NCBI RefSeq assembly: GCF_000739615.1 | Contig: NZ_BATP01000032.1 | Location: 1 to 64,000, forward strand | DNA: 64,000 nt | Reading direction: 5' to 3' | Source of the DNA: Haloferula sp. BvORR071 | Lineage (GTDB): Bacteria; Verrucomicrobiota; Verrucomicrobiia; Verrucomicrobiales; Akkermansiaceae | In this document: one piece after another, positions 1-64,000 of the stretch | Layout: every line of letters starts with the position of its first letter | Position numbering within the stretch: position 1 is the first letter of the stretch | Translations under genes and position numbers: made by a program | Notes under the pieces: model-generated | Database searches by the model: none | What the model was told of the DNA's origin: nothing | The model's input: the letters and a program-made list of their open reading frames with translations, nothing else

Positions 1-463
1 TGTGTTGATAGCCCGCGGCGATGGCGGTCACGCCGCTCTGCGCCGCCGCCGGCACCGTGCACTGGCCATATGCGTTGGTTCCCCAAGCCACCACGTTCCC
101 ATCCTGCTTGAGCGCCAGGCTGTGGTCGCCGGTCGTGGCGATGGCCGTGACACCGCTCCGTGCCGCCACCGGCACCGTGCACTGGCCGTAAACGTTGTCC
201 CCCCAAGCCACCACACTGCCGTCCTGCTGGAGGGCCACCGAGTGGTATCTGCCTCCCGCGACCTTGGTGAAAGGGACGGCAGGGGTGGTGAGTTCACCCG
301 GGATCGGGGCATAAGAGGTGCCGGAGAACACCCAGGTGCCGCCTTCAGTCCCGGCGGCTCCGGCCTTTGCGACGGCGAAGCAGGTGAAAGCGACGATCGC
401 GAGGTGACGGAATTTCAGAGCGAAGAAAATCCCGCGGCGGGATGCGAATGGCTCTTTGTTCAT
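1..463 (-). CDS. RCC1-repeat secreted protein, C-terminus beyond window edge
   Basis: Reading the minus strand from the ATG at 463 gives an open frame to the window edge (about 154 codons). It begins MNKEPFASRRGIFF, followed by a hydrophobic signal segment ending near AVAKAGA. RCC1-type repeats follow, with the recurring pattern 'HSVALQQDGSVVAWG...GQCTVP.AA.SGVTAIA'; two full repeats and the start of a third are visible. RCC1 repeats form a seven-bladed beta-propeller in eukaryotes; in bacteria such proteins are usually exported and their ligands are mostly unknown. It lies 44 bp downstream of a paralogue in the same orientation, so the two probably arose by tandem duplication. No Shine-Dalgarno sequence is evident before the ATG. 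The function cannot be assigned beyond a secreted repeat protein. Confidence 0.8.
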   Translation of the reverse strand, partial: MNKEPFASRRGIFFALKFRHLAIVAFTCFAVAKAGAAGTEGGTWVFSGTSYAPIPGELTTPAVPFTKVAGGRYHSVALQQDGSVVAWGDNVYGQCTVPVAARSGVTAIATTGDHSLALKQDGNVVAWGTNAYGQCTVPAAAQSGVTAIAAGYQH

Positions 464-507
464 GATACCAGAGGAGTTGGTTTTAGAGAAGAAGCGGCTC
501 GTCTCGT

Positions 508-2742
508 TTAATGCGCATCCAGCCGGAAGAAGGCCGCGGCATCCGTTGGGCTGAACTCGAACTCGATGTCGCCCGCGCCATTCACCGAGACCCCTGCCGG
601 GCTGGCGGGGAAGTCCGAGTAACTTGTTAGATTCGTCGACTTCTGCCAGTCGAGGGTCAGCTTGACCTTGCCAGTGGCCGGATTGCGGGGAATGAGGGTC
701 TTGCCGGGATGCAGCGCTTGGATCTGCGCTGCGGTGTAGAGACCTGCGCTGGGCGCCCCGGTGATCAGCGCGCTGACCAGCGCCGCTTGGTTCACTTGAG
801 GATCGAATCCGAGCGCCGCCATCTGGATTTCCGCGGCGTCACTCAGGCCATCCCCATCCTGATCCAGCGGCGGGGGTGTGCCGAGATGATAGAAGGTCGC
901 GCGGTCGAAGGAGTTCGACACCATTTCACTGACACCGTTGAGAGCGTCCGCTGGCACTACGGTCGCGCCATTGCCATTGTAACCCCAGGCCACCACGCTG
1001 CCATCCTGCTTGAGCGCCACGATGTGATCTCCCCCGGCGGTAATGGCGATGACTCCGCTCTGGGCCGCGACCGGCACCGTGACGTCCACAAAGGCTTGGC
1101 CGTCGTACGGCTTGCCCCAGGCTACCACACTGCCATCCCGCTTGAGGGCGGCAGTGAGATTGCTACCTGCTGCGATGGCCATGACCCCGCTTTCCGCCGC
1201 TGCCGGTACCGTGACCTGACCGTGAAAATTGTCTCCCCATGCCAGGACCTTGCCGGCCTGCGTGAGAGCGACCGTGGTGGAGTTGCCTGCGGCGATGGCG
1301 GTGATGCCGCTCTCTGCCTCTGCCGGTACCGTGGTCTGGCCGGCGGAATTGCTACCCCAAGCCACGACTTTGCCAGCCTGCGTGAGGGCCACGGTGTGGG
1401 CATAGCCTGCGGCGATGGCGGTCACGCCACTCTGCGCCGCCACTGGCACCGCGTTCTGGCCGTATAGGCCCCAAGCCACGATGCTGCCGTCCTGCCTGCG
1501 GGCCACCGCGTGATCGCCACCTGCGGCGATGGCGGTCACACCGCTCTGCGCCCCCGCTGGCACGGTGGTCAGGCCGTAGCTGCTCTTGCCCCAGGCCACC
1601 ACGCCGCCATCCTGCTTGAGGGCCAAGTCGAAGCCAAAGCCCGCGGCGATGTCGGTGACGCTGCTCCGGATGGCCGCCGGCATAGCGGCTGGTGTCCCGG
1701 AGGATCCGGCGGAGTCGCTGTATGTTCCCCAAACGACGACGCTGCCGTCCTGCTTGAGGGCCAAGGAGTGTTCGCGGCCCGCGGCGATGGCGATCACGCC
1801 GCTCTGCGCCGCTGTCGGCACACTGTTGCCGGGACCGTAGCCCCAAGCGACGACGCTGCCGTTCTGCTTGAGGGCGAGCGTATGCTGGCCACCTGCAGCG
1901 ACGGCGATGACGCCGCTCTGGGCTTCCGCCGGCACAGTGGCCGGCGTCTGCTGGCCCGTGCCGTAGAGATAGAATCCTTGGATCGCGACCGTGCCGTCTT
2001 GCTTGAGGAAGACCTGGTGCTGATGGCCCGTGGCCATCGCGGCCACGCCGGTTTGAATGGTGGACGCCGCCCCGTTGGACCAACTCACGACGCTGCCATC
2101 TTGCTTGAGTGCCCAGCTCGTATCCCCGCCTGCCAGGATTGCGATGACGCCGCTCTGCGCTTCGGGCGGGACCGGTGGTGGTGTTGTGCTGTAAACTTGG
2201 CCCCAGGCCACGACGCTACCATCCTGTTTCAAGGCGAGGGAGTGACGGCCGCCCGCGGCGACCGCAATCACACCACTCTGCGCCGCCACCGGCACCGTGG
2301 TCTGACCAGAGGTGTTCAGACCCCAGGCCAAGACGCTACCGTCCTGCTTGAGGGCCAGGCTGTGCTTGTAGCCGGCGGAGATGGCGGTGACCCCGCTGTT
2401 CGCGGCGGCCGGCACATCCAGTTGGCCGTCGTATCCGGGACCCCAGGCCATGACCTTGCCGCCCTGCCTGAGAGCCACCGTGTGGAGATCTCCTCCGGAA
2501 ATCGCGGTGATGTCGCGATAGGGAAGGGCGATGTTGTCCGGAACCACTATCTCCTGGTAGCTTGAGCTTACCCAGTCGCCGGTGGTGACGGCATGGGATC
2601 CGCTGATGGAAGCGGCGAAGCAGGCGCAGGCATAGACCGCGAGGGGAGGGAGCTTCGCTGCGAGGGAAGTGCGGAGGCCAGTGAAGGCCCCGCCAGCTTG
2701 CCGGGATGATCCACGGCTCAAGGTAACAAGGGTTTTGATCAT
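508..2742 (-). CDS. Secreted RCC1-repeat protein (13 repeats)
   Basis: This 744-aa protein starts with a long basic then hydrophobic export signal (to about residue 52, ending ACACFAASISGSHA). About 13 RCC1-like repeats of the form 'AAG..H..ALKQDGSVVAWG......VP..AQSGV.AI' fill roughly residues 75-610; repeats 4 and 5 have lost the WG core. A short acidic DQDGDGLSDAAE motif, typical of calcium-binding thrombospondin type 3-like linkers in secreted proteins, follows. The last 100 residues end in LTLDWQKSTNL...FFRLDAH, a C-terminus style common in Verrucomicrobia secreted proteins. A paralogue lies directly downstream. The repeat DNA produces long spurious frames on the opposite strand. A secreted, surface or extracellular role is likely; ligand unknown. 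Confidence 0.85.
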   Translation of the reverse strand: MIKTLVTLSRGSSRQAGGAFTGLRTSLAAKLPPLAVYACACFAASISGSHAVTTGDWVSSSYQEIVVPDNIALPYRDITAISGGDLHTVALRQGGKVMAWGPGYDGQLDVPAAANSGVTAISAGYKHSLALKQDGSVLAWGLNTSGQTTVPVAAQSGVIAVAAGGRHSLALKQDGSVVAWGQVYSTTPPPVPPEAQSGVIAILAGGDTSWALKQDGSVVSWSNGAASTIQTGVAAMATGHQHQVFLKQDGTVAIQGFYLYGTGQQTPATVPAEAQSGVIAVAAGGQHTLALKQNGSVVAWGYGPGNSVPTAAQSGVIAIAAGREHSLALKQDGSVVVWGTYSDSAGSSGTPAAMPAAIRSSVTDIAAGFGFDLALKQDGGVVAWGKSSYGLTTVPAGAQSGVTAIAAGGDHAVARRQDGSIVAWGLYGQNAVPVAAQSGVTAIAAGYAHTVALTQAGKVVAWGSNSAGQTTVPAEAESGITAIAAGNSTTVALTQAGKVLAWGDNFHGQVTVPAAAESGVMAIAAGSNLTAALKRDGSVVAWGKPYDGQAFVDVTVPVAAQSGVIAITAGGDHIVALKQDGSVVAWGYNGNGATVVPADALNGVSEMVSNSFDRATFYHLGTPPPLDQDGDGLSDAAEIQMAALGFDPQVNQAALVSALITGAPSAGLYTAAQIQALHPGKTLIPRNPATGKVKLTLDWQKSTNLTSYSDFPASPAGVSVNGAGDIEFEFSPTDAAAFFRLDAH

Positions 2743-2793
2743 GGTGCCTGGAGGAGTAGTTTTGGAAATGGAACTTGGCTTCTGTCCCTCACT

Positions 2794-2940
2794 TCACATC
2801 GAGGCGGATGAAGGCCCTTGAGCCGGGAGGATTGAACTGGCCGCGAGCCACGCGCAGGCGCAGGCGGCGGAGCAAGCGGGCCTCAATCCTTGCCGGAATG
2901 ATCCTCGCCCAAGGGCGAGGAGGAGAAGGGTTCTGGACAT
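2794..2940 (-). pseudogene. Signal-peptide remnant of a third RCC1-family gene
   Basis: A 48-codon minus-strand frame begins MSRTLLLLALGRGSFRQGLR and continues through a Cys/Ala-rich stretch (ACSAACACAWLAAS) to a TGA. It resembles the export signal of the adjacent 744-aa protein (RGSSRQ..., YACACFAASIS), including a similar leader just before the ATG (GGCACC-ATG in both). No repeat domain follows, and only about 50 bp separate the stop from the next ATG. The simplest reading is the 5' remnant of a third tandem paralogue whose body was deleted. It could instead encode a genuine small secreted peptide. Confidence 0.45.
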
Positions 2941-3274
2941 GGTGCCGAGGGGGTGAACCCGGGTGAGATAACTCAGCGGGCATTAGCGCGGTGACGAGAT
3001 AACACAGTCGTTAGAAAGCGAAAGTCCGAAACGCCGCAGCGGGGAGCGGGTCGCGACCCTTGAAGGGGCAGAGGACAGCGCAGATGTAGGCGCGGGAAGG
3101 ATTGCGGCCCTCACCATGCGCCCCGACGTAACGATATTTTCACCGAATCTTCACGGCCGTAGCCCGCTAAAGTCGGGGAAAGGCCCACCTGACCGGCCGC
3201 CCCGCCTTCGGGCTTTTTACTTAATATCCCATGAATGTCGGAGAAGCTTGCGGTTTTTTTAAAAAACCCCGATA
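2941..3274. other. Intergenic region between divergent genes
   Basis: No convincing gene is seen in these 334 bp. Two exact copies of GAGATAAC (2965-2972 and 2996-3003) lie 31 bp apart, about three helical turns, upstream of the minus-strand remnant. A short CCCG-CCTT-CGGG hairpin followed by CTTTTTA (about 3201-3218) resembles a small plus-strand terminator, but no plus-strand gene precedes it. An AT-rich TTTTTTTAAAAAA tract sits about 10 bp before the next start codon. An unrecognised small RNA cannot be excluded. Confidence 0.3.
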
Positions 3275-4672
3275 ATGCCGCGCATCGAAGCGCAAGAGGC
3301 AAAAAAGGCGGCCAACCCCTACCGACAGATCCTGCGCCGGCGTGTGCCGGAGCCGGTGCTGGCGCTTTTGATGTTCCTCATGGGGGTGTGGCTTTGGGAC
3401 AACCACTTTGCGCAACGCCCGGCAGATGAGCCCCGCTATGGGGAGGAATCCTGCCGGATGGCGCTGATCAAGATCGACCGCGACCTGCGGATTGCGGAGT
3501 CCACCACGGATTTCCCGCCGCTGGTCCGGGCGGCTTTGGGAATCCATGACCTGAAGGCGACCTTGGATACCTCGGTCCACTCCTTGGCTACGCTCGGGAC
3601 CGAGAATGCGCTGGATGTGGAAGGCGGCTATGCCCTCGCGATTCTCAACGCGATCCGCCAGGATCAGGATCCCGTGATGGGTCCTTTTGTGGATCCGCGG
3701 CTGCCGGGCCCGCCCGACCCGCGAATCATCATCGCACGGGTGGCAGATGGCCGCGATAGCTGGTGGGACCGCCGTTATCTGGTCGCTTTCGGCAACCGCG
3801 GAGCGACCGAGATCGGGCTGAAGCCGGAGACGGCGGAGGAAGACTCACGCAACCGCGAGCTGGTGCTGCGGGCGACAGTGGCGCGCGGGATGGTCTGGGT
3901 TTTCGCCGGGGTGGGCCTGCTCTTCCTGCCGCGGACTTTGGCGGCCTTCGGGCGGGCGATGAGGTCGCGGACCGGCGGCTATGTCGGGCGCTGGCCGATG
4001 GGGGTGGGGCTGGCCATTTTCTTCCTCGCCTACCTGGCCTCGATCGGTTTCCAGATGGTGCTGAACGGCGTCATTTCCGGCCAGATCACCGGGCAGGTCA
4101 TCTACCTCGAGCCGCCGGTGCTAGCGGTCCTGGATGCGGCTACCCGGCTGCTGCCCGCGCTGGTCGCCTTGGGCTTCCTGTTCCGCAAGGGCGGCCATGC
4201 CACCGGCCGCCTCGGACTCTTTGCGAAGCCAGACCTGTTCCTGATCTTGGGCACCTTCGCGCTGCTCACCGGCGTCGACTACGCGCTGAAATACCTCCTC
4301 GCAAACAAGATCCAACTCGATCCTACCGGCGGTCTGAGCGGCGAGGAAGCAGGCTGGTGGGGCTTGGGCCTGGCGCTGATTTCGGCCTGCCTGGCAGCTC
4401 CGGTGGCAGAGGAAATCCTCTACCGCGGAGTCCTGTTCCGCTCGCTGGCCAACAAGCTGCGGGTGCCCGCCGCCACCCTGTTTTCAGCTCTGGTCTTCGC
4501 GCTCGTGCACTTCTACGATGAGTATGGCCTGCTCTCGGTCGGCTTCGTCGGCATCGCCTGCGCCCTCTGCTTCGCGGCGACGGGCAATCTGGCGACGGCG
4601 ATCATGCTGCACGTGCTCTACAATTTCGCGATCAAGGTGCCGGAGTGGATCGTGTACCACGCGCCGCTGTAA
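3275..4672 (+). CDS. CPBP family intramembrane metalloprotease
   Basis: This 465-aa membrane protein has an N-terminal transmembrane helix (about residues 25-45), an extramembrane region of about 150 residues, then a bundle of helices. The C-terminal part carries the CPBP/CAAX-protease-like signature: EEILYRG (near residue 378, the EExxxR motif), FALVHF (FxxxH) and HVLYNF (HxxxN). In the family these residues coordinate the catalytic zinc and place the glutamate base. Bacterial members process membrane peptides or act in stress and immunity to bacteriocins; the substrate here cannot be told. A kinase gene follows after 65 bp in the same direction, so co-transcription is possible. The ATG start has no clear Shine-Dalgarno sequence. 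Confidence 0.85.
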   Translation: MPRIEAQEAKKAANPYRQILRRRVPEPVLALLMFLMGVWLWDNHFAQRPADEPRYGEESCRMALIKIDRDLRIAESTTDFPPLVRAALGIHDLKATLDTSVHSLATLGTENALDVEGGYALAILNAIRQDQDPVMGPFVDPRLPGPPDPRIIIARVADGRDSWWDRRYLVAFGNRGATEIGLKPETAEEDSRNRELVLRATVARGMVWVFAGVGLLFLPRTLAAFGRAMRSRTGGYVGRWPMGVGLAIFFLAYLASIGFQMVLNGVISGQITGQVIYLEPPVLAVLDAATRLLPALVALGFLFRKGGHATGRLGLFAKPDLFLILGTFALLTGVDYALKYLLANKIQLDPTGGLSGEEAGWWGLGLALISACLAAPVAEEILYRGVLFRSLANKLRVPAATLFSALVFALVHFYDEYGLLSVGFVGIACALCFAATGNLATAIMLHVLYNFAIKVPEWIVYHAPL

Positions 4673-4737
4673 GATCGCTAGGCCATCCTTCCTCTGGCCA
4701 AACCGGATTTTGCGCGTTATCCCCTGAGCAACCCACG

Positions 4738-5928
4738 ATGAGTTCTCAGTCCTTTGAAGCCCCGACCTTGGAAGCTCTTTCCGAGCTGCTGCCGGCCTAC
4801 GAGTTCACGGCCTTCATTGCCCAAGGAGGCATGGGAGCGGTGTACAAGGCCAAGCAACGGGCCCTGGACCGTGATGTGGCGGTGAAGGTGCTGCCGCGCG
4901 AACTGGGTGATGACCCGGATTTCCGCCAGTCCTTCGAGACGGAAGCCAAGGCGATGGGCCGCCTGAATCACCCGAATCTGATCGGGGTGTACGACTTCGG
5001 TGCGATCGACGGCATGCTCTACATCGTGATGGAGTATGTGAACGGCAAGTCGCTCTACCACTCCGCCTACAACATGGCGGTGGATCCAGAGCAGGCCGCC
5101 GCGATCGTGAAGGGCATCTGCGATGGACTGGCCCACGCGCATGAGAACGGGGTGATCCACCGCGATATCAAGCCGGCGAACATCCTGCTCAACGAGAAGA
5201 TCATCCCGAAGATCGGCGACTTCGGCCTCGCCCGGCCCCATTGGGCGGAGGGTCCCGGCCTGATCATGGGCACGCCCGGCTACACCGCGCCGGAGATCTA
5301 CGACAATCCCGAGCACAGCGACCGCCGCACGGATATCTTCGCGGTGGGCGTGATCCTCTACGAGTTGATGACCGGCCAGCGCCCCGAGGAAACCTCGGAC
5401 CTGCCGTCGGCGATCGTGAATTGCGACAAGCGGCTCGACGCGATTTTCCAGAAGGCCACCGATATCAACCCGGACCGCCGCTATGCGACCGCGGAGGAGA
5501 TGTCTCTGGACCTGGCCACTTGGGCGAACAAGGAGCCGGAAGGCACGCCGCTGCGCACGATGCAGAAGCCGCCGGTCCGCCGCCAGCAGGTTGGTGCCGC
5601 CCCGATCGCGCATACGGCCCCGCGCCGCCGCCCGGGTCCGGCCCCGGTGGTCGTGCAGCAGCGCCGCAAGAAGAACGAGACCGACTGGGGCATGCTGCAG
5701 CATATCCTGATCGTCATCGTCGTCCTGATCGCGGTGTATTTCCTTTGGAAGAAGTTCGACGAGGTGAAGAAGGAGAAGAACGCCCCGCCGCCCGCGAAGG
5801 AAGAGCAGGTGGATCCGGCTCCGGGGGGCAAGACTCCTCCGGCACCCGCGCCGGCTGCGGGCACGCCGCCGACACCGGCACCCAAGCCGGGAGAGAGCCC
5901 GGCTCCCGCGACGCCGCCGAAGGAGTGA
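4738..5928 (+). CDS. Transmembrane Ser/Thr protein kinase (short paralogue)
   Basis: This 396-aa protein was given the ATG at 4738 because its first residues, MSSQSFEAP...LLPAYEF, align with the starts of its two downstream paralogues; the frame is open further upstream. The kinase domain spans about residues 22-270: glycine-rich loop AQGGMGAVYKA, catalytic Lys50, HRDIKPAN from His141, DFG at 161-163 and TPGYTAPE from 179. A basic/proline-rich linker leads to one membrane helix (about residues 315-335, ILIVIVVLIAVYFLW), then a charged and Pro-rich tail without a folded ectodomain. The architecture is PknB-like (Hanks type) with the kinase in the cytoplasm. It heads a run of three tandem paralogues and lacks the lectin-like domains of the other two. 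Confidence 0.9.
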   Translation: MSSQSFEAPTLEALSELLPAYEFTAFIAQGGMGAVYKAKQRALDRDVAVKVLPRELGDDPDFRQSFETEAKAMGRLNHPNLIGVYDFGAIDGMLYIVMEYVNGKSLYHSAYNMAVDPEQAAAIVKGICDGLAHAHENGVIHRDIKPANILLNEKIIPKIGDFGLARPHWAEGPGLIMGTPGYTAPEIYDNPEHSDRRTDIFAVGVILYELMTGQRPEETSDLPSAIVNCDKRLDAIFQKATDINPDRRYATAEEMSLDLATWANKEPEGTPLRTMQKPPVRRQQVGAAPIAHTAPRRRPGPAPVVVQQRRKKNETDWGMLQHILIVIVVLIAVYFLWKKFDEVKKEKNAPPPAKEEQVDPAPGGKTPPAPAPAAGTPPTPAPKPGESPAPATPPKE

Positions 5929-6056
5929 TGCGTTTCTGCCCGGGGGCTGCGCTGCGCTGCGCGTTTTTGCAAAACCGTGCACGCGGTTTCCCGGCTAAAG
6001 GGGTTCCAATAGCCAGGCCGGGGCTTTTCTGATACCTGCCCCGGCGGGGTTCCTCC

Positions 6057-8873
6057 ATGAGTGCAGATTTCTTTGAAGCTCCCGAAGTCGATGTTCTGGG
6101 CGGGATGCTTCCGGCCTACGAAGTCCAGTTGCTGATCGCCAAGGGCGGCATGGGAGCCGTGTACAAGGCCTGCCAGCGCAGCCTGGACCGGGATGTGGCG
6201 ATCAAGATCCTGCCACGCGAATTCGGTGCGGACCCGCAGTTCCTCGCTTCCTTCGAGACCGAGGCGAAGGCGATGGCCCGCCTCAATCACCCGAACCTGA
6301 TCGCGGTCTACGACTACGGCGAGGTGGCGGGCATGCCGTACATCGTCATGGAGTACGTGAACGGCAAGTCGCTCTACCACTCCGCGGTCAATCTGAAGGT
6401 CGAGCCCGCCCAAGCGGTGGGAATCGTGAAGGGCATCTGTGATGGCCTGGCCCACGCGCATGAGAACGGTGTGATCCACCGTGACATCAAGCCGGCCAAT
6501 ATTCTCCTCACGCCGCGCGCGGTGCCGAAGATCGGCGACTTCGGCTTGGCCCGCCCTCTCGATACCGATGGCGAGGGTCTGGCGATGGGGACTCCCGGCT
6601 ATGTCGCGCGGGAGGTGATCCATCATCCGGAGAAGGCGGACCGCCGCTCGGATCTCTTCGCGCTGGGAGTCGTGCTTTATGAGCTGCTGGTCGGCAAGCA
6701 TCCGCCGTACGACAGCACCCCACCGGCGTCCACGCTGTGCAGTTGCGATCCCGCGCTCGACCGCATCTGCGAGAAGGCGATGAACCCGCTCGCAGAATTG
6801 CGCTACCAGACCGCGGAGGAGATGTCCGCGGCGCTGGACGGGTGGTTGCGGCATCACGCTTCGGGAGCTCAGGCCGCGGCATCGCCAGCGGCGCGGGCAT
6901 TTGGCGGTCCACGTCCGATTGTGCCGCCGACCGCGGGTTTCTCCCGGGAGAGCCGGCGCCGCGCTTCTTCATCCGCTGCGGTCAAGGGCATGGTCATGTT
7001 GGCCGCGGCGATCGTGGTCGCCGCCGTCGGCTGGACGAAGTTCAGCGACAGCCAGCGGGCGAAGGAGGATGCGCTCCGGAAAGCGCAGACGCAGACGCCG
7101 CCTCCGCAGCAGGTCGCTGAGAAGACTCCGGAAGCACCGGTGAGCCAAGACACTCCGCCGGAGAAATCCGCGCCGGAGCGGGTGCCGGCACCCCGCGGCG
7201 AGCGCACGCTTGAATCCCTGGCGCGGCTGAAGTCGGCACTGGTGGCCGGTGACCGCGCGGAGATGCCGGCGGGCAGCGTGAAGCTGGGAGATGGCTATTT
7301 CATGGTGATGCCGCAGCCAATGTCCTGGGGCGCGGCTTCCGCCTTTGCCGCGGAGTACGGAGCGCATCTCTTCGTCGCGAAGACGGCCACGGACTTGGAG
7401 AAGCTCACGCTGCTGATGCCGGCGGGCGTAGATGGTGCGGAGACAGGCGTATGGCTCGGCGCGGGCAGCGCGGGAGTGAAGTACCAGTGGTCCTGGGTCG
7501 ATGGCTCGCCGTGGCAAGCCGAGATGAAACCGGAAGGCGCGGGCAGCTACGTGATTCTCGATGGCAAAGGTGAGCTGCGGGCCCGCGAGGCGAACGATCG
7601 CTATCCCTTCGCGATGCAATGGCGGGAAGACGGCAAGAATCCCGCGGCACTCGCCGAGATGCTGGCCCGCACCGGTGATGCGATCAACGCGGGCACACCG
7701 CTCTATCCGCCCGGAACCTTGGAGCACGAAGGCAGCCGGATCTTCATCGCCACCGCCCCGATGAGCTATGGTCAGGCCGCCGAACTTGCTGCCAGCGCGG
7801 GCGGCAAGCTGATGGCCCCCGCCACCAAGGAACTGGATGAGTGGCTCGCGAAGAAGTTGCCCGCCGACGATTCCGGTAGTGACGGCTTCTGGCTCGGCGG
7901 CACCCGTGCGGAGGGGGCGTGGGCATGGGCCACTGGCGAGCCATGGGAGTACACGCGCTGGATCGATGACTCCGCGAGTGAAGGCCCCGGCGACAAGCTC
8001 AAGCTGATCCCCGGCCAAGCTTGGGCGGGTGATGCCGCGGATACCACGGCGGCGGGCTTCATCATCGAATGGCCGGCCGCGGGGAAAGCCCTCGCTTCCG
8101 GCGCTGCCCACGCCCAGGAGGAGACCCCCAAGGCCCCTGAGGTGGAGCTTCCGCCCGCACTGCTAGAGCTGGAGGCAAAGGCCAAGCAACTGCTCGAGGA
8201 CCTAGCCAAGGAGCGCGACAAGGGCCTCGCCGCGAACGTCAAGAACCTCAACTGGGAGTTGGACAACTGGCTCAGCAACCTCAGCAAAAACGAGGTCAAC
8301 GCCTGGCGGCGCGATGTGAACTTGCTCAAGCAAGCGGTCCGCAAGAACCGGATTCCGCAGAAGCTCGGGAACGGCTTCAGGATGTCCCAGCCGATGTCCA
8401 AGATCGCCACCTACTGCACGGAGAAGCAGGCGGCGATCGACGCCGACTTCGATTCCAAGGCAATCAAGATCCGTGACTCTTATGTCACGCGCATGATGGC
8501 GGCCCGCGACGGGGCCGCCCCGGACCTGGCAGCGGCCATCCAGCGCCGTATCGAGATCGCCAACAAGATGGAGCCGTGGCTGGAGGGTTTCGGCGTGCAG
8601 GGCACCAAGCAACTGCAGGCCGGGGGCTTCCGGATTATTTCCGCGACCTATGCGACTTGGGACAAAAGCGCCGATGTCACGGAGCGGGTCCGGGAACTCC
8701 TCGTGGAAGAGCACCGCGCCTTCCACGTCGGCCCGGGCGAACTGAAGAAGGATCCGAACCCCGGCTGGAACAAGCGCCTGACGGTGACCTACGAGATGAA
8801 TGGCGTCCGCGGCAGCAAGCACTGGGGCGAGAACGCCAAGGTGGGTCCCGAGGATTTTTTGCCCGCCGAATAA
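6057..8873 (+). CDS. Receptor-like Ser/Thr kinase with two C-type-lectin-like domains
   Basis: This 938-aa protein has a Hanks-type kinase (about residues 22-265: AKGGMGAVYKA, Lys50, HRD 141-143, DFG 161-163), a single helix at about 310-328, then a large extracytoplasmic part. Two C-type-lectin-like segments (about 400-540 and 545-690) are recognised by spaced patterns such as 'A..F....GAHLF', 'GVWLGAGS', 'W.WVDG..W' and 'GFWLGG...W.W..GEPW.YTRW'. A charged helical region (about 700-850) follows. The final 80 residues ('ATYATWDKSADVT...', 'LTVTYEMNG') resemble the DUF3395/DnaJC11-type C-terminal fold, at low certainty. The activation-segment APE motif is ARE (GYVAREV), unlike both sister kinases. 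It probably senses an envelope ligand and signals inward. The gene sits 128 bp after the short paralogue. Confidence 0.88.
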   Translation: MSADFFEAPEVDVLGGMLPAYEVQLLIAKGGMGAVYKACQRSLDRDVAIKILPREFGADPQFLASFETEAKAMARLNHPNLIAVYDYGEVAGMPYIVMEYVNGKSLYHSAVNLKVEPAQAVGIVKGICDGLAHAHENGVIHRDIKPANILLTPRAVPKIGDFGLARPLDTDGEGLAMGTPGYVAREVIHHPEKADRRSDLFALGVVLYELLVGKHPPYDSTPPASTLCSCDPALDRICEKAMNPLAELRYQTAEEMSAALDGWLRHHASGAQAAASPAARAFGGPRPIVPPTAGFSRESRRRASSSAAVKGMVMLAAAIVVAAVGWTKFSDSQRAKEDALRKAQTQTPPPQQVAEKTPEAPVSQDTPPEKSAPERVPAPRGERTLESLARLKSALVAGDRAEMPAGSVKLGDGYFMVMPQPMSWGAASAFAAEYGAHLFVAKTATDLEKLTLLMPAGVDGAETGVWLGAGSAGVKYQWSWVDGSPWQAEMKPEGAGSYVILDGKGELRAREANDRYPFAMQWREDGKNPAALAEMLARTGDAINAGTPLYPPGTLEHEGSRIFIATAPMSYGQAAELAASAGGKLMAPATKELDEWLAKKLPADDSGSDGFWLGGTRAEGAWAWATGEPWEYTRWIDDSASEGPGDKLKLIPGQAWAGDAADTTAAGFIIEWPAAGKALASGAAHAQEETPKAPEVELPPALLELEAKAKQLLEDLAKERDKGLAANVKNLNWELDNWLSNLSKNEVNAWRRDVNLLKQAVRKNRIPQKLGNGFRMSQPMSKIATYCTEKQAAIDADFDSKAIKIRDSYVTRMMAARDGAAPDLAAAIQRRIEIANKMEPWLEGFGVQGTKQLQAGGFRIISATYATWDKSADVTERVRELLVEEHRAFHVGPGELKKDPNPGWNKRLTVTYEMNGVRGSKHWGENAKVGPEDFLPAE

Positions 8874-9124
8874 AAAGCTATCTTTTGTAGCGCTGATGAT
8901 AGCAAAACCCGCGCCCCCGCCGGGAGGCGAGGGGAGTCCGCTGTTCGATGAACTTTACGTGAAAATTACCGTCGCGCGCCAAGAAATCGTGTTCGGCGGT
9001 GTCTAAGTAAGGGTCGTCCGCAAAACTTCATGAATATTGCGGGGTTATGCATCGTTACGAATTTGCGGCATTTGTTCCAATCGCCAATCCCCGGGTTTCT
9101 TGTTAAGTCGCCACACGTTTTTCC

Positions 9125-12100
9125 ATGAGTGCAGAATCGTTTGAAGCTCCCTCCTTCGAGCTCCTGGCCGAGTTGCTTCCGGCCTATGACTTCGAGGCTT
9201 TCATTGCCCAAGGCGGCATGGGTGCCGTCTACAAGGCGCGGCAGCGCAGCCTTGATCGCGACGTCGCGATCAAGATCCTGCCCCGCGAACTCGGGGAGGA
9301 TCCTGAGTTCCACCTGTCTTTCGAGACCGAGGCGAAGGCGATGGCCCGCCTCAATCACCCGAACCTGATCGGCGTGTATGACTACGGCGACGTGGACGGC
9401 ATGCCGTACATCGTCATGGAGTTCGTGAACGGCAAATCGCTGTTCCACTCCGCCTACAACATGCAGGTGGACCCGGTGCAGGCGGTCACGATCGTGAAGG
9501 GGATCTGCGATGGTCTGGCCCACGCCCACGAAAACGGCGTGATCCACCGCGACATCAAGCCCGCGAACATCCTGCTCAATGAGAAGGTGGTGCCGAAGAT
9601 CGGTGACTTCGGTCTGGCACGCCCGGCCGATGTGGCGGGCTCCGGCGTGGTCATGGGCACGCCCGGCTACGTAGCCCCGGAGGTGCTGACCCACCCGGAA
9701 AAGGCGGACCGCCGCTCCGATCTCTTTGCCCTCGGCGTGGTGCTCTATGAGCTGCTGATCGGGCGCTGCCCGCCCTTCAACAACTACCAGCCGCCGGCCT
9801 CGACCGTCTGCGGCTGTGACGTCGCCCTCGACCGCATCTGCGACAAGGCGATGCATCCGAACGCCGCGCTGCGCTATCAGAGCGCGGAACAGATGTCCGC
9901 GGATCTTGAGGCGTGGCTGCGCAAGGCGTCCGCGCCTGCAGCGGCCGCTCATGCTTACGCGCCGCCGGCTGGCCCGCCGCGCCGTCCCGCGGGGATGCGC
10001 AAGGTCGCGGGTGCCGCTCCCGCGCGCCAGCAGTATTCCGCTTCGAACAGCGGTGGCTCGGGTGGCATGGCCAAGGGCCTGCTGATGCTGGCCGCCGCGA
10101 TTGCGATTGGCGCGATCGGCTGGTCGAAGTTCCAGGCGGGTGAGAAGGCAAAGGAGGAAGCCGCCGCCAAGGCCCAGGCGGATGCCCGCAAGCAAGCCGC
10201 CGATCAAGTGGCCAAGGACGCCAGCACCAAGACCCCGGACAAGGCAACGACTGGCAAGGGCGGCCTGCCGAATGCCAATGATGCCACGGCTTCAGGTGGT
10301 TCGCTCGAATCACTGGAGAAGCTGCGCTGGGATCTGGTCGCCGGTAAGCGCGAAAAAATGCCGGAAGGCACGGTGAAGCTGGGTGCGACCCACTTCATGG
10401 TGATTCCCACGCCGATGACTTGGCTCGCCGCGCAGGCCTTCGCCGAGAAACACGGGGCGCATCTCTTCGTCGCGGAGGATCAGAAGCAGCTTGAGCAGGT
10501 GTCGATGCTGACGCCCAACGCGGAAGCGGGTGCGGAGGCCGGCCTGTGGATCGGTGCCGGCAGTGCCGCTGACTCTTGGTCGTGGATTGACGGTGCCGCC
10601 TGGCACCTCGACGAAAAGCCGGAGGGCAAGGGTGCCTACGCGATCGTCGATGCGAAATCGGCGCTGCATGCCCGCGACGCAGCGGACCGCTATCCTTTCG
10701 CGATCCAGTGGGAAGCGGATGGGATGAATTCCGCGGCGCTGCCGCTGGTGCTTGGCCGGGTCGGGAAATCGATCGAGGATGGCAATCCGGTTTTCCCGCC
10801 GGGCACGATCGAATACAAGGGCCACTATGTCTTCCTCGCCATGGGGACGAGCAGCATCCAGAAGGCTGGCGAGATGGCCGGGAAAGCCGGCGGACATCTC
10901 ATCTTCCTCGATACCGAGGAGAAGACCCAATGGCTGGCCGACCACCTGCCGCAGGATGGCATCAAGGACGGTCTCTGGGCCGGGGCGGTGCGCCAGGATG
11001 ACAAGTGGGTCTGGATGAATGGCGAGGCGCTGGATTACACCCGCTGGCGGGATGAAGCCCAGCCCACCAATCATGGCGGCGTGCTGAAGATCGGCCCGAA
11101 CGGCGATTGGCTCAGCGCCTACTCCGGCGACCCGGCTTCCGGATTTGTGGTCGAATGGGATGTTGCTCCGGGCGATGACAAGGCGGATCCGGGCAAGCCG
11201 GAGAACGTGCCGGCGGCAGTGGCCGATCTGGAAAACAAGGCCAAGGAGTTGCTGGCGAAACTCGTCCAGGATCGCGACAAGGACCTTGCCACCAATGCCA
11301 AGACCTTCGCCTGGGACCTCGATGGCTGGCACAAGAATCTCAGCAAGAACGAGCAGTCCACCTGGAACCGCGATATCTCGATGCTCAAGGCGCTGGTGAA
11401 GGACAACCGCGTGCCCAACGGCGTGGACGCTGCCAGCGGCATCCGCCTGTCCCAGAACATGGCCAAGATCAGCGAATACAGCCTGGCCAAGCAGAAGACC
11501 ATCGATGCGGCTTTCGAAGGCAAGGCGGACAAGATCCGTACGCCCTATGCCACCCGCATGGCGGATCTTGCCAAGAAGCTGGCCAGCGATGGCGATGCCA
11601 AGGGTGCGAAGGTGGCGGAAGGCCGCGCCGCCGACGCTGCGAACCTCAAGGAGTGGCTGGACGCAATGCTTGGTGGCAGCAGCAAGGAAGAATCGGCGAA
11701 CAATCGCACCGCCAGCACGACCATTTCCTCTCTGTCCTCCGGCAAGTCCGGCGCCGTCGGCAACACTTCGATGGCCGGCCGTTGGGTCTGGATGTCCAAG
11801 GACATCGTGACCATCGAAGAGAGCGGCAAGGCCCAGGCTGAGAAGGCGGGGCACAAGGGCCGCTGGGTGGCAGTCGATGGCGACGATGCGCGCTACACCT
11901 TCACTTGGCAGAACGGCGAGTTCACCGAGACACTGACGCTCTCCTCCGATGGCATGGAAATGACCGGCAAGAACAACGTCGGCGACAAGGTCACCGCTTG
12001 GCGCATCGTCAAGGGCAAGGACCCGATCGTCGATGGCTGGGCGTGGAACCCGAGCTACTGCGTCTTCCGCGACGATCACACGGTCCGCAAGGGCAATGAC

Positions 12101-12268
12101 TCGGGCACTTGGACTCTTACTTCCACCGACGACGAAGTCCGCTCCTACACCGTGAAGTGGAAGTCTGGATACGAGGACAAGATCACGCTCAAGGGCGACG
12201 ACGATAGTTTCAAGGGCACGAACAACAACGGCGAGACGATCAACGGCAAGCGGATCCCGCGCGGCTGA
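9125..12268 (+). CDS. Receptor-like Ser/Thr kinase with lectin-like and C-terminal beta domains
   Basis: At 1047 aa this is the longest of three tandem kinases. The kinase domain (about residues 22-265) has every core motif: AQGGMGAVYKA, Lys50, HRDIKPAN from 141, DFG 161-163, TPGYVAPE. One membrane helix (about 317-333) and a Lys/Ala-rich stalk precede two C-type-lectin-like domains (about 395-540 and 545-690), recognised by 'GAHLF', 'GLWIGAGS', 'SWSWIDG', 'GLWAGA' and 'WVWMNGEALDYTRW'. A helical segment (about 700-850) matches the sister kinase. The C-terminal 170 residues differ: two similar beta-rich units start near 'GRWVWMSKD' and 'GWAWNPSYC'. The divergent tail suggests a changed ligand specificity after duplication. 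The gene ends 9 bp before the convergent globin stop codon. Confidence 0.88.
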   Translation: MSAESFEAPSFELLAELLPAYDFEAFIAQGGMGAVYKARQRSLDRDVAIKILPRELGEDPEFHLSFETEAKAMARLNHPNLIGVYDYGDVDGMPYIVMEFVNGKSLFHSAYNMQVDPVQAVTIVKGICDGLAHAHENGVIHRDIKPANILLNEKVVPKIGDFGLARPADVAGSGVVMGTPGYVAPEVLTHPEKADRRSDLFALGVVLYELLIGRCPPFNNYQPPASTVCGCDVALDRICDKAMHPNAALRYQSAEQMSADLEAWLRKASAPAAAAHAYAPPAGPPRRPAGMRKVAGAAPARQQYSASNSGGSGGMAKGLLMLAAAIAIGAIGWSKFQAGEKAKEEAAAKAQADARKQAADQVAKDASTKTPDKATTGKGGLPNANDATASGGSLESLEKLRWDLVAGKREKMPEGTVKLGATHFMVIPTPMTWLAAQAFAEKHGAHLFVAEDQKQLEQVSMLTPNAEAGAEAGLWIGAGSAADSWSWIDGAAWHLDEKPEGKGAYAIVDAKSALHARDAADRYPFAIQWEADGMNSAALPLVLGRVGKSIEDGNPVFPPGTIEYKGHYVFLAMGTSSIQKAGEMAGKAGGHLIFLDTEEKTQWLADHLPQDGIKDGLWAGAVRQDDKWVWMNGEALDYTRWRDEAQPTNHGGVLKIGPNGDWLSAYSGDPASGFVVEWDVAPGDDKADPGKPENVPAAVADLENKAKELLAKLVQDRDKDLATNAKTFAWDLDGWHKNLSKNEQSTWNRDISMLKALVKDNRVPNGVDAASGIRLSQNMAKISEYSLAKQKTIDAAFEGKADKIRTPYATRMADLAKKLASDGDAKGAKVAEGRAADAANLKEWLDAMLGGSSKEESANNRTASTTISSLSSGKSGAVGNTSMAGRWVWMSKDIVTIEESGKAQAEKAGHKGRWVAVDGDDARYTFTWQNGEFTETLTLSSDGMEMTGKNNVGDKVTAWRIVKGKDPIVDGWAWNPSYCVFRDDHTVRKGNDSGTWTLTSTDDEVRSYTVKWKSGYEDKITLKGDDDSFKGTNNNGETINGKRIPRG

Positions 12269-12277
12269 TGGAGGTGC

Positions 12278-12655
12278 TCAGCGGTTGCGCATGGCGTCCG
12301 CCACTTGCGCGAAGAAGGGCGAGATGACGGCGCGGGCATTGCCCGCAATCCCGCACTCGTCCATCGCCGCTTCCATCAGTTCGACCCAGCGGTCGCGCTG
12401 GGCCTCGCCGATGACAAAGGGGAAGTGGCGCATCCGCAGGCGCGGGTGGCCGCGGTTCTCGATGTAGGTCTCGTTGCCGAGGAAGCGGAACTGCAGGAAT
12501 TCACGCAGCCGCTGCTCCGCGCCTTCGAAGTCGGCCTCGGGATAGAGCGGGCCGAGCAGGTCATCGGTCCGCACGCGGCGGTAGAAGCCGGCGACCATCG
12601 CGGCCAGGCCTTCCGCGCCGACTTCGCGCGCGACGATTTCTTCCATGGATTCCAT
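12278..12655 (-). CDS. Truncated haemoglobin (group II-like globin)
   Basis: This 125-aa protein fits the truncated 2-over-2 globin family in length and pattern. 'RGHPRLRMRHFPF' carries the likely haem-ligating proximal histidine (about His77), and 'FYRRVRTDDLLGPLYP' near the N-terminus matches the B/C helix region. The ATG at 12655 gives a normal family length, although the frame is open well upstream; a second ATG nine bases later is also possible. Such proteins bind O2 or NO and often take part in NO detoxification or redox sensing. The gene converges with the large kinase and diverges, with a 63-bp spacer, from a secreted hydrolase, so it is probably a single-gene unit. Confidence 0.85.
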   Translation of the reverse strand: MESMEEIVAREVGAEGLAAMVAGFYRRVRTDDLLGPLYPEADFEGAEQRLREFLQFRFLGNETYIENRGHPRLRMRHFPFVIGEAQRDRWVELMEAAMDECGIAGNARAVISPFFAQVADAMRNR

Positions 12656-12718
12656 GGCGGCGTCATCGCAGCGGATTGCGGGATAGGCAAGCGCGGGAAT
12701 GGACGTTACAGCTGGGTG

Positions 12719-14596
12719 ATGCGCGTACTTCCCGCCTTCCTCATTGCGTTGCTCCCGCTCGGATCGATGGCGGAAGAGACCGCGCCGCGCACCCTCAATA
12801 CGCCGCGCGAGTTCCCCACGATCGAATCCCGGGCCGCATGGGAGGCCCGCGCCACCGAGATCCGCGAGCAGATCCTGGTGAGCTGCGGACTCTGGCCGCT
12901 GCCGGAGAAGACGCCGCTGAAGGCCACGGTTTTCGGGAAGCTGGAGTGCGACGGCTACACGGTGGAGAAGGTCCACTTTCAGCCCTATCCCGGCTTCTAT
13001 CTGGGCGGAAATCTCTATCGGCCCCTTGGCAAGGGCGCGGGTCCTTTTCCCGCGATTCTCAATCCGCATGGCCATTGGGAAAATGGACGGATGGCGGATG
13101 AGGAAGCCGGGAGCATCCGCGCGCGCTGCATCAGCTTCGCGCGACAAGGGATGATCGCGTTCTCGTACGACATGGTGGGCTACAATGACACCGGCTTCGC
13201 CGGCGGTGATCCGAAGAAGGTTCACCGCGGCTACGGTACTCAGCCCACGGACCAGCTATGGAACATCAATGAGATGGGCCTCCAGACTTGGAACAGCATC
13301 CGCGCGCTCGATTTCCTGGAGGGCTTGCCGGATGTGGATCGCAAGCGCCTCGCCTGCACCGGAGAATCCGGCGGCGGCACGCAAACCTTTATCCTCGGTG
13401 CCATCGATGGCCGCCTTGCCGCGCAGGTGCCGGTGGTGATGGTCAGCCACAGCATGCAGGGCGGCTGCAATTGCGAGAATGCGCCAGGCCTGCGGATCGA
13501 CTACTCGAACATGGAGATCGCTGCCGCAGCCGCACCGCGCCCGCAACTCATTGTTGGAGCCACGGGCGACTGGACCAAGACGACCATGGAGGTGGAGGGT
13601 CCGGCGATTGCGGGGATCTACAAGCTCTTGGGCGTGGAGGATCGCTTCAAGGCGGAACGCTTCAACTTCGGCCACAACTACAACCAGACCAGCCGCGAGG
13701 CGGTTTACGATTGGCTCGGGCACCGTCTGTTAGAGAAGCCGGATCCTGCGCTGCTGAAGGAGCAGCCTTACAAGAAGCTGCCGGATGAAGACCTCCGCGT
13801 CTTCCCCGATGGCAAGCTGCCTGCCGATGCGCTGACGATGGAGCAGTTCATCGCCGCGCGGAAGGAAGAGCGGAAACAGCAGTGGCAGAAGTTGGTGCCC
13901 ACTGATGCCGCGGGCTTGGAGCGCTTCAAGAAAACGATGCTGCCAGCGTGGCGGCATACCTTGCAAACCGATTGGGCTCCCGATCTCCGTGAGAGCAAGC
14001 GAGCCGTAGAGTCTCCTCTGAAGGAAAATGTGGTGGTGTCCTTTGAAGTGGTGGAAGGCGAGGAAGCGAAGGGGGTTCCGGAATTCGAGCATTCCGGCCA
14101 AACTTCCCTCGTTAAGGTAAAAACTTCCGCTCCCGATCCGAAAGCGGACGAATTCTCCGCCTTCTTCTCTACCTACAATCGCTCGGCTTTGCAGGGGCTT
14201 GTTTCAGGACAGATCGAGCTCTGCCAAGGCCTGCGCGAGGTTCCTCAGGTAAAGCGCATCGTCTTGGTCGGCCGCGGTCGCGCTGGCATACCAGCCTTGT
14301 TGGCCGCGCCGGTGGCTGATGCCGTGGCAGTGGACTGCGGTGGCCGCAGTTTCGCGGGCGATGAGGAGCTGATCTCTCCCGGATTCTTCGCGCCGGGGCT
14401 GAGAGGCATAGGGACTTTCTCCTGTGGTGCCCTGCTGGCGGCTCCCCGGCCCCTGCTTCTATTCAATACGGACGGCCAATTCCCGACCGCTGATATCGAG
14501 ACTGCCTACCGGGCAGTGGGGCAGGAAAAGCAGCTCACCATCGTGAAGGGACGGATGACGCAGGAGGAAATTCTCAAGTGGGTGGCGGAACTATAA
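12719..14596 (+). CDS. Secreted alpha/beta hydrolase (acetylxylan esterase-like), tandem domains
   Basis: The ATG at 12719 yields 625 aa beginning with a clear signal peptide (MRVLPAFLIALLPLGSMAEE); longer upstream frames would run through the divergent globin gene. The N-terminal domain (about residues 20-390) matches acetylxylan-esterase/dienelactone-hydrolase-like enzymes: a 'NPHGHWENGR' oxyanion strand, nucleophile elbow GESGGG near residue 220, and a histidine in 'FGHNYNQTSR'. The second half (about 440-625) also looks like an alpha/beta-hydrolase core, but its elbow reads GRGRAG without serine, suggesting a non-catalytic copy. An exported ester-hydrolysing role on plant-type polysaccharides is likely; the substrate is not determined. 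Confidence 0.8.
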   Translation: MRVLPAFLIALLPLGSMAEETAPRTLNTPREFPTIESRAAWEARATEIREQILVSCGLWPLPEKTPLKATVFGKLECDGYTVEKVHFQPYPGFYLGGNLYRPLGKGAGPFPAILNPHGHWENGRMADEEAGSIRARCISFARQGMIAFSYDMVGYNDTGFAGGDPKKVHRGYGTQPTDQLWNINEMGLQTWNSIRALDFLEGLPDVDRKRLACTGESGGGTQTFILGAIDGRLAAQVPVVMVSHSMQGGCNCENAPGLRIDYSNMEIAAAAAPRPQLIVGATGDWTKTTMEVEGPAIAGIYKLLGVEDRFKAERFNFGHNYNQTSREAVYDWLGHRLLEKPDPALLKEQPYKKLPDEDLRVFPDGKLPADALTMEQFIAARKEERKQQWQKLVPTDAAGLERFKKTMLPAWRHTLQTDWAPDLRESKRAVESPLKENVVVSFEVVEGEEAKGVPEFEHSGQTSLVKVKTSAPDPKADEFSAFFSTYNRSALQGLVSGQIELCQGLREVPQVKRIVLVGRGRAGIPALLAAPVADAVAVDCGGRSFAGDEELISPGFFAPGLRGIGTFSCGALLAAPRPLLLFNTDGQFPTADIETAYRAVGQEKQLTIVKGRMTQEEILKWVAEL

Positions 14597-14624
14597 GCCG
14601 GAATTTCCGCGAAACGGCTTTTCA
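14595..14624 (+). terminator. Possible weak terminator after the hydrolase gene
   Basis: AAGCCG (14595-14600) can pair with CGGCTT (14615-14620) around a 14-base loop, and the T-rich run TTTTC follows. The arm overlaps the stop codon of the hydrolase. The stem is short, so termination efficiency is uncertain. Confidence 0.35.
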
Positions 14625-14692
14625 ATTACGTAGTTTCCACACTGTTCAAAAACTCTACTAGCGGACCGGCACTTCCCGCCTACCCTCCGCCC

Positions 14693-17600
14693 GTGCCCGC
14701 GAAGAAGTCCTCGTCCCCGCCCCCCGCCGCACCCGCCTCGATCCGTATCCGCGGTGCCCGTCAGCACAATCTGAAGGGGCTGGATCTCGATATTCCGCTG
14801 GGTCAGCTCACGGTGGTTACCGGGCCATCCGGTTCGGGCAAGTCCTCGCTGGCCTTCCACACGCTCTATGCCGAAGGGCAGCGGCGCTATGTGGAGACCT
14901 TCTCGCCGTACGTCCGGCAGTTCTTCGACCGCATGGACAAGCCGGTGGTCGATCACATCGATGGCATCCCGCCGGCGATCGCGATCGAGCAGAAGAACAA
15001 CATCCGCACCACGCGCTCCACGGTCGGCACCCTCACGGAGATCAATGACTACCTGAAGCTGCTCTACGCCCGCTCGGCCCGCGGCTATGACCCGGATACT
15101 GGTGAGGAGATCCGGCCGGATTCGCCGGAGTCCGCCGCCGCCTGGGCTTATGAGAATCTGCCGGGCGAGCAGATCCTGGTCACTTTCCCGGTCGCAATCC
15201 CTGCGGAGACCAAGAGCGAGGAGCTTTTCCCCTTCCTTCAGCAGCAGGGCTACCTCCGCGTGCTGGTGGGCGACGAGATCTACCGCACCGACGAGCAGCC
15301 AAAGGCCGAGATCTCCAAGCTTCGCTCCAAGATCGCCGTCATCCAAGACCGCCTGCCGGTGACCAAGGAGAACCGCAGCCGCCTGTTAGAGGCGCTGGAA
15401 CATGCCTTCACTCTAGGCAAGGGCCTCGTCTCGCTTTCCTACACGCCGAAGGCGAAGGGCAAGACCGCAGCGAAGTATGAGGCGCGGCTGTTCTCCTCGA
15501 CCTGGACGAACCCGCACACCGGCAATTCGCTGCGCGCGCCTTCGCCCGCGCTGTTCTCCTTCAACAATCCTCTCGGGGCTTGCCCGAAGTGCCGCGGCTT
15601 CGGCCGGGTCATCGGCTTGGACTTGGACCGCGCGGTGCCGGATCCCTCGCTGAGCATCCGGGGAGGCGTGATCAAGCCCTTCCAAGGCGAGCGCGGCGAG
15701 GAGTGCCAGCGCGACCTGCTGCGCTGCTGCAAGGAGCGCAAGGTCGACATCAACACCGCCTGGGAAGACCTCGACGAGGCCACCCGCGAGTGGATCTACT
15801 ACGGCGATCGTAATTTGCGCGACGCGAACGGCGGCTCCACCGTCGATCTGGAATCGCTCGAGGAGCTGTGGAAATCAGGCGGGTGGTATGGCGTGAAGGG
15901 CTTCTTCGATTGGCTGGAGACCAAGTCCTACAAGATGCACGTCCGCATCTTCCTCAGCCGTTACCGTTCCTACACCACCTGCGGCACTTGCCGCGGCCGC
16001 CGCCTGCAGCCGGAGGCGCTGTGCTTCAAGATCGATGACAAGACCCTGCCCGAGCTGTGGACCCTCCCGGTCTCGGATCTCCGCGCTTGGTTCACCGAGC
16101 AAACGCCCGCGATCCGCACGGCGGGAGGCCCACGCGGCGCGGCGGATGCCTCGCTCGACCTGATCCTCAGCGAGATCACAACGCGACTGCATTATCTGAA
16201 CGAAGTTGGACTTGGCTATCTCACTCTCGACCGCCCGGCGCGGACCTTGAGCGGTGGCGAAATCGAGCGTGTGAACCTCACCACCTGCCTCGGCGCCTCA
16301 CTGACGAATACGCTCTTTGTGCTCGATGAGCCGACCGTTGGTCTCCACGCACGCGACATCCACCGCTTGGTTGGCGTGATGCACGGCCTGCGCGACAAGG
16401 GCAACACTCTCGTCGTCGTGGAGCACGAGGAAGCGGTGATGCGTGCCGCGGATCAGCTTCTCGATATCGGGCCGGCTGCCGGAGAATATGGCGGCACCTT
16501 GGTGTTCCAGGGACCCGTCAACGAAGGTCGTGCGATCAAGCCGAAGAAAGGCCAGTCGGGCATCGGCACCTTGCCCTGGCTCAGCGGCGAGCGCTCGATC
16601 CCGCTGCCAGCCAAGCGTCGCGCGCCATCTTCCCGGAAGATCGAGATCCGCGGCGCCTCGCGCCACAATCTCAAGAAGCTCGATTTCGAGCTGCCGCTGG
16701 GAGTCTTCGCCTGCCTCACTGGCGTCTCCGGCTCGGGCAAGTCGACCCTCGCACACGACGTCCTCTACGCCAACCTCGCGCGCAAGTTGCGCAAGGATGA
16801 GTCGGACCTCGATCCGGCACCGGTCAAGGAACTACGGGGTACGCAGTACTTGAGCGATGTCCTGCTTGTCGACCAATCGCCGCTAGCCCGCACCCCGCGC
16901 TCTACTCCGGCGGTGCTGCTCGGTGCCTTCGATCCGATCCGCCAGCTCTTCGCCCAGACGGATGACGCCAAGGCGGGCGGTTTGAGTACCGGCTTCTTCT
17001 CCTTTAACTCCGGCGAAGGCCGCTGCGACCGCTGCGCCGGTGCCGGCAGCGAGAAGGTGGAGATGCAGTTCCTCTCGGACCTGCACGTGACCTGCCCGGA
17101 CTGCAACGGCCGCCGCTACAAGCCCTCGACACTCGACATCCACTACCTCGGCAAGTCGGTCGCCGACATCCTCGACCTTTCGATCAGCGAAGCCCTCGCC
17201 TTCTACGGCGAGACCGAGGGGCTGTCCTCGCCGCATGCCAAGCGCCACGATCAGATCTGCAGGCTGCTGGAGCCCATGGCTGAAGTCGGCCTCGGCTACC
17301 TCAAGCTCGGCCAGCCGCTGAACACGCTTTCCGGCGGTGAATCCCAACGCCTCAAGCTCTGCCAGCTCCTCGCCGAAGCGAAGGGCAAGGACAGCAGCAA
17401 GAAGGGCACCAAGCTGCTGATCCTCGACGAGCCGACCACCGGCCTGCACTTCTCGGACATCGAGCGTCTGTTAGGCGTGTTCCAGCGCTTGGTCGAGTCC
17501 GGCCACAGCCTGCTGGTGATCGAGCACAACCTCGACGTCATCAAGTGCGCCGACTGGATCATCGACCTCGGCCCCGAAGCGGGCGCCCAGGGCGGCCAGA

Positions 17601-20401
17601 TCGTCGGTCAAGGCACTCCGGAGCACATCGTTTCGCTCGGCACCGAGACCTCGCGCTACCTTGAGCCCCACATCAAGCCGAAGAGCGCAGCGACCACACG
17701 CCTCAAGGAAGAAGCCGTCGCCCGCCCGATTGCCAAGCAAGCGAATGTCATCGCCCTGCGCGGTGCCCGTGAGCACAACCTCAAGAACATCTCGATTGAT
17801 ATCCCGCGCGACCGCTTCGTGGTGGTCTCGGGGCTCAGCGGCTCGGGCAAATCCACCCTCGCTTTCGACATCCTGTTTGCCGAAGGCCAGCGGCGTTTCT
17901 TGGATTCGATGTCGGCCTACGCCCGCCAATTTGCTGAGCAACTGGAGAAGCCCGAACTCGACTCGCTCGCCGGCCTGCCGCCGACCGTGGCGATCGAGCA
18001 ACGCGTCTCGCAGGGCGGCATGAAGTCCACCGTCGCCACTGTCACGGAAGTCTGGAACTTCGTGCGCTTGCTATACGCCAAGCTCGGCACCCGCTACTGC
18101 CCGGATTGCGGCGTGCCGGTGGAGAAGCAATCGCTCGCCGCGATTGAAAAAAGCATCCGCGACCTCCTCAAGAAGGGCCCGGTCTCGATTCTCGCACCAG
18201 TGATCAAGGGCCGGAAAGGCTATCACACCGAGGTCGCCGAGTGGGCCCTCAAGCAGGGCTTCACCAAGCTACTAGTCGACAAACAATTCCGCGACGCCGA
18301 AGGCTTCACCCGCCTGGAGCGCTTCAAGGAACACGACATCGATGTCGTCGTCGCCGAGATCTCCAAAAAGGGCAGCGACCAATCGCTCGCCACCATCATC
18401 CCGCGCGCACTGGAGATCGGCAAAGGCACGCTGAAGCTCTTCACCCCGGACAAGAAGTTCGTGCTGCTCTCCAGCGAGGCGAGCTGCCCGAGCTGTCATC
18501 GATCCTTCGAGGAACTCGACCCGCGGCTCTTCTCCTTCAACTCGCCGCACGGCTGGTGCCCGGAGTGCCGCGGCCATGGCATGGTTCCGAAGCACCGCCA
18601 TCATCTCGATACCTCGCGTTACGAATCCGTTCTCGAAGCGGAGATGGATGCCGACCGCAAGATCGAGCGCATGGAGGACGAGGAACTCGTCGAATGTAAG
18701 GAATGCCACGGTGCGCGCCTCAATCCGGAAGGCCGCGCGGTGCGTTTCCAGGGCACACCTCTCCAGGATCTCGCCCGCCTGCCGGTGGAACATGCCTCCA
18801 CTCATTTCGACAAGCTCAAGATCAGCGGCGACCGCAATGCCCTGATCGCCCGCGACATCCTTCCGGAGATCAAGCAGCGCCTCGCCTTCCTGCAGGAGGT
18901 CGGTCTCGGCTATCTCCAGCTCGATCGCTCCGCGCGCACCCTGAGCGGCGGCGAGAGCCAACGCATCCGCCTCGCCGCCCAGCTCGGATCCAATCTCCGC
19001 GGCGTGCTCTACGTGCTGGATGAGCCAACCATCGGCCTCCATCCGCGCGACAATGCCGCTCTGTTAGAAACCCTGGTGGCCCTGCGCGACCGCGGCAACA
19101 GCCTCATCGTCGTCGAGCATGATGAAGACACGATTGCCCGTGCGGATCACCTGATCGACCTCGGGCCCGGGGCAGGCCGCCTCGGTGGCGAGGTTGTCTA
19201 TCAAGGGCTGCCGCCGCAGCTGCCTTCCGCGAATGGCAAGGGCAAGAAGGCCAAGGGCGCAGCGCCTGCCGAATACGAGAACTCGCCCACCTACCGCGCG
19301 CTCTCGCATCCGATCATTCACCCCAGCCGCGGCAGCCGCCGCGCGGTGCCGAAGAATCACCCGCTGCTGAAGGTGGAAGGCTGCCGCGCGAACAACCTCA
19401 AGTTCATCGACGTCAGCATTCCGCTCGGTCGCCTCACCGTGCTCACCGGCATTTCAGGCTCCGGCAAGTCGACGCTCATGCACTCCTGCATCGCCGATGC
19501 CGCACGGGCCAAGGACGCCAAGGCCGAGGGCAAGAAGAAGAGTTCGATCCGCAAATGGCGCTCGGCCTCGGGCTTCGACAAGCTGCAATCGATCTACGAG
19601 GTCGACCAATCGCCAATCGGCAAGACCTCGCGCTCCTGCCCGGCGACCTACGTGAAGGTCTTCGATGACATCCGCAAGCTCTTCGCCCAGCTCCCGGACT
19701 CGCGCGTGCGCGGCTACGAGGCCTCGCGCTTCTCCTTCAATACCGGCGATGGCCGCTGTCCCGTTTGTGAGGGCAATGGCCGCGTGAAGCTGGAGATGGA
19801 CTTCCTGCCCAGCACCTGGGTGCCCTGCGAGGCTTGCGCGGAAATGCGTTACAACCCCGCCACTCTCGAAGTGCGCTTCCGTGAGAAGAACATCGGCGAG
19901 GTGCTGCGCATGACCATCGAGCAAGCCGCTGAGTTCTTCGAATCTCAGCCGCGCATCGCCGCGCCGCTCAAGCTGCTGGCGGACACTGGCCTCGGCTACC
20001 TGCAGCTCGGCCAACCTTCACCCACCTTGAGTGGCGGCGAGGCCCAGCGCATCAAGCTGGTGACTGAGCTCACCAAGGGCCGCGTCTCCACGAAGAACCT
20101 CAAGACCCTCATCCGCGCCAATCTCTACCTCATCGAGGAACCGACCGTCGGCCTCCACCTTGAAGACGTGAAGCGCCTGATCGACGTGCTCCATCGCTTG
20201 GTTGATGAAGGCCACACGGTCATCGTCATCGAGCACCACATGGCCGTCGCCGCCGAGGCCGACTGGATCCTCGACATGGGACCGGAGGCCGGCGACCAAG
20301 GCGGCACCGTTGTGGCGGAAGGTTCACCGGAGACTGTGGTGAAGTCAAAGAAGTCGCGCACCGCGCCCTTCCTGGCGGCGGCCTTGGCGATCAAGTCATG
20401 A
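14693..20401 (+). CDS. uvrA: Double-length UvrA-family excinuclease ATPase
   Basis: This 1902-aa protein is two UvrA-like halves in one frame, each about 900-1000 aa with two ATP-binding cassettes. Four Walker A motifs are visible (GPSGSGKSS at about residue 44, [27 protein letters not shown]) and four LSGGE signatures. The Walker B motifs read [30 protein letters not shown] and [10 protein letters not shown]; the fourth has Glu where Asp is normal. Zinc-binding CxxC pairs occur in both halves (CPKC, CGTC, CDRC, CPDC, CPEC, CKEC, CPVC, CEAC). UvrA dimers recognise damaged DNA for nucleotide excision repair; fused double proteins mimic the dimer within one chain and occur in several phyla next to, or instead of, normal UvrA. 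Translation appears to start with GTG. It is a single gene with no uvrB nearby. Confidence 0.93.
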
Positions 20402-20417
20402 CATACCAAGTGTGACC

Positions 20418-20446
20418 GGCCTTTGCGGCTGCGCCGCAAAAGGGCC
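20418..20446 (+). terminator. Hairpin just after the uvrA stop
   Basis: TTTGCGGC (20422-20429) pairs perfectly with GCCGCAAA (20433-20440) around a TGC loop, with flanking GGCC bases able to extend the stem past a bulge. It begins about 17 bp past the uvrA stop. No T-tract follows, so it may protect the mRNA end rather than act as a classic intrinsic terminator. Confidence 0.4.
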
Positions 20447-20470
20447 AAGCTCACGCGAAGACACTCCCAC

Positions 20471-20510
20471 CAAAAAAGAAAAGCCGCGCGAAGCATAACT
20501 CCGCGCGGCT
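20471..20510 (-). terminator. Intrinsic terminator for the YXWGXW-repeat gene
   Basis: A perfect 9-bp stem (AGCCGCGCG 20482-20490 with CGCGCGGCT 20502-20510) encloses an 11-base loop. On the minus strand it is followed by TTTCTTTTTTG. It lies 27 bp past the stop of the minus-strand gene, exactly where a rho-independent terminator is expected. Confidence 0.8.
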
Positions 20511-20536
20511 GAGTGAACCTTCCCTCATTGCCTGCC

Positions 20537-22744
20537 TCACCGGCTCTTCCCCCGCTGCTGGCTCGACTGCCGTTGCGTCGAGGAAGAGCGCGAAACCTGT
20601 GGACGTGAGACCGACTGCCGTTTCGGAGCCGCGCGCTGGACTTGCGGGCGCGAGATCGACTGCCGCTGCACACTGCTCGACGGACGGCTATACTGGGACT
20701 GCATGCGCGGCGCTGATTGGCGTTGCGGCATCACCCGTTGCTGCGGACGAGCCTGCTGCTGGAATTGTGGCCGCGCTTGCTGGCGCTGCTGCGGTGCGGC
20801 GCGCTGGATTTGCGGACGCTGGATCGATTGGCGCTGCTGAGGTGCCACCCGTTGCTGCGGGCGCACTTGCTGCTGTTGCCGCTGCTGGATCTGCCGTTGC
20901 GGATTGCCCAACTGCGGACGAGTCCGGCCGATGGAATTCTGCTGCGGGCGCACTTGCTGGCGCTGTTGCGCCACCTGCGGCGAGCGCTGGGCCTGGCGCT
21001 GTTGCAGTGCCTGCTGTTGGCGGCGCTGCGCATTCGCTGCCTGGCTTTCCCGCTGCGCGGTGCCGCCGATGTTAGGCTGTGTGCGATTGCGGTTCGGCTG
21101 CGAATTCAGGTTCTGGCGTCCAGCGATGTTGTTGCGGTTCGCCAGCGGGTTCAGATTCTGGCGGCCCGCGATGTTGTTGCGGTTCGCCTGTGGGTTCAGA
21201 TTCTGACGGCCCGCGATATTGTTGCGGTTGGCCTGCGCCGCTGCACCATTGCCAGCACCCGGGCGCATGCTCTGCTGCATGCGCTGGGCGATGTCCCGGC
21301 CAGTTGCCGCGTTCGGACGCACCACCGCTTCCGGGCGGACCCGGGCCGAATTCCCTGCGGCCAGCGGTCGGCGTGGCGGAGCTTGGTTCTGCGCGATCTG
21401 GCTGACATCGCGACCGCTCACCGGCGAGCGGCGCATATTCTCGCGCAGCACCGTCATGCGGTTATTCGCATTGGCACCACCCGCGATGTTATTATTCGGG
21501 CGGAGACGCGCACTTTCCATCTGGCGGCGGTTCTGGGTGAACTCACGCATCTGCTGGCGCTGGGCCACCAGTTGGTCGCGGTTTGCGGCCGTCAACTGCC
21601 GGAAGCGCTCACCACGCACTGGATTGCGCGCAAAGCCGTTCAGCGTGCTGGCAAAGAGCCGACTCCGGCTGCGCGGATCATCACTGAAGCGGTCATTGCG
21701 GAAGTCACGCATCCCGGCCCAAGTCCGGAAGGGGCGGGCATCCGCATTGTCGCGGAAGAAATTGTAGCGATCGGCCACCCGGTTGCGCCAGCCGATGTCA
21801 TGCCGGTGGTCCCAGTAGTTGTACGCCCAGATCGGATCATAGCAGCCGCGGCGGCCGTGCCAGCCATAGGAGACGAAGAAGCCGAGGTCGCTGTAACGGG
21901 GACCGTAGTAGTCGCCGAAGTAGTAGTGACAGTAGTTCGGACGGTACCAGCAGTGGTTGTCGAAGACCCCCAGGCTCACCACCACGCTGGGAGTGTAGCA
22001 GTAGCCGGGATCAGCCCACACCGGGCTACGGAAGTAGGCCGGCGCGAAAAGCACACCACGATTGGCGATCGCATAGTCCCAGTAGCCGTCCACGTAGTAG
22101 TAGCCGCTCGGAGCCCAGCACCAGCGGGAGGGCACCCAGGTCCAGTCGGGACGCAGCGCGTTCCAGTAGCCCGGGCTCCACACGTAGCGGGTTTCCGCAT
22201 AGCGCCAGTTGCCGGGCACCCAGGTCGAGTCCTCATCCGGCGCAGCCGTGTTCGGACCAGCGTCGAGCGATTGGGGCGGGGACTCACCGACGTATTCCAC
22301 ATCGGCCACCGCGGTGTCCGCCCAGTAGCCGGAGACCCATTGCCAGCGGCCATCCTTCAGATCACTCCAATAGCCGGGCACCCACTGTCGGCCCGGCGGA
22401 ATGTTGCGCCACACGCCGCTGATCCAGAGAAAGTCATTGGTATCGTCATCCCAAGCCCAGTAGCCGGAGATCCAAGTGACATTGTCGCCTTCCAACTGCT
22501 GCTCGGGCGGCAATTCCTCGATCAGCGAGGGCGGTGCCTTGCTGACGATGTAGCCGGGCTCCGGCTTCGAGGTGACCGCCTCGGCGAAAGCCTCATGGAC
22601 CGGCCCGCGCGTCAGGATCTGCACATCGTCTTCCTTCGGCTGCACCTCGGTCGAGAGCGCATGCGCAGTCGTCGGGTAAAGTAGGGGGCTGGCCGCAGCG
22701 AGCAGGGCGGCGGCCCCGATAATGGAGAAGTATTTTGGTTTCAT
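20537..22744 (-). CDS. Exported YXWGXW-repeat protein with Gln/Arg-rich tail
   Basis: This 735-aa protein begins with a signal peptide (MKPKYFSIIGAAALLAAASP...). Residues about 85-260 hold repeated tryptophan-rich units such as 'WISGYWAWDD', 'WVPGYWSD', 'WVSGYWAD', 'WVPGNWRY' and 'WSPGYW', matching the YXWGXW repeat family. A Tyr/Trp/Asp-rich stretch (about 260-340) follows. The last 350 residues are low-complexity and rich in Asn, Gln and Arg, with three near-identical 15-residue repeats (NRNNIAGRQNLNP). The tail is very basic and could bind envelope polymers or nucleic acid. Similar proteins are common in Planctomycetes and Verrucomicrobia but have no established role. The gene has its own terminator. 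Confidence 0.8.
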   Translation of the reverse strand: MKPKYFSIIGAAALLAAASPLLYPTTAHALSTEVQPKEDDVQILTRGPVHEAFAEAVTSKPEPGYIVSKAPPSLIEELPPEQQLEGDNVTWISGYWAWDDDTNDFLWISGVWRNIPPGRQWVPGYWSDLKDGRWQWVSGYWADTAVADVEYVGESPPQSLDAGPNTAAPDEDSTWVPGNWRYAETRYVWSPGYWNALRPDWTWVPSRWCWAPSGYYYVDGYWDYAIANRGVLFAPAYFRSPVWADPGYCYTPSVVVSLGVFDNHCWYRPNYCHYYFGDYYGPRYSDLGFFVSYGWHGRRGCYDPIWAYNYWDHRHDIGWRNRVADRYNFFRDNADARPFRTWAGMRDFRNDRFSDDPRSRSRLFASTLNGFARNPVRGERFRQLTAANRDQLVAQRQQMREFTQNRRQMESARLRPNNNIAGGANANNRMTVLRENMRRSPVSGRDVSQIAQNQAPPRRPLAAGNSARVRPEAVVRPNAATGRDIAQRMQQSMRPGAGNGAAAQANRNNIAGRQNLNPQANRNNIAGRQNLNPLANRNNIAGRQNLNSQPNRNRTQPNIGGTAQRESQAANAQRRQQQALQQRQAQRSPQVAQQRQQVRPQQNSIGRTRPQLGNPQRQIQQRQQQQVRPQQRVAPQQRQSIQRPQIQRAAPQQRQQARPQFQQQARPQQRVMPQRQSAPRMQSQYSRPSSSVQRQSISRPQVQRAAPKRQSVSRPQVSRSSSTQRQSSQQRGKSR
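21101..21235 (-). repeat. Three tandem 45-bp coding repeats
   Basis: Units at 21101-21145, 21146-21190 and 21191-21235 differ at only a few positions each and encode the 15-residue NRNNIAGRQNLNP-type repeats of the YXWGXW protein. The close DNA similarity, including synonymous sites, points to recent expansion by slippage or unequal recombination. Confidence 0.85.
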
Positions 22745-22960
22745 AGCGGTTTCCCCCTTTGAATTTTAAGGACTACCCGAGAGACGGCTGCCGCGGGCTC
22801 TTTATTCAATCGCATCTTCACGGCCATCCGGCCTCCTCGTTGCCACCCCAAGACGATCAATAAGATGCTACGCGCGGGGGCCTTCCTTTCAAACGTGGGA
22901 TTTACCAATCTGCACGGATGCAGATTGCCGCTTGCACGACCCCCGGGTCATGCTGCCGCC

Positions 22961-23308
22961 ATGACGGTCGAAAAAGTGAAATACGTCCTCTGGGCCGCTG
23001 ATTACCAACGCTGCCTGCGCTTCTACGAGCAGCTGTTCGGCGGCGCCATCAGCTTCCAGTCGGAAGTGTGGAGCGAGATCGTGATCGCTGGCGCCACCAT
23101 CGGCGTCCACGGCGGCGGCGAGGGCAAGCGCACCTGGACCGGCCTCTCCTTCCAGCTCGATGACCTGCGCGAAGGCATCGCCCGCCTGAAGGAATGCGGC
23201 GGCGACTTGACCGCGGAGCCGAATGACACCCCTGAGGATCCCCTTCACCTCGCGATGTGCATCGATCCCGAGGGCAACGAGTTCATGATGACCCAGCGGC
23301 GGCATTGA
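22961..23308 (+). CDS. VOC (glyoxalase/bleomycin-resistance) family protein
   Basis: The ATG at 22961 gives 115 aa, the normal length for a one-domain vicinal-oxygen-chelate protein; the longer upstream frame has no VOC character. Family features are the opening strand 'VKYVLWAADYQRCLRFYEQLFG', the central 'WSEIVIAGATIGVHGG' strand, 'GLSFQLDDLREGIARLKECGG' and the closing 'MCIDPEGNEFMMTQ', where the terminal Glu is a usual metal ligand position. VOC proteins isomerise, cleave or bind small molecules through a metal site; this sequence does not show which. The kinase gene follows after 43 bp in the same direction. Confidence 0.8.
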   Translation: MTVEKVKYVLWAADYQRCLRFYEQLFGGAISFQSEVWSEIVIAGATIGVHGGGEGKRTWTGLSFQLDDLREGIARLKECGGDLTAEPNDTPEDPLHLAMCIDPEGNEFMMTQRRH

Positions 23309-23351
23309 AGAATTTCCGTAACCGCTGCCGGACATTCCGTCAGGTAAGGAT

Positions 23352-26096
23352 GTGACTGAAAATACCTGCCCCTCCTGCCATCGCCCTTTGCCGCCGGATG
23401 CCCCCGGCGGCCTCTGCCCCGCCTGCGTCCTGCTGGGCGCGCGTGAGGAAGCGCCGCCGCACGGCCTGCCCTCGATCGACGAGATCCGCGCCGCGCTGCC
23501 GCAATTCGAGATACTGGAGTGCATCGGCCGCGGCGGCATGGGGGTGGTTTACAAGGCCCGCCAGCCGCAGCTCGACCGAATGGTTGCGCTTAAGATCCTC
23601 CTGCCCGGCCTCGAGCGCGATCCCGGCTTCGCCGAGCGTTTTGCCCGCGAGGCGCGTGCCCTGGCCAAGCTCAGCCACCCGCACATCGTCGCCGTCCACG
23701 ACTTCGGCGAAAGCGGCGGCCTCTTCTGGCTGACCATGGAGTATGTCGATGGCGTGAACCTGCGCCAGGCCATGCAGGCCGCGCGCTTCACCCCGGCACA
23801 GGCACTCGCGATCATTCCCGAGCTCTGCTCCGCACTGCAGTATGCGCACGACCACGGCATCCTGCATCGCGACATCAAGCCGGAGAACATCCTCCTGGAT
23901 GCCCGCGGCAAGGTGAAGGTCGCGGACTTCGGGATCGTCCGCATGGCCGGAGAGAATCCCCGCGATGTCACTCTGACCATGACCGGTGCGGCGCTGGGCA
24001 CCACCGCCTACATCGCACCGGAGCAGATCGAGAATCCCCGCGCGGTCGATCACCGCGCGGATCTCTACAGCCTCGGCGTGGTGCTCTACGAGATGCTCAC
24101 CGGCGAGTTGCCCTTGGGCCGCTTCCCCGCGCCCAGTGAGCGCTCCGCCAGCGATCCGCGCTTGGATGAAGTGGTCTTCCGCTCGCTGGAGAAGCAACCG
24201 GAGAAGCGCTACCAGCAAGCCGAGGAGTTTTCTAACAATGTGTCAGGGGCCGCTGTCACCGCAGTTGCTCCAGAGCCGCCGCTGCCTGCAGGGACGCGAG
24301 CCAAGACTTCGGTGACCGCGGTCGCGGCCGCGGCGACTACCGCCTTTTCGGTGCTTCTGGGCGTGCCGCTCATGAGCCACTTCATGTTGGGCCGTATCAC
24401 GGGCCACAAGGAGAGCTTCACCACTTTGGATCTCTTGGTGATCCTGGTGGGGGTGGTGGCCCCCGCGCTCACCGGTATGGTTCTGGGGGCCGTGTCTTGG
24501 GTGCGCATCAAGGATTCGGAGGGAGCGCTCCGCGGGCTGCTCTTGGCGCAGTTCGCGACAGTCGCGTGGCCGGTCTTGGCCTTGCTTGGGTACTCTCCGG
24601 GATTCATGAAGATCCTATCGGTCCTGCTGCTGGCTGGCATGATCTACTACACGACTCGTACCTCATCCCGCGCGGCCCGACGCTCGCAGGGTATCGTCGA
24701 CGGATCACCCGCCGCCCGGCGCGTCGATCCAGTCGGCGTCCATGCCGATCGTCCCCGGCATCTTCCTTGGACCTTTGGCCTCTTGATCGCCGGGGCGGTG
24801 CTGACTGGCACCGGTTGGCTGGTGAAGGGTTACCTCTTCATTGCCATCGTGCCGGGGTTCTGCGCTCTTGCGCTCAGCGCCGCCGGTGGCTGGTGGGCCT
24901 TGTGGAAGATGAAGAAGGGCCACATGCCGCTAACAGGCAGGCATGCTTTGCTTCTCTTCTTCGTCTGGCTGCCGCTGCTGGCGGGCGGCCTCGCCTTCGC
25001 GGTGCGCGCCGGTCGGGAAGATTACCCGCTCTTCGGCGGGAAGGGCGACTTCCTTGCGAAGGTGATGTTGGTGCATGCTGCGGCCTTCATTCCGTCCCTC
25101 TTCCTCTTCCGCATGGCCGCGCTCCCGCCCGGTCTCCGCCGTCCCGGCTCCGGCTTGCGGCGCACGGTGGCATGGCTCTCGGTGGGGCTGACCCTTGCCT
25201 TCCTCGTCGCCGCGAAGCGCTTCGACGGTCACTGGCCCATGGCCTATTTTTGCTCGGAGAGGATTTTGCGCTTCGATGAAGTGCTGGATCGCAAGCTCGC
25301 GGTAGAGCGTGAGGAATCCCCGGTCCGCCGGGCCTTGCGTGAGGCTGCGGGAGAGTATCGCGAGAACATCAGCATCACTTGCGAGACCGGCCGGGATGGT
25401 GGTGTGAAAACCGCCCGCATCTCATTCTTCGCAGCGGACCGAAAGGAATGGCAGCGCCACTGGCTTGCTTTTACCGCGCGGCTCACGCCAGCCTTGCCGG
25501 CGGAAACCGCGATCAAGCCGTCATTGCTTTTCAGCCTCGACAGCTTGGATCCTTGGTCCGCCCGGAATTACGCATCCGGGGAATGGGTGATCGCGCCCGC
25601 GATCATGTCGGTAGCGGTCCTCGCTGCCATCCTCGCGGCTTGGGCGGGCTTTCCCTTGGCTGGAATCTCCCTCGGCACGGCTTGGGTGGGAGCTGTGCTG
25701 ATGTTCGTTACGCCGCTCTGGCCCGATCCCGAAGCGGATCGCCAGCTCATTCTCGGGCCGCCGCTGCCTCCTCCGCCGCCCCTCGTCGTGGTTCCTGATT
25801 TCTCGACGCCCGACGGCGCCGCGCGGACCTTCTTCGATGCCGTCAGGGCGGGCGACAGGGAGCTGATGAAGCGTAGCCTCAGCCAGCGCTGGAAGACCAA
25901 AATCGATGGGCTCGATGCTTGGGACATGGTGATTGAGCGGCTCGGAGTCCGCTGTCTGATCAGGTCCTACGACGACCAAGACCCCAGGCCGGACCACCAG
26001 AAGATCTTCCGCCAGACCACGACCAGCGGCGGATCTCTGGACATGATCCTTGAAGATGGCGAGTGGCGGCTGGACGACCTGCCCTTGGCCCTCTGA
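23352..26096 (+). CDS. Ser/Thr protein kinase with zinc ribbon and multi-span membrane region
   Basis: This 914-aa protein (GTG start) opens with a zinc-ribbon-like CPSC...CPAC motif (Cys 6, 9, 22, 25). The kinase domain covers about residues 52-300: IGRGGMGVVYKA, catalytic Lys81, HRDIKPENILL near 172, VADFG, and TAYIAPEQ. About ten hydrophobic segments follow between about residues 318 and 800, an unusually large membrane module. The C-terminal 100 residues ('GAARTFFDAVRAGDRELMKRSL') look like a small NTF2-like fold, at low certainty. The sigma-factor gene starts only 15 bp downstream, so the two are very probably an operon, and the kinase is a natural candidate to control that sigma factor. 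It is not a close paralogue of the three lectin-kinases. Confidence 0.88.
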   Translation: MTENTCPSCHRPLPPDAPGGLCPACVLLGAREEAPPHGLPSIDEIRAALPQFEILECIGRGGMGVVYKARQPQLDRMVALKILLPGLERDPGFAERFAREARALAKLSHPHIVAVHDFGESGGLFWLTMEYVDGVNLRQAMQAARFTPAQALAIIPELCSALQYAHDHGILHRDIKPENILLDARGKVKVADFGIVRMAGENPRDVTLTMTGAALGTTAYIAPEQIENPRAVDHRADLYSLGVVLYEMLTGELPLGRFPAPSERSASDPRLDEVVFRSLEKQPEKRYQQAEEFSNNVSGAAVTAVAPEPPLPAGTRAKTSVTAVAAAATTAFSVLLGVPLMSHFMLGRITGHKESFTTLDLLVILVGVVAPALTGMVLGAVSWVRIKDSEGALRGLLLAQFATVAWPVLALLGYSPGFMKILSVLLLAGMIYYTTRTSSRAARRSQGIVDGSPAARRVDPVGVHADRPRHLPWTFGLLIAGAVLTGTGWLVKGYLFIAIVPGFCALALSAAGGWWALWKMKKGHMPLTGRHALLLFFVWLPLLAGGLAFAVRAGREDYPLFGGKGDFLAKVMLVHAAAFIPSLFLFRMAALPPGLRRPGSGLRRTVAWLSVGLTLAFLVAAKRFDGHWPMAYFCSERILRFDEVLDRKLAVEREESPVRRALREAAGEYRENISITCETGRDGGVKTARISFFAADRKEWQRHWLAFTARLTPALPAETAIKPSLLFSLDSLDPWSARNYASGEWVIAPAIMSVAVLAAILAAWAGFPLAGISLGTAWVGAVLMFVTPLWPDPEADRQLILGPPLPPPPPLVVVPDFSTPDGAARTFFDAVRAGDRELMKRSLSQRWKTKIDGLDAWDMVIERLGVRCLIRSYDDQDPRPDHQKIFRQTTTSGGSLDMILEDGEWRLDDLPLAL

Positions 26097-26111
26097 CAAA
26101 TCCCGCGAGCG

Positions 26112-26810
26112 ATGCCCGATGCCTCCTGCTCCTTCCACTCCACCCGCTGGACTCTCGTCCGGCGGGCGCAGGGCCGCGGGGAGGAAGCGCGGATCGCTCT
26201 CTCCGAACTCTGCGCCATCTACTACGATCCCGTACATCAGTTCATCTGCCGCTTCTCCGGCGATGAAGCGAAGGCGCGGGACTTGGCCCACGCTTTCTTT
26301 GAAGAGCTGTTAGGCCGCGAAGCCATCGGCGCGGCGGACCCGACAAAAGGCCGCTTCCGCAGCTACCTCTTCGCGGCGGTGAAGCACTTCGTCTTCCGCC
26401 ACCGCGAGCGCGATGCAGCACAAAAGCGCGGCGGTGGCGAAGAGCACCTGCCTTTGGAAGACGGGCCCATCGAAGGCACTCCATCGGACTGGGACCTCGA
26501 CTTCGACCGCGCCTGGGCCCTCGCCTTGATCCGTCGTGCCCTCGATGCCCTGGCCACCGAGATGGAAGCCGCGGGCAAGGTGGCTCACTTCGAAACCCTC
26601 CGCCCATGGCTCGATGGCGGCTCGCCCGGTGATCCTGTTGAAGCAGGGCAGGCCCTGGGCCTTTCCTCCACCGCCCTCAAGGTCGCCATCCACCGCCTCC
26701 GCGAACGCTTCCGCCAAAAGATCCGCGACGAGATCGCCGCCACCACCAGCGATGCCGCCGACGCCGCGGGCGAGTTCCGCCATCTGGTGGAAGTCTGGGT
26801 GAGGACTTAG
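26112..26810 (+). CDS. ECF-like sigma-70 family RNA polymerase sigma factor
   Basis: This 232-aa protein has a region 2-like helix set ('LCAIYYDPVHQFICRFSGDEAKARDLAHAFFEELL', about residues 30-70) and 'GRFRSYLFAAVKHFVFRHRER', matching the core-binding and -10 region of ECF sigma factors. Region 4 is visible near residues 175-205 ('GQALGLSSTALKVAIHRLRERFRQKIR'), a helix-turn-helix for the -35 element. Its order is kinase first, sigma second, with a 15-bp gap. Kinase-associated ECF groups lack a classic anti-sigma factor and can be activated by phosphorylation; no anti-sigma gene is present here. The target promoters are unknown. Confidence 0.85.
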   Translation: MPDASCSFHSTRWTLVRRAQGRGEEARIALSELCAIYYDPVHQFICRFSGDEAKARDLAHAFFEELLGREAIGAADPTKGRFRSYLFAAVKHFVFRHRERDAAQKRGGGEEHLPLEDGPIEGTPSDWDLDFDRAWALALIRRALDALATEMEAAGKVAHFETLRPWLDGGSPGDPVEAGQALGLSSTALKVAIHRLRERFRQKIRDEIAATTSDAADAAGEFRHLVEVWVRT

Positions 26811-26824
26811 AAGCCGGGGGCCTT

Positions 26825-26950
26825 ACCGACTGAAGTCGGTGAAACCATGCTTGATCAAAAGCCCCAAGGGGGCGGCCGGGAGAAAGCCCAGGGCAAGCGA
26901 TAGCGCAGCCCTGGGATTCGTCTCAAAGTGGATTGCCCCCTGAAAGGGGG
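26825..26950. repeat. Cluster of three intergenic palindromes (REP-like)
   Basis: Three hairpins lie within 126 bp after the sigma gene: ACCGAC/GTCGGT (26825-26840), CCCAGGGC/GCCCTGGG (26887-26894 with 26908-26915) and CCCCCT/AGGGGG (26936-26950). The second, with its 'AAGCGATAGCGCA' loop, resembles palindromes scattered in Planctomycetes and Verrucomicrobia intergenic DNA. The cluster may act as a transcript end or a REP-type element; no T-tract follows. Confidence 0.5.
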
Positions 26951-27040
26951 CCGGGAGTGCGGCAACCTCAGACAGTCTTCCTGTCCGCAACCTCCTCGCT
27001 TCCCCACAGGATCCAAGGTTCCCGCTAAGGCTGCCTTTCG

Positions 27041-27151
27041 GTAGGGCGCGCTGGCCTCAGCGCGCCGCGAGCGATGTGGGGATCAACCAAGAGCGTAGTA
27101 GAGTTTGTGATCCCCGCGGATCGAGCGCAGCAGCCTGAGGCCAGCGCGCCC
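27041..27151. repeat. Dispersed palindromic repeat, copy A
   Basis: A perfect 17-bp inverted repeat (GGGCGCGCTGGCCTCAG, 27044-27060; reverse complement 27135-27151) encloses a nested one (GGGGATCA 27078-27085 with TGATCCCC 27108-27115). A related element occurs at 53421-53535, sharing the block 'GCGCGCTGGCCT(C)AGCGCGCCG' then 'GAGCGATGTGGGGATCA' almost exactly. It contains no gene. It lies in the 485-bp space between the sigma factor and the methyltransferase, which otherwise shows no coding sequence. Confidence 0.75.
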
Positions 27152-27295
27152 CATCGAAGGGCTGCACTACCGAAGTCCTCCCTATCCGCGTGCCATTTGG
27201 CCTCTCAACCGGACTCCTCTTTGCGGCTTTTGAATGACCGACGACATCCCACCCGCTCGCGGGACCGGGTGGGATCAATCGATCCATTCTAACAA

Positions 27296-28078
27296 TTACT
27301 TCACGGCCAGCAGGCTGATCCGCTGCCAGACCCAGCGCACCGGACCATCCTCTGTCTCAAGCTCCATCGCCTCGCGCACATGCGGGCTGGCGGTCCGGAT
27401 CAGCTCCCGGACCTGCTCACGGTTCTCCTCGGTGGTAGCCGCCGCCTCGAAGTACCACTCCAAGTTGGGCTGCTTCATCGGCTCCAGCTCGGCCCGCAAT
27501 AATTCAAACCCGGCCTCCTCAATGATCCGCGACCAAGTCGGCCGGTCGAGCAGGCGGCCATGCGAGGGATCGCGGAACTTCTCCACCTGGTGCAGCCACT
27601 CGGCGGTTTCCGGATCGTCGTCCGGTAGGCTGCCATCGATGATCATCAGGTAGCCACCCGGCTCGAGCACCCGATGGGCCTCCTGAACGAAACCCGGCAC
27701 ATCACTGAAATGGTGGGGTGCCACCCGGCAGGAGACGAGACGGAAGCTGGCATCGGGGAAAGGAATCTCCTCCGCCGGAAAGAGCGCGGTCTCGGCCTGG
27801 ACGCCGTCTCCGGCGAGCAAGGCCTTGGCATGTTCCAGCATCGCGGGGGCCAGGTCGCCCAAAACCGGCTGGTAGCCGGCCTTGGCCAGGGCCAAGGCGG
27901 TGTGACCGCCACCGGTGGCCACATCCAGGACCTTTCCATGCCGGTTCGGGAGCGGAATCAGGTCAATCAGGGCCTCGACGTCGCGGGTATCGGCCAGGAT
28001 GTGCTTTTTCCCGTAGTTGGCCGCCTGCCGGTCGAATTGGGCGGCGGAACGTTGCTGCTGCGAATCGAGTGCTGCCAT
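27296..28078 (-). CDS. Class I SAM-dependent methyltransferase (UbiE-like)
   Basis: The ATG at 28078 gives 260 aa (MAALDSQQQRSAAQFDRQA...). Motif I is 'VLDVATGGGHTALALA' (SAM-binding glycine-rich loop), with 'FRLVSCRVAPHHFSDVPGFVQEAHRVLEPGGYLMIID' as the family's motif II/III region. The fold matches the Methyltransf_11/UbiE group, which methylates small molecules; the substrate is not evident. It diverges from the halogenase gene with about 118 bp between starts, so a shared control region is possible. Pairing with a halogenase makes a tailoring role on an aromatic metabolite conceivable, but this is speculation. Longer frames upstream would overlap the halogenase control region. Confidence 0.82.
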   Translation of the reverse strand: MAALDSQQQRSAAQFDRQAANYGKKHILADTRDVEALIDLIPLPNRHGKVLDVATGGGHTALALAKAGYQPVLGDLAPAMLEHAKALLAGDGVQAETALFPAEEIPFPDASFRLVSCRVAPHHFSDVPGFVQEAHRVLEPGGYLMIIDGSLPDDDPETAEWLHQVEKFRDPSHGRLLDRPTWSRIIEEAGFELLRAELEPMKQPNLEWYFEAAATTEENREQVRELIRTASPHVREAMELETEDGPVRWVWQRISLLAVK

Positions 28079-28196
28079 AACGGCGGGACCGTGGTGCCGA
28101 CCGGCGGTCGGCGCAAGCTGCCGGAGCGGATCCCCTCCGGAAGTGGTACTTCCGCTTGATGCCGCGGGCCGCTTCCGCTGGCATGGAGATCTTCCC

Positions 28197-29720
28197 ATGG
28201 TCTCTCACTCGGAAAACCCATCCGCCGCCCCCGCAGGGGTCCAACGCGTGCTCGTCCTCGGTGGCGGCAGCGCCGGACTGCTCGCCGCGCTCACCCTGAA
28301 GCGCCTGCAACCGAACCTCGAGGTCTCGCTGGTTTACAGCTCGGAGATCGGCGTCATCGGGGTGGGTGAGGGGACCACCGCCGCCTTCCCGGCTCACATC
28401 TTTGACACTCTGGGGATTCCCAAGGAGGAGTTCTATGCGGGTGCCCAGCCGACCTGGAAGCAGGGCCTCCGTTTGCTGTGGGGACCGCGCGAGGATTTCT
28501 TCTACGACTTCGAGTTCCAGTATGACCAGCGCTTCGAGGGGATGCCGAAGGCCAATGGCTTCTATGCCGCGGGCGATTGCCATGACCTCTCTCAGGCCGG
28601 TGCGCTCATGGCGCGCGAGAAGGCCTTCACCACCGGTCCGCTCGGCAAGCCCGTGATCAAGGGCCAGTATGCCTTCCACATCGAGAACCACCGTCTGGTC
28701 TCCTGTTTGGAGGATGTCGCCAAGCGCTATGGCGTCAGCTTGGAAGACGATACCTTGGATCGCGTGGAGACCGCTGATGGCAAGGTGACCGCACTGCACT
28801 TCAAGAGTGGTGCCACCCGCACGGCGGACCTGTATGTGGATGCCTCCGGTTTCCGCGCCGAGTTGATTGGCAAGGCGCTGCAGGAGCCCTTCATCAGCTA
28901 CAAGGGTTCGCTGTTCTGCGACCGCGCGGTGATCGGCGACTGGCAGCGCGAGGATGAGCCGATCCTGCCTTACACCACCGCAGAGACCTACGATCACGGC
29001 TGGTGCTGGCAGATCGAGCACGAGAACTTCATCAACCGCGGCTATGTCTATGCGAGCGAGTTCGTCTCCGATGACGAGGCACGCGCCGAGTTCCTGGCGA
29101 AGAACCCCAAGATCACGGGCGAGACCCGCGTGGTGAATTTCGGCAGCGGCCGCTACGAGCGGAGCTGGGTGGGCAATGTGGTGGCGATCGGCAATGCCTC
29201 CGGCTTTGTCGAGCCGCTGGAAGCGACCGCCTTGGCGCAAGTCGTCTTCGAATGCCGCTGGCTGGCGGAGTCACTGCGCCAGACCGGCTCGAAGCTCGAT
29301 GAGACGATGATCGCGGGCTTCAACCGGGTGACCGCAATTGCCTGGGATGAGATCCGCGACTTCCTCGCTTACCACTACAAGTTCAATACGCGGCTCGACA
29401 CGCCCTTCTGGAAGCACTGCCGGGAGAACACGAGTCTCGGCAACTACGCGGAACTGCACCGCCTCTACACCGAGGTGGGTCCGAACCCGATGCTGCTGGT
29501 CCAAGCCTTGCCCGCACGCCCGAACATTTACGGCGTGGAAGGCTTCCTCGCCATGCTGGTGGGCATGCAGGTGCCACACTACGCGCCGCATTTGTTCTCG
29601 CCGGAAGAGTTCGCCGGCTTCCAGCGCCACCGCGACAAGCTCGCCGCGCAGGCCAAGGCCGGCGTGAGCGTCCGCCAGGCGCTCGATGCGATCCGCCGCC
29701 CGTCCTGGCAATGGACCTGA
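28197..29720 (+). CDS. Flavin-dependent tryptophan-halogenase family protein
   Basis: This 507-aa protein (ATG 28197) has the FAD-binding GGGSAG loop at about residues 22-27, 'GVGEGTT' near 55-61, and Lys88 in 'PTWKQG', the position of the catalytic lysine that carries the chloramine/HOCl in family enzymes. The halogenase signature WxWxIP appears as WCWQIE (269-274), with the final proline replaced. Glu342 in 'GFVEPLEAT' corresponds to the catalytic glutamate of tryptophan halogenases. It is therefore probably catalytically competent, though substrate and regiochemistry cannot be read from sequence. The partner flavin reductase is not in the window. A degenerate paralogue follows after 22 bp, and the two are likely co-transcribed. 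Confidence 0.85.
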   Translation: MVSHSENPSAAPAGVQRVLVLGGGSAGLLAALTLKRLQPNLEVSLVYSSEIGVIGVGEGTTAAFPAHIFDTLGIPKEEFYAGAQPTWKQGLRLLWGPREDFFYDFEFQYDQRFEGMPKANGFYAAGDCHDLSQAGALMAREKAFTTGPLGKPVIKGQYAFHIENHRLVSCLEDVAKRYGVSLEDDTLDRVETADGKVTALHFKSGATRTADLYVDASGFRAELIGKALQEPFISYKGSLFCDRAVIGDWQREDEPILPYTTAETYDHGWCWQIEHENFINRGYVYASEFVSDDEARAEFLAKNPKITGETRVVNFGSGRYERSWVGNVVAIGNASGFVEPLEATALAQVVFECRWLAESLRQTGSKLDETMIAGFNRVTAIAWDEIRDFLAYHYKFNTRLDTPFWKHCRENTSLGNYAELHRLYTEVGPNPMLLVQALPARPNIYGVEGFLAMLVGMQVPHYAPHLFSPEEFAGFQRHRDKLAAQAKAGVSVRQALDAIRRPSWQWT

Positions 29721-29742
29721 ACCCCTTTCCTGCTACAAGCCC

Positions 29743-31251
29743 ATGAAAACCTCTCCCGTCCGTCAGGTCGTCGTCGCCGGCTCCGGCACCGATGCGCTGC
29801 TTACTGCCGCCACCCTCAAGCGCCAGCTTCCCGGCCTGGCGGTCATCCTGGTGAGTGAGCCCGGCGAAAGCGCTCCCGATCCCGCCGGCGAAAGTACGAC
29901 GCCTGCCGTAATTCAGCAGCTCTGCGCCGTGCTCGGCCTGCAGGGCTCGGACCTCCACAACCATGTCCGGCCGGTCTGGACTTTGGGTTACAAGTGTCTC
30001 TGGGGCGAGCGCGGCAGCTTCTACCGTTCCTTCGACCAGACCTTCAGCCAGGGCATTGCCGGCTTTTCCATCGAGCCGGGATTCCTGGCGGCGGAAAGCG
30101 GGATGGACCTCTGCACGGTGCCGATCGCGCTGATGGCGGCGGGCAAGCTCTTCCCCAAGGATGGCGCAAATGCTTTCAAGCCGCTCGAGCACCTCACTGG
30201 CTTCAACTTCCGGATGGAGCTGCTGGATGGCCTGCTGCTGCGGGCCTGCCAGGCACTGGGCGTCACCATCCGGCCGGTCAAGGTGACTTCCTTCGACCGC
30301 AGCGAAAGCAAGCTGGGCTTCGATGACGGCACCGCGATCATCGCGGATCTCTTCGTGGATGCGGGCGGCAGCGCCCGACCGCTGGCCAGGCTGGCGGGCA
30401 ACAGCGACTGGATCTCCTACGCGGATGCCGCGCCCTGCACGCGGGCCGTGACCCTGCGCCGCCGCCGCGGCAGCGAGCCGATCCGTCCCTACACCACCTT
30501 GGAGACTCAGGACTGCGGCTGGCGCTGGCGCACCGAGCACGACGACTCAATCGGTATGGGTCTGGCCTTCCATCCCGACTACATCAGCGAGGATGAGGCG
30601 ATCGCCCAACTGCTCGCCAAGGCCGGCGACGCCACGCTGGGGCCACAGGTGTTGCATTGGAATTCCGGCCGCTTGGGCAAGGCTTGGGACGGGCCGGTGC
30701 TCGCCATCGGCGATGCCGGCGGCTTCCTGCCGCCCATGGCCTCGCTGCGCATGGGCCTGCTAGGGCTGCAGATCAACTGGCTGATGCGCCTGCTAGCGGA
30801 GACCGACGGTCATGTCGGCGAGGCCTGCCAGACCAACTACAACAAGGTGGTGGGCGAGGCCTGGGACGAGTGCCGCGATTTCCACGCGGTGCACTATGAA
30901 TTCAACACCGCTTCCGACTCCGCCTTCTGGCAGATGGCGCGTGCCACCGCAAAGCCGCACTCTTGTGCCGCGCTGGTGGATCTCTACCAGGGCATCGGAC
31001 CGACGAATTTGCTTTCGAACTTCCTGCCCGCGTGGCCTGGGGCTGTTGGCATCGACTCGTGGATTGGCGCTCTTCTCGGCTTGGGCGTGCCCTTCCGGCG
31101 TCATCCGGAGATCCCAGCTGAGGAGAAGAAGGTGTGGCAGTCGATCTGCGATCAGCGCCGCGTGCTCGCCAAGCAAGCGGTAGCACCGGAGCTCTGCATC
31201 GGCGCGGCGCGGCGATCCATGAAGCCGGAGCCGCGGGTGCCGTTTCCGTGA
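29743..31251 (+). CDS. Halogenase-like protein lacking catalytic residues
   Basis: This 502-aa protein is a paralogue of the preceding halogenase over its whole length. Gap-free alignment around the active site puts Thr80 ('PVWTLG') at the catalytic lysine position, and Ala333 ('GFLPPMASL') at the catalytic glutamate position. The FAD loop is GSGTDA rather than GGGSAG, and WxWxI reads WRWRT. The frame is intact and full length, so it looks selected rather than decaying. It may be a substrate-binding or regulatory partner of the active enzyme, or a flavoprotein with another reaction. The family assignment is firm; halogenation by this protein is unlikely. Confidence 0.8.
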   Translation: MKTSPVRQVVVAGSGTDALLTAATLKRQLPGLAVILVSEPGESAPDPAGESTTPAVIQQLCAVLGLQGSDLHNHVRPVWTLGYKCLWGERGSFYRSFDQTFSQGIAGFSIEPGFLAAESGMDLCTVPIALMAAGKLFPKDGANAFKPLEHLTGFNFRMELLDGLLLRACQALGVTIRPVKVTSFDRSESKLGFDDGTAIIADLFVDAGGSARPLARLAGNSDWISYADAAPCTRAVTLRRRRGSEPIRPYTTLETQDCGWRWRTEHDDSIGMGLAFHPDYISEDEAIAQLLAKAGDATLGPQVLHWNSGRLGKAWDGPVLAIGDAGGFLPPMASLRMGLLGLQINWLMRLLAETDGHVGEACQTNYNKVVGEAWDECRDFHAVHYEFNTASDSAFWQMARATAKPHSCAALVDLYQGIGPTNLLSNFLPAWPGAVGIDSWIGALLGLGVPFRRHPEIPAEEKKVWQSICDQRRVLAKQAVAPELCIGAARRSMKPEPRVPFP

Positions 31252-31260
31252 GCGAACGGC

Positions 31261-31521
31261 TTGGCCTACCTCTGGAAATACCTCCCGGATGACTTCTCCT
31301 TCGGGGATTTCTCCGTGACCCGCACTCGGATTCATATTGTGTGCTTCCTGCTGGTCCTGGCGGGAAGTTCGGCCTTCAACGGCTGGCTGATTGCCTCCAC
31401 GGAAGGCCCGGAGGGTGGGCGCAGAGCCCTCATGATCTGGGCGACGGTTGGAAACCTGCTGATCCAGTCGCTGCTCGCGGTCATCATCTACCAGACTTAT
31501 CTCTTCATTCTTTGGATTTAG
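31261..31521 (+). CDS. Small membrane protein downstream of halogenases
   Basis: This 86-aa frame has two hydrophobic segments ('IHIVCFLLVLAGSSAFNGWLIA' and the C-terminal stretch from 'WATVGNLLIQ'), typical of a two-span membrane protein. The start is uncertain: TTG at 31261 is the only early initiator in frame, 9 bp after the halogenase-like stop. Tight spacing and strong third-position GC support coding. I do not recognise the family. Co-transcription with the halogenases suggests a possible envelope anchor or exporter subunit, as inference only. Confidence 0.55.
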   Translation: MAYLWKYLPDDFSFGDFSVTRTRIHIVCFLLVLAGSSAFNGWLIASTEGPEGGRRALMIWATVGNLLIQSLLAVIIYQTYLFILWI

Positions 31522-31615
31522 CCGGGGATGTATTTGGTGTTCCGCTCAGGGCACATGAATAGAGGACCTTCCGCCGGAGTCAGAGAGGACGTAGATTGCC
31601 TGAAGCCCGGAAGGA

Positions 31616-31996
31616 ATGGAGATCAATCCGAGGGAAATGGACGAGCCCTATCGTCCTGAGCATCGTGGGCCTGCGGTTACGGCCCGGCGTTGGTTTGTCT
31701 ACATGCCGATGGTGGTCCCGGGAATCGCCGCGGCGGGGCTGTACTGGGGCTTCAACGGTGGTTTTCCGCCACTACCGCTTTCCGCCACGGTCTCCGCGAT
31801 CGTGTTCCTGGTGGTCTTTTTCCTGCTCTTTGTCTTCTGTTGCCTCTTCGTCGGTTGGGTGGCGAGTTGCGACTCGGATCCGGCTTGGCGCAAGCAACAC
31901 TGGAGCGATGCGGCGATGATAGCGGGGATCCTGCAGCTGGTGATCACCCCGGTCGTGGCGGGGCTGCTGATCGCTTTCTTCCTGCCGAAGCCTTGA
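31616..31996 (+). CDS. Hypothetical membrane protein, three predicted spans
   Basis: This 126-aa protein begins MEINPREMDEPY, with hydrophobic segments at about residues 25-50, 55-85 and 100-122 separated by a charged loop ('CDSDPAWRKQHWSD'). No known domain is evident. It follows the other small membrane gene by 94 bp and precedes alanine racemase by 40 bp on the same strand. The ATG is preceded by AAGG, a usable ribosome binding site. Confidence 0.6.
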   Translation: MEINPREMDEPYRPEHRGPAVTARRWFVYMPMVVPGIAAAGLYWGFNGGFPPLPLSATVSAIVFLVVFFLLFVFCCLFVGWVASCDSDPAWRKQHWSDAAMIAGILQLVITPVVAGLLIAFFLPKP

Positions 31997-32036
31997 AGGG
32001 CTTGCCCGCGGCGGGGGGCAGGAGTTTGCTCGCGGC

Positions 32037-33134
32037 GTGAATCCGCCGCCTTCACCGCCCCGCGCTTGGGCGGAGATCGATTTATCCGCACTCCGTGAAA
32101 ACCTGCACACGGCCCGTGAGTCCGCTGGCTGCGCGGTGATGGCCGTGGTGAAGGCCGGTGCCTACGGCCACGGTTTGGAAGAGATCGCCCGCGCACTGGC
32201 GGAGGAAGAGGTAGTCTTCTTCGGCGTCGCGAATGTCGGCGAGGCGCGGCGCATCGCGGAGGCGGGCGTGACCACGCGGATTTATCTGCTGGGGGCCACT
32301 TGGGCGGAAGAGCGGCAGGAGATTGTCGCCCGCGGCTGGACGCCGTGCATCTCGTCGCTGGATGAAGCGCGGCATTTCAACAGTCTCGCCTTCATGCACA
32401 AGTCCCGCCTGAAGGTGCACATCTCGGTGGATACCGGAATGGGCCGCGGCGGCTTCGTCGCGGAGGGTTTGCCGGCGATCCTCAATGAGATAGAAGGCCT
32501 CCCGAATCTGGAGATCGAGGGTATCGGCTCGCACTTGTCCTCCGCCGACGAGGACGAAGAGTTCACGCTTGGACAAATCGCGAAGTTCGCGGAGATCCTG
32601 CAATCGCTCGGTGGCGCGGAGCGCTTCGCGTGGCGGCATCTTTCTAACAGTGCAGGGCTATTGGGATACGGTCGGGAGCACTGCAACCTGGCGCGGCCGG
32701 GCCTGATGCTCTACGGCGTCTCGCCGCTGGCGACGCATCCGGCGCAGCTCAAGAACGTGATGAGCCTGAAGTCGCGGGTGACCTTGGTCCGTGATTTGCC
32801 GGCGGGTCATGCGGTTTCATACGGGCGGACCTTTGTCACGGCCAAGCCCACACGGGTGGCCACGATCGGGATCGGCTATGGTGATGGCTATCCGCGGCAT
32901 GTCTCCGGGCATGGGGCGGAGGCCTTTATCCGCGGTCGCCGCTTCCCCTTGTTGGGGCGGGTCACGATGGACCAGTTGATGGTCGATGTGACGGACAGTG
33001 AGGTGGCCGAGGGCGACGAGGTTGAGATGTTCGGCCCGAATATCCGGGTGGATGAGGTCGCGGCCAAGGCGGACACCATCGCGTGGGAGATTCTCACCGG
33101 CATCACGCCGCGGGTGGTGCGAGTGTACGTGTGA
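32037..33134 (+). CDS. alr: Alanine racemase
   Basis: This 365-aa PLP enzyme converts L-alanine to D-alanine for peptidoglycan. Lys39 in 'VVKAGAYGHG' is the PLP lysine (the family usually reads VKANAYGHG, so Gly replaces Asn). The catalytic tyrosine is in 'GIGYGDGYPR' near residue 281. The TIM barrel then C-terminal beta domain order and the length fit the family. Translation appears to start with GTG. The gene follows small membrane genes on the same strand and ends about 116 bp before the convergent autotransporter-repeat gene. Confidence 0.93.
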   Translation: MNPPPSPPRAWAEIDLSALRENLHTARESAGCAVMAVVKAGAYGHGLEEIARALAEEEVVFFGVANVGEARRIAEAGVTTRIYLLGATWAEERQEIVARGWTPCISSLDEARHFNSLAFMHKSRLKVHISVDTGMGRGGFVAEGLPAILNEIEGLPNLEIEGIGSHLSSADEDEEFTLGQIAKFAEILQSLGGAERFAWRHLSNSAGLLGYGREHCNLARPGLMLYGVSPLATHPAQLKNVMSLKSRVTLVRDLPAGHAVSYGRTFVTAKPTRVATIGIGYGDGYPRHVSGHGAEAFIRGRRFPLLGRVTMDQLMVDVTDSEVAEGDEVEMFGPNIRVDEVAAKADTIAWEILTGITPRVVRVYV

Positions 33135-33176
33135 GTTGCTTCGGGGAGAGAGCGGCTTTCAAAACCACTCTCCTGA

Positions 33177-33213
33177 CAAAGAAAAACCCCGGGCACTCTG
33201 GGAGCGCCCGGGG
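33177..33213 (-). terminator. Intrinsic terminator for the LamG/autotransporter-repeat gene
   Basis: CCCCGGGC (33187-33194) pairs with GCCCGGGG (33206-33213) around an 11-base loop, and TTTTTCTTTG follows on the minus strand. It sits about 38 bp beyond the minus-strand stop codon. The strong stem may also limit read-through from alr on the plus strand. Confidence 0.8.
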
Positions 33214-33250
33214 CTTGAATGGTATTAGCGGGATCCGCGGGTGAGCTTAC

Positions 33251-36200
33251 TCAAGGAGTAACGTTCACGCGCAAGAAGCCCTTCGAAGGCAGGCCGTTCG
33301 AGCCGTTCAGGCTGAAAGTGCGATACTCGTATCCGGCGGGTGCGACCGGCAGGCCGGTGGTCACCGGAGTCGGAACCACGCTCACCGGATCGTTGAAGCC
33401 GTTGAGCAGCAGGCTGCCTTGGATGGTGTAGGTGTAACCGTTCTGGGTCGCCGTCGTCGGGGTGCCGGTGAAGGCCGGGGTGCCTTGCAGCACCGCGATC
33501 GTCAGCAGGCTCTCGCGATTGGTGTCGCCATCCACATCGCTGTCAGCAGCGAGCGGATAGACGCGCGCATTCGCAGCACCGTTGTTCGGCGTGCCACCGA
33601 GCGCGTATTCGACCGAGTTCGATTGGCCATCGCCATCCGGATCGGCGGTGGGGCCGACGATGTTCTGATCAGTGACACCGGGGAAGAAGCCGGCGATCCA
33701 GTTCTGGAACGGCGTGCCCACCGCGGTGATCTCGATGCTGGTGGGATTGTATTTCACCGTGGTGCCAGCCGGGACCGAGGCGAAGGTGCCGATGCGGTTG
33801 TTGAAGGTGGCAATCGTGTAAGGCAACTGAGTGGCCACCCCGGTCAGATTCACGACCAAGGAGACACCCGTGAGGTTCAGAGTACCTGCCGTCAACGTAT
33901 CGTTGGGGGGTGTCTGGGCATCATTAATGTCAATGACCAGGCTGGAGCCTGGATTCATCGTCAGGCCGCCAATCGCCGCCAGCTGACCGGTGGTCTGGCC
34001 CGCTTCGACGCGGCCCGGATTGATCGCACCGCTTACAGTGAGATTACCGCCAATGGTGCCGTTGCCGCCGATGGTGGCACCAGTGGCCACTGTCACGTTG
34101 CCTGTTGCGAGCGAAAGGTCGCCGTTCACAGCCAGCGTGCCTTGGTTCACCAGGGTCGGGCCGGTGTAGAAGCTAGCCGAGTTGAGCGACAAGCTGCCTG
34201 CACCGGTCTTGGTGAGCGAGCCCGCGGTATTCGCCGCGAGGGTCGGTGCCACGGTGGACAAGTTCGAACCCGCACCGCCGCCGATGATGTTCAGCGTCGG
34301 AGCCGAAGTGTAATCGACGCCCGGATTGGTCACGGTGATGCTGGTGACGGCACCGCCGGAGATATTGGCGATCGCCGTGGCACCGGTGCCGCCGCCGCCG
34401 GTAAGCTCGATGTACGGCGGAGCGAGGTAGCCGAAGCCACCATTGAGGACCGGGATGGTGGCCACACCGCTGCCGGTGGGATCGTCGAAGGTCTGAGTGC
34501 TGCCGATGGCGAAGCCATTCGTGTCGATGATCGCGCCTTCCGAGTAGATGTAAGCGCGGTCGACGTTGTTCATGAACTCCGCCTGGTCTCCCCGTGCGCG
34601 GAGCGTGCCGCCGTGGAAGTTGAACACGCCTTGAGCATCGGCAGTGGTGCCTCCCTGATTGATGAGCTGCGTGCTCAGGACGCCGCCCGTCATCAAGTTG
34701 ACGATGCCATTACCGATCCCTTCGTTGGTGGACCCCACCAGCAGACCGCCGGTCAAGTTGACCGTGCCGCCATTGCGGATGTTCAGGTTGGCGTTGCCGC
34801 TTTCACCGACGATCAGGCGGATGCCGCCGCCTTGGGTCTGATTCACCACACCACCGGCGCGGACATCGAGAAGACCACGGCTTCTGGAGATAGTGCCGTC
34901 CACGTAGCGGGCAATCACCGGGAAGCCCCCGTTGAAGTTGGCGGTGGCGTTCTCCACTTCCATGACGCCGGTACCGAAGGCACCGATCTGGAAGTTGCCG
35001 CTGCTGTTCAGCACGCCGCCGGTCATCCGGAGCGCGCCCCATGCGCCGGCGCCTCCGGCATTCGCACCGCCGATGCGGCTGTCGGAGCCACCCGCGCGAT
35101 CGACCAAAGTGCCGCCGGTCTGGACGATGACGCCCGAGGTGCCGACACTCTTGCCGGCGAAGATGGCAGTGCCATCCACGGTGCCATTGCTCAGGAGCAG
35201 GTTGCTGAAGCCAGCCTGCACGTCGCCGACGTTGAAGTCGCCGGTGACCCAGGAAGTGTTGGCCTGATCCATGACCAGGCTGCCTTCGATGGCAGTGAAG
35301 AAGCCATTGTTCACCGTGCCGTGGTTGATCACCGTGGAGACGGTGCTCACATTGATCTGGCCGCTCGTGGTGATGGTGCCGGTGGTCGTCACCGGGCCGG
35401 TGCCGATGAAGCGGGTAAGGCCAGGGCCGGTGATATTCGCGGCCACCGTGCTAGCGTTGGAGCGATTGAAGACCAAGGTGCCCTCATCCGTCATGGTCAC
35501 AGTGCCAGTGCCAAGGCTGCCCGTGGTGCCGCCAATGCCGATGCTGAGGACACCGCCGCTGAGGGCGATATTACCCGCATAGGCGGAGTTGTCACCGGTC
35601 AGGTTGATCGCACCGAAGCCGCCCTTCGCGAGGTTGCCCGCGCCGGAGATGGTTCCGGAGAGGGTCAACGCGTTGGCCGAGTTGGTGTTGGCAAGCTCGG
35701 TATTGGAGACCAAGGCGAGCGGCGCGGAGATCTCATTCGCGGCGCTGTTGGACGATTGATTGAGCGAGGCCGAGAAGCCGGTGCCTGCATTCATCTCCAG
35801 CACACCACCGGTGCCGGCAGTGACCGTGAACTTGTTGGAACCATCGGTGTCGCCCAAGGTCAGCGCACCTACGGTGATCGTAGTATTGAGCGGGACCGTC
35901 TGATCGCCGGTGATGTTGCTGACGAGGTTGGCGAAGACGCCGGTGGCATCCGGGAAGCTGGTGCCGGGATCCCAGTTGTCCTGGCCACCCGCGTTGTTGA
36001 AGGCGAAGGTGCCGCCTGCGGTGGGGACCCAAGTGAAGGAGTCCGCCGTGCCAGCGAGATTCAGCGAGTCGGGGCCTGCCACGGTGTTGCCGCGGATCTG
36101 GCTTTCGGTGAGCGTGTAGTTGTAGACGCGGAACTCATTGATGGTGCCTTGCCAGCCGTTGTCGGAACCATACTCGGAACGGCCGAGCCAGTTGTTGACG

Positions 36201-37564
36201 TCCTCGATGCTGCTCGGGCCCTGCGTTTCCGGCAGGGTCTCCATTAGGTAGCCGTTGCGGTAGATGCGCCACTCCTTAAAGTCGGGATCGAAGACCACGA
36301 CGTGGTGGAGCTGGGTGTTGAGCACCGTGGCACCTTCCGAGATGCGCACGGCAGCGCCGTTGCTCATCGTGCCGCCGAGGCGTTCAAGGCGGTAGTCGGG
36401 ATTCACATCGGAGTTCGCGAAGACGGAGATGTCCTCAGCACCGTTGAACCCGGGAGTGTTCCCCGCGGTATTCACTTCCCCGATGGTGGAGTTACTGAAG
36501 CTCATCAGGCGGCTCCAGGCTTGTGTCCCAGTCTGGGTGGAGAAGATCTCGATGCTGACGCGCTGGTTCTTCGAGATCAGGCCGTTTGGCAAGTCCACGT
36601 AGGCGGGCAGCGTGGCGGCGGCCCCGCCAGGCAGGGTGATGCCAGTACCGGTGAAGGTGGCACCGTTGCCTTTGATCACGCCAGTCAGGCCACCGAGGCT
36701 GTCTTTTACGACCGAACCTTCCGGAGCCGCACCAGCAGCCTCGCTGAAGGACCAGCGGTGGATCGGCGGGCGCGGCAGGGTGGAGGCGACGACACCGGGA
36801 TGGGCGCCGACTTCCAGGTTGTAGTTGTTGAGCACCTGCGCGTCCGTCAATGCGCCGCTGTGGATGCGGACCTTGCTGATCGCTCCGGAGAACTGGAAGA
36901 AGCGGCCGGCGTCGTCGCCGTTGTTATTGCGCTCGGTGCCGATCCAGATCGGGAATCCGTCTTTGGCGTCCAAGCTGGCGGCTTCGGAAGCATTGAGTAC
37001 GCCGTCCACGTAGATGCGCTGGGTCGTGCCGTCATAGGTCACCACGATATGGTGCCACTGGCCGGCGGCGGGAGCTCCACCCGCAAAGCCCATATCGGGC
37101 GGACCCCAACGGGCAGCCGCACCGAAGTCGGGATTGGTGGCATAGCGGAAGCCGGCAAAAGTGCCGTTCGGACCTTCGCGACGGCTCCAGGAGAGCACCG
37201 CTTCTTCCGGGCGGATCTGGCCTTGGAAGGCCCAGTATTCCACCGAGTGCGTTGCATTCGCGCCGTGCAGGGCGGCAGTGGTGTTCGGGCCTTGGAGATA
37301 GTCACCATCGCCATCCAGCACGAGGGCGAGCTTGCCGCCGATGGTCTCGAGTTGGGGCGTGCCAGTGGCCTGCTTGGCAAAGCTGCCCTGAATCCCGGTC
37401 AAGGAGTGCTGGGGCCAAATGCCATCAGTCGTGTTGTAGTCCGCTGCGTCGAGGTCAATGAGCAGCGAGCCAGCTACGTCGATTGCGGAAGCACAGGTGC
37501 TCAGGCAGCCGACCATGAAGGCGGCGCGCACGAGCGCACCGCGAACGGTATTTCTGGATCTCAT
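33251..37564 (-). CDS. Large exported LamG and autotransporter-repeat protein
   Basis: This 1437-aa protein has a signal peptide (MRSRNTVRGALVRAAFMVGCLSTCASA). Two LamG/concanavalin-like domains follow (about residues 30-255 and 270-495), recognised by 'GQWHHIVVTYDGTTQRIYVDG' and 'INEFRVYNYTLTESQIRGN'. Residues about 540-1270 form a Gly/Thr/Asn-rich beta-helix with autotransporter-associated units such as 'GAGNLAKGGFGAINLTGDNSAY' and 'GSLTKTGAGSLSLN'. The last 160 residues, with 'WIAGFFPG', 'DPDGDGQSNSVEYALGG' and a final beta domain, are a Verrucomicrobia-typical secreted C-terminus. A classic autotransporter barrel is absent, so export beyond the inner membrane uses another route. It is probably a surface adhesin or glycan-binding protein. 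Confidence 0.85.
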   Translation of the reverse strand: MRSRNTVRGALVRAAFMVGCLSTCASAIDVAGSLLIDLDAADYNTTDGIWPQHSLTGIQGSFAKQATGTPQLETIGGKLALVLDGDGDYLQGPNTTAALHGANATHSVEYWAFQGQIRPEEAVLSWSRREGPNGTFAGFRYATNPDFGAAARWGPPDMGFAGGAPAAGQWHHIVVTYDGTTQRIYVDGVLNASEAASLDAKDGFPIWIGTERNNNGDDAGRFFQFSGAISKVRIHSGALTDAQVLNNYNLEVGAHPGVVASTLPRPPIHRWSFSEAAGAAPEGSVVKDSLGGLTGVIKGNGATFTGTGITLPGGAAATLPAYVDLPNGLISKNQRVSIEIFSTQTGTQAWSRLMSFSNSTIGEVNTAGNTPGFNGAEDISVFANSDVNPDYRLERLGGTMSNGAAVRISEGATVLNTQLHHVVVFDPDFKEWRIYRNGYLMETLPETQGPSSIEDVNNWLGRSEYGSDNGWQGTINEFRVYNYTLTESQIRGNTVAGPDSLNLAGTADSFTWVPTAGGTFAFNNAGGQDNWDPGTSFPDATGVFANLVSNITGDQTVPLNTTITVGALTLGDTDGSNKFTVTAGTGGVLEMNAGTGFSASLNQSSNSAANEISAPLALVSNTELANTNSANALTLSGTISGAGNLAKGGFGAINLTGDNSAYAGNIALSGGVLSIGIGGTTGSLGTGTVTMTDEGTLVFNRSNASTVAANITGPGLTRFIGTGPVTTTGTITTSGQINVSTVSTVINHGTVNNGFFTAIEGSLVMDQANTSWVTGDFNVGDVQAGFSNLLLSNGTVDGTAIFAGKSVGTSGVIVQTGGTLVDRAGGSDSRIGGANAGGAGAWGALRMTGGVLNSSGNFQIGAFGTGVMEVENATANFNGGFPVIARYVDGTISRSRGLLDVRAGGVVNQTQGGGIRLIVGESGNANLNIRNGGTVNLTGGLLVGSTNEGIGNGIVNLMTGGVLSTQLINQGGTTADAQGVFNFHGGTLRARGDQAEFMNNVDRAYIYSEGAIIDTNGFAIGSTQTFDDPTGSGVATIPVLNGGFGYLAPPYIELTGGGGTGATAIANISGGAVTSITVTNPGVDYTSAPTLNIIGGGAGSNLSTVAPTLAANTAGSLTKTGAGSLSLNSASFYTGPTLVNQGTLAVNGDLSLATGNVTVATGATIGGNGTIGGNLTVSGAINPGRVEAGQTTGQLAAIGGLTMNPGSSLVIDINDAQTPPNDTLTAGTLNLTGVSLVVNLTGVATQLPYTIATFNNRIGTFASVPAGTTVKYNPTSIEITAVGTPFQNWIAGFFPGVTDQNIVGPTADPDGDGQSNSVEYALGGTPNNGAANARVYPLAADSDVDGDTNRESLLTIAVLQGTPAFTGTPTTATQNGYTYTIQGSLLLNGFNDPVSVVPTPVTTGLPVAPAGYEYRTFSLNGSNGLPSKGFLRVNVTP

Positions 37565-37892
37565 GGGTTCGTCAGGTTCGTCACCGGGGCTCTATCCAAG
37601 ACTCCGCACGGGTTCCAATTGGTCGCGGGGCCTGAAGATATGGGTCGCTCCGGGGGTAACGGGCGGGACGCTAGGAGCGGCCGGTTCAAACGCAATTTAT
37701 ATTTCAAAACCGCGATGGGTATGACGGGAATATTTTCCAAACCTTCGGAAAGTCCACTGCTTCAAACAGTTCGACACATCAATTGCGTGATATCACTAGG
37801 TGAAGAGCGGCGACGAGCGCATCATTTTCGCACACGAATGCGCCCGAATCTCCTTGGCACGGCAAGGCGGGCGGCCCTAAAACCGCCGCGCC
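37565..37892. other. Intergenic region upstream of the large surface protein
   Basis: These 328 bp hold the presumed promoter of the minus-strand surface-protein gene. They are richer in A and T than the flanks between about 37680 and 37830. No confident -35/-10 pair or RNA gene is identified. A short inverted repeat GGCGG...CCGCC (about 37870-37886) precedes the small plus-strand frame. Confidence 0.3.
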
Positions 37893-38003
37893 ATGACCCG
37901 TAAGCAGATCGACGTCAGCGTCTACGTCTTCCTGATCCTCCTGATCGCCTTCTTCGTGAAGGCCGTGTGGGGCGTGCTGGGAATGATCGGCGTGGTGGGC
38001 TGA
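37893..38003 (+). CDS. Possible 36-aa single-span membrane protein
   Basis: A short frame starts with ATG at 37893 and encodes a charged N-terminus (MTRKQIDVS) and one strongly hydrophobic helix (VYVFLILLIAFF) with a Gly/Val-rich end. Almost every third codon position is G or C, as in real genes of this genome. It converges with the exonuclease-like gene, whose stop lies 26 bp away. There is no clear ribosome binding site. Small membrane peptides are often missed by gene callers; function unknown. Confidence 0.5.
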   Translation: MTRKQIDVSVYVFLILLIAFFVKAVWGVLGMIGVVG

Positions 38004-38028
38004 GCCTCACCCGCTTGGAGCGGAAATT

Positions 38029-38595
38029 TTACTGCCAGCCCACGGCGACTTCCTGGGCTTGGCCACCGCGGTCTTGGTATTTGATGTGGCCGTTGGCCAA
38101 GGCGTACTCGTGGACGCACTTGGTGACCTTCACATCGAAGGCGCAGTATTCGGCGATCTTCATCAGCGGCTCGGTATTGCCGGTCTTCTTGTACTCCTGC
38201 CACCAGCGGAGTGCGTCGAGACCATCGGCGGACTTGCCGGTTCCGAGGCAGGCTGAGGCGGCGGAATCCAGCTTCATGCGGAAGCCGAGTTTCTCCTGCA
38301 GGTCGAGCATCATGTCCAAATTCACCGTCTGCGCGGGCAAGTCGCGGATGGTGTAGCCCTGGAGGACGGGGTAATCGAACTCGACGTGGTTCCAGCCGAC
38401 GACGAGGTCGGCGCGGACCAGCTCATCGACGAGCGCATCGACATCGCTCTCGCCATAGATCCGGTAGCCGCCGCGGGTGGTGCTATAGGTGACGGCGACC
38501 GAGATCCCCATCTTGTCCTTGTGGGCCGAGCCACCGACATCGCCGAAGCTGCGCTGGGTCTCGAGGTCGAAGTAGACGATGTTCTTGCCGGACAC
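38029..38595 (-). CDS. RNase H-like / DnaQ-type 3'-5' exonuclease-like protein
   Basis: The GTG at 38595 gives 188 aa opening 'SGKNIVYFDLETQ'; a longer TTG start at 38631 is possible. Exonuclease-type acidic motifs are visible: DLET near residue 10 (ExoI, Asp and Glu), 'GWNHVEFDYPVL' (ExoII, with N...FD), and 'AEYCAFDVKVT' (ExoIII-like, with conserved YC..D). The pattern matches the ribonuclease-H-like superfamily of predicted 3'-5' exonucleases. A nucleic-acid processing role is likely, but the substrate is unknown. It is the last gene of a four-gene minus-strand run. Confidence 0.72.
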   Translation of the reverse strand: MSGKNIVYFDLETQRSFGDVGGSAHKDKMGISVAVTYSTTRGGYRIYGESDVDALVDELVRADLVVGWNHVEFDYPVLQGYTIRDLPAQTVNLDMMLDLQEKLGFRMKLDSAASACLGTGKSADGLDALRWWQEYKKTGNTEPLMKIAEYCAFDVKVTKCVHEYALANGHIKYQDRGGQAQEVAVGWQ

Positions 38596-38658
38596 GCGGG
38601 AAGGGTAAACGGCCTTTCCCGCGCGGGGCAACTTCCGAGGGAGAAAAGGAAGGTAAGC

Positions 38659-39522
38659 TCAGCGCGATGGAAGGGGAGTAGCTGGATCCGCGGCAGGGGC
38701 GGGCTTGGTGATGCTAGGAGCCTTCTGGCGAAGGTCCTCTTGGATCTCGAGCTGGATCGCCTGCCCCAAACCGCCTACCGGGCTTCCCATGGCCCGGCAA
38801 AATTGGCCGTCGTCGAAGTGCCACTCCCAGAAGCCGATTCCCGACAGCGGGTGTATGAAGGCGGGCCCGAAGGCGTCCAATGCTTCGCTATAAGTCTTGG
38901 GCTTCCGCTCGCGCAGCTTCGCGTTGAGGATTACAGGCTCGGCGCTGCTATAGCTCGCGAACCGTCCGTCGAAGGTGCTCATCACGGTATGCCCTAGCCA
39001 ATTGACATCCGGCGGCACATTGATCTGGTTGCTGTTAGCATCTTGCACCTCTCGCAAAGGGCGGTCGATCGTAACTTGAAACCGATCGCCCAAGGGCTTT
39101 AGCGCCGTGCGGAGGATGTGGAATCGCGCTACCAGGGGCTCGGGGAATTCAAGGCTTCCCACGTTTTTTCCATCCAGTTTCACGGGCCGGCTGGTGGACT
39201 TTTCGTCGGGCTCCCCCGGGACCAAGGTCAGACGAATTTCCTGCGGACTGTCTGCCTTGGCAACCAGGGAAATGCTTGGAATCGGTGTCGCGGCCGAGAT
39301 TGTGGAGACCGGTCTTCCTTCCGTGGTCCGCAGCTCCCAATCGGAGGGAGCTTTCAGGTCGATCTTGAATTCCTCTGCGTCCGCCGAGACATCCGCTTCG
39401 TAACCTTGCGGAGGCCAGATCCAAGTTTTCTCAGCGGCTAGGAGGGACGGGTCTTCCGCGCTTGCTCCCGTCACGCAACAAGCCCCGGCGAGGATGAGGA
39501 AGGATATTGGACACCGTTTCAT
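38659..39522 (-). CDS. Secreted hypothetical protein
   Basis: The ATG at 39522 gives 287 aa with a signal peptide (MKRCPISFLILAGACCVTGASAED). The mature part is soluble, without evident membrane spans, with several beta-strand-like segments and a Pro-rich C-terminus. I recognise no family. It lies 74 bp after the esterase and 63 bp before the exonuclease-like gene, all on the minus strand. Export to the periplasm or outside is the only supportable statement. Confidence 0.65.
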   Translation of the reverse strand: MKRCPISFLILAGACCVTGASAEDPSLLAAEKTWIWPPQGYEADVSADAEEFKIDLKAPSDWELRTTEGRPVSTISAATPIPSISLVAKADSPQEIRLTLVPGEPDEKSTSRPVKLDGKNVGSLEFPEPLVARFHILRTALKPLGDRFQVTIDRPLREVQDANSNQINVPPDVNWLGHTVMSTFDGRFASYSSAEPVILNAKLRERKPKTYSEALDAFGPAFIHPLSGIGFWEWHFDDGQFCRAMGSPVGGLGQAIQLEIQEDLRQKAPSITKPAPAADPATPLPSR

Positions 39523-39596
39523 TGTTCGATCCGGTGTATCACAAATGAAGGAGGATGCGGTGTAAATCGAAGGTAAAGAAAGAGCTGCCTCCTTGC

Positions 39597-40715
39597 TCAC
39601 TTCAGCTGCTGCTCCAGCCATGGGCTGATCTTCTGTTCCCACAGCGAGGCGTGTTGGTGGAGTCCCTCGCTGCTGAAGTGCACGCCCTTGCCATTGTTCT
39701 CGCGGAGGCTGCCCTTGAGGGAATCGGTGTCAGGGCCTTCCAGCGCGATCCCATCCTTCCACAAGGAAGCCTGGGCAGCGCGGATGTCCGGAGAACCTTC
39801 GTCGCCGGGATTGTGGTAGCTGGCTTGAGCGACAAACCACGGGAGCTCGTGGCCGGAGGCCTTCCGTGATTCGCGGATGATCGTTTCGAGATACTGGCGG
39901 TAGAGGTCTCCGGCCAAGGTGTTTGTGGGATCGGCTTGGTTGGCATCGCTCTCGCCTTGATGCCAGAGGATCGCGCGCGGACCCAGGGTGCCACAGGCTT
40001 TGATGCGGGCGACGAGCGCGGTGAAGGCCTTGCCATCGCTGCTCCATTGGCCGTCGGGCTCTTGTTTCACCCGCTCGACGCGAGTGGGCGGGTTGGGGAA
40101 GGGGATGCCGGCGGGCAGCCATTCGCGGACACTGGTCGAGCCGATGCCGCAGGGCACGAAGCCGATTGGCACGCCGAAGCGCTTGGCCAGTGCATCGCCC
40201 AAGGGCGGCATGAAGCTGCCGCCGGAACCACTGGCCCCGGCTTGTGGATCCTTGGCCAATTGCCAGCACTGGCCATCAAAGCTGGCGACCAGGCCGGTGG
40301 CGGTGTCCTGCTTTTCCTCGCCGTAGTTCGCGGAGTTTGATTGGCCGGCGATGACGAAGAGTTCGCCAATGGCGAAGTGCTCGGTGGCGGTCTCCGCGAC
40401 GACGTGGGCATCAATCGATGCTCGGGCTTCGATGCGGTACCAGCCACCTGCCGGGAGATCGCGCGTGGTGCAGAAGGCACCCGACTTGGCGCCGCCTGTT
40501 AGGGGCTGCCACTCGCCGGTTTGATCTGCCCGGATCACGCGGATTTCGACAAGCGGGACCTGGTCCTTGAAGTCGATCAGGTTGCCGCAGATCGAGACGG
40601 TGCCCGAGTCCTTCGTCTTGCGCTGGATCACCTGGTAATCGCAGGGCGAGGAAAGCACGATGCCTTCTCCCGCAGCCGCGGTAGCGAGGCAAAGGAGGAT
40701 GAAGAGCGCTCTCAT
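39597..40715 (-). CDS. Sialate O-acetylesterase-like (SASA) SGNH hydrolase
   Basis: This 372-aa protein has a signal peptide (MRALFILLCLATAAAGEG). Motifs match the SASA/SGNH family: 'VIAGQSNSANYGE' holds the nucleophile serine near residue 125, 'ILWHQGESDA' the WxQGE-type block, and 'GVHFSSEGL' the catalytic histidine near the end. Family members remove O-acetyl groups from sialic acid or plant polysaccharides. An N-terminal beta-rich region (about 20-110) precedes the hydrolase fold. It is an exported polysaccharide deacetylase candidate; the substrate is not shown. A GNAT gene lies upstream. Confidence 0.85.
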   Translation of the reverse strand: MRALFILLCLATAAAGEGIVLSSPCDYQVIQRKTKDSGTVSICGNLIDFKDQVPLVEIRVIRADQTGEWQPLTGGAKSGAFCTTRDLPAGGWYRIEARASIDAHVVAETATEHFAIGELFVIAGQSNSANYGEEKQDTATGLVASFDGQCWQLAKDPQAGASGSGGSFMPPLGDALAKRFGVPIGFVPCGIGSTSVREWLPAGIPFPNPPTRVERVKQEPDGQWSSDGKAFTALVARIKACGTLGPRAILWHQGESDANQADPTNTLAGDLYRQYLETIIRESRKASGHELPWFVAQASYHNPGDEGSPDIRAAQASLWKDGIALEGPDTDSLKGSLRENNGKGVHFSSEGLHQHASLWEQKISPWLEQQLK

Positions 40716-40796
40716 GAATGGCGGACAGTTCCACCGGACACTCTAGGCGATCCAAGGCAGGAAGGCCAGCACTCAAGGCGCTGCTTGTCCCTCGCC

Positions 40797-41231
40797 TCAG
40801 AGCGTGAGGCGCTTGCGGAAACGATGGCCCGTGATGGTGAACCCCGCCGCCTCGTAGAAGCGATGGGCACCTTCACGTTGCAGGCCGCTGTTCACGCGGA
40901 TTTCGTGGATGCCTTGGGCGCGGAACCAATCTTCGGCAGCGCTGACCAAGGCCTTGCCGATGCCTTGGCCTTGGGAAGAGGAGCTGACCGAAAGGGCAAG
41001 GATGTAGCCGATCGGCGCGGAGTGCTCGTAGGTGGCGACGCGCATCAAGCCGATGAAGCCGGTGATCGCACCGCCATCGGGAGCTTCGGCGACCAGAGTG
41101 TGATGGTGGCTGCCAAGCTGGGCGAGCCGCCCGCGCAGCTCACCCGCCGTGGTGGGATAGCCGAGCTCGCCGAGGAGGGCGGCGAGGGCAGCAGTGTCAG
41201 CTTCGGCGAAGGGGCGGATCAGAGCTGCCAT
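40797..41231 (-). CDS. GNAT family N-acetyltransferase
   Basis: This 144-aa protein has the GNAT fold: 'IRPFAEADTAALAALLGELGY' as the first strand-helix, 'ILALSVSSSSQGQGIGKALVSAAE' as motif A with the acetyl-CoA pyrophosphate loop (Q-G-Q-G-I-G), and 'VNSGLQREGAHRFYEAAGF' as motif B. It transfers an acetyl group from acetyl-CoA to an amine; the acceptor is unknown. It precedes the SASA esterase on the same strand by 81 bp, so shared transcription is possible. Confidence 0.88.
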   Translation of the reverse strand: MAALIRPFAEADTAALAALLGELGYPTTAGELRGRLAQLGSHHHTLVAEAPDGGAITGFIGLMRVATYEHSAPIGYILALSVSSSSQGQGIGKALVSAAEDWFRAQGIHEIRVNSGLQREGAHRFYEAAGFTITGHRFRKRLTL

Positions 41232-41261
41232 GAACTAACAGAATTGAGGCGGAGCGGACGA

Positions 41262-41306
41262 GGTAGGGACGGCGGGTATCGAACCCGCGACCTACCGCCT
41301 ATAAGG
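41262..41306 (-). pseudogene. 3' fragment of a tRNA (UAU-anticodon type)
   Basis: The minus strand carries an intact T-arm (GCGGG-TTCGATA-CCCGC), a 3' acceptor strand ending CCTACC, a variable loop and the anticodon loop CTTATAG, but no matching 5' half. Sequence beyond the anticodon loop does not pair with it. It is about 40/45 identical to the equivalent part of the intact tRNA at 42763-42835. Breakage in the anticodon loop is typical of tRNA-targeted integration events. Confidence 0.7.
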
Positions 41307-41478
41307 AGCTGGACCGTGGAGACAAGGAAGCACAAAGAGCAATACGCGAAGCTGAGCTGGGCCGACCTTCGCTATAAGCGATCAGGAGCAGCTGCCTAAC
41401 AATGACCGCCAGGCTCTCGCAAGGGTGCGGCGCTTCGTTCTCGCATCCTGCGGTGGCGGCGGATACGGACTGGGCACC

Positions 41479-41981
41479 ATGAAGAAACTCCCCCTCATCA
41501 TCGCAGCTTCGCTCGCAGTCACGAAGCTCACTGGCTCTGAGTACGTCCTTCTCAGCCAAAACAATACCACGGTTGCAGTCCAGCCGACTGACATCGTTCA
41601 GGTGGTTGGCATCCTTGGAGGGAGTGGGTCTCGGAATCTGGAATTCACCCTGGCGAGTGGTGGCGCGAAACCTAAACTCTACATTCCAGGCGGCAAGCCA
41701 CCGACATCGTCCAAAAGAATGTGATGATGACCGGAGTGACTCAGGTGTTCCTGCCTCCCTATGGGACCCCCGAGGGTGACGGACTGACAGTCACGCTGCG
41801 AATCACCAAGAAGGCCGAAGAGATGACGTCACAACCCGTGCTCATTCCAGCTGTGGCCGATGGTCGGTATGACGTGAGCATTGAGACCAGTGCGGACGCC
41901 GAGAACTGGGCACCAGCAGCGCCGGGCGAGTATCTTGGCAGTTCAAGTCATCGCTTTTTCCGCGTGAAGGCAGTTCGCTAG
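41479..41981 (+). pseudogene. Frameshifted secreted protein gene
   Basis: The first part reads MKKLPLIIAASLAVTKLTGS (a signal peptide) and continues to a premature stop near 41724. In another frame the codons around 41695-41720 read 'ATDIVQKNVMMTG' and run on through 'VLIPAVADGRYDVSIETS' to 'SHRFFRVKAVR', a Verrucomicrobia-style C-terminus. The two parts fit one protein broken by a single frameshift near 41690-41700. It lies in the segment between the tRNA fragment and the intact tRNA. A sequencing error is an alternative explanation. Confidence 0.65.
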
Positions 41982-42044
41982 GATACCCCTCCGCCTGCAT
42001 CGGGGGAATGAACCGGCTGCCTGCCGGAATTCCAACACCCTCAA

Positions 42045-42080
42045 CCCTGCTTGCTGCGGCAAGCGGGGGTTTTCTCTGTT
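42045..42080 (+). terminator. Intrinsic terminator after the frameshifted gene
   Basis: A 10-bp stem with one G-T pair (42045-42054 with 42059-42068) and a TGCG loop is followed by GTTTTCTCTGTTT. It lies about 65 bp past the pseudogene stop, showing that the broken gene once formed a normal transcription unit. Confidence 0.65.
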
Positions 42081-42206
42081 TGAGTCGTCCGTGCGCTTCG
42101 ACTGCGCCGCAGTCATCGCGGCGATTGAGGGCCGGAAGCCATAAGCTCGGCGGATCAACGACGCAGAGGCGCTTTTCTTTTGTCCGGCTCTGGCCATTCT
42201 GCCCGC

Positions 42207-42683
42207 GTGAAGCTCGCCCTCCACCGTTCCGTCACCTTCTGGTCCGGTGTCTTGGTGATCGCGTTTTTCGGCTGGGGGTGGTGGGATTCCCAACTCCATT
42301 GGTTCTCCGTTCGCTGGGGGCCATGCGAGCTGATCCAGTCGAATTCCTACATCGGCGCCGAGTACTCTGCGGGCCAAAACTCGAGTCCTGCGGCAAGGGG
42401 CACCGATCACCAGAACCTTGACCCCGAGTTACTTCCCTTGCCCTTCTTCATACAGGGGCAAGGCCTTTCGGCCTCTGATGCGGAACGGCAAATCAGTAAA
42501 ATGGCCAGCCAGAGCGCACCGAGAACCTACCGCGCCTCGGTCGAACATGCTTGGACCATCCGCGGGACGAATAGTCGGGCTCTCTTCATTCCCCACTGGC
42601 TTATCCTGCTTGCCGTGGCTCTCCCTTGGATTGGCTTGCTCGTCTGGCGGGCGAGTCGGAGGAAGAGGGCCGTAGTGGTGTGA
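42207..42683 (+). CDS. Hypothetical two-span membrane protein
   Basis: The GTG at 42207 gives 158 aa with an N-terminal helix (about residues 9-27, 'FWSGVLVIAFFGWGWW') and a C-terminal helix ('HWLILLAVALPWIGLLVW') followed by a basic tail. The 80-residue loop between them would face the periplasm. The 'IPHWLILL...LPW' ending is a pattern I associate with small membrane proteins of this phylum, but no function is known. It sits between the tRNA fragment and the intact tRNA. Confidence 0.65.
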   Translation: MKLALHRSVTFWSGVLVIAFFGWGWWDSQLHWFSVRWGPCELIQSNSYIGAEYSAGQNSSPAARGTDHQNLDPELLPLPFFIQGQGLSASDAERQISKMASQSAPRTYRASVEHAWTIRGTNSRALFIPHWLILLAVALPWIGLLVWRASRRKRAVVV

Positions 42684-42762
42684 GCCGGGGGAACTACTTT
42701 TTAAGATGAGGCAGGGGAGCTTGCCTAACGAATTCCAGCCTCGGAACTCGCTGAAAATGGGG

Positions 42763-42835
42763 TAGGGGCGGCGGGTATCGAACCCGCGACTTCCCGCTAA
42801 TAAGGCGGGCGCTCTGACCGCGGAGCTACGCCCCC
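42763..42835 (-). tRNA. tRNA, anticodon UAU (probable tRNA-Ile)
   Basis: All four arms fold without gaps in 73 nt: acceptor GGGGGCG/CGCCCCT (one G-U pair), D-stem GCTC/GAGC, anticodon stem CCCGC/GCGGG with loop CTTATTA, variable AAGTC, T-stem GCGGG/CCCGC with loop TTCGATA, discriminator A. CCA is not encoded. The loop gives anticodon UAU (isoleucine AUA). Two oddities are a C at the normally invariant A14 and a U at position 37, next to the anticodon. The assignment as isoleucine is by anticodon only. Confidence 0.8.
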
Positions 42836-42903
42836 GTTCCGCAGTGGTGCGGCGGGGACGTATTCGGCGGGTCAGAGCGGGCATGGCGGACGCAGATGGG
42901 AAC

Positions 42904-44145
42904 TCAGAGTTCCTTCACCCAGATGTTCGCGAAGTCGATCGCGGCACCGTGGTGCTGGAGGGCGATCTTGCCCTTGGCGGGGACGCCGGGAAGCTGGGCG
43001 TTCTCGATGGCGGTCTTGCCGTTGATGGTCACGGTGAGGCGGTCGCCCTGGATGGTGATCATGGTGCGGTTCCACTCACCGAGCGGGTTGTCACCCTTCA
43101 CCTTGGGGGTGACACCGGCGATAACTTCGGCGGGCTGGGACTTGTCGGTGCGGTAGCCGTAGACTTCGCCAGAGCCGCAGGGCCAGTTCCAGAGGTTCAC
43201 CTGGCTCTTGGAGTTGCCGCGCAGGTAGATGCCGCTGTCGAGTTCCTGGACCTCCACGGACTCGCCGGTTTCCTTGCCATCGGGTCCGATGACCGGGCGC
43301 TTCATGATCGGGCCGGTGCCGCTCCAGCGCCAGTCGAAGATCATGGTCATGTCGCCGTACTCTTTGCCGAACCAGAGGTCCTTGTCCTTGGCTTCACTAT
43401 GACCATCGTACTTGAGGATGCCGTTGATGGGGACCCAGTGGCCCTTGTCGCCCTCCTCGCTTTCCCAGCCGTTGAGCGTGGTGCCGTCGAAGATCTTGGT
43501 GAAGCCAGCCTGCTTGGCGCCCTCGTCATTGGCCGTCGGAGCGAGTTCGCAAATCTTGAGGTTGCGGAAGGCGACCGGATCGCCGTGACCGCAGAAGGAA
43601 ATGTGGCCGGCGCGGCGCTTGGCACCCTCGTGCTTGGGGAATTCCTTGTTCAGCTCGGAGAGCTTGGCCTGGGTGATGAGCTCGCCGTTGACAGTCACTT
43701 GGACGTCGTCGCCATTCACCAGGATCCGCTCGGAGTTCCACTCGCCGACTGGCTTGAGCGGGGCCTTCTTGGCCGGGACCATGGTGTAGATCGAGCCGTG
43801 GAACTGATAGGGCTTGAGGTCCTTGTACTTCTCCGAGGAGTTATCCAGCACCTGGATCTCCATGCCCACGTAGGCCGCGTCACCGGTGCCCGGGTAGTGG
43901 ATGCCGATGCCGTTATTGCCGGCGGGCGGCAACTTGAATTCGAAGTCGAGGGCGTAGTTGGCGTAGGTGCTCTCGGTGTAGAGGTTGCTGCCCTTGGGGG
44001 TGCAGACGATCGTGCCATCCACCACCTCATAGCCTTCGCCCTTCCAGCCGGTGAGGTCCTTGCCATTGAAGAGCGGGACTTGCTGGAGCTGTGGTTCCGC
44101 GGCGCTGGCGGCGAGGGGGAGGAGCAGAAGAGCGATGGATTTCAT
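42904..44145 (-). CDS. Exported protein with two DUF1080 (3-keto-disaccharide hydrolase) domains
   Basis: The ATG at 44145 gives 413 aa with a signal peptide (MKSIALLLLPLAASAAEP). Two concanavalin-like DUF1080 domains follow: one from 'VPLFNGKDLTGWKGEG' (about residues 25-205) and one from 'FTKIFDGTTLNGWESEEG' (about 220-413). Each has the 'FNGKDL.GW' start and a 'GNNGIGIHY' or 'DSGIYLRG' strand typical of PF06439. Characterised family members cleave 3-keto-glycosides made by Gfo/Idh/MocA-type dehydrogenases. It follows such a dehydrogenase gene by 94 bp on the same strand, consistent with a shared pathway. Confidence 0.85.
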   Translation of the reverse strand: MKSIALLLLPLAASAAEPQLQQVPLFNGKDLTGWKGEGYEVVDGTIVCTPKGSNLYTESTYANYALDFEFKLPPAGNNGIGIHYPGTGDAAYVGMEIQVLDNSSEKYKDLKPYQFHGSIYTMVPAKKAPLKPVGEWNSERILVNGDDVQVTVNGELITQAKLSELNKEFPKHEGAKRRAGHISFCGHGDPVAFRNLKICELAPTANDEGAKQAGFTKIFDGTTLNGWESEEGDKGHWVPINGILKYDGHSEAKDKDLWFGKEYGDMTMIFDWRWSGTGPIMKRPVIGPDGKETGESVEVQELDSGIYLRGNSKSQVNLWNWPCGSGEVYGYRTDKSQPAEVIAGVTPKVKGDNPLGEWNRTMITIQGDRLTVTINGKTAIENAQLPGVPAKGKIALQHHGAAIDFANIWVKEL

Positions 44146-44239
44146 GATCGGTGGAATAAGGTGAGTGAACCGCCAAGACGCCAAGTGCGCCAAGGATTTT
44201 GATTTGAAGAAGAGGTAACCGCGAAGACCCGGAGTAAAA

Positions 44240-45316
44240 TCAGAGGTCGATGGTTTTGCCGGTGCGGAAGCTTTCGTCGGCCGCGGCGACGATACGCATG
44301 GAGGAGACGGCATCATCCATGTGGGCGGTGAGATCGACGTCTTCGAGGATCGCCTTGAGGAAATACTCCTGCTCGCGGTGGCAGAGGCCGTCGTGGTCCG
44401 GCTCATCGTCGAGGCGGACGGTTTCGTCGGTCTTTGCGAAGGTTCCTTCGGGCGTAAGCTGGGAGTGATGGAGGCGGATTGATTGCGTCTGCGTGTGGGC
44501 GTCCACGTTGGCGCTCTGGCCTTCGGCCGCAGCCTTGTCGGCGACGATCGAGGCGCAGCCCTTCGGGCCGACCACGTCTTTCACGAAGAAGGCGACTTCG
44601 CTCATCATCGGGCCCCAACCGGCTTCGTACCAGCCGACCGAGCCATCTTCGAAGGTCACCTGCAGGGCACCGTAGTTGATCTTGCCCTCCGGCAGCTCGT
44701 CGCTGAGGCGGGCGCCGATGCCGGAGACGCGGATCGGCCGCGAGCGGGTCATCTGGCACATCACGTCCACGTAGTGGACGCCGCAATCGACGATCGGCGA
44801 GATCGAGGACATCAGCGCCTTGTGGGTCTTCCAGTTGTCGCCGGAGGACTGCTGGTTGAGGTTCATGCGCATCACCAGCGGCTTGCCGAGGGTCTGGGCC
44901 ATCTCGATGAATTTGATCCAGCTCGGGTGGTGGCGCAGGATGTAGCCGATCACCAGCTTCTTGCCGCTGGACTTGGCCTTGGCGACGATGCCCTCCGCGG
45001 CGGCGACATTCTCTGCCAAGGGCTTCTCGATGAAGACGTGGCAACCGGCGTCGAAGGCGGCCTCCGCATAGGGACCGTGGGTGTCCGGGTAGGTTGAGAT
45101 GCTCACTGCGTCCGGCTTGGTGGCCGCGAGTGCCTCATAGAAGTCGGCATACTCCGCGTAGCCGCCGCCGAGCTCGGCATTCAGCTTGCCGCGACTCTCC
45201 GCCGAGCGGGTGACGATCCCGCAGATTTCGAAGCCGGGGATGCGATGGTAAGCAAGCGCGTGCGAGCGGCCCATGTGGCCAGCTCCCACACAGAGGACGC
45301 GGAGAGGTTTCTGCAT
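44240..45316 (-). CDS. Gfo/Idh/MocA family oxidoreductase
   Basis: This 358-aa cytoplasmic enzyme starts 'PLRVLCVGAGHMGRSHALAYHRI', a Rossmann NAD(P)-binding motif. 'HVFIEKPLAEN' holds the conserved EKP lysine near residue 97, and 'SPIVDCGVHYVDVMC' the catalytic histidine region. The family oxidises or reduces sugars and inositols. No Tat or Sec signal is present, in contrast to the two other family members in the window. The DUF1080 gene follows in the same direction. Confidence 0.9.
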   Translation of the reverse strand: MQKPLRVLCVGAGHMGRSHALAYHRIPGFEICGIVTRSAESRGKLNAELGGGYAEYADFYEALAATKPDAVSISTYPDTHGPYAEAAFDAGCHVFIEKPLAENVAAAEGIVAKAKSSGKKLVIGYILRHHPSWIKFIEMAQTLGKPLVMRMNLNQQSSGDNWKTHKALMSSISPIVDCGVHYVDVMCQMTRSRPIRVSGIGARLSDELPEGKINYGALQVTFEDGSVGWYEAGWGPMMSEVAFFVKDVVGPKGCASIVADKAAAEGQSANVDAHTQTQSIRLHHSQLTPEGTFAKTDETVRLDDEPDHDGLCHREQEYFLKAILEDVDLTAHMDDAVSSMRIVAAADESFRTGKTIDL

Positions 45317-45430
45317 GATCGGGGCGGTAAAACGAGTGAGGGTGACGGATTATTTCAGATTCCGGGTGGGAACAAGCGGCATCCCCCGCAGACCGTCTAG
45401 CGAATATCCGAGGTACCGGGAGGCGGGAAA

Positions 45431-45460
45431 CAAAAGCGCCCCGGCCTTGCGGTCGGGGCG
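45431..45460 (-). terminator. Intrinsic terminator for the small Cys-rich gene
   Basis: A 10-bp stem with one G-T pair (45437-45446 with 45451-45460) and TTGC loop is followed on the minus strand by TTTTGTTTC. It lies about 28 bp past the stop of the 64-aa gene, and it also separates that gene from the downstream dehydrogenase. Confidence 0.75.
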
Positions 45461-45488
45461 TCTCTCAAAAGGTGTTATCAGCGAGCGA

Positions 45489-45683
45489 TCACTCGGTCTT
45501 GCTGAAATCGCCGCACCAGTCCTCGCCGGCGGTTACGGGGAACATCGATTCGAACTTCACCTCGTCGTCGACTTCAAAGGCAACGGTTTGCGGGGCGTGG
45601 CGGCGGCATTCGCCGTGGTCGTCCTCCAGCTTGTTCCAGTGGACGCAGGCGGCGCAGGCGCGGGTGGTTGTGGTCGTCTTCAT
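45489..45683 (-). CDS. Small cysteine-containing conserved-type protein
   Basis: This 64-aa protein has a Cys pattern 'CAACVHW...GECRRHAP...EDWCGDF'. Short proteins with the same CxxC, CRRHAP and WCG(D/E) layout occur in many bacteria and look like small metal-binding domains. The spacing suggests a four-cysteine site, possibly zinc or iron-sulphur. It is a single-gene unit with its own terminator. Function unknown. Confidence 0.7.
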   Translation of the reverse strand: MKTTTTTRACAACVHWNKLEDDHGECRRHAPQTVAFEVDDEVKFESMFPVTAGEDWCGDFSKTE

Positions 45684-45844
45684 AATGAATCGGGAAATGG
45701 TTCCCTAGAAGTTAGACCGCAGTGTGGGGGCCGCGCAAGGAAAGATGAGTTGAGAATTCATCTCAAGTCGATGGATTTCAAGGAATTGAGACGCTGTCTC
45801 ATTTGCTGTTCCACGGCGGATGGCAATTTGCCGCTAGGCCCAAC

Positions 45845-46675
45845 TCATTGGGAGCAGGCTTGAGCACAGTAGGACTGCCAAGGAGCCACGAATTGATCGC
45901 CAGGCACGGACAGCTCCAGATTCAGGCTGCCGAGGGTGTCGTAGACTCGGACGGTGGTGCGGCATTCGCCATCGACTTGGACCGGGAGGACCCAGATCGC
46001 ATGGGCAAAGGCGGGATCGATGCGCAGGACGCAGTCACCGCCGTCGTCGTTGGCGGTGATCGTCCCTTCGTCAAAGGAGAGGGCGCGGGTGGTGATGAAA
46101 CGGGAGAAATCGAAGCCGCTGCCGATGAGGCGGCAGTGGGCGGAGAGCCGGAGCTCGGCGAGATCGGCCAGAATCGGCGCAAGCGGATGCCGCTCGGGGC
46201 AGGCGCGGCGCTGGTCCGCGATGCTCTGGCAGCAAGGGCAGGCCTCGAAGGCAGGCGTGAATTCGGCCCGCCATGCAAAGAGCTCCTCGACCGTCACTTC
46301 CTCCGCGCAGAAGGCCGCCACGAAGGACTTCAGGCGTGAGCCAGCCGAGAATTCGTCCGGGACGGCGATCGAGAGCGGGAAGCTGCCCTTCTCAAAGTCG
46401 AACTCGAGCATTCCGACATGCTGCGGGAGCCTGGCGAGCCGCAGCGCGTGGAGCCCGGCGAGGCGGGAGGGCAGCAGCGAGAGGCCGAGGCCCGGAAAAA
46501 GCAGCCGATCGCTGCCCTTGAGCACGGCTTCCCCGGGGTCGGCGATGGCGACCAGTTCCGCGGTGAGGTTCTTTCCCCGCACACAGAGCATTCCCAAGCG
46601 GGTGAGCTCCTCAAAGAGCGCCGGGGCGTGGTGCAGGAGCCGGATGGGCAAGTGAAGGAAGGGTGGCGGGCGCAT
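45845..46675 (-). CDS. Hypothetical cytoplasmic protein
   Basis: The ATG at 46675 gives 276 aa; a longer frame runs into the control region of the divergent release-factor gene. There is no signal peptide or membrane segment. A 'CPCC' pair near residue 160 could bind a metal. The last 100 residues ('FAHAIWVLPVQVDGECRTTVRVYDTLGSLNLELSVPG') recall the beta-rich fold of HemS/ChuX-type haem-handling proteins, only weakly. I cannot assign a function. Confidence 0.6.
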   Translation of the reverse strand: MRPPPFLHLPIRLLHHAPALFEELTRLGMLCVRGKNLTAELVAIADPGEAVLKGSDRLLFPGLGLSLLPSRLAGLHALRLARLPQHVGMLEFDFEKGSFPLSIAVPDEFSAGSRLKSFVAAFCAEEVTVEELFAWRAEFTPAFEACPCCQSIADQRRACPERHPLAPILADLAELRLSAHCRLIGSGFDFSRFITTRALSFDEGTITANDDGGDCVLRIDPAFAHAIWVLPVQVDGECRTTVRVYDTLGSLNLELSVPGDQFVAPWQSYCAQACSQ

Positions 46676-46794
46676 GGCCGGGCAGAGTGATGGGCCAAAC
46701 CTAGCCGGGGCGGGGCAGGACTTGCTGGTGGCGGCTTGCGGAAAGTTGGCGGGAGATCGTCCGGGGGGATCGGTCTTGGCAGGGGGCGGGGGGC

Positions 46795-48402
46795 GTGCTT
46801 CCCTCCCGGCCCGCCGTGTCCCATCCGTCATCCATCCGCCGCACGCTCGCCATCATTTCCCACCCGGACGCTGGCAAGACCACGCTCACGGAGAAGTTCC
46901 TCCTCTATGGGGGCGCGATCGATCTGGCGGGCAGCGTGACCTCGCGGCGCGACCGGCGTTCCACGACCTCGGACTGGATGGAGCTGGAAAAGCAGCGCGG
47001 CATCTCGATCTCTTCCACGGTCCTGCAGTTCCAGTACGGCGGCTTCCACGTGAACCTGCTGGATACCCCGGGTCACGAAGACTTCTCGGAAGATACCTAC
47101 CGGGTGCTCACCGCGGTGGATGCCGTGATCATGGTCGTCGATGCCGGTAAGGGCGTGGAGGCCCGGACGCGCAAGCTGTTCGAGATCTGCCGCCTGCGCG
47201 GGATCCCGATCTTCACCTTCATGAACAAGCTCGACCGGCCGACCCGCTCGCCGATCGATCTGGTGGATGAGATCGAAAATGTCCTCGGCATCGCCTCACA
47301 CCCGATGAACTGGCCGCTGGGCGATGGCCCGCGCTTCCGCGGGATCATCCAGCGCGCGGACGGGAAACTGAACCTCTTCGAGAAGACCAAGGCGGGCGCC
47401 TACCGTGCGCCGGTCTCCGTGATGGGCCTGACCGACCCGGCCGTGCGCGAGCACGTGGATGGCGACCTGGTGGACAAGGCGATCGAGGAGATGGAGCTGC
47501 TCGATATCGCCGGTGCGCCCTACGACCACGAGCGCGTCCTCAAGGGCGAGCTGACTCCGATTTTCTTCGGCTCCGCGGCGAACAACTTCGGCATCCAGCT
47601 CCTGCTCGATGGATTCTTGGCGATGGCCCCCGAGCCCTCCGGCCGGAAGTCCGGCGAGGCGATGATCGAGCCGGAGGACAAGCGTTTCAGCGGCTTCGTC
47701 TTCAAGATCCAGGCGAACATGAACCCGAAGCACCGCGACCGGATGGCCTTCATCCGCATCGTCTCGGGCAAGTTCGAGCGCGACATGCAGGTCTGGCACG
47801 GCTCCGCGGCCAAGCAGATCCGCCTCTCGAACTCGCAGAAGCTTTTCGCGCAGGAACGCGAGATCGTGGACGAAGCCTTCGCGGGTGATGTCGTCGGTCT
47901 GGTGGGTAACCAGCCCTTCGAGATTGGCGACACGCTGACCACGGATTCCGCGATCAAGTTCGACGAGATCCCGGTCTTCCCGCCGGAGTGCTTCGCAACC
48001 ATCCGCGGCCGCAGCACGGCCACCGCCAAGCGCTTCCGCGCCGGTATGGACCAGCTGGTGCGGGAAGGCGTCACGCAGCTTTTCGAAAGCGCCGGCGGTA
48101 CCACCATGCTGCTGGGGGCTGTCGGCCCGCTGCAGTTCGAGGTGCTGAAGTACCGCTTGGAGAGTGAATACGGCGCGGAGGTGGTGCTGGAGCACTGCCC
48201 CTACACGGTCATCCGCTGGCTGATGAAGGACGACGAGCCGGTGGCCGGCCCGAATGCCCCGACCGACGATCTCCCCGGCGGCTGCATGCTGGCGAAGGAC
48301 TCCGCCGGTCATTGGGTCGTGCTGGCTGAGGCCGAGTGGGCCCTGCGCAGCTTCAAGCGCTACCACGAGGACTGGGAGCTAGCGGAGCGGCTGGTGAAGT
48401 GA
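46795..48402 (+). CDS. prfC: Peptide chain release factor 3
   Basis: This 535-aa translational GTPase recycles RF1/RF2 from the ribosome after peptide release. G1 is 'SHPDAGKTTLTEK' near residue 22, G3 'DTPGHEDF' near 90, G4 'NKLDR' near 144, and 'FFGSAANNFGIQ' the G5 region. 'QRGISISS' matches the RF3 switch I. Domains 2 and 3 ('MAFIRIVSGKFERDMQV' and 'EHCPYTVIRWL') follow in normal order and the length fits RF3. Translation appears to start with GTG. The neighbours are unrelated. Confidence 0.94.
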   Translation: MLPSRPAVSHPSSIRRTLAIISHPDAGKTTLTEKFLLYGGAIDLAGSVTSRRDRRSTTSDWMELEKQRGISISSTVLQFQYGGFHVNLLDTPGHEDFSEDTYRVLTAVDAVIMVVDAGKGVEARTRKLFEICRLRGIPIFTFMNKLDRPTRSPIDLVDEIENVLGIASHPMNWPLGDGPRFRGIIQRADGKLNLFEKTKAGAYRAPVSVMGLTDPAVREHVDGDLVDKAIEEMELLDIAGAPYDHERVLKGELTPIFFGSAANNFGIQLLLDGFLAMAPEPSGRKSGEAMIEPEDKRFSGFVFKIQANMNPKHRDRMAFIRIVSGKFERDMQVWHGSAAKQIRLSNSQKLFAQEREIVDEAFAGDVVGLVGNQPFEIGDTLTTDSAIKFDEIPVFPPECFATIRGRSTATAKRFRAGMDQLVREGVTQLFESAGGTTMLLGAVGPLQFEVLKYRLESEYGAEVVLEHCPYTVIRWLMKDDEPVAGPNAPTDDLPGGCMLAKDSAGHWVVLAEAEWALRSFKRYHEDWELAERLVK

Positions 48403-48411
48403 GGCCGTCGT

Positions 48412-48714
48412 TTATTCTGGCCGCCGGTTTCGCCAATAGTTGGGGCGACGACTCTGGTGAGCTACCGCGGCAATCCAGATCGTATCGGGAAGCTCCAGAA
48501 AATAGAGGGTGTAAGGGAACCGCTCCACGAAAGCCTTGCGGAAGCCTCTTTTCCCGTGCGGTGGGGAGAGTCCCGGATTCCGCCGAAGGCGAATGGTCGC
48601 TTTCTCCACTTCCGTGACGAAGTCGTCCCCCAAGCCACCGGTCTGGCGGTCATACCACAGGGCGTCTTCTTCCAACTCGGCCCTTGCTTCCGAATGGAAA
48701 ATCAAGGGCTTCAC
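48412..48714 (-). CDS. RelE/ParE-family toxin
   Basis: This 100-aa protein has the ParE/RelE fold pattern: 'IFHSEARAELEEDALWYDRQTGGLGDDFVTEVEKAT', 'LRRNPGLSPPHGKRGFRKAFVERFPYTLYF' and 'IWIAAVAHQSRRPNYW'. ParE members inhibit gyrase and RelE members cleave mRNA; sequence alone does not separate them. Its ATG overlaps the stop of the upstream antitoxin gene (ATGA), the usual translational coupling. Confidence 0.85.
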   Translation of the reverse strand: MKPLIFHSEARAELEEDALWYDRQTGGLGDDFVTEVEKATIRLRRNPGLSPPHGKRGFRKAFVERFPYTLYFLELPDTIWIAAVAHQSRRPNYWRNRRPE

Positions 48715-48941
48715 TTCAGCCGGGCGCGAAGTTCGTCAAAGACCTGTTCGGCTGGGATGCCTACAGCGACGCCTTGTCGGATTTCCTCTCCGCGTCTCTC
48801 AAGCTCTGCATCCCATTCCGCCTGAGATTCTGAATCTGAAGCCGGATCGAGGGACCGAATGAGAAAATGCGCCAGCTCGGCGCGCTCCTCGGAGCTCAGC
48901 GAAAAAGCTTCGCTGCGAATTCTCTCTGCGGTGGCACTCAC
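48711..48941 (-). CDS. Antitoxin, addiction-module component (TIGR02574-like)
   Basis: The GTG at 48941 gives 76 aa; a TTG 18 bp upstream is an alternative. 'AFSLSSEERAELAHFLIRSLD' and 'EWDAELERRGEEIRQG' match the short helical antitoxins paired with ParE-type toxins. It comes first in the operon and overlaps the toxin start by 4 bp. Autoregulation through the complex is usual for such pairs. Confidence 0.85.
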   Translation of the reverse strand: MSATAERIRSEAFSLSSEERAELAHFLIRSLDPASDSESQAEWDAELERRGEEIRQGVAVGIPAEQVFDELRARLK

Positions 48942-48983
48942 GCTGAAAGGATGCCTCAATGGCCGCCAGATCGCAAGCCCACG

Positions 48984-49691
48984 ATGGACGACCCGTCACC
49001 AGATCCCATGCTGGTCCAATCCCGCGGCGCGCGGGTTGCGAAGACCTTGCTTTGGATCGGCACGATCTGGCTGATGGGGTGGATCGGCATGATCCTTCAT
49101 GGGGCCATCAGTTGGAGCAATACCCTTGAGGGGGCGACTTCCGGTGCGATTCAGGGTGCAATTGTTTCCCCCTTTCTCCTGATCATCACCTTACCCGCGG
49201 CATTTCTCGGTCGGCTGATTGGAGCTTTGCGACCTCTGCGGAAGTGGCGGCTGGGTATCTCGCTGCTTTTCGCGGCGTTGCTGCCGCTTTGGGAGTTAGG
49301 CAGCGCGCTCGTGGACCGGGTCCAACCGGGGCGGCGCTTCACGAAGCTCACTGCGGTCGCGTTCCCCAAGGACGCCAAGATGATCTCCTGTGATTTCCAA
49401 GGAGGGGGATTTGCCGATTTAACCTACAGCTACGTTTTTACCTGCCCTCCCGGGGAAACCGAGCGGCTGATCCGCGAGTTGAAGCTGACCAAAGACCGGG
49501 CGAGTCCGACTTCCCTAGGTTGGACTTCGGGAGGGGCTGCGATGAGCGGTGGTAGGGGGCCGACTGAGGAGGTCTGGAGTTGGGCGACGGATTACCGGGG
49601 CAGTCCGGTGCGCCGCGGGGGCCCCCATTACATCGAGCTCCAGACTGAAGAGACCCACACCAAAGTTCGCCTGATCTGCGGCACCATCTGA
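48984..49691 (+). CDS. Hypothetical membrane protein
   Basis: The ATG at 48984 gives 235 aa (an ATG at 48951 is possible). Three hydrophobic segments lie at about residues 20-42, 48-75 and 88-110. The C-terminal 110 residues look soluble, with 'DAKMISCDFQGGGFADLTYSYVFTCPPGETERLIREL' resembling a small alpha/beta fold. No known family is recognised. It diverges from the antitoxin gene with about 40 bp between starts. Confidence 0.6.
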   Translation: MDDPSPDPMLVQSRGARVAKTLLWIGTIWLMGWIGMILHGAISWSNTLEGATSGAIQGAIVSPFLLIITLPAAFLGRLIGALRPLRKWRLGISLLFAALLPLWELGSALVDRVQPGRRFTKLTAVAFPKDAKMISCDFQGGGFADLTYSYVFTCPPGETERLIRELKLTKDRASPTSLGWTSGGAAMSGGRGPTEEVWSWATDYRGSPVRRGGPHYIELQTEETHTKVRLICGTI

Positions 49692-49841
49692 AGCTCCGCG
49701 GCGTGCATCCGGATATTTTCAGACGTCACCCAAGAATCATGGGCTTCCATCGTTTCCTGCCCCGAAAGAGGCAGACGGAAGCGCGACTCCTCGGCGCTTC
49801 TGGTGTTGAATTCTGCCGCTGCCCCCGGTTTATCTGCGCCC

Positions 49842-51275
49842 ATGAAACCCACTCTGTCTCTCCTCCTTCTCGCCGCGACTTGTTTGAGCTCCCATGCCAT
49901 CGGTGAATGGCGGGTTCTGAAAGACGGGGAGGGCGGCCAAATCCGCGCGCGCTTCGAGGGCGTGCAAAAGGACAAGTACCTGCTGCGCCGCGAGTCGGAT
50001 GGGAAGCTCTTCGAGGTCTCCCCGGGCATGCTGATGGGGGAGGACCGTACCAGCTTCGATGCGCAGGCCAAGCAGCTCTCCGAGGAGCTTGCCAAGTTGA
50101 GCAAGATGGCGGGCTACGCGCTCTTCTCCGGCACGCCTTTCGAGGTTCGCCAAGCGAGTGAGATTGCCGCAGTGCTGCACCTCGACCAAGAGTCCAAGAC
50201 CAAGCACTGCGCGAGCTGGCGTGCTTACACGGGGGATTCCTACCGGCTCTTCGGCGCGCGACCTTACTCGGTGGCGCTCTACGCCGACCAGGAAGGCAAT
50301 GCCTCGATCCTCTCCGCGGTCTTTTCGAACAAGGGCGATTTCAAGAGCACGATGGGCCAGGGCGAGAAGCACTTCGAAGGCAAGAGCGAGGCCGACGAAG
50401 CCAGCTTGGCGAAGGCGATGGCGGCGGATGAGCAGACAGTGCTGTCCAGCATCACGGCGGCGCTGGGCCAGCCGAAAATGGAGCATTTCGGCGACTCGCG
50501 GAAGACCCGCAAGAAGGTCATGCGCTGGGACTGGAACGGCCACTCGCTGATCCTGTCGAACCAAGAGGGCGAGTATGTTTCCCTTTCGATCGTGCCGCTG
50601 CAGCTGGCGGACGCCGGTGGCAAGACGGCCCGGGTCAAGGATGGCGACATCCGCAAGCAGCTCGCGGAGGACATCGTGAAGATGGACAACGGCGACGTGT
50701 ATCTCGGCCAGATCCCGATGGTGAACCAAGGTCCGAAGGGTTACTGCGTGCCGGCCACCTTCGAGCGGGCAATGCGCACCGCAGGGATCGAGGCGGACAT
50801 GTATCTGCTGGCGATGATCGGCAAGAGTGGCATGGGCGGCGGCACTTCCGTGGAATACCTGCTGGACGAAGTCCGCCAGCAAGTCCGCAGCAAGGGCCGC
50901 CGGACCGAAGACAAGAGCGTGAAGGAGCTGCGCGTTCGCGACGTGAAGGGCTACATCGACAAGGGTATCCCGGTGATGTGGACGATGCGCTCGCTGAAGC
51001 CTTACAACGAGACCGCCAACGCCAATACCGCCCGCCGCAGCAGCGTGGTGGACTGGCCGGGTTGGGCCGCCGAGATCGCGGCGAAGGCGGCGGAGGTGGT
51101 CAAGCAGGAGTCCGAGCAAGACGCCCACCACATCTGCATGATCGTGGGCTACAATGAGAAGACCAACGAGCTCGCGGTGTCCGACTCCTGGGGTGCCAGC
51201 TACGAGCGCCGTTGGGTGCCCACCACGGTCGCGAACTGGGCCAGCTCCGGCGGCTTGTTCATGATCCTGCCTTGA
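49842..51275 (+). CDS. Secreted C39-like cysteine peptidase with SHD1-like domain
   Basis: The ATG at 49842 gives 477 aa with a signal peptide (MKPTLSLLLLAATCLSSHA). An SHD1-like beta domain covers about residues 20-80 ('WRVLKDGEGGQIRARFEGVQKDKYLLRRESDGKLFEVS'), a domain common in Planctomycetes and Verrucomicrobia envelope proteins. The C-terminal half is a C39-like papain-fold peptidase: 'NQGPKGYCVPATFERAMR' with the catalytic Cys near residue 302, 'DAHHICMIVGYN' with the His, and 'LAVSDSWG' with the Asp. A substrate in the envelope or outside is likely. A strong terminator follows. Confidence 0.8.
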   Translation: MKPTLSLLLLAATCLSSHAIGEWRVLKDGEGGQIRARFEGVQKDKYLLRRESDGKLFEVSPGMLMGEDRTSFDAQAKQLSEELAKLSKMAGYALFSGTPFEVRQASEIAAVLHLDQESKTKHCASWRAYTGDSYRLFGARPYSVALYADQEGNASILSAVFSNKGDFKSTMGQGEKHFEGKSEADEASLAKAMAADEQTVLSSITAALGQPKMEHFGDSRKTRKKVMRWDWNGHSLILSNQEGEYVSLSIVPLQLADAGGKTARVKDGDIRKQLAEDIVKMDNGDVYLGQIPMVNQGPKGYCVPATFERAMRTAGIEADMYLLAMIGKSGMGGGTSVEYLLDEVRQQVRSKGRRTEDKSVKELRVRDVKGYIDKGIPVMWTMRSLKPYNETANANTARRSSVVDWPGWAAEIAAKAAEVVKQESEQDAHHICMIVGYNEKTNELAVSDSWGASYERRWVPTTVANWASSGGLFMILP

Positions 51276-51306
51276 TCGGCGCGATAGAGATTTTCGGTTG
51301 TTGAGA

Positions 51307-51342
51307 TGCCTCGGGGTGAAAGTCCCGGGGCATTTTTCTTTC
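51307..51342 (+). terminator. Intrinsic terminator after the C39-like peptidase gene
   Basis: TGCCTCGGG (51307-51315) pairs with CCCGGGGCA (51324-51332), one T-G pair, followed by TTTTTCTTTCTT. It lies 32 bp after the stop. Its presence rules out the longest upstream start for the next gene. Confidence 0.85.
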
Positions 51343-51381
51343 TTGGCGGGGGAGGGCGGATCACGGCTCACTCCGCCTCCC

Positions 51382-52290
51382 TTGAGCGCGGAACCATCAG
51401 TCATCCCATCCCGCAAGCCGCTTGATGGCTTCAGTTGTGGCTCGATGCTGGTGCTGTGCGCGCTCTGGGGCTTCCAGCAAGTGGCGATCAAGTCCGCTGT
51501 CGCGGAGATGAGCCCGGTGTTCCAAGTGGGGATCCGCTCTGCGCTGGCGGCGGTGCTGGTGACCCTGGTGATGATCTTCCGCAGGGAGAATCTGTCCTTG
51601 CGTGATGGAACTCTGCGGCCCGGCCTGCTGGTGGGTTTGTTGTTCGGCGGGGAATTCCTGGCGGTGTCGATGGGGCTGAACTACACGACCGCGGGACACA
51701 TGGCGGTCTTCCTCTACACCGCGCCGGTCTTCACGGTGCTGGGAATTCACTGGGTGTCGCACGAGGAGAGAATGAACCGCAAGCAGTGGCTCGGTGTGGC
51801 GGTTGCCTTTGCCGGGATCGTCACCGCCTTCTCCGGTAGCTTCTTCGCGCCGGGTGGGAAGAATCTTCTGTTAGGGGATGCCTTGGGGATTCTTGGCGGG
51901 ATCTTGTGGGCCGCGACGACCTTGGCGATTCGCGGCAGCCGTTTGTCCGAGACCCCAGCGACGAAGACCCTGCGGTATCAACTCGGAGGCGCGGGAGTGA
52001 TGCTGCTGCTCTATGCGTGGCTGAGCGGCAAGACCGCGGCGACGACTTGGACTCCGAAGCTGGGCGCGAACCTGGTGTTCCAGACGCTGGTGGTGGCCTT
52101 TGCGAGCTACCTCTATTGGTTCTGGCTGCTGCGGAAATACTTGGCCTCGCGGCTTTCCGTGTTTTCGTTCCTGACACCGATCTTCGGGATCACCTTCGGG
52201 GTGGTATTGTTGAAGGAGCCGCTGGATCCGAAGTTTGTGATTGGGGCACTGTTGGTCCTGGTGGGAATTGGGATCGTGAACCGGAGGTAG
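51382..52290 (+). CDS. EamA/DMT-family permease
   Basis: The TTG at 51382 gives 302 aa and leaves the preceding terminator intact; a start further in is also possible. The protein has about ten hydrophobic helices in two EamA repeats, with 'LVLCALWGFQQVAIKSA' opening the first and 'LGDALGILGGILWAATTLAIRGS' the second. 'FSFLTPIFGITFGVVLLKEPL' is a typical family C-terminus. DMT permeases export metabolites or amino acids; the substrate is not predictable. Confidence 0.85.
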   Translation: MSAEPSVIPSRKPLDGFSCGSMLVLCALWGFQQVAIKSAVAEMSPVFQVGIRSALAAVLVTLVMIFRRENLSLRDGTLRPGLLVGLLFGGEFLAVSMGLNYTTAGHMAVFLYTAPVFTVLGIHWVSHEERMNRKQWLGVAVAFAGIVTAFSGSFFAPGGKNLLLGDALGILGGILWAATTLAIRGSRLSETPATKTLRYQLGGAGVMLLLYAWLSGKTAATTWTPKLGANLVFQTLVVAFASYLYWFWLLRKYLASRLSVFSFLTPIFGITFGVVLLKEPLDPKFVIGALLVLVGIGIVNRR

Positions 52291-52310
52291 GCGAAAGGCA
52301 CGGCTCAGCT

Positions 52311-52432
52311 ATGGAGTGCTGCGGCACGACGCCACTTTGGCTTGGTGTGAATCCGCCTCCCTCCAATTCGTGACCGTTGACCGCGGCATCACCTTCCCGA
52401 AGCCAAAGCTGCGTCGTGCCGCAGCACTCCAT
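52311..52432. repeat. Long inverted repeat between convergent genes
   Basis: A 33-base arm (52311-52343, starting ATGGAGTGCTGCGGCACGAC) is inverted at 52400-52432 with two mismatches, around a 56-base spacer. It fills the space between the EamA permease and the SPFH gene, whose stops face each other. It can form a very stable cruciform or RNA hairpin on either strand, so it may act as a two-way transcript end; there is no T-tract. Confidence 0.8.
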
Positions 52433-52481
52433 GGGACGCCCTTTGGGACAGGGAATGTTGCCGAGGTGGTCTAACAGCTGA

Positions 52482-53339
52482 TCAAGCGTTCTGGCTCGTC
52501 GCCAGCACCGGCTGGATATGCGACTCGGAGACCAGTGCGATCATGAGGTTGTTCACCATCATCGATTTGCTCTTCTCGTCGAGCTGCACGACGTTGTCGG
52601 TCTCCAGCTTCTTGAGGGCCATCTCGACCATGCTGACCGCGCCATCGACGATCATCTGGCGGGCACCGATCACGGCGGCGGCTTGTTGGCGGCGGAGCAT
52701 GGCTTGGGCAATCTCCGGAGAGTAGGCGAGGTGGGAAAGCTGGGCTTCGAGGATCTCGATACCGGCGATCTGGATGCGATCCTGGAGTTCCTGCTGCAGC
52801 GTCTCGCCGACCTTTTCCGGGGACCCGCGCAGGGAGACTTCGCCCGGCTGGTGCGGCTCATAGGGGAAATGGCTGGCGAGATGGCGCAGCGCGGTCTCCG
52901 CCTGGATGTGGACGAAGACGTTGAAGTCCTGCACGTCGAAGGCGGCCTTGGCGGTATCGACCACGCGCCAGACGACGATGCAGGCGATCTCGATCGGGTT
53001 GCCGTGGGCGTCGTTCACCTTGAGCTGAGGGCTCTGGAAGTTTGCGACCTTCAGGGAGATGCGATCCTTCGAGGCAAAGGGATTGGCGAACCAGAAGCCG
53101 GGCTCGCGGACGGTGCCGGTGTACTTACCGAAGAAGGTCAGGATCTTGGCCTCATTCGGGGAGACGATGAAGAGACCTTTGAGCCAGAGGATGCCGAGGG
53201 GGACGATCAGCACCAGAAGGTAGGGCGCCTGCTCCAGAATCGACACGATTTTGCCCGTGAAAAACAAGGCCCCCACGACGATGACGAGCAGGATGAAGGG
53301 AATGAGGCCTTGGACGCAGATGGCTTTCTTCTCGCTCAT
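52482..53339 (-). CDS. SPFH/Band 7 domain membrane protein
   Basis: The ATG at 53339 gives 285 aa. Two adjacent N-terminal hydrophobic segments ('GLIPFILLVIVVGALFF', 'YLLVLIVPLGILWLKGLF') anchor the protein. The SPFH domain follows ('SPNEAKILTFFGKYTGTVREPGFWFANPFASKDRISLKV', about residues 60-200), then a helical region with 'IEILEAQLSHLAYSPEIAQAMLRRQQA', typical of stomatin/slipin-type proteins. These form membrane microdomain scaffolds or protease-associated rings. It is a single-gene unit. Confidence 0.87.
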   Translation of the reverse strand: MSEKKAICVQGLIPFILLVIVVGALFFTGKIVSILEQAPYLLVLIVPLGILWLKGLFIVSPNEAKILTFFGKYTGTVREPGFWFANPFASKDRISLKVANFQSPQLKVNDAHGNPIEIACIVVWRVVDTAKAAFDVQDFNVFVHIQAETALRHLASHFPYEPHQPGEVSLRGSPEKVGETLQQELQDRIQIAGIEILEAQLSHLAYSPEIAQAMLRRQQAAAVIGARQMIVDGAVSMVEMALKKLETDNVVQLDEKSKSMMVNNLMIALVSESHIQPVLATSQNA

Positions 53340-53420
53340 ATTTTTCCGGGTTGTTGCTATGGGAGTGATAGCGGAGCGGCAGGGGAAGTCAGTGAGAAAG
53401 GAAGCTGTGTTTTCTATCAA

Positions 53421-53535
53421 GGTAGCGCGCTGGCCTAGCGCGCCGTGAGCGATGTGGGGATCACACGCAAGCATCGGACCTTGGAAAGGTCCGCGTGGAT
53501 CGCCCGCGGCGGCCTGAGGCCAGGCCGCCCTACCA
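53421..53535. repeat. Dispersed palindromic repeat, copy B
   Basis: This element shares an almost exact block of about 40 bp with copy A at 27046-27085 and has the same end logic ('GCCTGAGGCCAG...CGCCC'). It also contains its own hairpin, CGGACCTT/AAGGTCCG (53475-53493). No gene overlaps it. It lies between the SPFH and Gfo/Idh/MocA genes. Confidence 0.75.
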
Positions 53536-53567
53536 TCCAGCCGCTCTTACCAATGACCGCAGACTGG

Positions 53568-54830
53568 TTACGCCTCGATCTTCCAAGGCCCACGCATCGG
53601 CTGGCTGATCAGCTTGTTCGCGTCCTCGTTGTCGAACTTCAGCGCCTTCGGGTCGAACTTGAGGCTCTTGTTCAAGCGGTGCGCGGTCACGCCCATGTTG
53701 ACCATGGTGCAGGACCAGAAGCCGTTCTGCTCATTCAGGGCGAACTTCTTGCGGGTCCGCACGCTTTCGTGGAAGTCGGTGATCACCGGGTCGGGGTCGG
53801 GTAGTGCGTCCAGCTTCTTGGCAAGGTCCGGGATGCTGGACTCGAAGCCCTTGGTGATCCAGCCCTTCGGCCCTTCGATGTACTTGGCATCCTTGTCCTT
53901 GTTGGCACCATCGAGGATGATCTTGCAGCCGTCGGCGTAGGTGAACTCGATGCGCCGCCAGGTGCCGATCGCGTCGGCGTCCTGCGGATCGGCATCGATT
54001 TCCACCGAGATCGGCGCGGTGTGGTCCTTGTTCAGGATGTATTGCGCTGGGTCGAGGTAGTGCTGGCCCATGTCGCCGAGGCCGCCGCCATCGTAGTCCC
54101 AGTAGCCGCGGAAGGAGGCGTGGGTGCGATGCGCGCTGTAGGGCTTCTCCGGCGCAGGGCCGAGCCAGAAGTTGTAGTCGAAGCCCTCCGGCACGGGTTG
54201 CACCGGCAGGTTGGTCTTGCCGACCCAGGTGCCGAGCTTCCAGTCGAAGCCGGTCACGCCGGAGACGGTGATCTTGAGCGGCCAGCCTAACAGATCCTGC
54301 ATGGCCGCCTTCTTGATCTGCTTCACCGGCACGCCCATGCCGTAGAAGTTGTCCTTGAAGCGGAACCAGGTGTTCAGGCGGAAGACGCGCTTGTTCTCCT
54401 CCACCGCTTTGATCATCGCCACCCCTTCGCCGATGGTACGGCTCATCGGCTTCTCGCACCACACGTCCTTGCCGGACTTGGCTGCGGCGATCGCGATCAG
54501 CGCATGCCAGTGCGGCGGGGTGGCGACGTGGATGACATCGATGTCCTTGCGTTCGAGCACCTCGCGGAAGTCGTGGTAGCCCTTGATGCCGTTCTTTTCG
54601 GCATCGGCATCCTTCATCCGCTGGTCGAGGTGGCTCTGGTCCACGTCGCAGAGCGCCAGCAGCTTGCCCGGCATGCCGAGGTGCGAGGCGGAGATGCCGC
54701 CGCAGCCGATGATCGCGCGGGTGATTTCTTCCGAAGGCGGAGTCTGTCCGGCGAGACCGAGCACGCGGCTCGGAACGATCTGGATCGTCGCGAGCGCGGC
54801 GAGGGACTTGAGGCTTTGGCGGCGGTTCAT
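53568..54830 (-). CDS. Tat-exported Gfo/Idh/MocA family oxidoreductase
   Basis: The ATG at 54830 gives 420 aa starting MNRRQSLKSLAALATIQ, a twin-arginine signal. The Rossmann domain has 'AIIGCGGISASHLGMPGKLLALCDVD' and 'DVWCEKPMSRTIGEG' (EKP). The C-terminal domain contains 'GGGLGDMGQHYLDPAQYIL', with the conserved G.H..D. Exported members use pre-bound NAD and take part in sugar or glycoside oxidation, including 3-keto-glycoside routes. It follows an MFS permease gene by 46 bp and is likely co-transcribed with it. Confidence 0.9.
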   Translation of the reverse strand: MNRRQSLKSLAALATIQIVPSRVLGLAGQTPPSEEITRAIIGCGGISASHLGMPGKLLALCDVDQSHLDQRMKDADAEKNGIKGYHDFREVLERKDIDVIHVATPPHWHALIAIAAAKSGKDVWCEKPMSRTIGEGVAMIKAVEENKRVFRLNTWFRFKDNFYGMGVPVKQIKKAAMQDLLGWPLKITVSGVTGFDWKLGTWVGKTNLPVQPVPEGFDYNFWLGPAPEKPYSAHRTHASFRGYWDYDGGGLGDMGQHYLDPAQYILNKDHTAPISVEIDADPQDADAIGTWRRIEFTYADGCKIILDGANKDKDAKYIEGPKGWITKGFESSIPDLAKKLDALPDPDPVITDFHESVRTRKKFALNEQNGFWSCTMVNMGVTAHRLNKSLKFDPKALKFDNEDANKLISQPMRGPWKIEA

Positions 54831-54876
54831 GGATTTTAAGTGGAGAAGAACGAAACGACTTTTACTGGGGCGGCGC

Positions 54877-56271
54877 TTAGTGTTTTGCATCGCCGCCATC
54901 GGCGGACTTGTCCCAGAAGGCGACGAAGAAGATCACCGCGATGACCGCGGCCATGCCGGCGGGAAAGATCCAGTAGTTCTTCCAGTCGAGCATGGCCTTG
55001 GAAATCAATGTTGGGTCCGTGCCCTCGGGATACCCCTTGCCGAACATGCCCGCCAGGCTCTCGAAGAAAGAGGGAGTGGCCTTGCCGGCAGTCAAAGCGG
55101 TCACGTTTTCGAGAAGCGGTGCTTGCCCGGCAGGTGACACCCCGAACTCTTTCATGGTATTAGGCAGGGGACTCTCGGTGAAGGGAAACTTTCCACCGAA
55201 GGCCATGCGGAAGCCGAAGAACATGCCCAGACCCTGGGTCAGGAAGACTAGCAGCGACTGCGCTTGGCCGCGGATCTCGGCGGGGGCCTTCTTGTCGGTG
55301 TAGATGAAGCCGGTGACGAAGAAGAAGTCGTAGCAAACGCCGTGGAGAGCGACGCCGAGCAGGAGCATCCACGCGACTTGGTCTGGCGCGCCGAAAGCGA
55401 AGAGCGCGTAGCGGGCGACCCAGCAGAGCATGCCGATCAGCAGCATGAACTTCACCCCGAGCTTCCGGAAGAAGAAGGGGATGAGGATCATGAAGAAGAT
55501 CTCCGACATTTGGCCCAAGGTCATGGTGGAGGCTGGCTGCTTGAAGCCGGCGGCACCCAGATAGGCGGAGGTCTGGCCGTAGTAGTAAGCGAGAGGGATG
55601 CAGATCAGCATCGAGCAAACCGCGAAGACCAGGAAGGGCGGACTCTTCAGCAGCTTGAACGCGTCCACCATCAAGAGTGAGCCGAGATCAAGTGGCTTGT
55701 TCTTCGCGGGTGGCGGGGTGTGCGGCAAGGTGAAGCAGTAGAGGCCGAGCAGGAGACTGCAGATGGAACCCAGCCAAAAGATATTGAGCGAGGCGGACCA
55801 GCCTGCGGCGCCGAGTGCCAGGCCTGCGACGATCCAGCCGATGGTGCCCCAGACGCGGGCCTTCGGGAAATCTTCCTGCTTCAGGTGAGTAAAGGTGATG
55901 GTGTTCCCGAGTCCCAGCGTCGGCATGAAGCAGAGCATGTAGGCAATCATCAGCCAGACCATGAGTCCGCCCTTCTCGGCACCTTGCGGGGCGATGATGG
56001 CAATTCCGGCCATGATGGCACCGCCAATCAGCATCAGGAGCCCCATCACGCGCTCGGACGAAAACAAGCGATCCGCCACGAGGCCGAGGAAGAGAGGGGC
56101 GAAGATCGCGCCGAGGGGTGCACTTTCGTAAGCGCCACCGATGAAGTCGCCGAGCTTGTTGCCGCCCATCGCCAGCGCCAGCGTGGCGAACCACGAGCCC
56201 CAGGCGAAGAATTGTAGGAACATCATCACCGACAAGCGGGTGAGCACGGCGGGCGGGGCGGTTTTTTCCAT
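54877..56271 (-). CDS. MFS permease, nucleoside:H+ symporter-like
   Basis: The ATG at 56271 gives 464 aa with about twelve hydrophobic helices. The N-terminal pattern 'RLSVMMFLQFFAWGSWFATLALAM' and 'GAIFAPLFLGLVADRLFSSERVMGLLMLIGG' match the NUC/MFS-like family often found beside Gfo/Idh/MocA genes in this phylum. An insertion between the last helices (about residues 360-430) is unusual in length. The substrate is probably a sugar-type compound by context. Confidence 0.87.
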   Translation of the reverse strand: MEKTAPPAVLTRLSVMMFLQFFAWGSWFATLALAMGGNKLGDFIGGAYESAPLGAIFAPLFLGLVADRLFSSERVMGLLMLIGGAIMAGIAIIAPQGAEKGGLMVWLMIAYMLCFMPTLGLGNTITFTHLKQEDFPKARVWGTIGWIVAGLALGAAGWSASLNIFWLGSICSLLLGLYCFTLPHTPPPAKNKPLDLGSLLMVDAFKLLKSPPFLVFAVCSMLICIPLAYYYGQTSAYLGAAGFKQPASTMTLGQMSEIFFMILIPFFFRKLGVKFMLLIGMLCWVARYALFAFGAPDQVAWMLLLGVALHGVCYDFFFVTGFIYTDKKAPAEIRGQAQSLLVFLTQGLGMFFGFRMAFGGKFPFTESPLPNTMKEFGVSPAGQAPLLENVTALTAGKATPSFFESLAGMFGKGYPEGTDPTLISKAMLDWKNYWIFPAGMAAVIAVIFFVAFWDKSADGGDAKH

Positions 56272-56449
56272 GTTGAAGGGAGACTCGACGAGGTCTGCGC
56301 GGGGCGGCAAGCTTGAAGCATTCAGAATTCGGCGTAAATCGTCCGCTTCTCTCATGAAAAACGCGCTAATCTGTAATTTGCGCTTCCGCTGCTGAAAGCC
56401 GGAGCATGAAGTTTCGTATTCCCGTTCCGATTTAACCAAAGCACCTCGA

Positions 56450-57751
56450 ATGAATTCCCCATCCCTTACCCGTCGAAATGTGCTTGCCGGCACAGCGGTC
56501 ACTGCGGCCGTGGCCGGCTTTCCAAACCTGCTGCTTGGCCAAGGCGCGGCGAACAATGCGAAGCTGAAGATCGGCCTGATCGGTTGCGGTGGCCGTGGTT
56601 CCGGTGCTGCCACGCAGGCACTTAGCGCGGATCCGAACGTGGTGCTGTGGGCAATGGCGGATGCTTTCCCCGAGGCGCTTCAGGAAAGCCTCAAGGGCCT
56701 GCAGGCGCAGTACAGCGGCAAGGTCGAGGTGCCTGCCGAGCGCCAGTTCGTCGGGCTCGATGCCTATCAGAAGCTGCTCGAAAGCGGCGTGGATGTGGTC
56801 CTGCTGGGGACGCCTCCGGGATTCCGGCCGCAACACCTGCGCGCGGCGGTGGAGGCTGGCAAGCATGTCTTCGCCGAGAAGCCGATGGCGGTGGACGCGA
56901 CCGGCGTGAAGTCGGTGGTGGAATCCGCCAAGCTGGCGAAGCAAAAGGGCGTGGCGATCCAGCACGGCTTTTGCTGGCGCTTCGCCCCGGGCGTGCGCGA
57001 GCTCTACGCCAAAATCACTTCCGGCGAGCTGGGCCGCATTTACTCGGTCTATGGTACCTACATGGGCAGCCCGCCGAAGCCGCTGCAACCAGGCATGAAG
57101 AAGCCGGACAACATGTCTGACGTGGAATGGCAGCTCCGTTGGTGGACGAATTTCGAGTGGGCCAGCGGTGGCCCGCTGCTGGAGCAGGCGGTCCACACCG
57201 TGGACAAGATCGCATGGGCGATGGGTGATGTCGCGCCGATCGCCGCCGTGGCCAATGGCGGCCGCGCCTACCGCACCGATGCCGGTAACGTTTACGACCA
57301 CTACAACATTGTCTTTGAATACCCGGGCGGCGTGATGTGCCACCTCGGCGAGCGCCAATACCTTGGATGTCACACCGAAACCGTCGACCGCGTGTATTGC
57401 GAGAAGGGCACGGCGATTGCGCCGAACACCCCGATGGTCTTGGGTCTCGATGGCAAGAAGCGGGATTGGATGTTCCGTGCTGCGCCGGGATCCGAGCAGA
57501 ACATGTATCAGGTCTGTCACAACGAGTTCTTCGCCGCGCTGCGCCGGGGTGAGATCATCAATACCGGGGAGTACATGGCGAATAGCACCATGCTCGGCCT
57601 GCTGGGCCGCGAGGCTGCCCACAGCGGCCAGCGCGTGACCTGGGAGCAGATGTGGGCATCGGCCCAGGATCAGGCGCCGGACACCTTGAAAATGACCGAC
57701 AGCTTCCCGGTGGCACCGGTGCCGGTTCCGGGCGTGCACAAGTTCGCCTGA
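56450..57751 (+). CDS. Tat-exported Gfo/Idh/MocA family oxidoreductase
   Basis: This 433-aa protein begins MNSPSLTRRNVLAGTAVTA, a twin-arginine signal. The Rossmann motif is 'IGLIGCGGRGSGAATQAL', 'HVFAEKPMAVD' holds the EKP lysine and 'GGPLLEQAVHTVDKIAW' the histidine-bearing helix. It diverges from the MFS permease gene with 178 bp between starts, which could hold a shared control region. It and the oppositely oriented family member lie on either side of that permease, suggesting one catabolic locus. Confidence 0.9.
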   Translation: MNSPSLTRRNVLAGTAVTAAVAGFPNLLLGQGAANNAKLKIGLIGCGGRGSGAATQALSADPNVVLWAMADAFPEALQESLKGLQAQYSGKVEVPAERQFVGLDAYQKLLESGVDVVLLGTPPGFRPQHLRAAVEAGKHVFAEKPMAVDATGVKSVVESAKLAKQKGVAIQHGFCWRFAPGVRELYAKITSGELGRIYSVYGTYMGSPPKPLQPGMKKPDNMSDVEWQLRWWTNFEWASGGPLLEQAVHTVDKIAWAMGDVAPIAAVANGGRAYRTDAGNVYDHYNIVFEYPGGVMCHLGERQYLGCHTETVDRVYCEKGTAIAPNTPMVLGLDGKKRDWMFRAAPGSEQNMYQVCHNEFFAALRRGEIINTGEYMANSTMLGLLGREAAHSGQRVTWEQMWASAQDQAPDTLKMTDSFPVAPVPVPGVHKFA

Positions 57752-57851
57752 TCCGATCCGCTTGGTTCCATTTCATTTCATATCCCGACCGGGTTTTCCA
57801 CGGGGCGCGGACTGGACTTGGTCCATGCCGCGCCCTCATGCTTCTCTGCCC

Positions 57852-59009
57852 ATGACCTCGCGTTCCCTTCTTGCCGCTTGTGCCTTGCTGGCCCCTGCAT
57901 GCGTCTTTGCCCAGACGGCTGCGCCCGAAGCGCCGGCTGCCGCCGCACCGGAACTACCAAATCCGCAGTACTTCCCGGTGACCGAGAAGATCTTCGAGGT
58001 GGTGAAGAAGAAGGGCGATGCACCCGCGGATGCGGCAGCGATGAAGGCCTACACGGAAACCGTGTCGCAGGCGAAGGATGCGAAGTTCGACCTGGTGCCG
58101 GTGCCGGGCGGTGAATTCACGATTGGCTCACCCGAGTCCGAGAAGGGCCGTAAGGCCGATGAAGGTCCGCAGGTGAAGGTCGCGCTCGATCCTTTCTGGA
58201 TAGGCAAGTGCGAGATGACCTGGGACATCTACCGGGCCTTCATGGAGAACGGCAAGTCCCGCAACAAGGACGGCACGCTCGACCGCGACTCTAACAACAA
58301 GACTTCCGAAGCGCCGGAAATCAAAGAGGGCGAGAGCCTCGTGGATGTCGTCAGCCAGCCGACTCCGCCCTACGTGCCGATGCACTTCGAGATGGGCGAG
58401 GGCTACAGCGCCGGATGGCCGGCGGTGGCGATGACCCATCACGCGGCCAGCAAGTTCTGCGAGTGGCTCACTGCTCAGACTGGCCACTACTACCGCCTGC
58501 CCACGGAAGCGGAGTGGGAATACGCCTGCCGTGCCGGATCGACCACCGCCTACTGCTTCGGCGATGATCCTGCCCAGCTCGGCGACTACGCGTGGTCGAT
58601 GGAGAATGCGAATTACACCTACCAAAAGGTCGGCCAGAAGAAGCCGAATGCTTGGGGCATCTACGACATGCACGGCAATGTCTCCGAGTGGTGCCTGGAT
58701 GCCTATGCCGCTGACACTTATGGCAAGTGGCAGGCGGGCGCGAAGAATCCCTGGGTGCCGGCGGTGAACCGCTATCCGCACTCGACCCGTGGCGGGAACT
58801 ATTTCGACGGCGGCCCGGAAACGCTGCGCTCCGCGGCGCGGGTGCCCTCGGACCCGCAGTGGAAGGCGATCGATCCGCAGAATCCCAAATCGATCTGGTA
58901 CTTCACCAATGGCCCTTTCATCGGCTTCCGCGTGGTGCGGCCGATGACCGTGCCGGACGTGAAGGTGATGCACAAGATGTGGAATACCGGCCCGGGCCCG
59001 AAGGAGTAG
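57852..59009 (+). CDS. FGE-sulfatase (SUMF1) domain secreted protein
   Basis: The ATG at 57852 gives 385 aa with a signal peptide (MTSRSLLAACALLAPACVFAQ). The SUMF1-type domain (about residues 78-375) shows 'VPVPGGEFTIGSPESE', 'LPTEAEWEYACRAGS', 'WGIYDMHGNVSEWCLDAYA' and 'STRGGNYFDGGPETLRSAARV'. Near the end, where sulfatase-activating enzymes carry two copper-binding cysteines, no Cys pair is present, so it is probably a non-enzymatic or different-function family member. No sulfatase gene is in the window. Confidence 0.83.
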   Translation: MTSRSLLAACALLAPACVFAQTAAPEAPAAAAPELPNPQYFPVTEKIFEVVKKKGDAPADAAAMKAYTETVSQAKDAKFDLVPVPGGEFTIGSPESEKGRKADEGPQVKVALDPFWIGKCEMTWDIYRAFMENGKSRNKDGTLDRDSNNKTSEAPEIKEGESLVDVVSQPTPPYVPMHFEMGEGYSAGWPAVAMTHHAASKFCEWLTAQTGHYYRLPTEAEWEYACRAGSTTAYCFGDDPAQLGDYAWSMENANYTYQKVGQKKPNAWGIYDMHGNVSEWCLDAYAADTYGKWQAGAKNPWVPAVNRYPHSTRGGNYFDGGPETLRSAARVPSDPQWKAIDPQNPKSIWYFTNGPFIGFRVVRPMTVPDVKVMHKMWNTGPGPKE

Positions 59010-59055
59010 GCAGCCGCAGGCTTGAATGGCGGGCGGGTATTGCCACTATTTCGGC

Positions 59056-59973
59056 ATGTCCGCCCGCGTCCGCGTTTGCAGTTTCTGGTTCATCGCGGCG
59101 GCCAGCTTGGCCCAGGCGCAGGCGCAGGATCTCGCCTTCGAGCGGCGGAAGTCCGATGTCGAGCTGAAGGCCCGGAGCCTTACCGAAGCCAGCGGGATGG
59201 CGGCTTCGACCCGCGATGACAGCCTGCTCTGGCTGCTCAACGACAGCGGCAGCCCGGCGGAGCTTTTCCTAACAGACATCAACGGCGCGGACCGCGGCAA
59301 GGTGCTCGTGGACGGCGTGCTGAATGTCGACTGGGAGGACCTCGCGTCCTTTGTCTTCGAGAAGAAGTCCTACCTCCTGATCGCGGACACTGGCGACAAT
59401 GGCTCGCAGCGGTCGGAATGCGCGCTGCACATTGTGGCTGAGCCGGCTGCACCGCAGGCAGGCGCCCAGTTCGCGGGCAAGATCCCCGTGGCCTGGAGCA
59501 TCCATTTCCGCTACGAGGACGGCCCGCGCGATTGCGAGTCCGTGAGTGTGGACGCCAAGGCCGGGAAGATCCTGCTGCTGAGCAAGCGCACCAATCCACC
59601 GATGCTCTACGAGCTGCCCTTGAAGCCGGAGAAGCCGGGCCTGCAGATCGCGAAGAAGATCGGCCAGCTCAGCAAGAATCTGCCGAATGGGATGCCGCCC
59701 ATGCCCTTCGGCACCCAGCCGACCGGCATGTCGATCGCGGCGGATGGCTCGATGGCGGCGGTGGTCACCTATGCCAAGGCCTTCATTTTCCCGCGCCACG
59801 ACGGGGAGTCTTGGGCGGCGGCATTCGCCCGGGAGCCGCTTGCCTTGTCTGGCCACCACCTGCGCCAGGCGGAGTCGATCGCGTTTTCCCGGGACGGGTC
59901 CTTGATCCGCATCGCCTCGGAGGGCGCGGGCAGCCCGATCGTGCTCTATGGCCGGGTGGCGGCGAAAAAGTGA
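59056..59973 (+). CDS. Secreted beta-propeller-like protein
   Basis: The ATG at 59056 gives 305 aa with a signal peptide (MSARVRVCSFWFIAAASLAQAQ). Patterns such as 'LWLLNDSGSPAELFLTDING', 'VDWEDLASFVFEKKSYLLIADTGDN' and 'ESVSVDAKAGKILLLSKRT' look like propeller blades of the esterase-like phytase/SdiA-regulated type, at moderate certainty. An exported role is clear; the ligand is not. It follows the FGE-like gene by 46 bp and precedes a permease by 50 bp. Confidence 0.7.
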   Translation: MSARVRVCSFWFIAAASLAQAQAQDLAFERRKSDVELKARSLTEASGMAASTRDDSLLWLLNDSGSPAELFLTDINGADRGKVLVDGVLNVDWEDLASFVFEKKSYLLIADTGDNGSQRSECALHIVAEPAAPQAGAQFAGKIPVAWSIHFRYEDGPRDCESVSVDAKAGKILLLSKRTNPPMLYELPLKPEKPGLQIAKKIGQLSKNLPNGMPPMPFGTQPTGMSIAADGSMAAVVTYAKAFIFPRHDGESWAAAFAREPLALSGHHLRQAESIAFSRDGSLIRIASEGAGSPIVLYGRVAAKK

Positions 59974-60023
59974 TGTGGCTCGCGGACCTTGCCGGGGCGG
60001 CGGATCGCGGCTAGGCAAGGCGC

Positions 60024-61637
60024 ATGGCTCGCCGCTCTTTCAGTTTCATGCTCGCCTGGCGCTATCTCAACCCGCGCCGGGCCCTGCTTTCCGCCGTGAC
60101 CCTGATCTCGGTCACGGGGGTGCTGCTCGGCGTGCTGGTGCTGGTAGTGGTGATGTCGGTTTACACCGGCTTGGAGAAGAAGGTGAAGGAGCGCGTGCTG
60201 GGGTTCACACCACACGTGCGCGTGAACTTCGTGCCCGATCACCGACTGACCGCGATCGACAACTGGCGGGAGATCGCCAACGACCTGAAAAAAGCGCCGC
60301 ACGTGCAGTCCGCGACACCGGTGATCCAGGATTATGTCTTGATGGTGAGCGATGTGGCGAGGCGCCCGGTGTCCTTCAAAGCCGTCGATACCGAAGATCC
60401 CGAGCAGGTAAAGTCGCTCCAGGGAATGCTCGATAGCGGCTATCCGGAGAGCCGGGCGGACATGGGTATGGACGATTATGTCATCGTCTCCTCCAACCTG
60501 GCATCGCAAACTCGCATGCATGTCGGCGATAAGATCAGGTTCTTCTCCGCAAAGAATCTCGATGAGGCGGAGAAGATCGACAAGCTCGACCGCGAGCCGC
60601 CGCTCCGCCTCAAATACGCGGATGAGCTTGCCGCTGCCAAGGCTGCCTTGAAGACCGCTTTCGAGAGCCGCGGCGACAAGGTCTTTCTGAGCGATGACAA
60701 CTACAATGAGGTCGTCACCCCATTGGGTCTTGCCTACGCGGACAACGAGGGAACGCGGCCCCAGGAAATCGCAATCCTGGAGCGCTTCGCCGAGATGCTC
60801 AAGAGCGTCGACGTGGTTGATGGCGGCGCATTGTTTGAGAAGACCGTTCCGGCCGAAGCCGGAAAGGTATTGGCAGAGCTCGATACCACCAATGTGGAGG
60901 AGATGAACGCAGAGAACGCCAAGCGTTTCCGGGAGATTATCCTGCCAAAGGAGGCGACGGTCTATGGCGTCTATCAGGCCTCGCAGATGATGCTCACACC
61001 GGATGTCCTGATGCCTCTCCATCTGGCCCAGAATCTTTCGGGCTTGGACGACGGTGTGCAGGGGATCGGGCTGCGCATCGACGATCCCTATCAGGCGGTC
61101 AAAGTAGCGGAACAGATCCAAGCCGGCATGCCGGAGGGCTGGGTGGCGGGCACTTGGCTGGATGAGTTGGGCGAGATTTCGAAGCTGCTCAACCAGCAGC
61201 GTGCGATGATGTATTTCGTGCTCTCCTTCATCATGATCATCTCGGCGTTCTCGATGATGGCGGTGATGTTCACGACCACCATCCAGAAGCGCCGGGAGAT
61301 CGGCGTGATGAAGGCACTGGGTGCGGCCCCAGGGCAGATTGTAGGGGTATTCCTGAACCAAGGGATGATCCTCGGCTTCATCGGCTCGCTGCTAGGGGTA
61401 GGCTTGGGCCTGCTCGTGATCCGCTTCATCAAGCCGCTGCAGGAGGCCATGCGAGTCATGGGCTTCGATCCCTTTTCGAAATCCTTCATCGGGGTCGATG
61501 GCCTGCCGGCCGAGGTGAATCCGACCGAGGTGGTCATCATTGCCGTTTCCGCCTTCGTTCTTTGCACCCTCGCGGCGCTGGTGCCGGCCTATTTCGCCTC
61601 GCGCAGCGATGCGGCGAAATCGTTGCGGAACCTGTGA
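60024..61637 (+). CDS. LolC/LolE-type ABC transporter permease (FtsX family)
   Basis: This 537-aa protein has the LolC/E layout: an N-terminal helix ('ALLSAVTLISVTGVLLGVLVLVVVMSVYTGLEKKVKERVLGF'), a long periplasmic domain (about residues 60-390), then three helices with the FtsX-like C-terminal domain ('IIQKRREIGVMKALGAAPGQIVGVF' region, about 400-537). The family extracts lipoproteins from the inner membrane together with the LolD ATPase. No ATPase gene is in the visible neighbourhood. The periplasmic part is longer than in E. coli LolC. Confidence 0.86.
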   Translation: MARRSFSFMLAWRYLNPRRALLSAVTLISVTGVLLGVLVLVVVMSVYTGLEKKVKERVLGFTPHVRVNFVPDHRLTAIDNWREIANDLKKAPHVQSATPVIQDYVLMVSDVARRPVSFKAVDTEDPEQVKSLQGMLDSGYPESRADMGMDDYVIVSSNLASQTRMHVGDKIRFFSAKNLDEAEKIDKLDREPPLRLKYADELAAAKAALKTAFESRGDKVFLSDDNYNEVVTPLGLAYADNEGTRPQEIAILERFAEMLKSVDVVDGGALFEKTVPAEAGKVLAELDTTNVEEMNAENAKRFREIILPKEATVYGVYQASQMMLTPDVLMPLHLAQNLSGLDDGVQGIGLRIDDPYQAVKVAEQIQAGMPEGWVAGTWLDELGEISKLLNQQRAMMYFVLSFIMIISAFSMMAVMFTTTIQKRREIGVMKALGAAPGQIVGVFLNQGMILGFIGSLLGVGLGLLVIRFIKPLQEAMRVMGFDPFSKSFIGVDGLPAEVNPTEVVIIAVSAFVLCTLAALVPAYFASRSDAAKSLRNL

Positions 61638-61749
61638 GGATTCCGGCCTTGGCCCCCTTTTCCCGTCCGCCCGATTCTAACCGGGTAGAGAATCCGAAGC
61701 CGCTTTTATAGTCGCAGAAACTGCGGCCATACGGTGAAATACGGACGTC

Positions 61750-62535
61750 GTGAAGGAAATTTGGGACCTAGCCACCAGCCCGGCGATGCTGCCGTTGACC
61801 ATCCTGTTGGTGCCCGTCGGCCTTTACTGGCTGCTGACTCTGATCGGGATCGCGGGCCATGGACATGGCCATGCGCACGGCGGCCACCATGGCGCGGGCC
61901 ATGGTCACGCCGGAGGGCATCATGGCCCGATCCACGGCGGTCACGGGCATGGGCACGCTCACGGCCCGGTCCATGGCGCCGCGGGGCATCACGGGCATGC
62001 TCCTGGCCACTCGAACGGGCACGGCCACGCCACCGGGCACCATCATCATGGCGACGGTGAGCATCATTTCTTCGGGGACCTGCTCCAAGGCGCGCTTCGA
62101 GTCGTCAATGCCGAGGAAATGCCCGTGATGGGCGTTCTCTCAGTCCTGATCCTGTTGATCTGGGGCGGCGCGATGCTTGGCAATTACTGGTTCAATCCGA
62201 GTGCGACCGGCTGGGGTGGTGCCTTGGTAATCCTGGGTGCTCTTATTAGTGCCATCATTCTCACAAGGCTGGTGCTCACGCCGTTGAAGCCACTCTTCAA
62301 GTTCCTGCAAAACGACCCCGAGCCCGAAGCTCCTCTCATCGGCCGGACCGGCTATGTCCGCACCGCCGTGGTCGATGAAAAGTATGGTCAGGTGGTGGTC
62401 GATAACCGCGGTGCCCCGATCATCGTAGGTGCCCGCTTGGCCCAAGGCAGCGAACCCATCGAGCGCAATGCCCACGTGCTTGTAGTGAGCCGCGACGAAG
62501 ACTCCGGCCTCTACGTGGTTCGTTCCGCCCACTGA
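61750..62535 (+). CDS. His-rich membrane protein, YqiJ/NfeD-like
   Basis: This 261-aa protein (GTG start) has a first helix (about residues 12-35), a Gly/His-rich segment with about 28 histidines (about 36-105), two more helices (about 122-170), and a C-terminal beta-rich OB-like domain from 'LIGRTGYVRTAVVDEKYGQVVVDN'. This matches the YqiJ/NfeD-type partners of flotillins, and the flotillin gene follows after 29 bp. The His-rich insert is unusual and could bind divalent metals. Confidence 0.8.
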   Translation: MKEIWDLATSPAMLPLTILLVPVGLYWLLTLIGIAGHGHGHAHGGHHGAGHGHAGGHHGPIHGGHGHGHAHGPVHGAAGHHGHAPGHSNGHGHATGHHHHGDGEHHFFGDLLQGALRVVNAEEMPVMGVLSVLILLIWGGAMLGNYWFNPSATGWGGALVILGALISAIILTRLVLTPLKPLFKFLQNDPEPEAPLIGRTGYVRTAVVDEKYGQVVVDNRGAPIIVGARLAQGSEPIERNAHVLVVSRDEDSGLYVVRSAH

Positions 62536-62564
62536 TAAAACTCTCCCAACAACGATAAAAACAA

Positions 62565-64000
62565 ATGTCTGCGATCCTTGCTGACTTCGCCGTCCCGTCC
62601 CTACTCACCGCGCTCATCATCGGCGGCATTCTCGTCGCTGTCATCGGCAGCGCCGTCGTCATGTCCATGTTCTACCGCAAGGCCCAACGTGGCCAGGCAC
62701 TGATCAAATCCGGCGCCCGCGGCACTAAAGTCAGCTTCAACGGCATGACCGTGTTCCCCGTGGTCGAGCGCATGGAGAGCATGGATATCTCCCTGAAGCG
62801 CGTGGAAATCGACCGCGTCGGCAAGAACGGCCTGATCTGTAAGGATAACATCCGCGCGGATATCAAGGTCGCTTTCTTCGTGCGGGTCAACCAGACCGAG
62901 GAGGATGTGCTGCGTGTGGCGCAATCCGTGGGTTGCGATCGCGCCTCCAGCGCGGCTGAGATCCGCGACCTCTTCGACCCCAAGTTCTCCGAGGCGCTCA
63001 AGACCGTGGGCAAACGCTTCCTCTTCACTGAACTCTATGAAGAGCGCGAGACCTTCCGTGACGAGATCATCAAGATCATCGGCACCAACCTGAACGGCTT
63101 CATCCTAGACGACGCTGCGATCGACTACCTGGAGCAGACGCCGCTGGAGATGCTCGACCCCGAGAACATCCTCGACGCGCAGGGTATCAAGAAGATCACC
63201 GAGCTGACCGCGGTTGAAGCGAAGCTTTCGAACAACATCGTCCGCGACAAGGAGAAGGTCATCAAGCAGCAGGACGTCGAGACCCGCGAGGCGATCCTTG
63301 AGCTTGAACGCCAGCTCGCCGAAACCGAGGCCAAGCAGAAGCGCGAGGTCGAGAGCGTGCGTGCCCGTGAAGAGGCGGAAACCCAGAAGGTCCGCGAGGA
63401 AGAGCGCCAGAAGGCCGAGCGTGCCCGCATCTCCGCACAGGAAGAAATCGACGTTGCCACCCAGAACAAGGAGCGCCAGGTCCTCGTGGCCCAGCGCAAC
63501 AAGGAGCGCACCGACGTGGTGGAAGTGGAGCGCGTGAAGCGCGACCAGGAACTCGAATCGATCGAGCGCGAGCGCGTGACCACGCTCAAGGGCATCGAGA
63601 AGGAGAAGGCCGTGGAAGTGGAAAAGAAGGCCATCCAGGACGTCATCAAGGAACGCGTCGCGGTCGAGAAGCTAGTCGTCGCCGAACAAGAGCGCATCAA
63701 GGACACCGAGGCCTTCGCCGGCGCGGATCGCGCGAAGCAGGTCAAGGTCACCTTGGCCGAGGCTGCCGCGCAGGAGGATGTCATCCGCAAGGTTAAGGAA
63801 GCCGAGGGTACCCAGCAGGCTGCTCAGCTGAAGGCCGACCAAGAACTCTATCAGCGCGTGAAGGCGGCGGAGGCTTCGAAGAAGTCGGCCGAACTCAAGG
63901 CCGAGGAAGTCGTCATCTCCGCGGAAGCCGAGCAGGCTGCCAGCGAGAAGCAGGCCTCCGCCAAGAAGTTGCTGGCGGAAGCCACCGCGAAGGAAGCTGC
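62565..64000 (+). CDS. Flotillin (YqiK-like), C-terminus beyond window edge
   Basis: The ATG at 62565 opens a frame to the window edge (about 478 codons). An N-terminal helix (about residues 10-36) is followed by the SPFH domain ('YRKAQRGQALIKSGARGTKVSFNG', about 40-210) and a long Glu/Lys/Arg-rich coiled coil to the end. This is the flotillin layout. Flotillins scaffold membrane microdomains, and the upstream His-rich membrane protein is the typical operon partner. Confidence 0.9.
   Translation, partial: MSAILADFAVPSLLTALIIGGILVAVIGSAVVMSMFYRKAQRGQALIKSGARGTKVSFNGMTVFPVVERMESMDISLKRVEIDRVGKNGLICKDNIRADIKVAFFVRVNQTEEDVLRVAQSVGCDRASSAAEIRDLFDPKFSEALKTVGKRFLFTELYEERETFRDEIIKIIGTNLNGFILDDAAIDYLEQTPLEMLDPENILDAQGIKKITELTAVEAKLSNNIVRDKEKVIKQQDVETREAILELERQLAETEAKQKREVESVRAREEAETQKVREEERQKAERARISAQEEIDVATQNKERQVLVAQRNKERTDVVEVERVKRDQELESIERERVTTLKGIEKEKAVEVEKKAIQDVIKERVAVEKLVVAEQERIKDTEAFAGADRAKQVKVTLAEAAAQEDVIRKVKEAEGTQQAAQLKADQELYQRVKAAEASKKSAELKAEEVVISAEAEQAASEKQASAKKLLAEATAKEA

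Follow-up and report, generated by a model that had tools for sequence, protein, structure and literature searches.

Two adjacent halogenase-family genes

Within the window (the whole 64,000-nucleotide stretch of DNA analysed here, from Haloferula sp. BvORR071), two genes of the flavin-dependent halogenase (FDH) family follow one another on the forward strand. The upstream gene, A (28197..29720, 507 aa), encodes an FDH homologue that carries all the catalytic features (Lys88, Glu342, a GGGSAG loop and GWCWQI), and the downstream gene, B (29743..31251, 502 aa), a pseudo-halogenase paralogue with Thr80 for the Lys, Ala333 for the Glu and an AGSGTDA loop. An earlier note on this DNA had called them tandem halogenases with intact frames, and this description holds: both frames are intact, 22 nt apart, and both proteins match the PF04820 (Trp_halogenase) profile at nearly full length, at 327 bits for A and 211 bits for B (curated cut-off 21 bits).

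A and B are ~34% identical, and the best solved sequence match of both is MibH (PDB 5uao), at 280 bits and 36% identity over 481 residues for A and 135 bits and 26% over 476 residues for B. AlphaFold2 models built from 13 sequences each were confident (pLDDT 90.8 for A and 90.6 for B, the last 9 residues of B being of low confidence), and structure comparison again placed MibH first, followed by other FDHs, both for A (Z 44.7) and for B (Z 42.8 with an rmsd of 2.2 over 476 residues, tied with Xcc4156 at Z 42.1). As modelled, B has the complete FDH fold around a disabled centre and is no fragment, and it is an old duplicate inside the FDH family.

The residue differences listed in the earlier note were seen again in our alignment, where Lys88 of A stands opposite Thr80 of B, and Glu342 opposite Ala333. 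Also as noted there, B is altered in the FAD loop (AGSGTDA vs. LGGGSAG in A) and in the W-motif (GWRWRTEH vs. GWCWQIEH), in which both tryptophans are nevertheless kept within differing surroundings. A itself matches the GxGxxG FAD loop (GGGSAG) and the WxWxI motif (WCWQI); the published form of the latter is WxWxIP (PMC7336383), and A has a Glu where the Pro stands. A Lys and a Glu are described as important in FDHs (PMC8269204; for the Lys also PMC7336383), and A is predicted from its full set of catalytic residues to be a candidate working FDH.

Distribution of the pair

Using a profile made from 10 B proteins, we searched 18 genomes from the genus, which includes Luteolibacter marinus NBU1238 (G288), Haloferula rosea KCTC 22201 (G109) and Haloferula luteola YC6886 (G183). 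B-type proteins were found in 14 of the 18 (641-855 bits, vs. 378 bits for the top A-type protein), and in all 14 an A-type gene lies directly upstream of B on the same strand. The four genomes without B carry one A-type gene (G126), three (G293), none (G247) or, in the case of G292, which is 61% complete, only a weak match of 19.6 bits to the B profile.

Outside the genus, no B was found in the other 242 genomes of the family (260 searched, of which 18 are the genus) among the best five or fewer candidates per genome, nor in samples of the class (286 genomes) and phylum (387 genomes), where scoring covered the best 3 to 5 candidates of each genome; the family, class and phylum samples overlap. 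A contig search with the B sequence alone returned no relatives, and with the alignment seven loci, four of them carrying B. No second directly adjacent full-length FDH pair was seen outside the genus in the family search, among the matches listed (at most five candidates per genome). In addition, the three A-type genes nearest to the paired ones (G077, G225 and G255) are not accompanied by another FDH gene within the surrounding 15-16 kb, which indicates that A-type proteins can do without B.

Residues lost and gained in B

We next compared these residues across 49 aligned proteins, comprising 35 A-type proteins (14 paired with a B, and a sample of 21 unpaired) and the 14 B proteins. The catalytic Lys is present in 35/35 A-type proteins and in none of the B proteins, which have Thr (ten), Asn, Leu, Cys or Ser (one each) at this site; the catalytic Glu is present in 33/35 A-type proteins and again in no B, where it is replaced by Ala (six), Ser (six) or Thr (two). 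Such a complete loss, 0/14 against 35/35 and 33/35, is not due to chance. The Glu site lies in an EPLE[AS]T stretch, and we take it to be the counterpart of PrnA Glu346; the title of PDB entry 2jkc reads ‘E346D of Tryptophan 7-Halogenase (PrnA)’. Tandem position was considered as a cause of the residue loss and rejected, as G393 (L071) has three FDH genes in tandem, none of which has lost the Lys or the Glu.

The FAD loop of B has an Asp at the position of Ala26 of A in 14/14 proteins and lacks the third Gly in 14/14 (Ala or Pro instead), with the second Gly also missing in H. rosea and H. luteola. Taken alone, the third-Gly change is weak evidence, given that Ala is also found there in L085, an unpaired A-type protein on a Rubripirellula contig which has both Lys and Glu; the A protein of L. 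marinus likewise has Ala at this position. Since Gly49-Glu50 in the second FAD segment (in 10 aligned rows) and both motif tryptophans are conserved in B, it may still bind FAD.

More broadly, 71 columns are invariant in 32 A rows (i.e., without the three odd rows from G183, G288 and the third G393 gene), and of these the B proteins lose 26 to 38, the A protein of L. marinus 13 and that of H. luteola 30. B proteins are also strict in their own way: 59 columns are invariant in all 14, four of them with a letter absent from every A row, and the B-invariant D17, G271, A275, W306, D324, R336, R349 and W440 are common to at most two of the 35 A-type rows. Among nine genomes, the last 43 aligned columns hold 22 invariant positions in B vs. 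10 in A, and the remaining 447 columns the reverse (270 in A vs. 158 in B; Fisher p 0.0006, for a block picked after its pattern had shown). A Trp-x-Trp near the C-terminus is found in 27/35 A-type proteins and in 0/14 B. Separately, the charge difference between Glu358 of A and Arg349 of B seemed a candidate interface marker.

These patterns bear on whether B is silent or re-purposed, i.e., still binding flavin and carrying out another reaction (e.g., oxygenation or oxidation) that needs neither Lys nor Glu, on the substrate of A and either ahead of A or following it. The FDH fold, the two W-motif tryptophans, Gly49-Glu50 and the B-specific invariant residues would all suit such an enzyme, as would the match of both A and B to a QhpG monooxygenase model (far below its cut-off) and the tolerance of Ala for the third Gly in L085. 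However, the dinucleotide loop has Asp and lacks the third Gly in every B, with the second Gly gone in two, and the variation at the former Lys (T/N/L/C/S) and Glu (A/S/T) sites is unlike what a new active site there would display, so that we regard a re-purposed B as unlikely.

Descent and selection

B forms a single clade (support 100/100) on a long stem (1.74), and its tree largely mirrors that of A: the groups G000+G064, G117+G146+G265, G289+G290+G291 and G123+G240 are common to both, while G109 and G183 pair up only in the B tree. Pairwise distances in A and B correlate at 0.90 for 12 genomes (66 pairs, G183 and G288 dropped) and at 0.65 for all 14 (91 pairs), values that would also result from linkage and from shared species descent. 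Nei-Gojobori dN/dS estimates for eight species pairs, with species in common among them, are low and similar for the two genes (0.11-0.29 for B, 0.12-0.26 for A), and the B frames are open in the 14 genomes, with a stop in G240 a few codons from the end of the matched stretch. The dN/dS values indicate that B is not decaying; purifying selection keeps it intact.

One might suspect B of being a duplicate in decay, or an oddity of one lineage, from its faster divergence between distant species (36% identity for B vs. 63% for A between G000 and G123), but the intact frames, the dN/dS of 0.11-0.29 and the single clade on a long stem rule out decay, and we consider this explanation of B extremely improbable.

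The earlier note had proposed that B is a pseudoenzyme partner, and had held that this would fall if relatives carried the Lys and Glu in their second gene or if that gene decayed freely. The same pair recurs in 14 of the 18 genomes of the genus in constant order (14/14), each of the two residues is present in 0/14 second genes, and dN/dS is as low in B as in A, with open frames. The pseudoenzyme part of the proposal is thereby supported, in that B is a conserved and selectively maintained pseudoenzyme, found only beside an A-type gene; its physical partnership with A, and the substrate- or protein-binding role that the note also suggested, are putative.

Two pairs with an altered A

All 14 paired A proteins keep the Lys and 12 keep the Glu, the exceptions being those of H. 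luteola (Val) and L. marinus (Ala), in which the FAD loop is also altered. These two A proteins sit on long branches (1.97 and 0.55). When B rows are included in the tree, the A protein of H. luteola joins B (long branches meeting), and that of L. marinus falls within its species group; without B rows, the two fall side by side and are separated from the remaining 32 rows with 90/94 support. The placement of the H. luteola protein is hence uncertain, and the B tree sets the two genomes apart. The Glu may have been lost from A in either one or two events. Between L. marinus and G100, the dN/dS of A is 0.24 and frames are open.

Judging from these residues, A is probably inactive in L. marinus and H. 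luteola, the pair persisting nonetheless, and the putative complex there has probably been repurposed. The loss of Glu together with an altered FAD loop in 2/14 A proteins suggests that catalysis by A is not always what keeps the pair, and these two genomes disfavour a simple division into an active and a dead copy, as well as a simple activator model across all genomes, and favour repurposing in their own case.

The same two genomes are the main ground for supposing that the whole pair, in every genome, is no longer a halogenase but is kept for binding or regulation, with the A residues persisting in 12/14 through a short history or through some other flavin reaction. B stays in G183 and G288 although A lacks the Glu, the frames are open, and dN/dS for A is 0.24 in the G288-G100 pair. 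Against this, paired A proteins keep the Lys in 14/14 and the Glu in 12/14 genomes, and the two exceptions, on their long branches, resemble departures from a catalytic norm; we hold this explanation to be rather improbable.

Neighbouring genes

In the 14 pairs, the spacing between A and B ranges from about -10 to +23 nt (starts estimated from the alignment), which is what a single transcript would lead one to expect. A VOC-family gene of the window is common to the loci of five close relatives (G064, G100, G117, G146 and G265), and the gene flanking the opposite side (365 aa, presumably an alanine racemase) is common to the same loci except G100. The pair has other neighbours in G109, G123, G183 and G240, which makes it the stable part of the locus.

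Three further genes of the window had been considered alongside A and B, the earlier note having suggested a possible halogenation system that included two small membrane proteins and a divergent methyltransferase. The divergently transcribed SAM methyltransferase (Methyltransf_11, 27296..28078, minus strand), which stays below the curated cut-off for all 25 NCBIfam models listed, adjoins 4/14 pairs including that of the window (i.e., 3/13 other loci: G064, G100 and G290), and the first small ORF behind B (31261..31521, plus strand, 86 aa, two hydrophobic segments) has no similar ORF in any of the 13 other pair loci at an E-value of 1e-3, the locus of G288 spanning only 9 kb in both comparisons. 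Neither gene is thus a conserved part, and both were rejected as members of the system.

The second small membrane protein, C (31616..31996, plus strand, three hydrophobic segments), does recur: proteins like it, with three or four hydrophobic segments, are encoded within 400 nt behind B in 7/14 pairs (G000, G064, G100, G109, G117, G265 and G288, the window included), the ORF at 31261..31521 sitting between B and C in the window. Relatives of C are also encoded elsewhere in the genome in G123, G240 and G247, with extra copies in G064, G100, G117 and G288, and we regard C as an optional member of the unit.

The recurrence of C behind B, including in G109 where the other neighbours differ, could be taken to mean that B works independently of A, forming a homomer for binding or regulation and merely sharing a transcript with A, perhaps together with C. 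We give this little credence, as B was never found without an adjacent A (14/14); A and B distances also correlate, though linkage and shared descent suffice for that.

A Pfam scan of 13 neighbouring proteins revealed no flavin reductase beside the pair (one PF01613 gene lies elsewhere in the genome, C33). Across the pair loci compared and these 13 proteins, we found no recurrent biosynthetic neighbourhood that would name a substrate.

Discussion

The retention of an intact but apparently catalytically dead copy beside A suggests that A and B work as a pair. We read B as a conserved pseudo-halogenase and consider it somewhat probable, as the likeliest reading, that it is the FAD-poor partner subunit of A, in a heteromer of which A would be the working and B the catalytically silent member. 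A and B would associate as FDHs form homodimers. Supplied with FADH2 by a reductase in trans, A would oxidise halide to HOX, and its Lys would guide the halogenation of a substrate resembling indole or Trp, perhaps a peptide. B would stabilise A or the dimer interface, or present and gate the substrate. With a complete A and a B of altered flavin loop, such an arrangement would fix a division of labour between the FAD chain and the substrate chain.

Published structures bear on this arrangement. FDHs are described as having one crystal dimer in common (PMC7336383), the substrate-binding loop of Thal lies at the dimer interface (PMC6863734), and the pyramidal subdomains of AbeH are nested together in the dimer (PMC11840605). 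In BorH, FAD and Trp were bound to different chains (PMC11840605), and the two seem mutually disfavouring within one chain (PMC6863734, PMC11840605). The heteromer reading is weakened by reports of several FDHs as monomers in solution, namely Xcc4156 and Thal by SEC/DLS (PMC7336383) and AbeH by SEC (PMC11840605).

A more specific form of the heteromer can be put forward tentatively, as possible rather than probable. Here an obligate heterodimer would replace the crystal homodimer, with A binding flavin and making HOX, a FAD-free B holding or delivering the substrate (protein, peptide or membrane-linked), and C as an anchor; in L. marinus and H. luteola, with both subunits catalytically broken, this would leave a non-halogenating, FDH-derived complex.

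If A needs B, substrates of such FDHs could be missed when the annotated halogenase is expressed by itself, and the dimer that FDHs form in crystals to no clear purpose would acquire a testable role. A pair in which one chain has a broken flavin site would separate FAD and substrate by construction. Beyond this, the A/B pairs offer a natural series of pseudoenzyme evolution, including two genomes in which A too is Glu-less.

Comparison with known systems

In the open-licence literature searched, we found no paper that mentions halogenases together with pseudoenzymes, nor one that mentions Luteolibacter together with halogenases. PMC12715798 was considered as a case of a halogenase heterodimer and set aside, the heterodimer described there being a protease.

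The closest known case is Ams8/Ams9 of armeniaspirol biosynthesis, a predicted FDH/pseudo-FDH heterodimer described in June 2026 (PMC13311259, citing genetic work in which the product disappeared once ams8 had been deleted). As in our pair, a halogenase-like protein without the conserved Lys (Asn90), and with a residue placed to block FAD, is predicted to support a complete FDH in a heterodimer (PMC13311259). Unlike in our pair, the comparison made in that account is with PltA, an FDH acting on a carrier-bound pyrrole, rather than with Trp halogenases, and the genes lie in the cluster of one known product, whereas A and B are of the Trp_halogenase family and occur across a genus; B is likened to Ams8 by description. 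A comparable layout, with a Lys-less partner encoded beside a complete FDH, is found in 12/14 of our pairs, A being also Glu-less in the other two.

MibH, the best solved match for both A and B, is the tryptophan 5-halogenase of the lanthipeptide NAI-107 and, unlike B, a catalytically complete peptide halogenase; unlike in the MibH setting, the Pfam scan of 13 neighbouring proteins recognised no lanthipeptide genes. Outside halogenases, an inactive paralogue complexes with and activates the other subunit in the AdoMetDC prozyme (PMC5201418) and deoxyhypusine synthase (PMC3663545) systems; these belong to other families, in trypanosomes, and activation was measured there, whereas we infer it for A and B.

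The idea of an FDH/pseudo-FDH heterodimer is hence not new, given Ams8/Ams9. What differs here, as read from the alignments, is a genus-wide family of Trp_halogenase pseudo-FDHs in which the Lys, the Glu and the canonical FAD loop are missing from every member found.

Residue changes in the A-type halogenases

The A protein, the flavin-dependent halogenase (FDH) homologue of the window that carries the catalytic Lys and Glu, has a Trp-x-Trp motif close to its end (window 29706-29714), and this motif is found near the C-terminus of 27 of the 35 A-type proteins compared vs. none of the 14 B proteins, the pseudo-halogenase paralogues encoded directly downstream. The catalytic Glu is lost in two paired A proteins, those of Luteolibacter marinus (L067 2577-4097) and Haloferula luteola (L045 7104-8717), whose second FAD segments in the alignment also carry the same Pro-Asp change; their Glu-less state may reflect either a single event or convergence.

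Other halogenase tandems

The same genome as the window encodes another tandem, of two FAD-dependent halogenase-like genes (locus L052, contig C46, 1374-2684 and 2402-4246), nearer to CmlS/LodB-type models (halo_ClmS 193 and 113 bits, below the halo_ClmS cut-off) and with an antiporter gene and a full FDH after them. Within another family of the class, three tandem FDH genes (L071, contig C6 of genome G393, 7397-12031) all have both Lys and Glu in the alignment, so that this locus is an FDH tandem with catalytic residues retained.

Other large genes in the window

A 1437-aa ORF (33251-37564, minus strand) has repeated Gly/Thr/Asn-rich stretches, and by eye looks like a putative large secreted surface protein. 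Part of it is matched at 27% by a 293-aa ORF (L055 8688-9569) adjoining an unpaired A-type gene. The 1902-aa UvrA (14693-20401, plus strand), identified by matches to UvrA models, is built of at least two UvrA units arranged in tandem, with three stretches matching these models and two UvrA interaction domains. Since NCBIfam includes a double-length UvrA model (PRK00635, 1809 positions), this protein probably belongs to a known large form.
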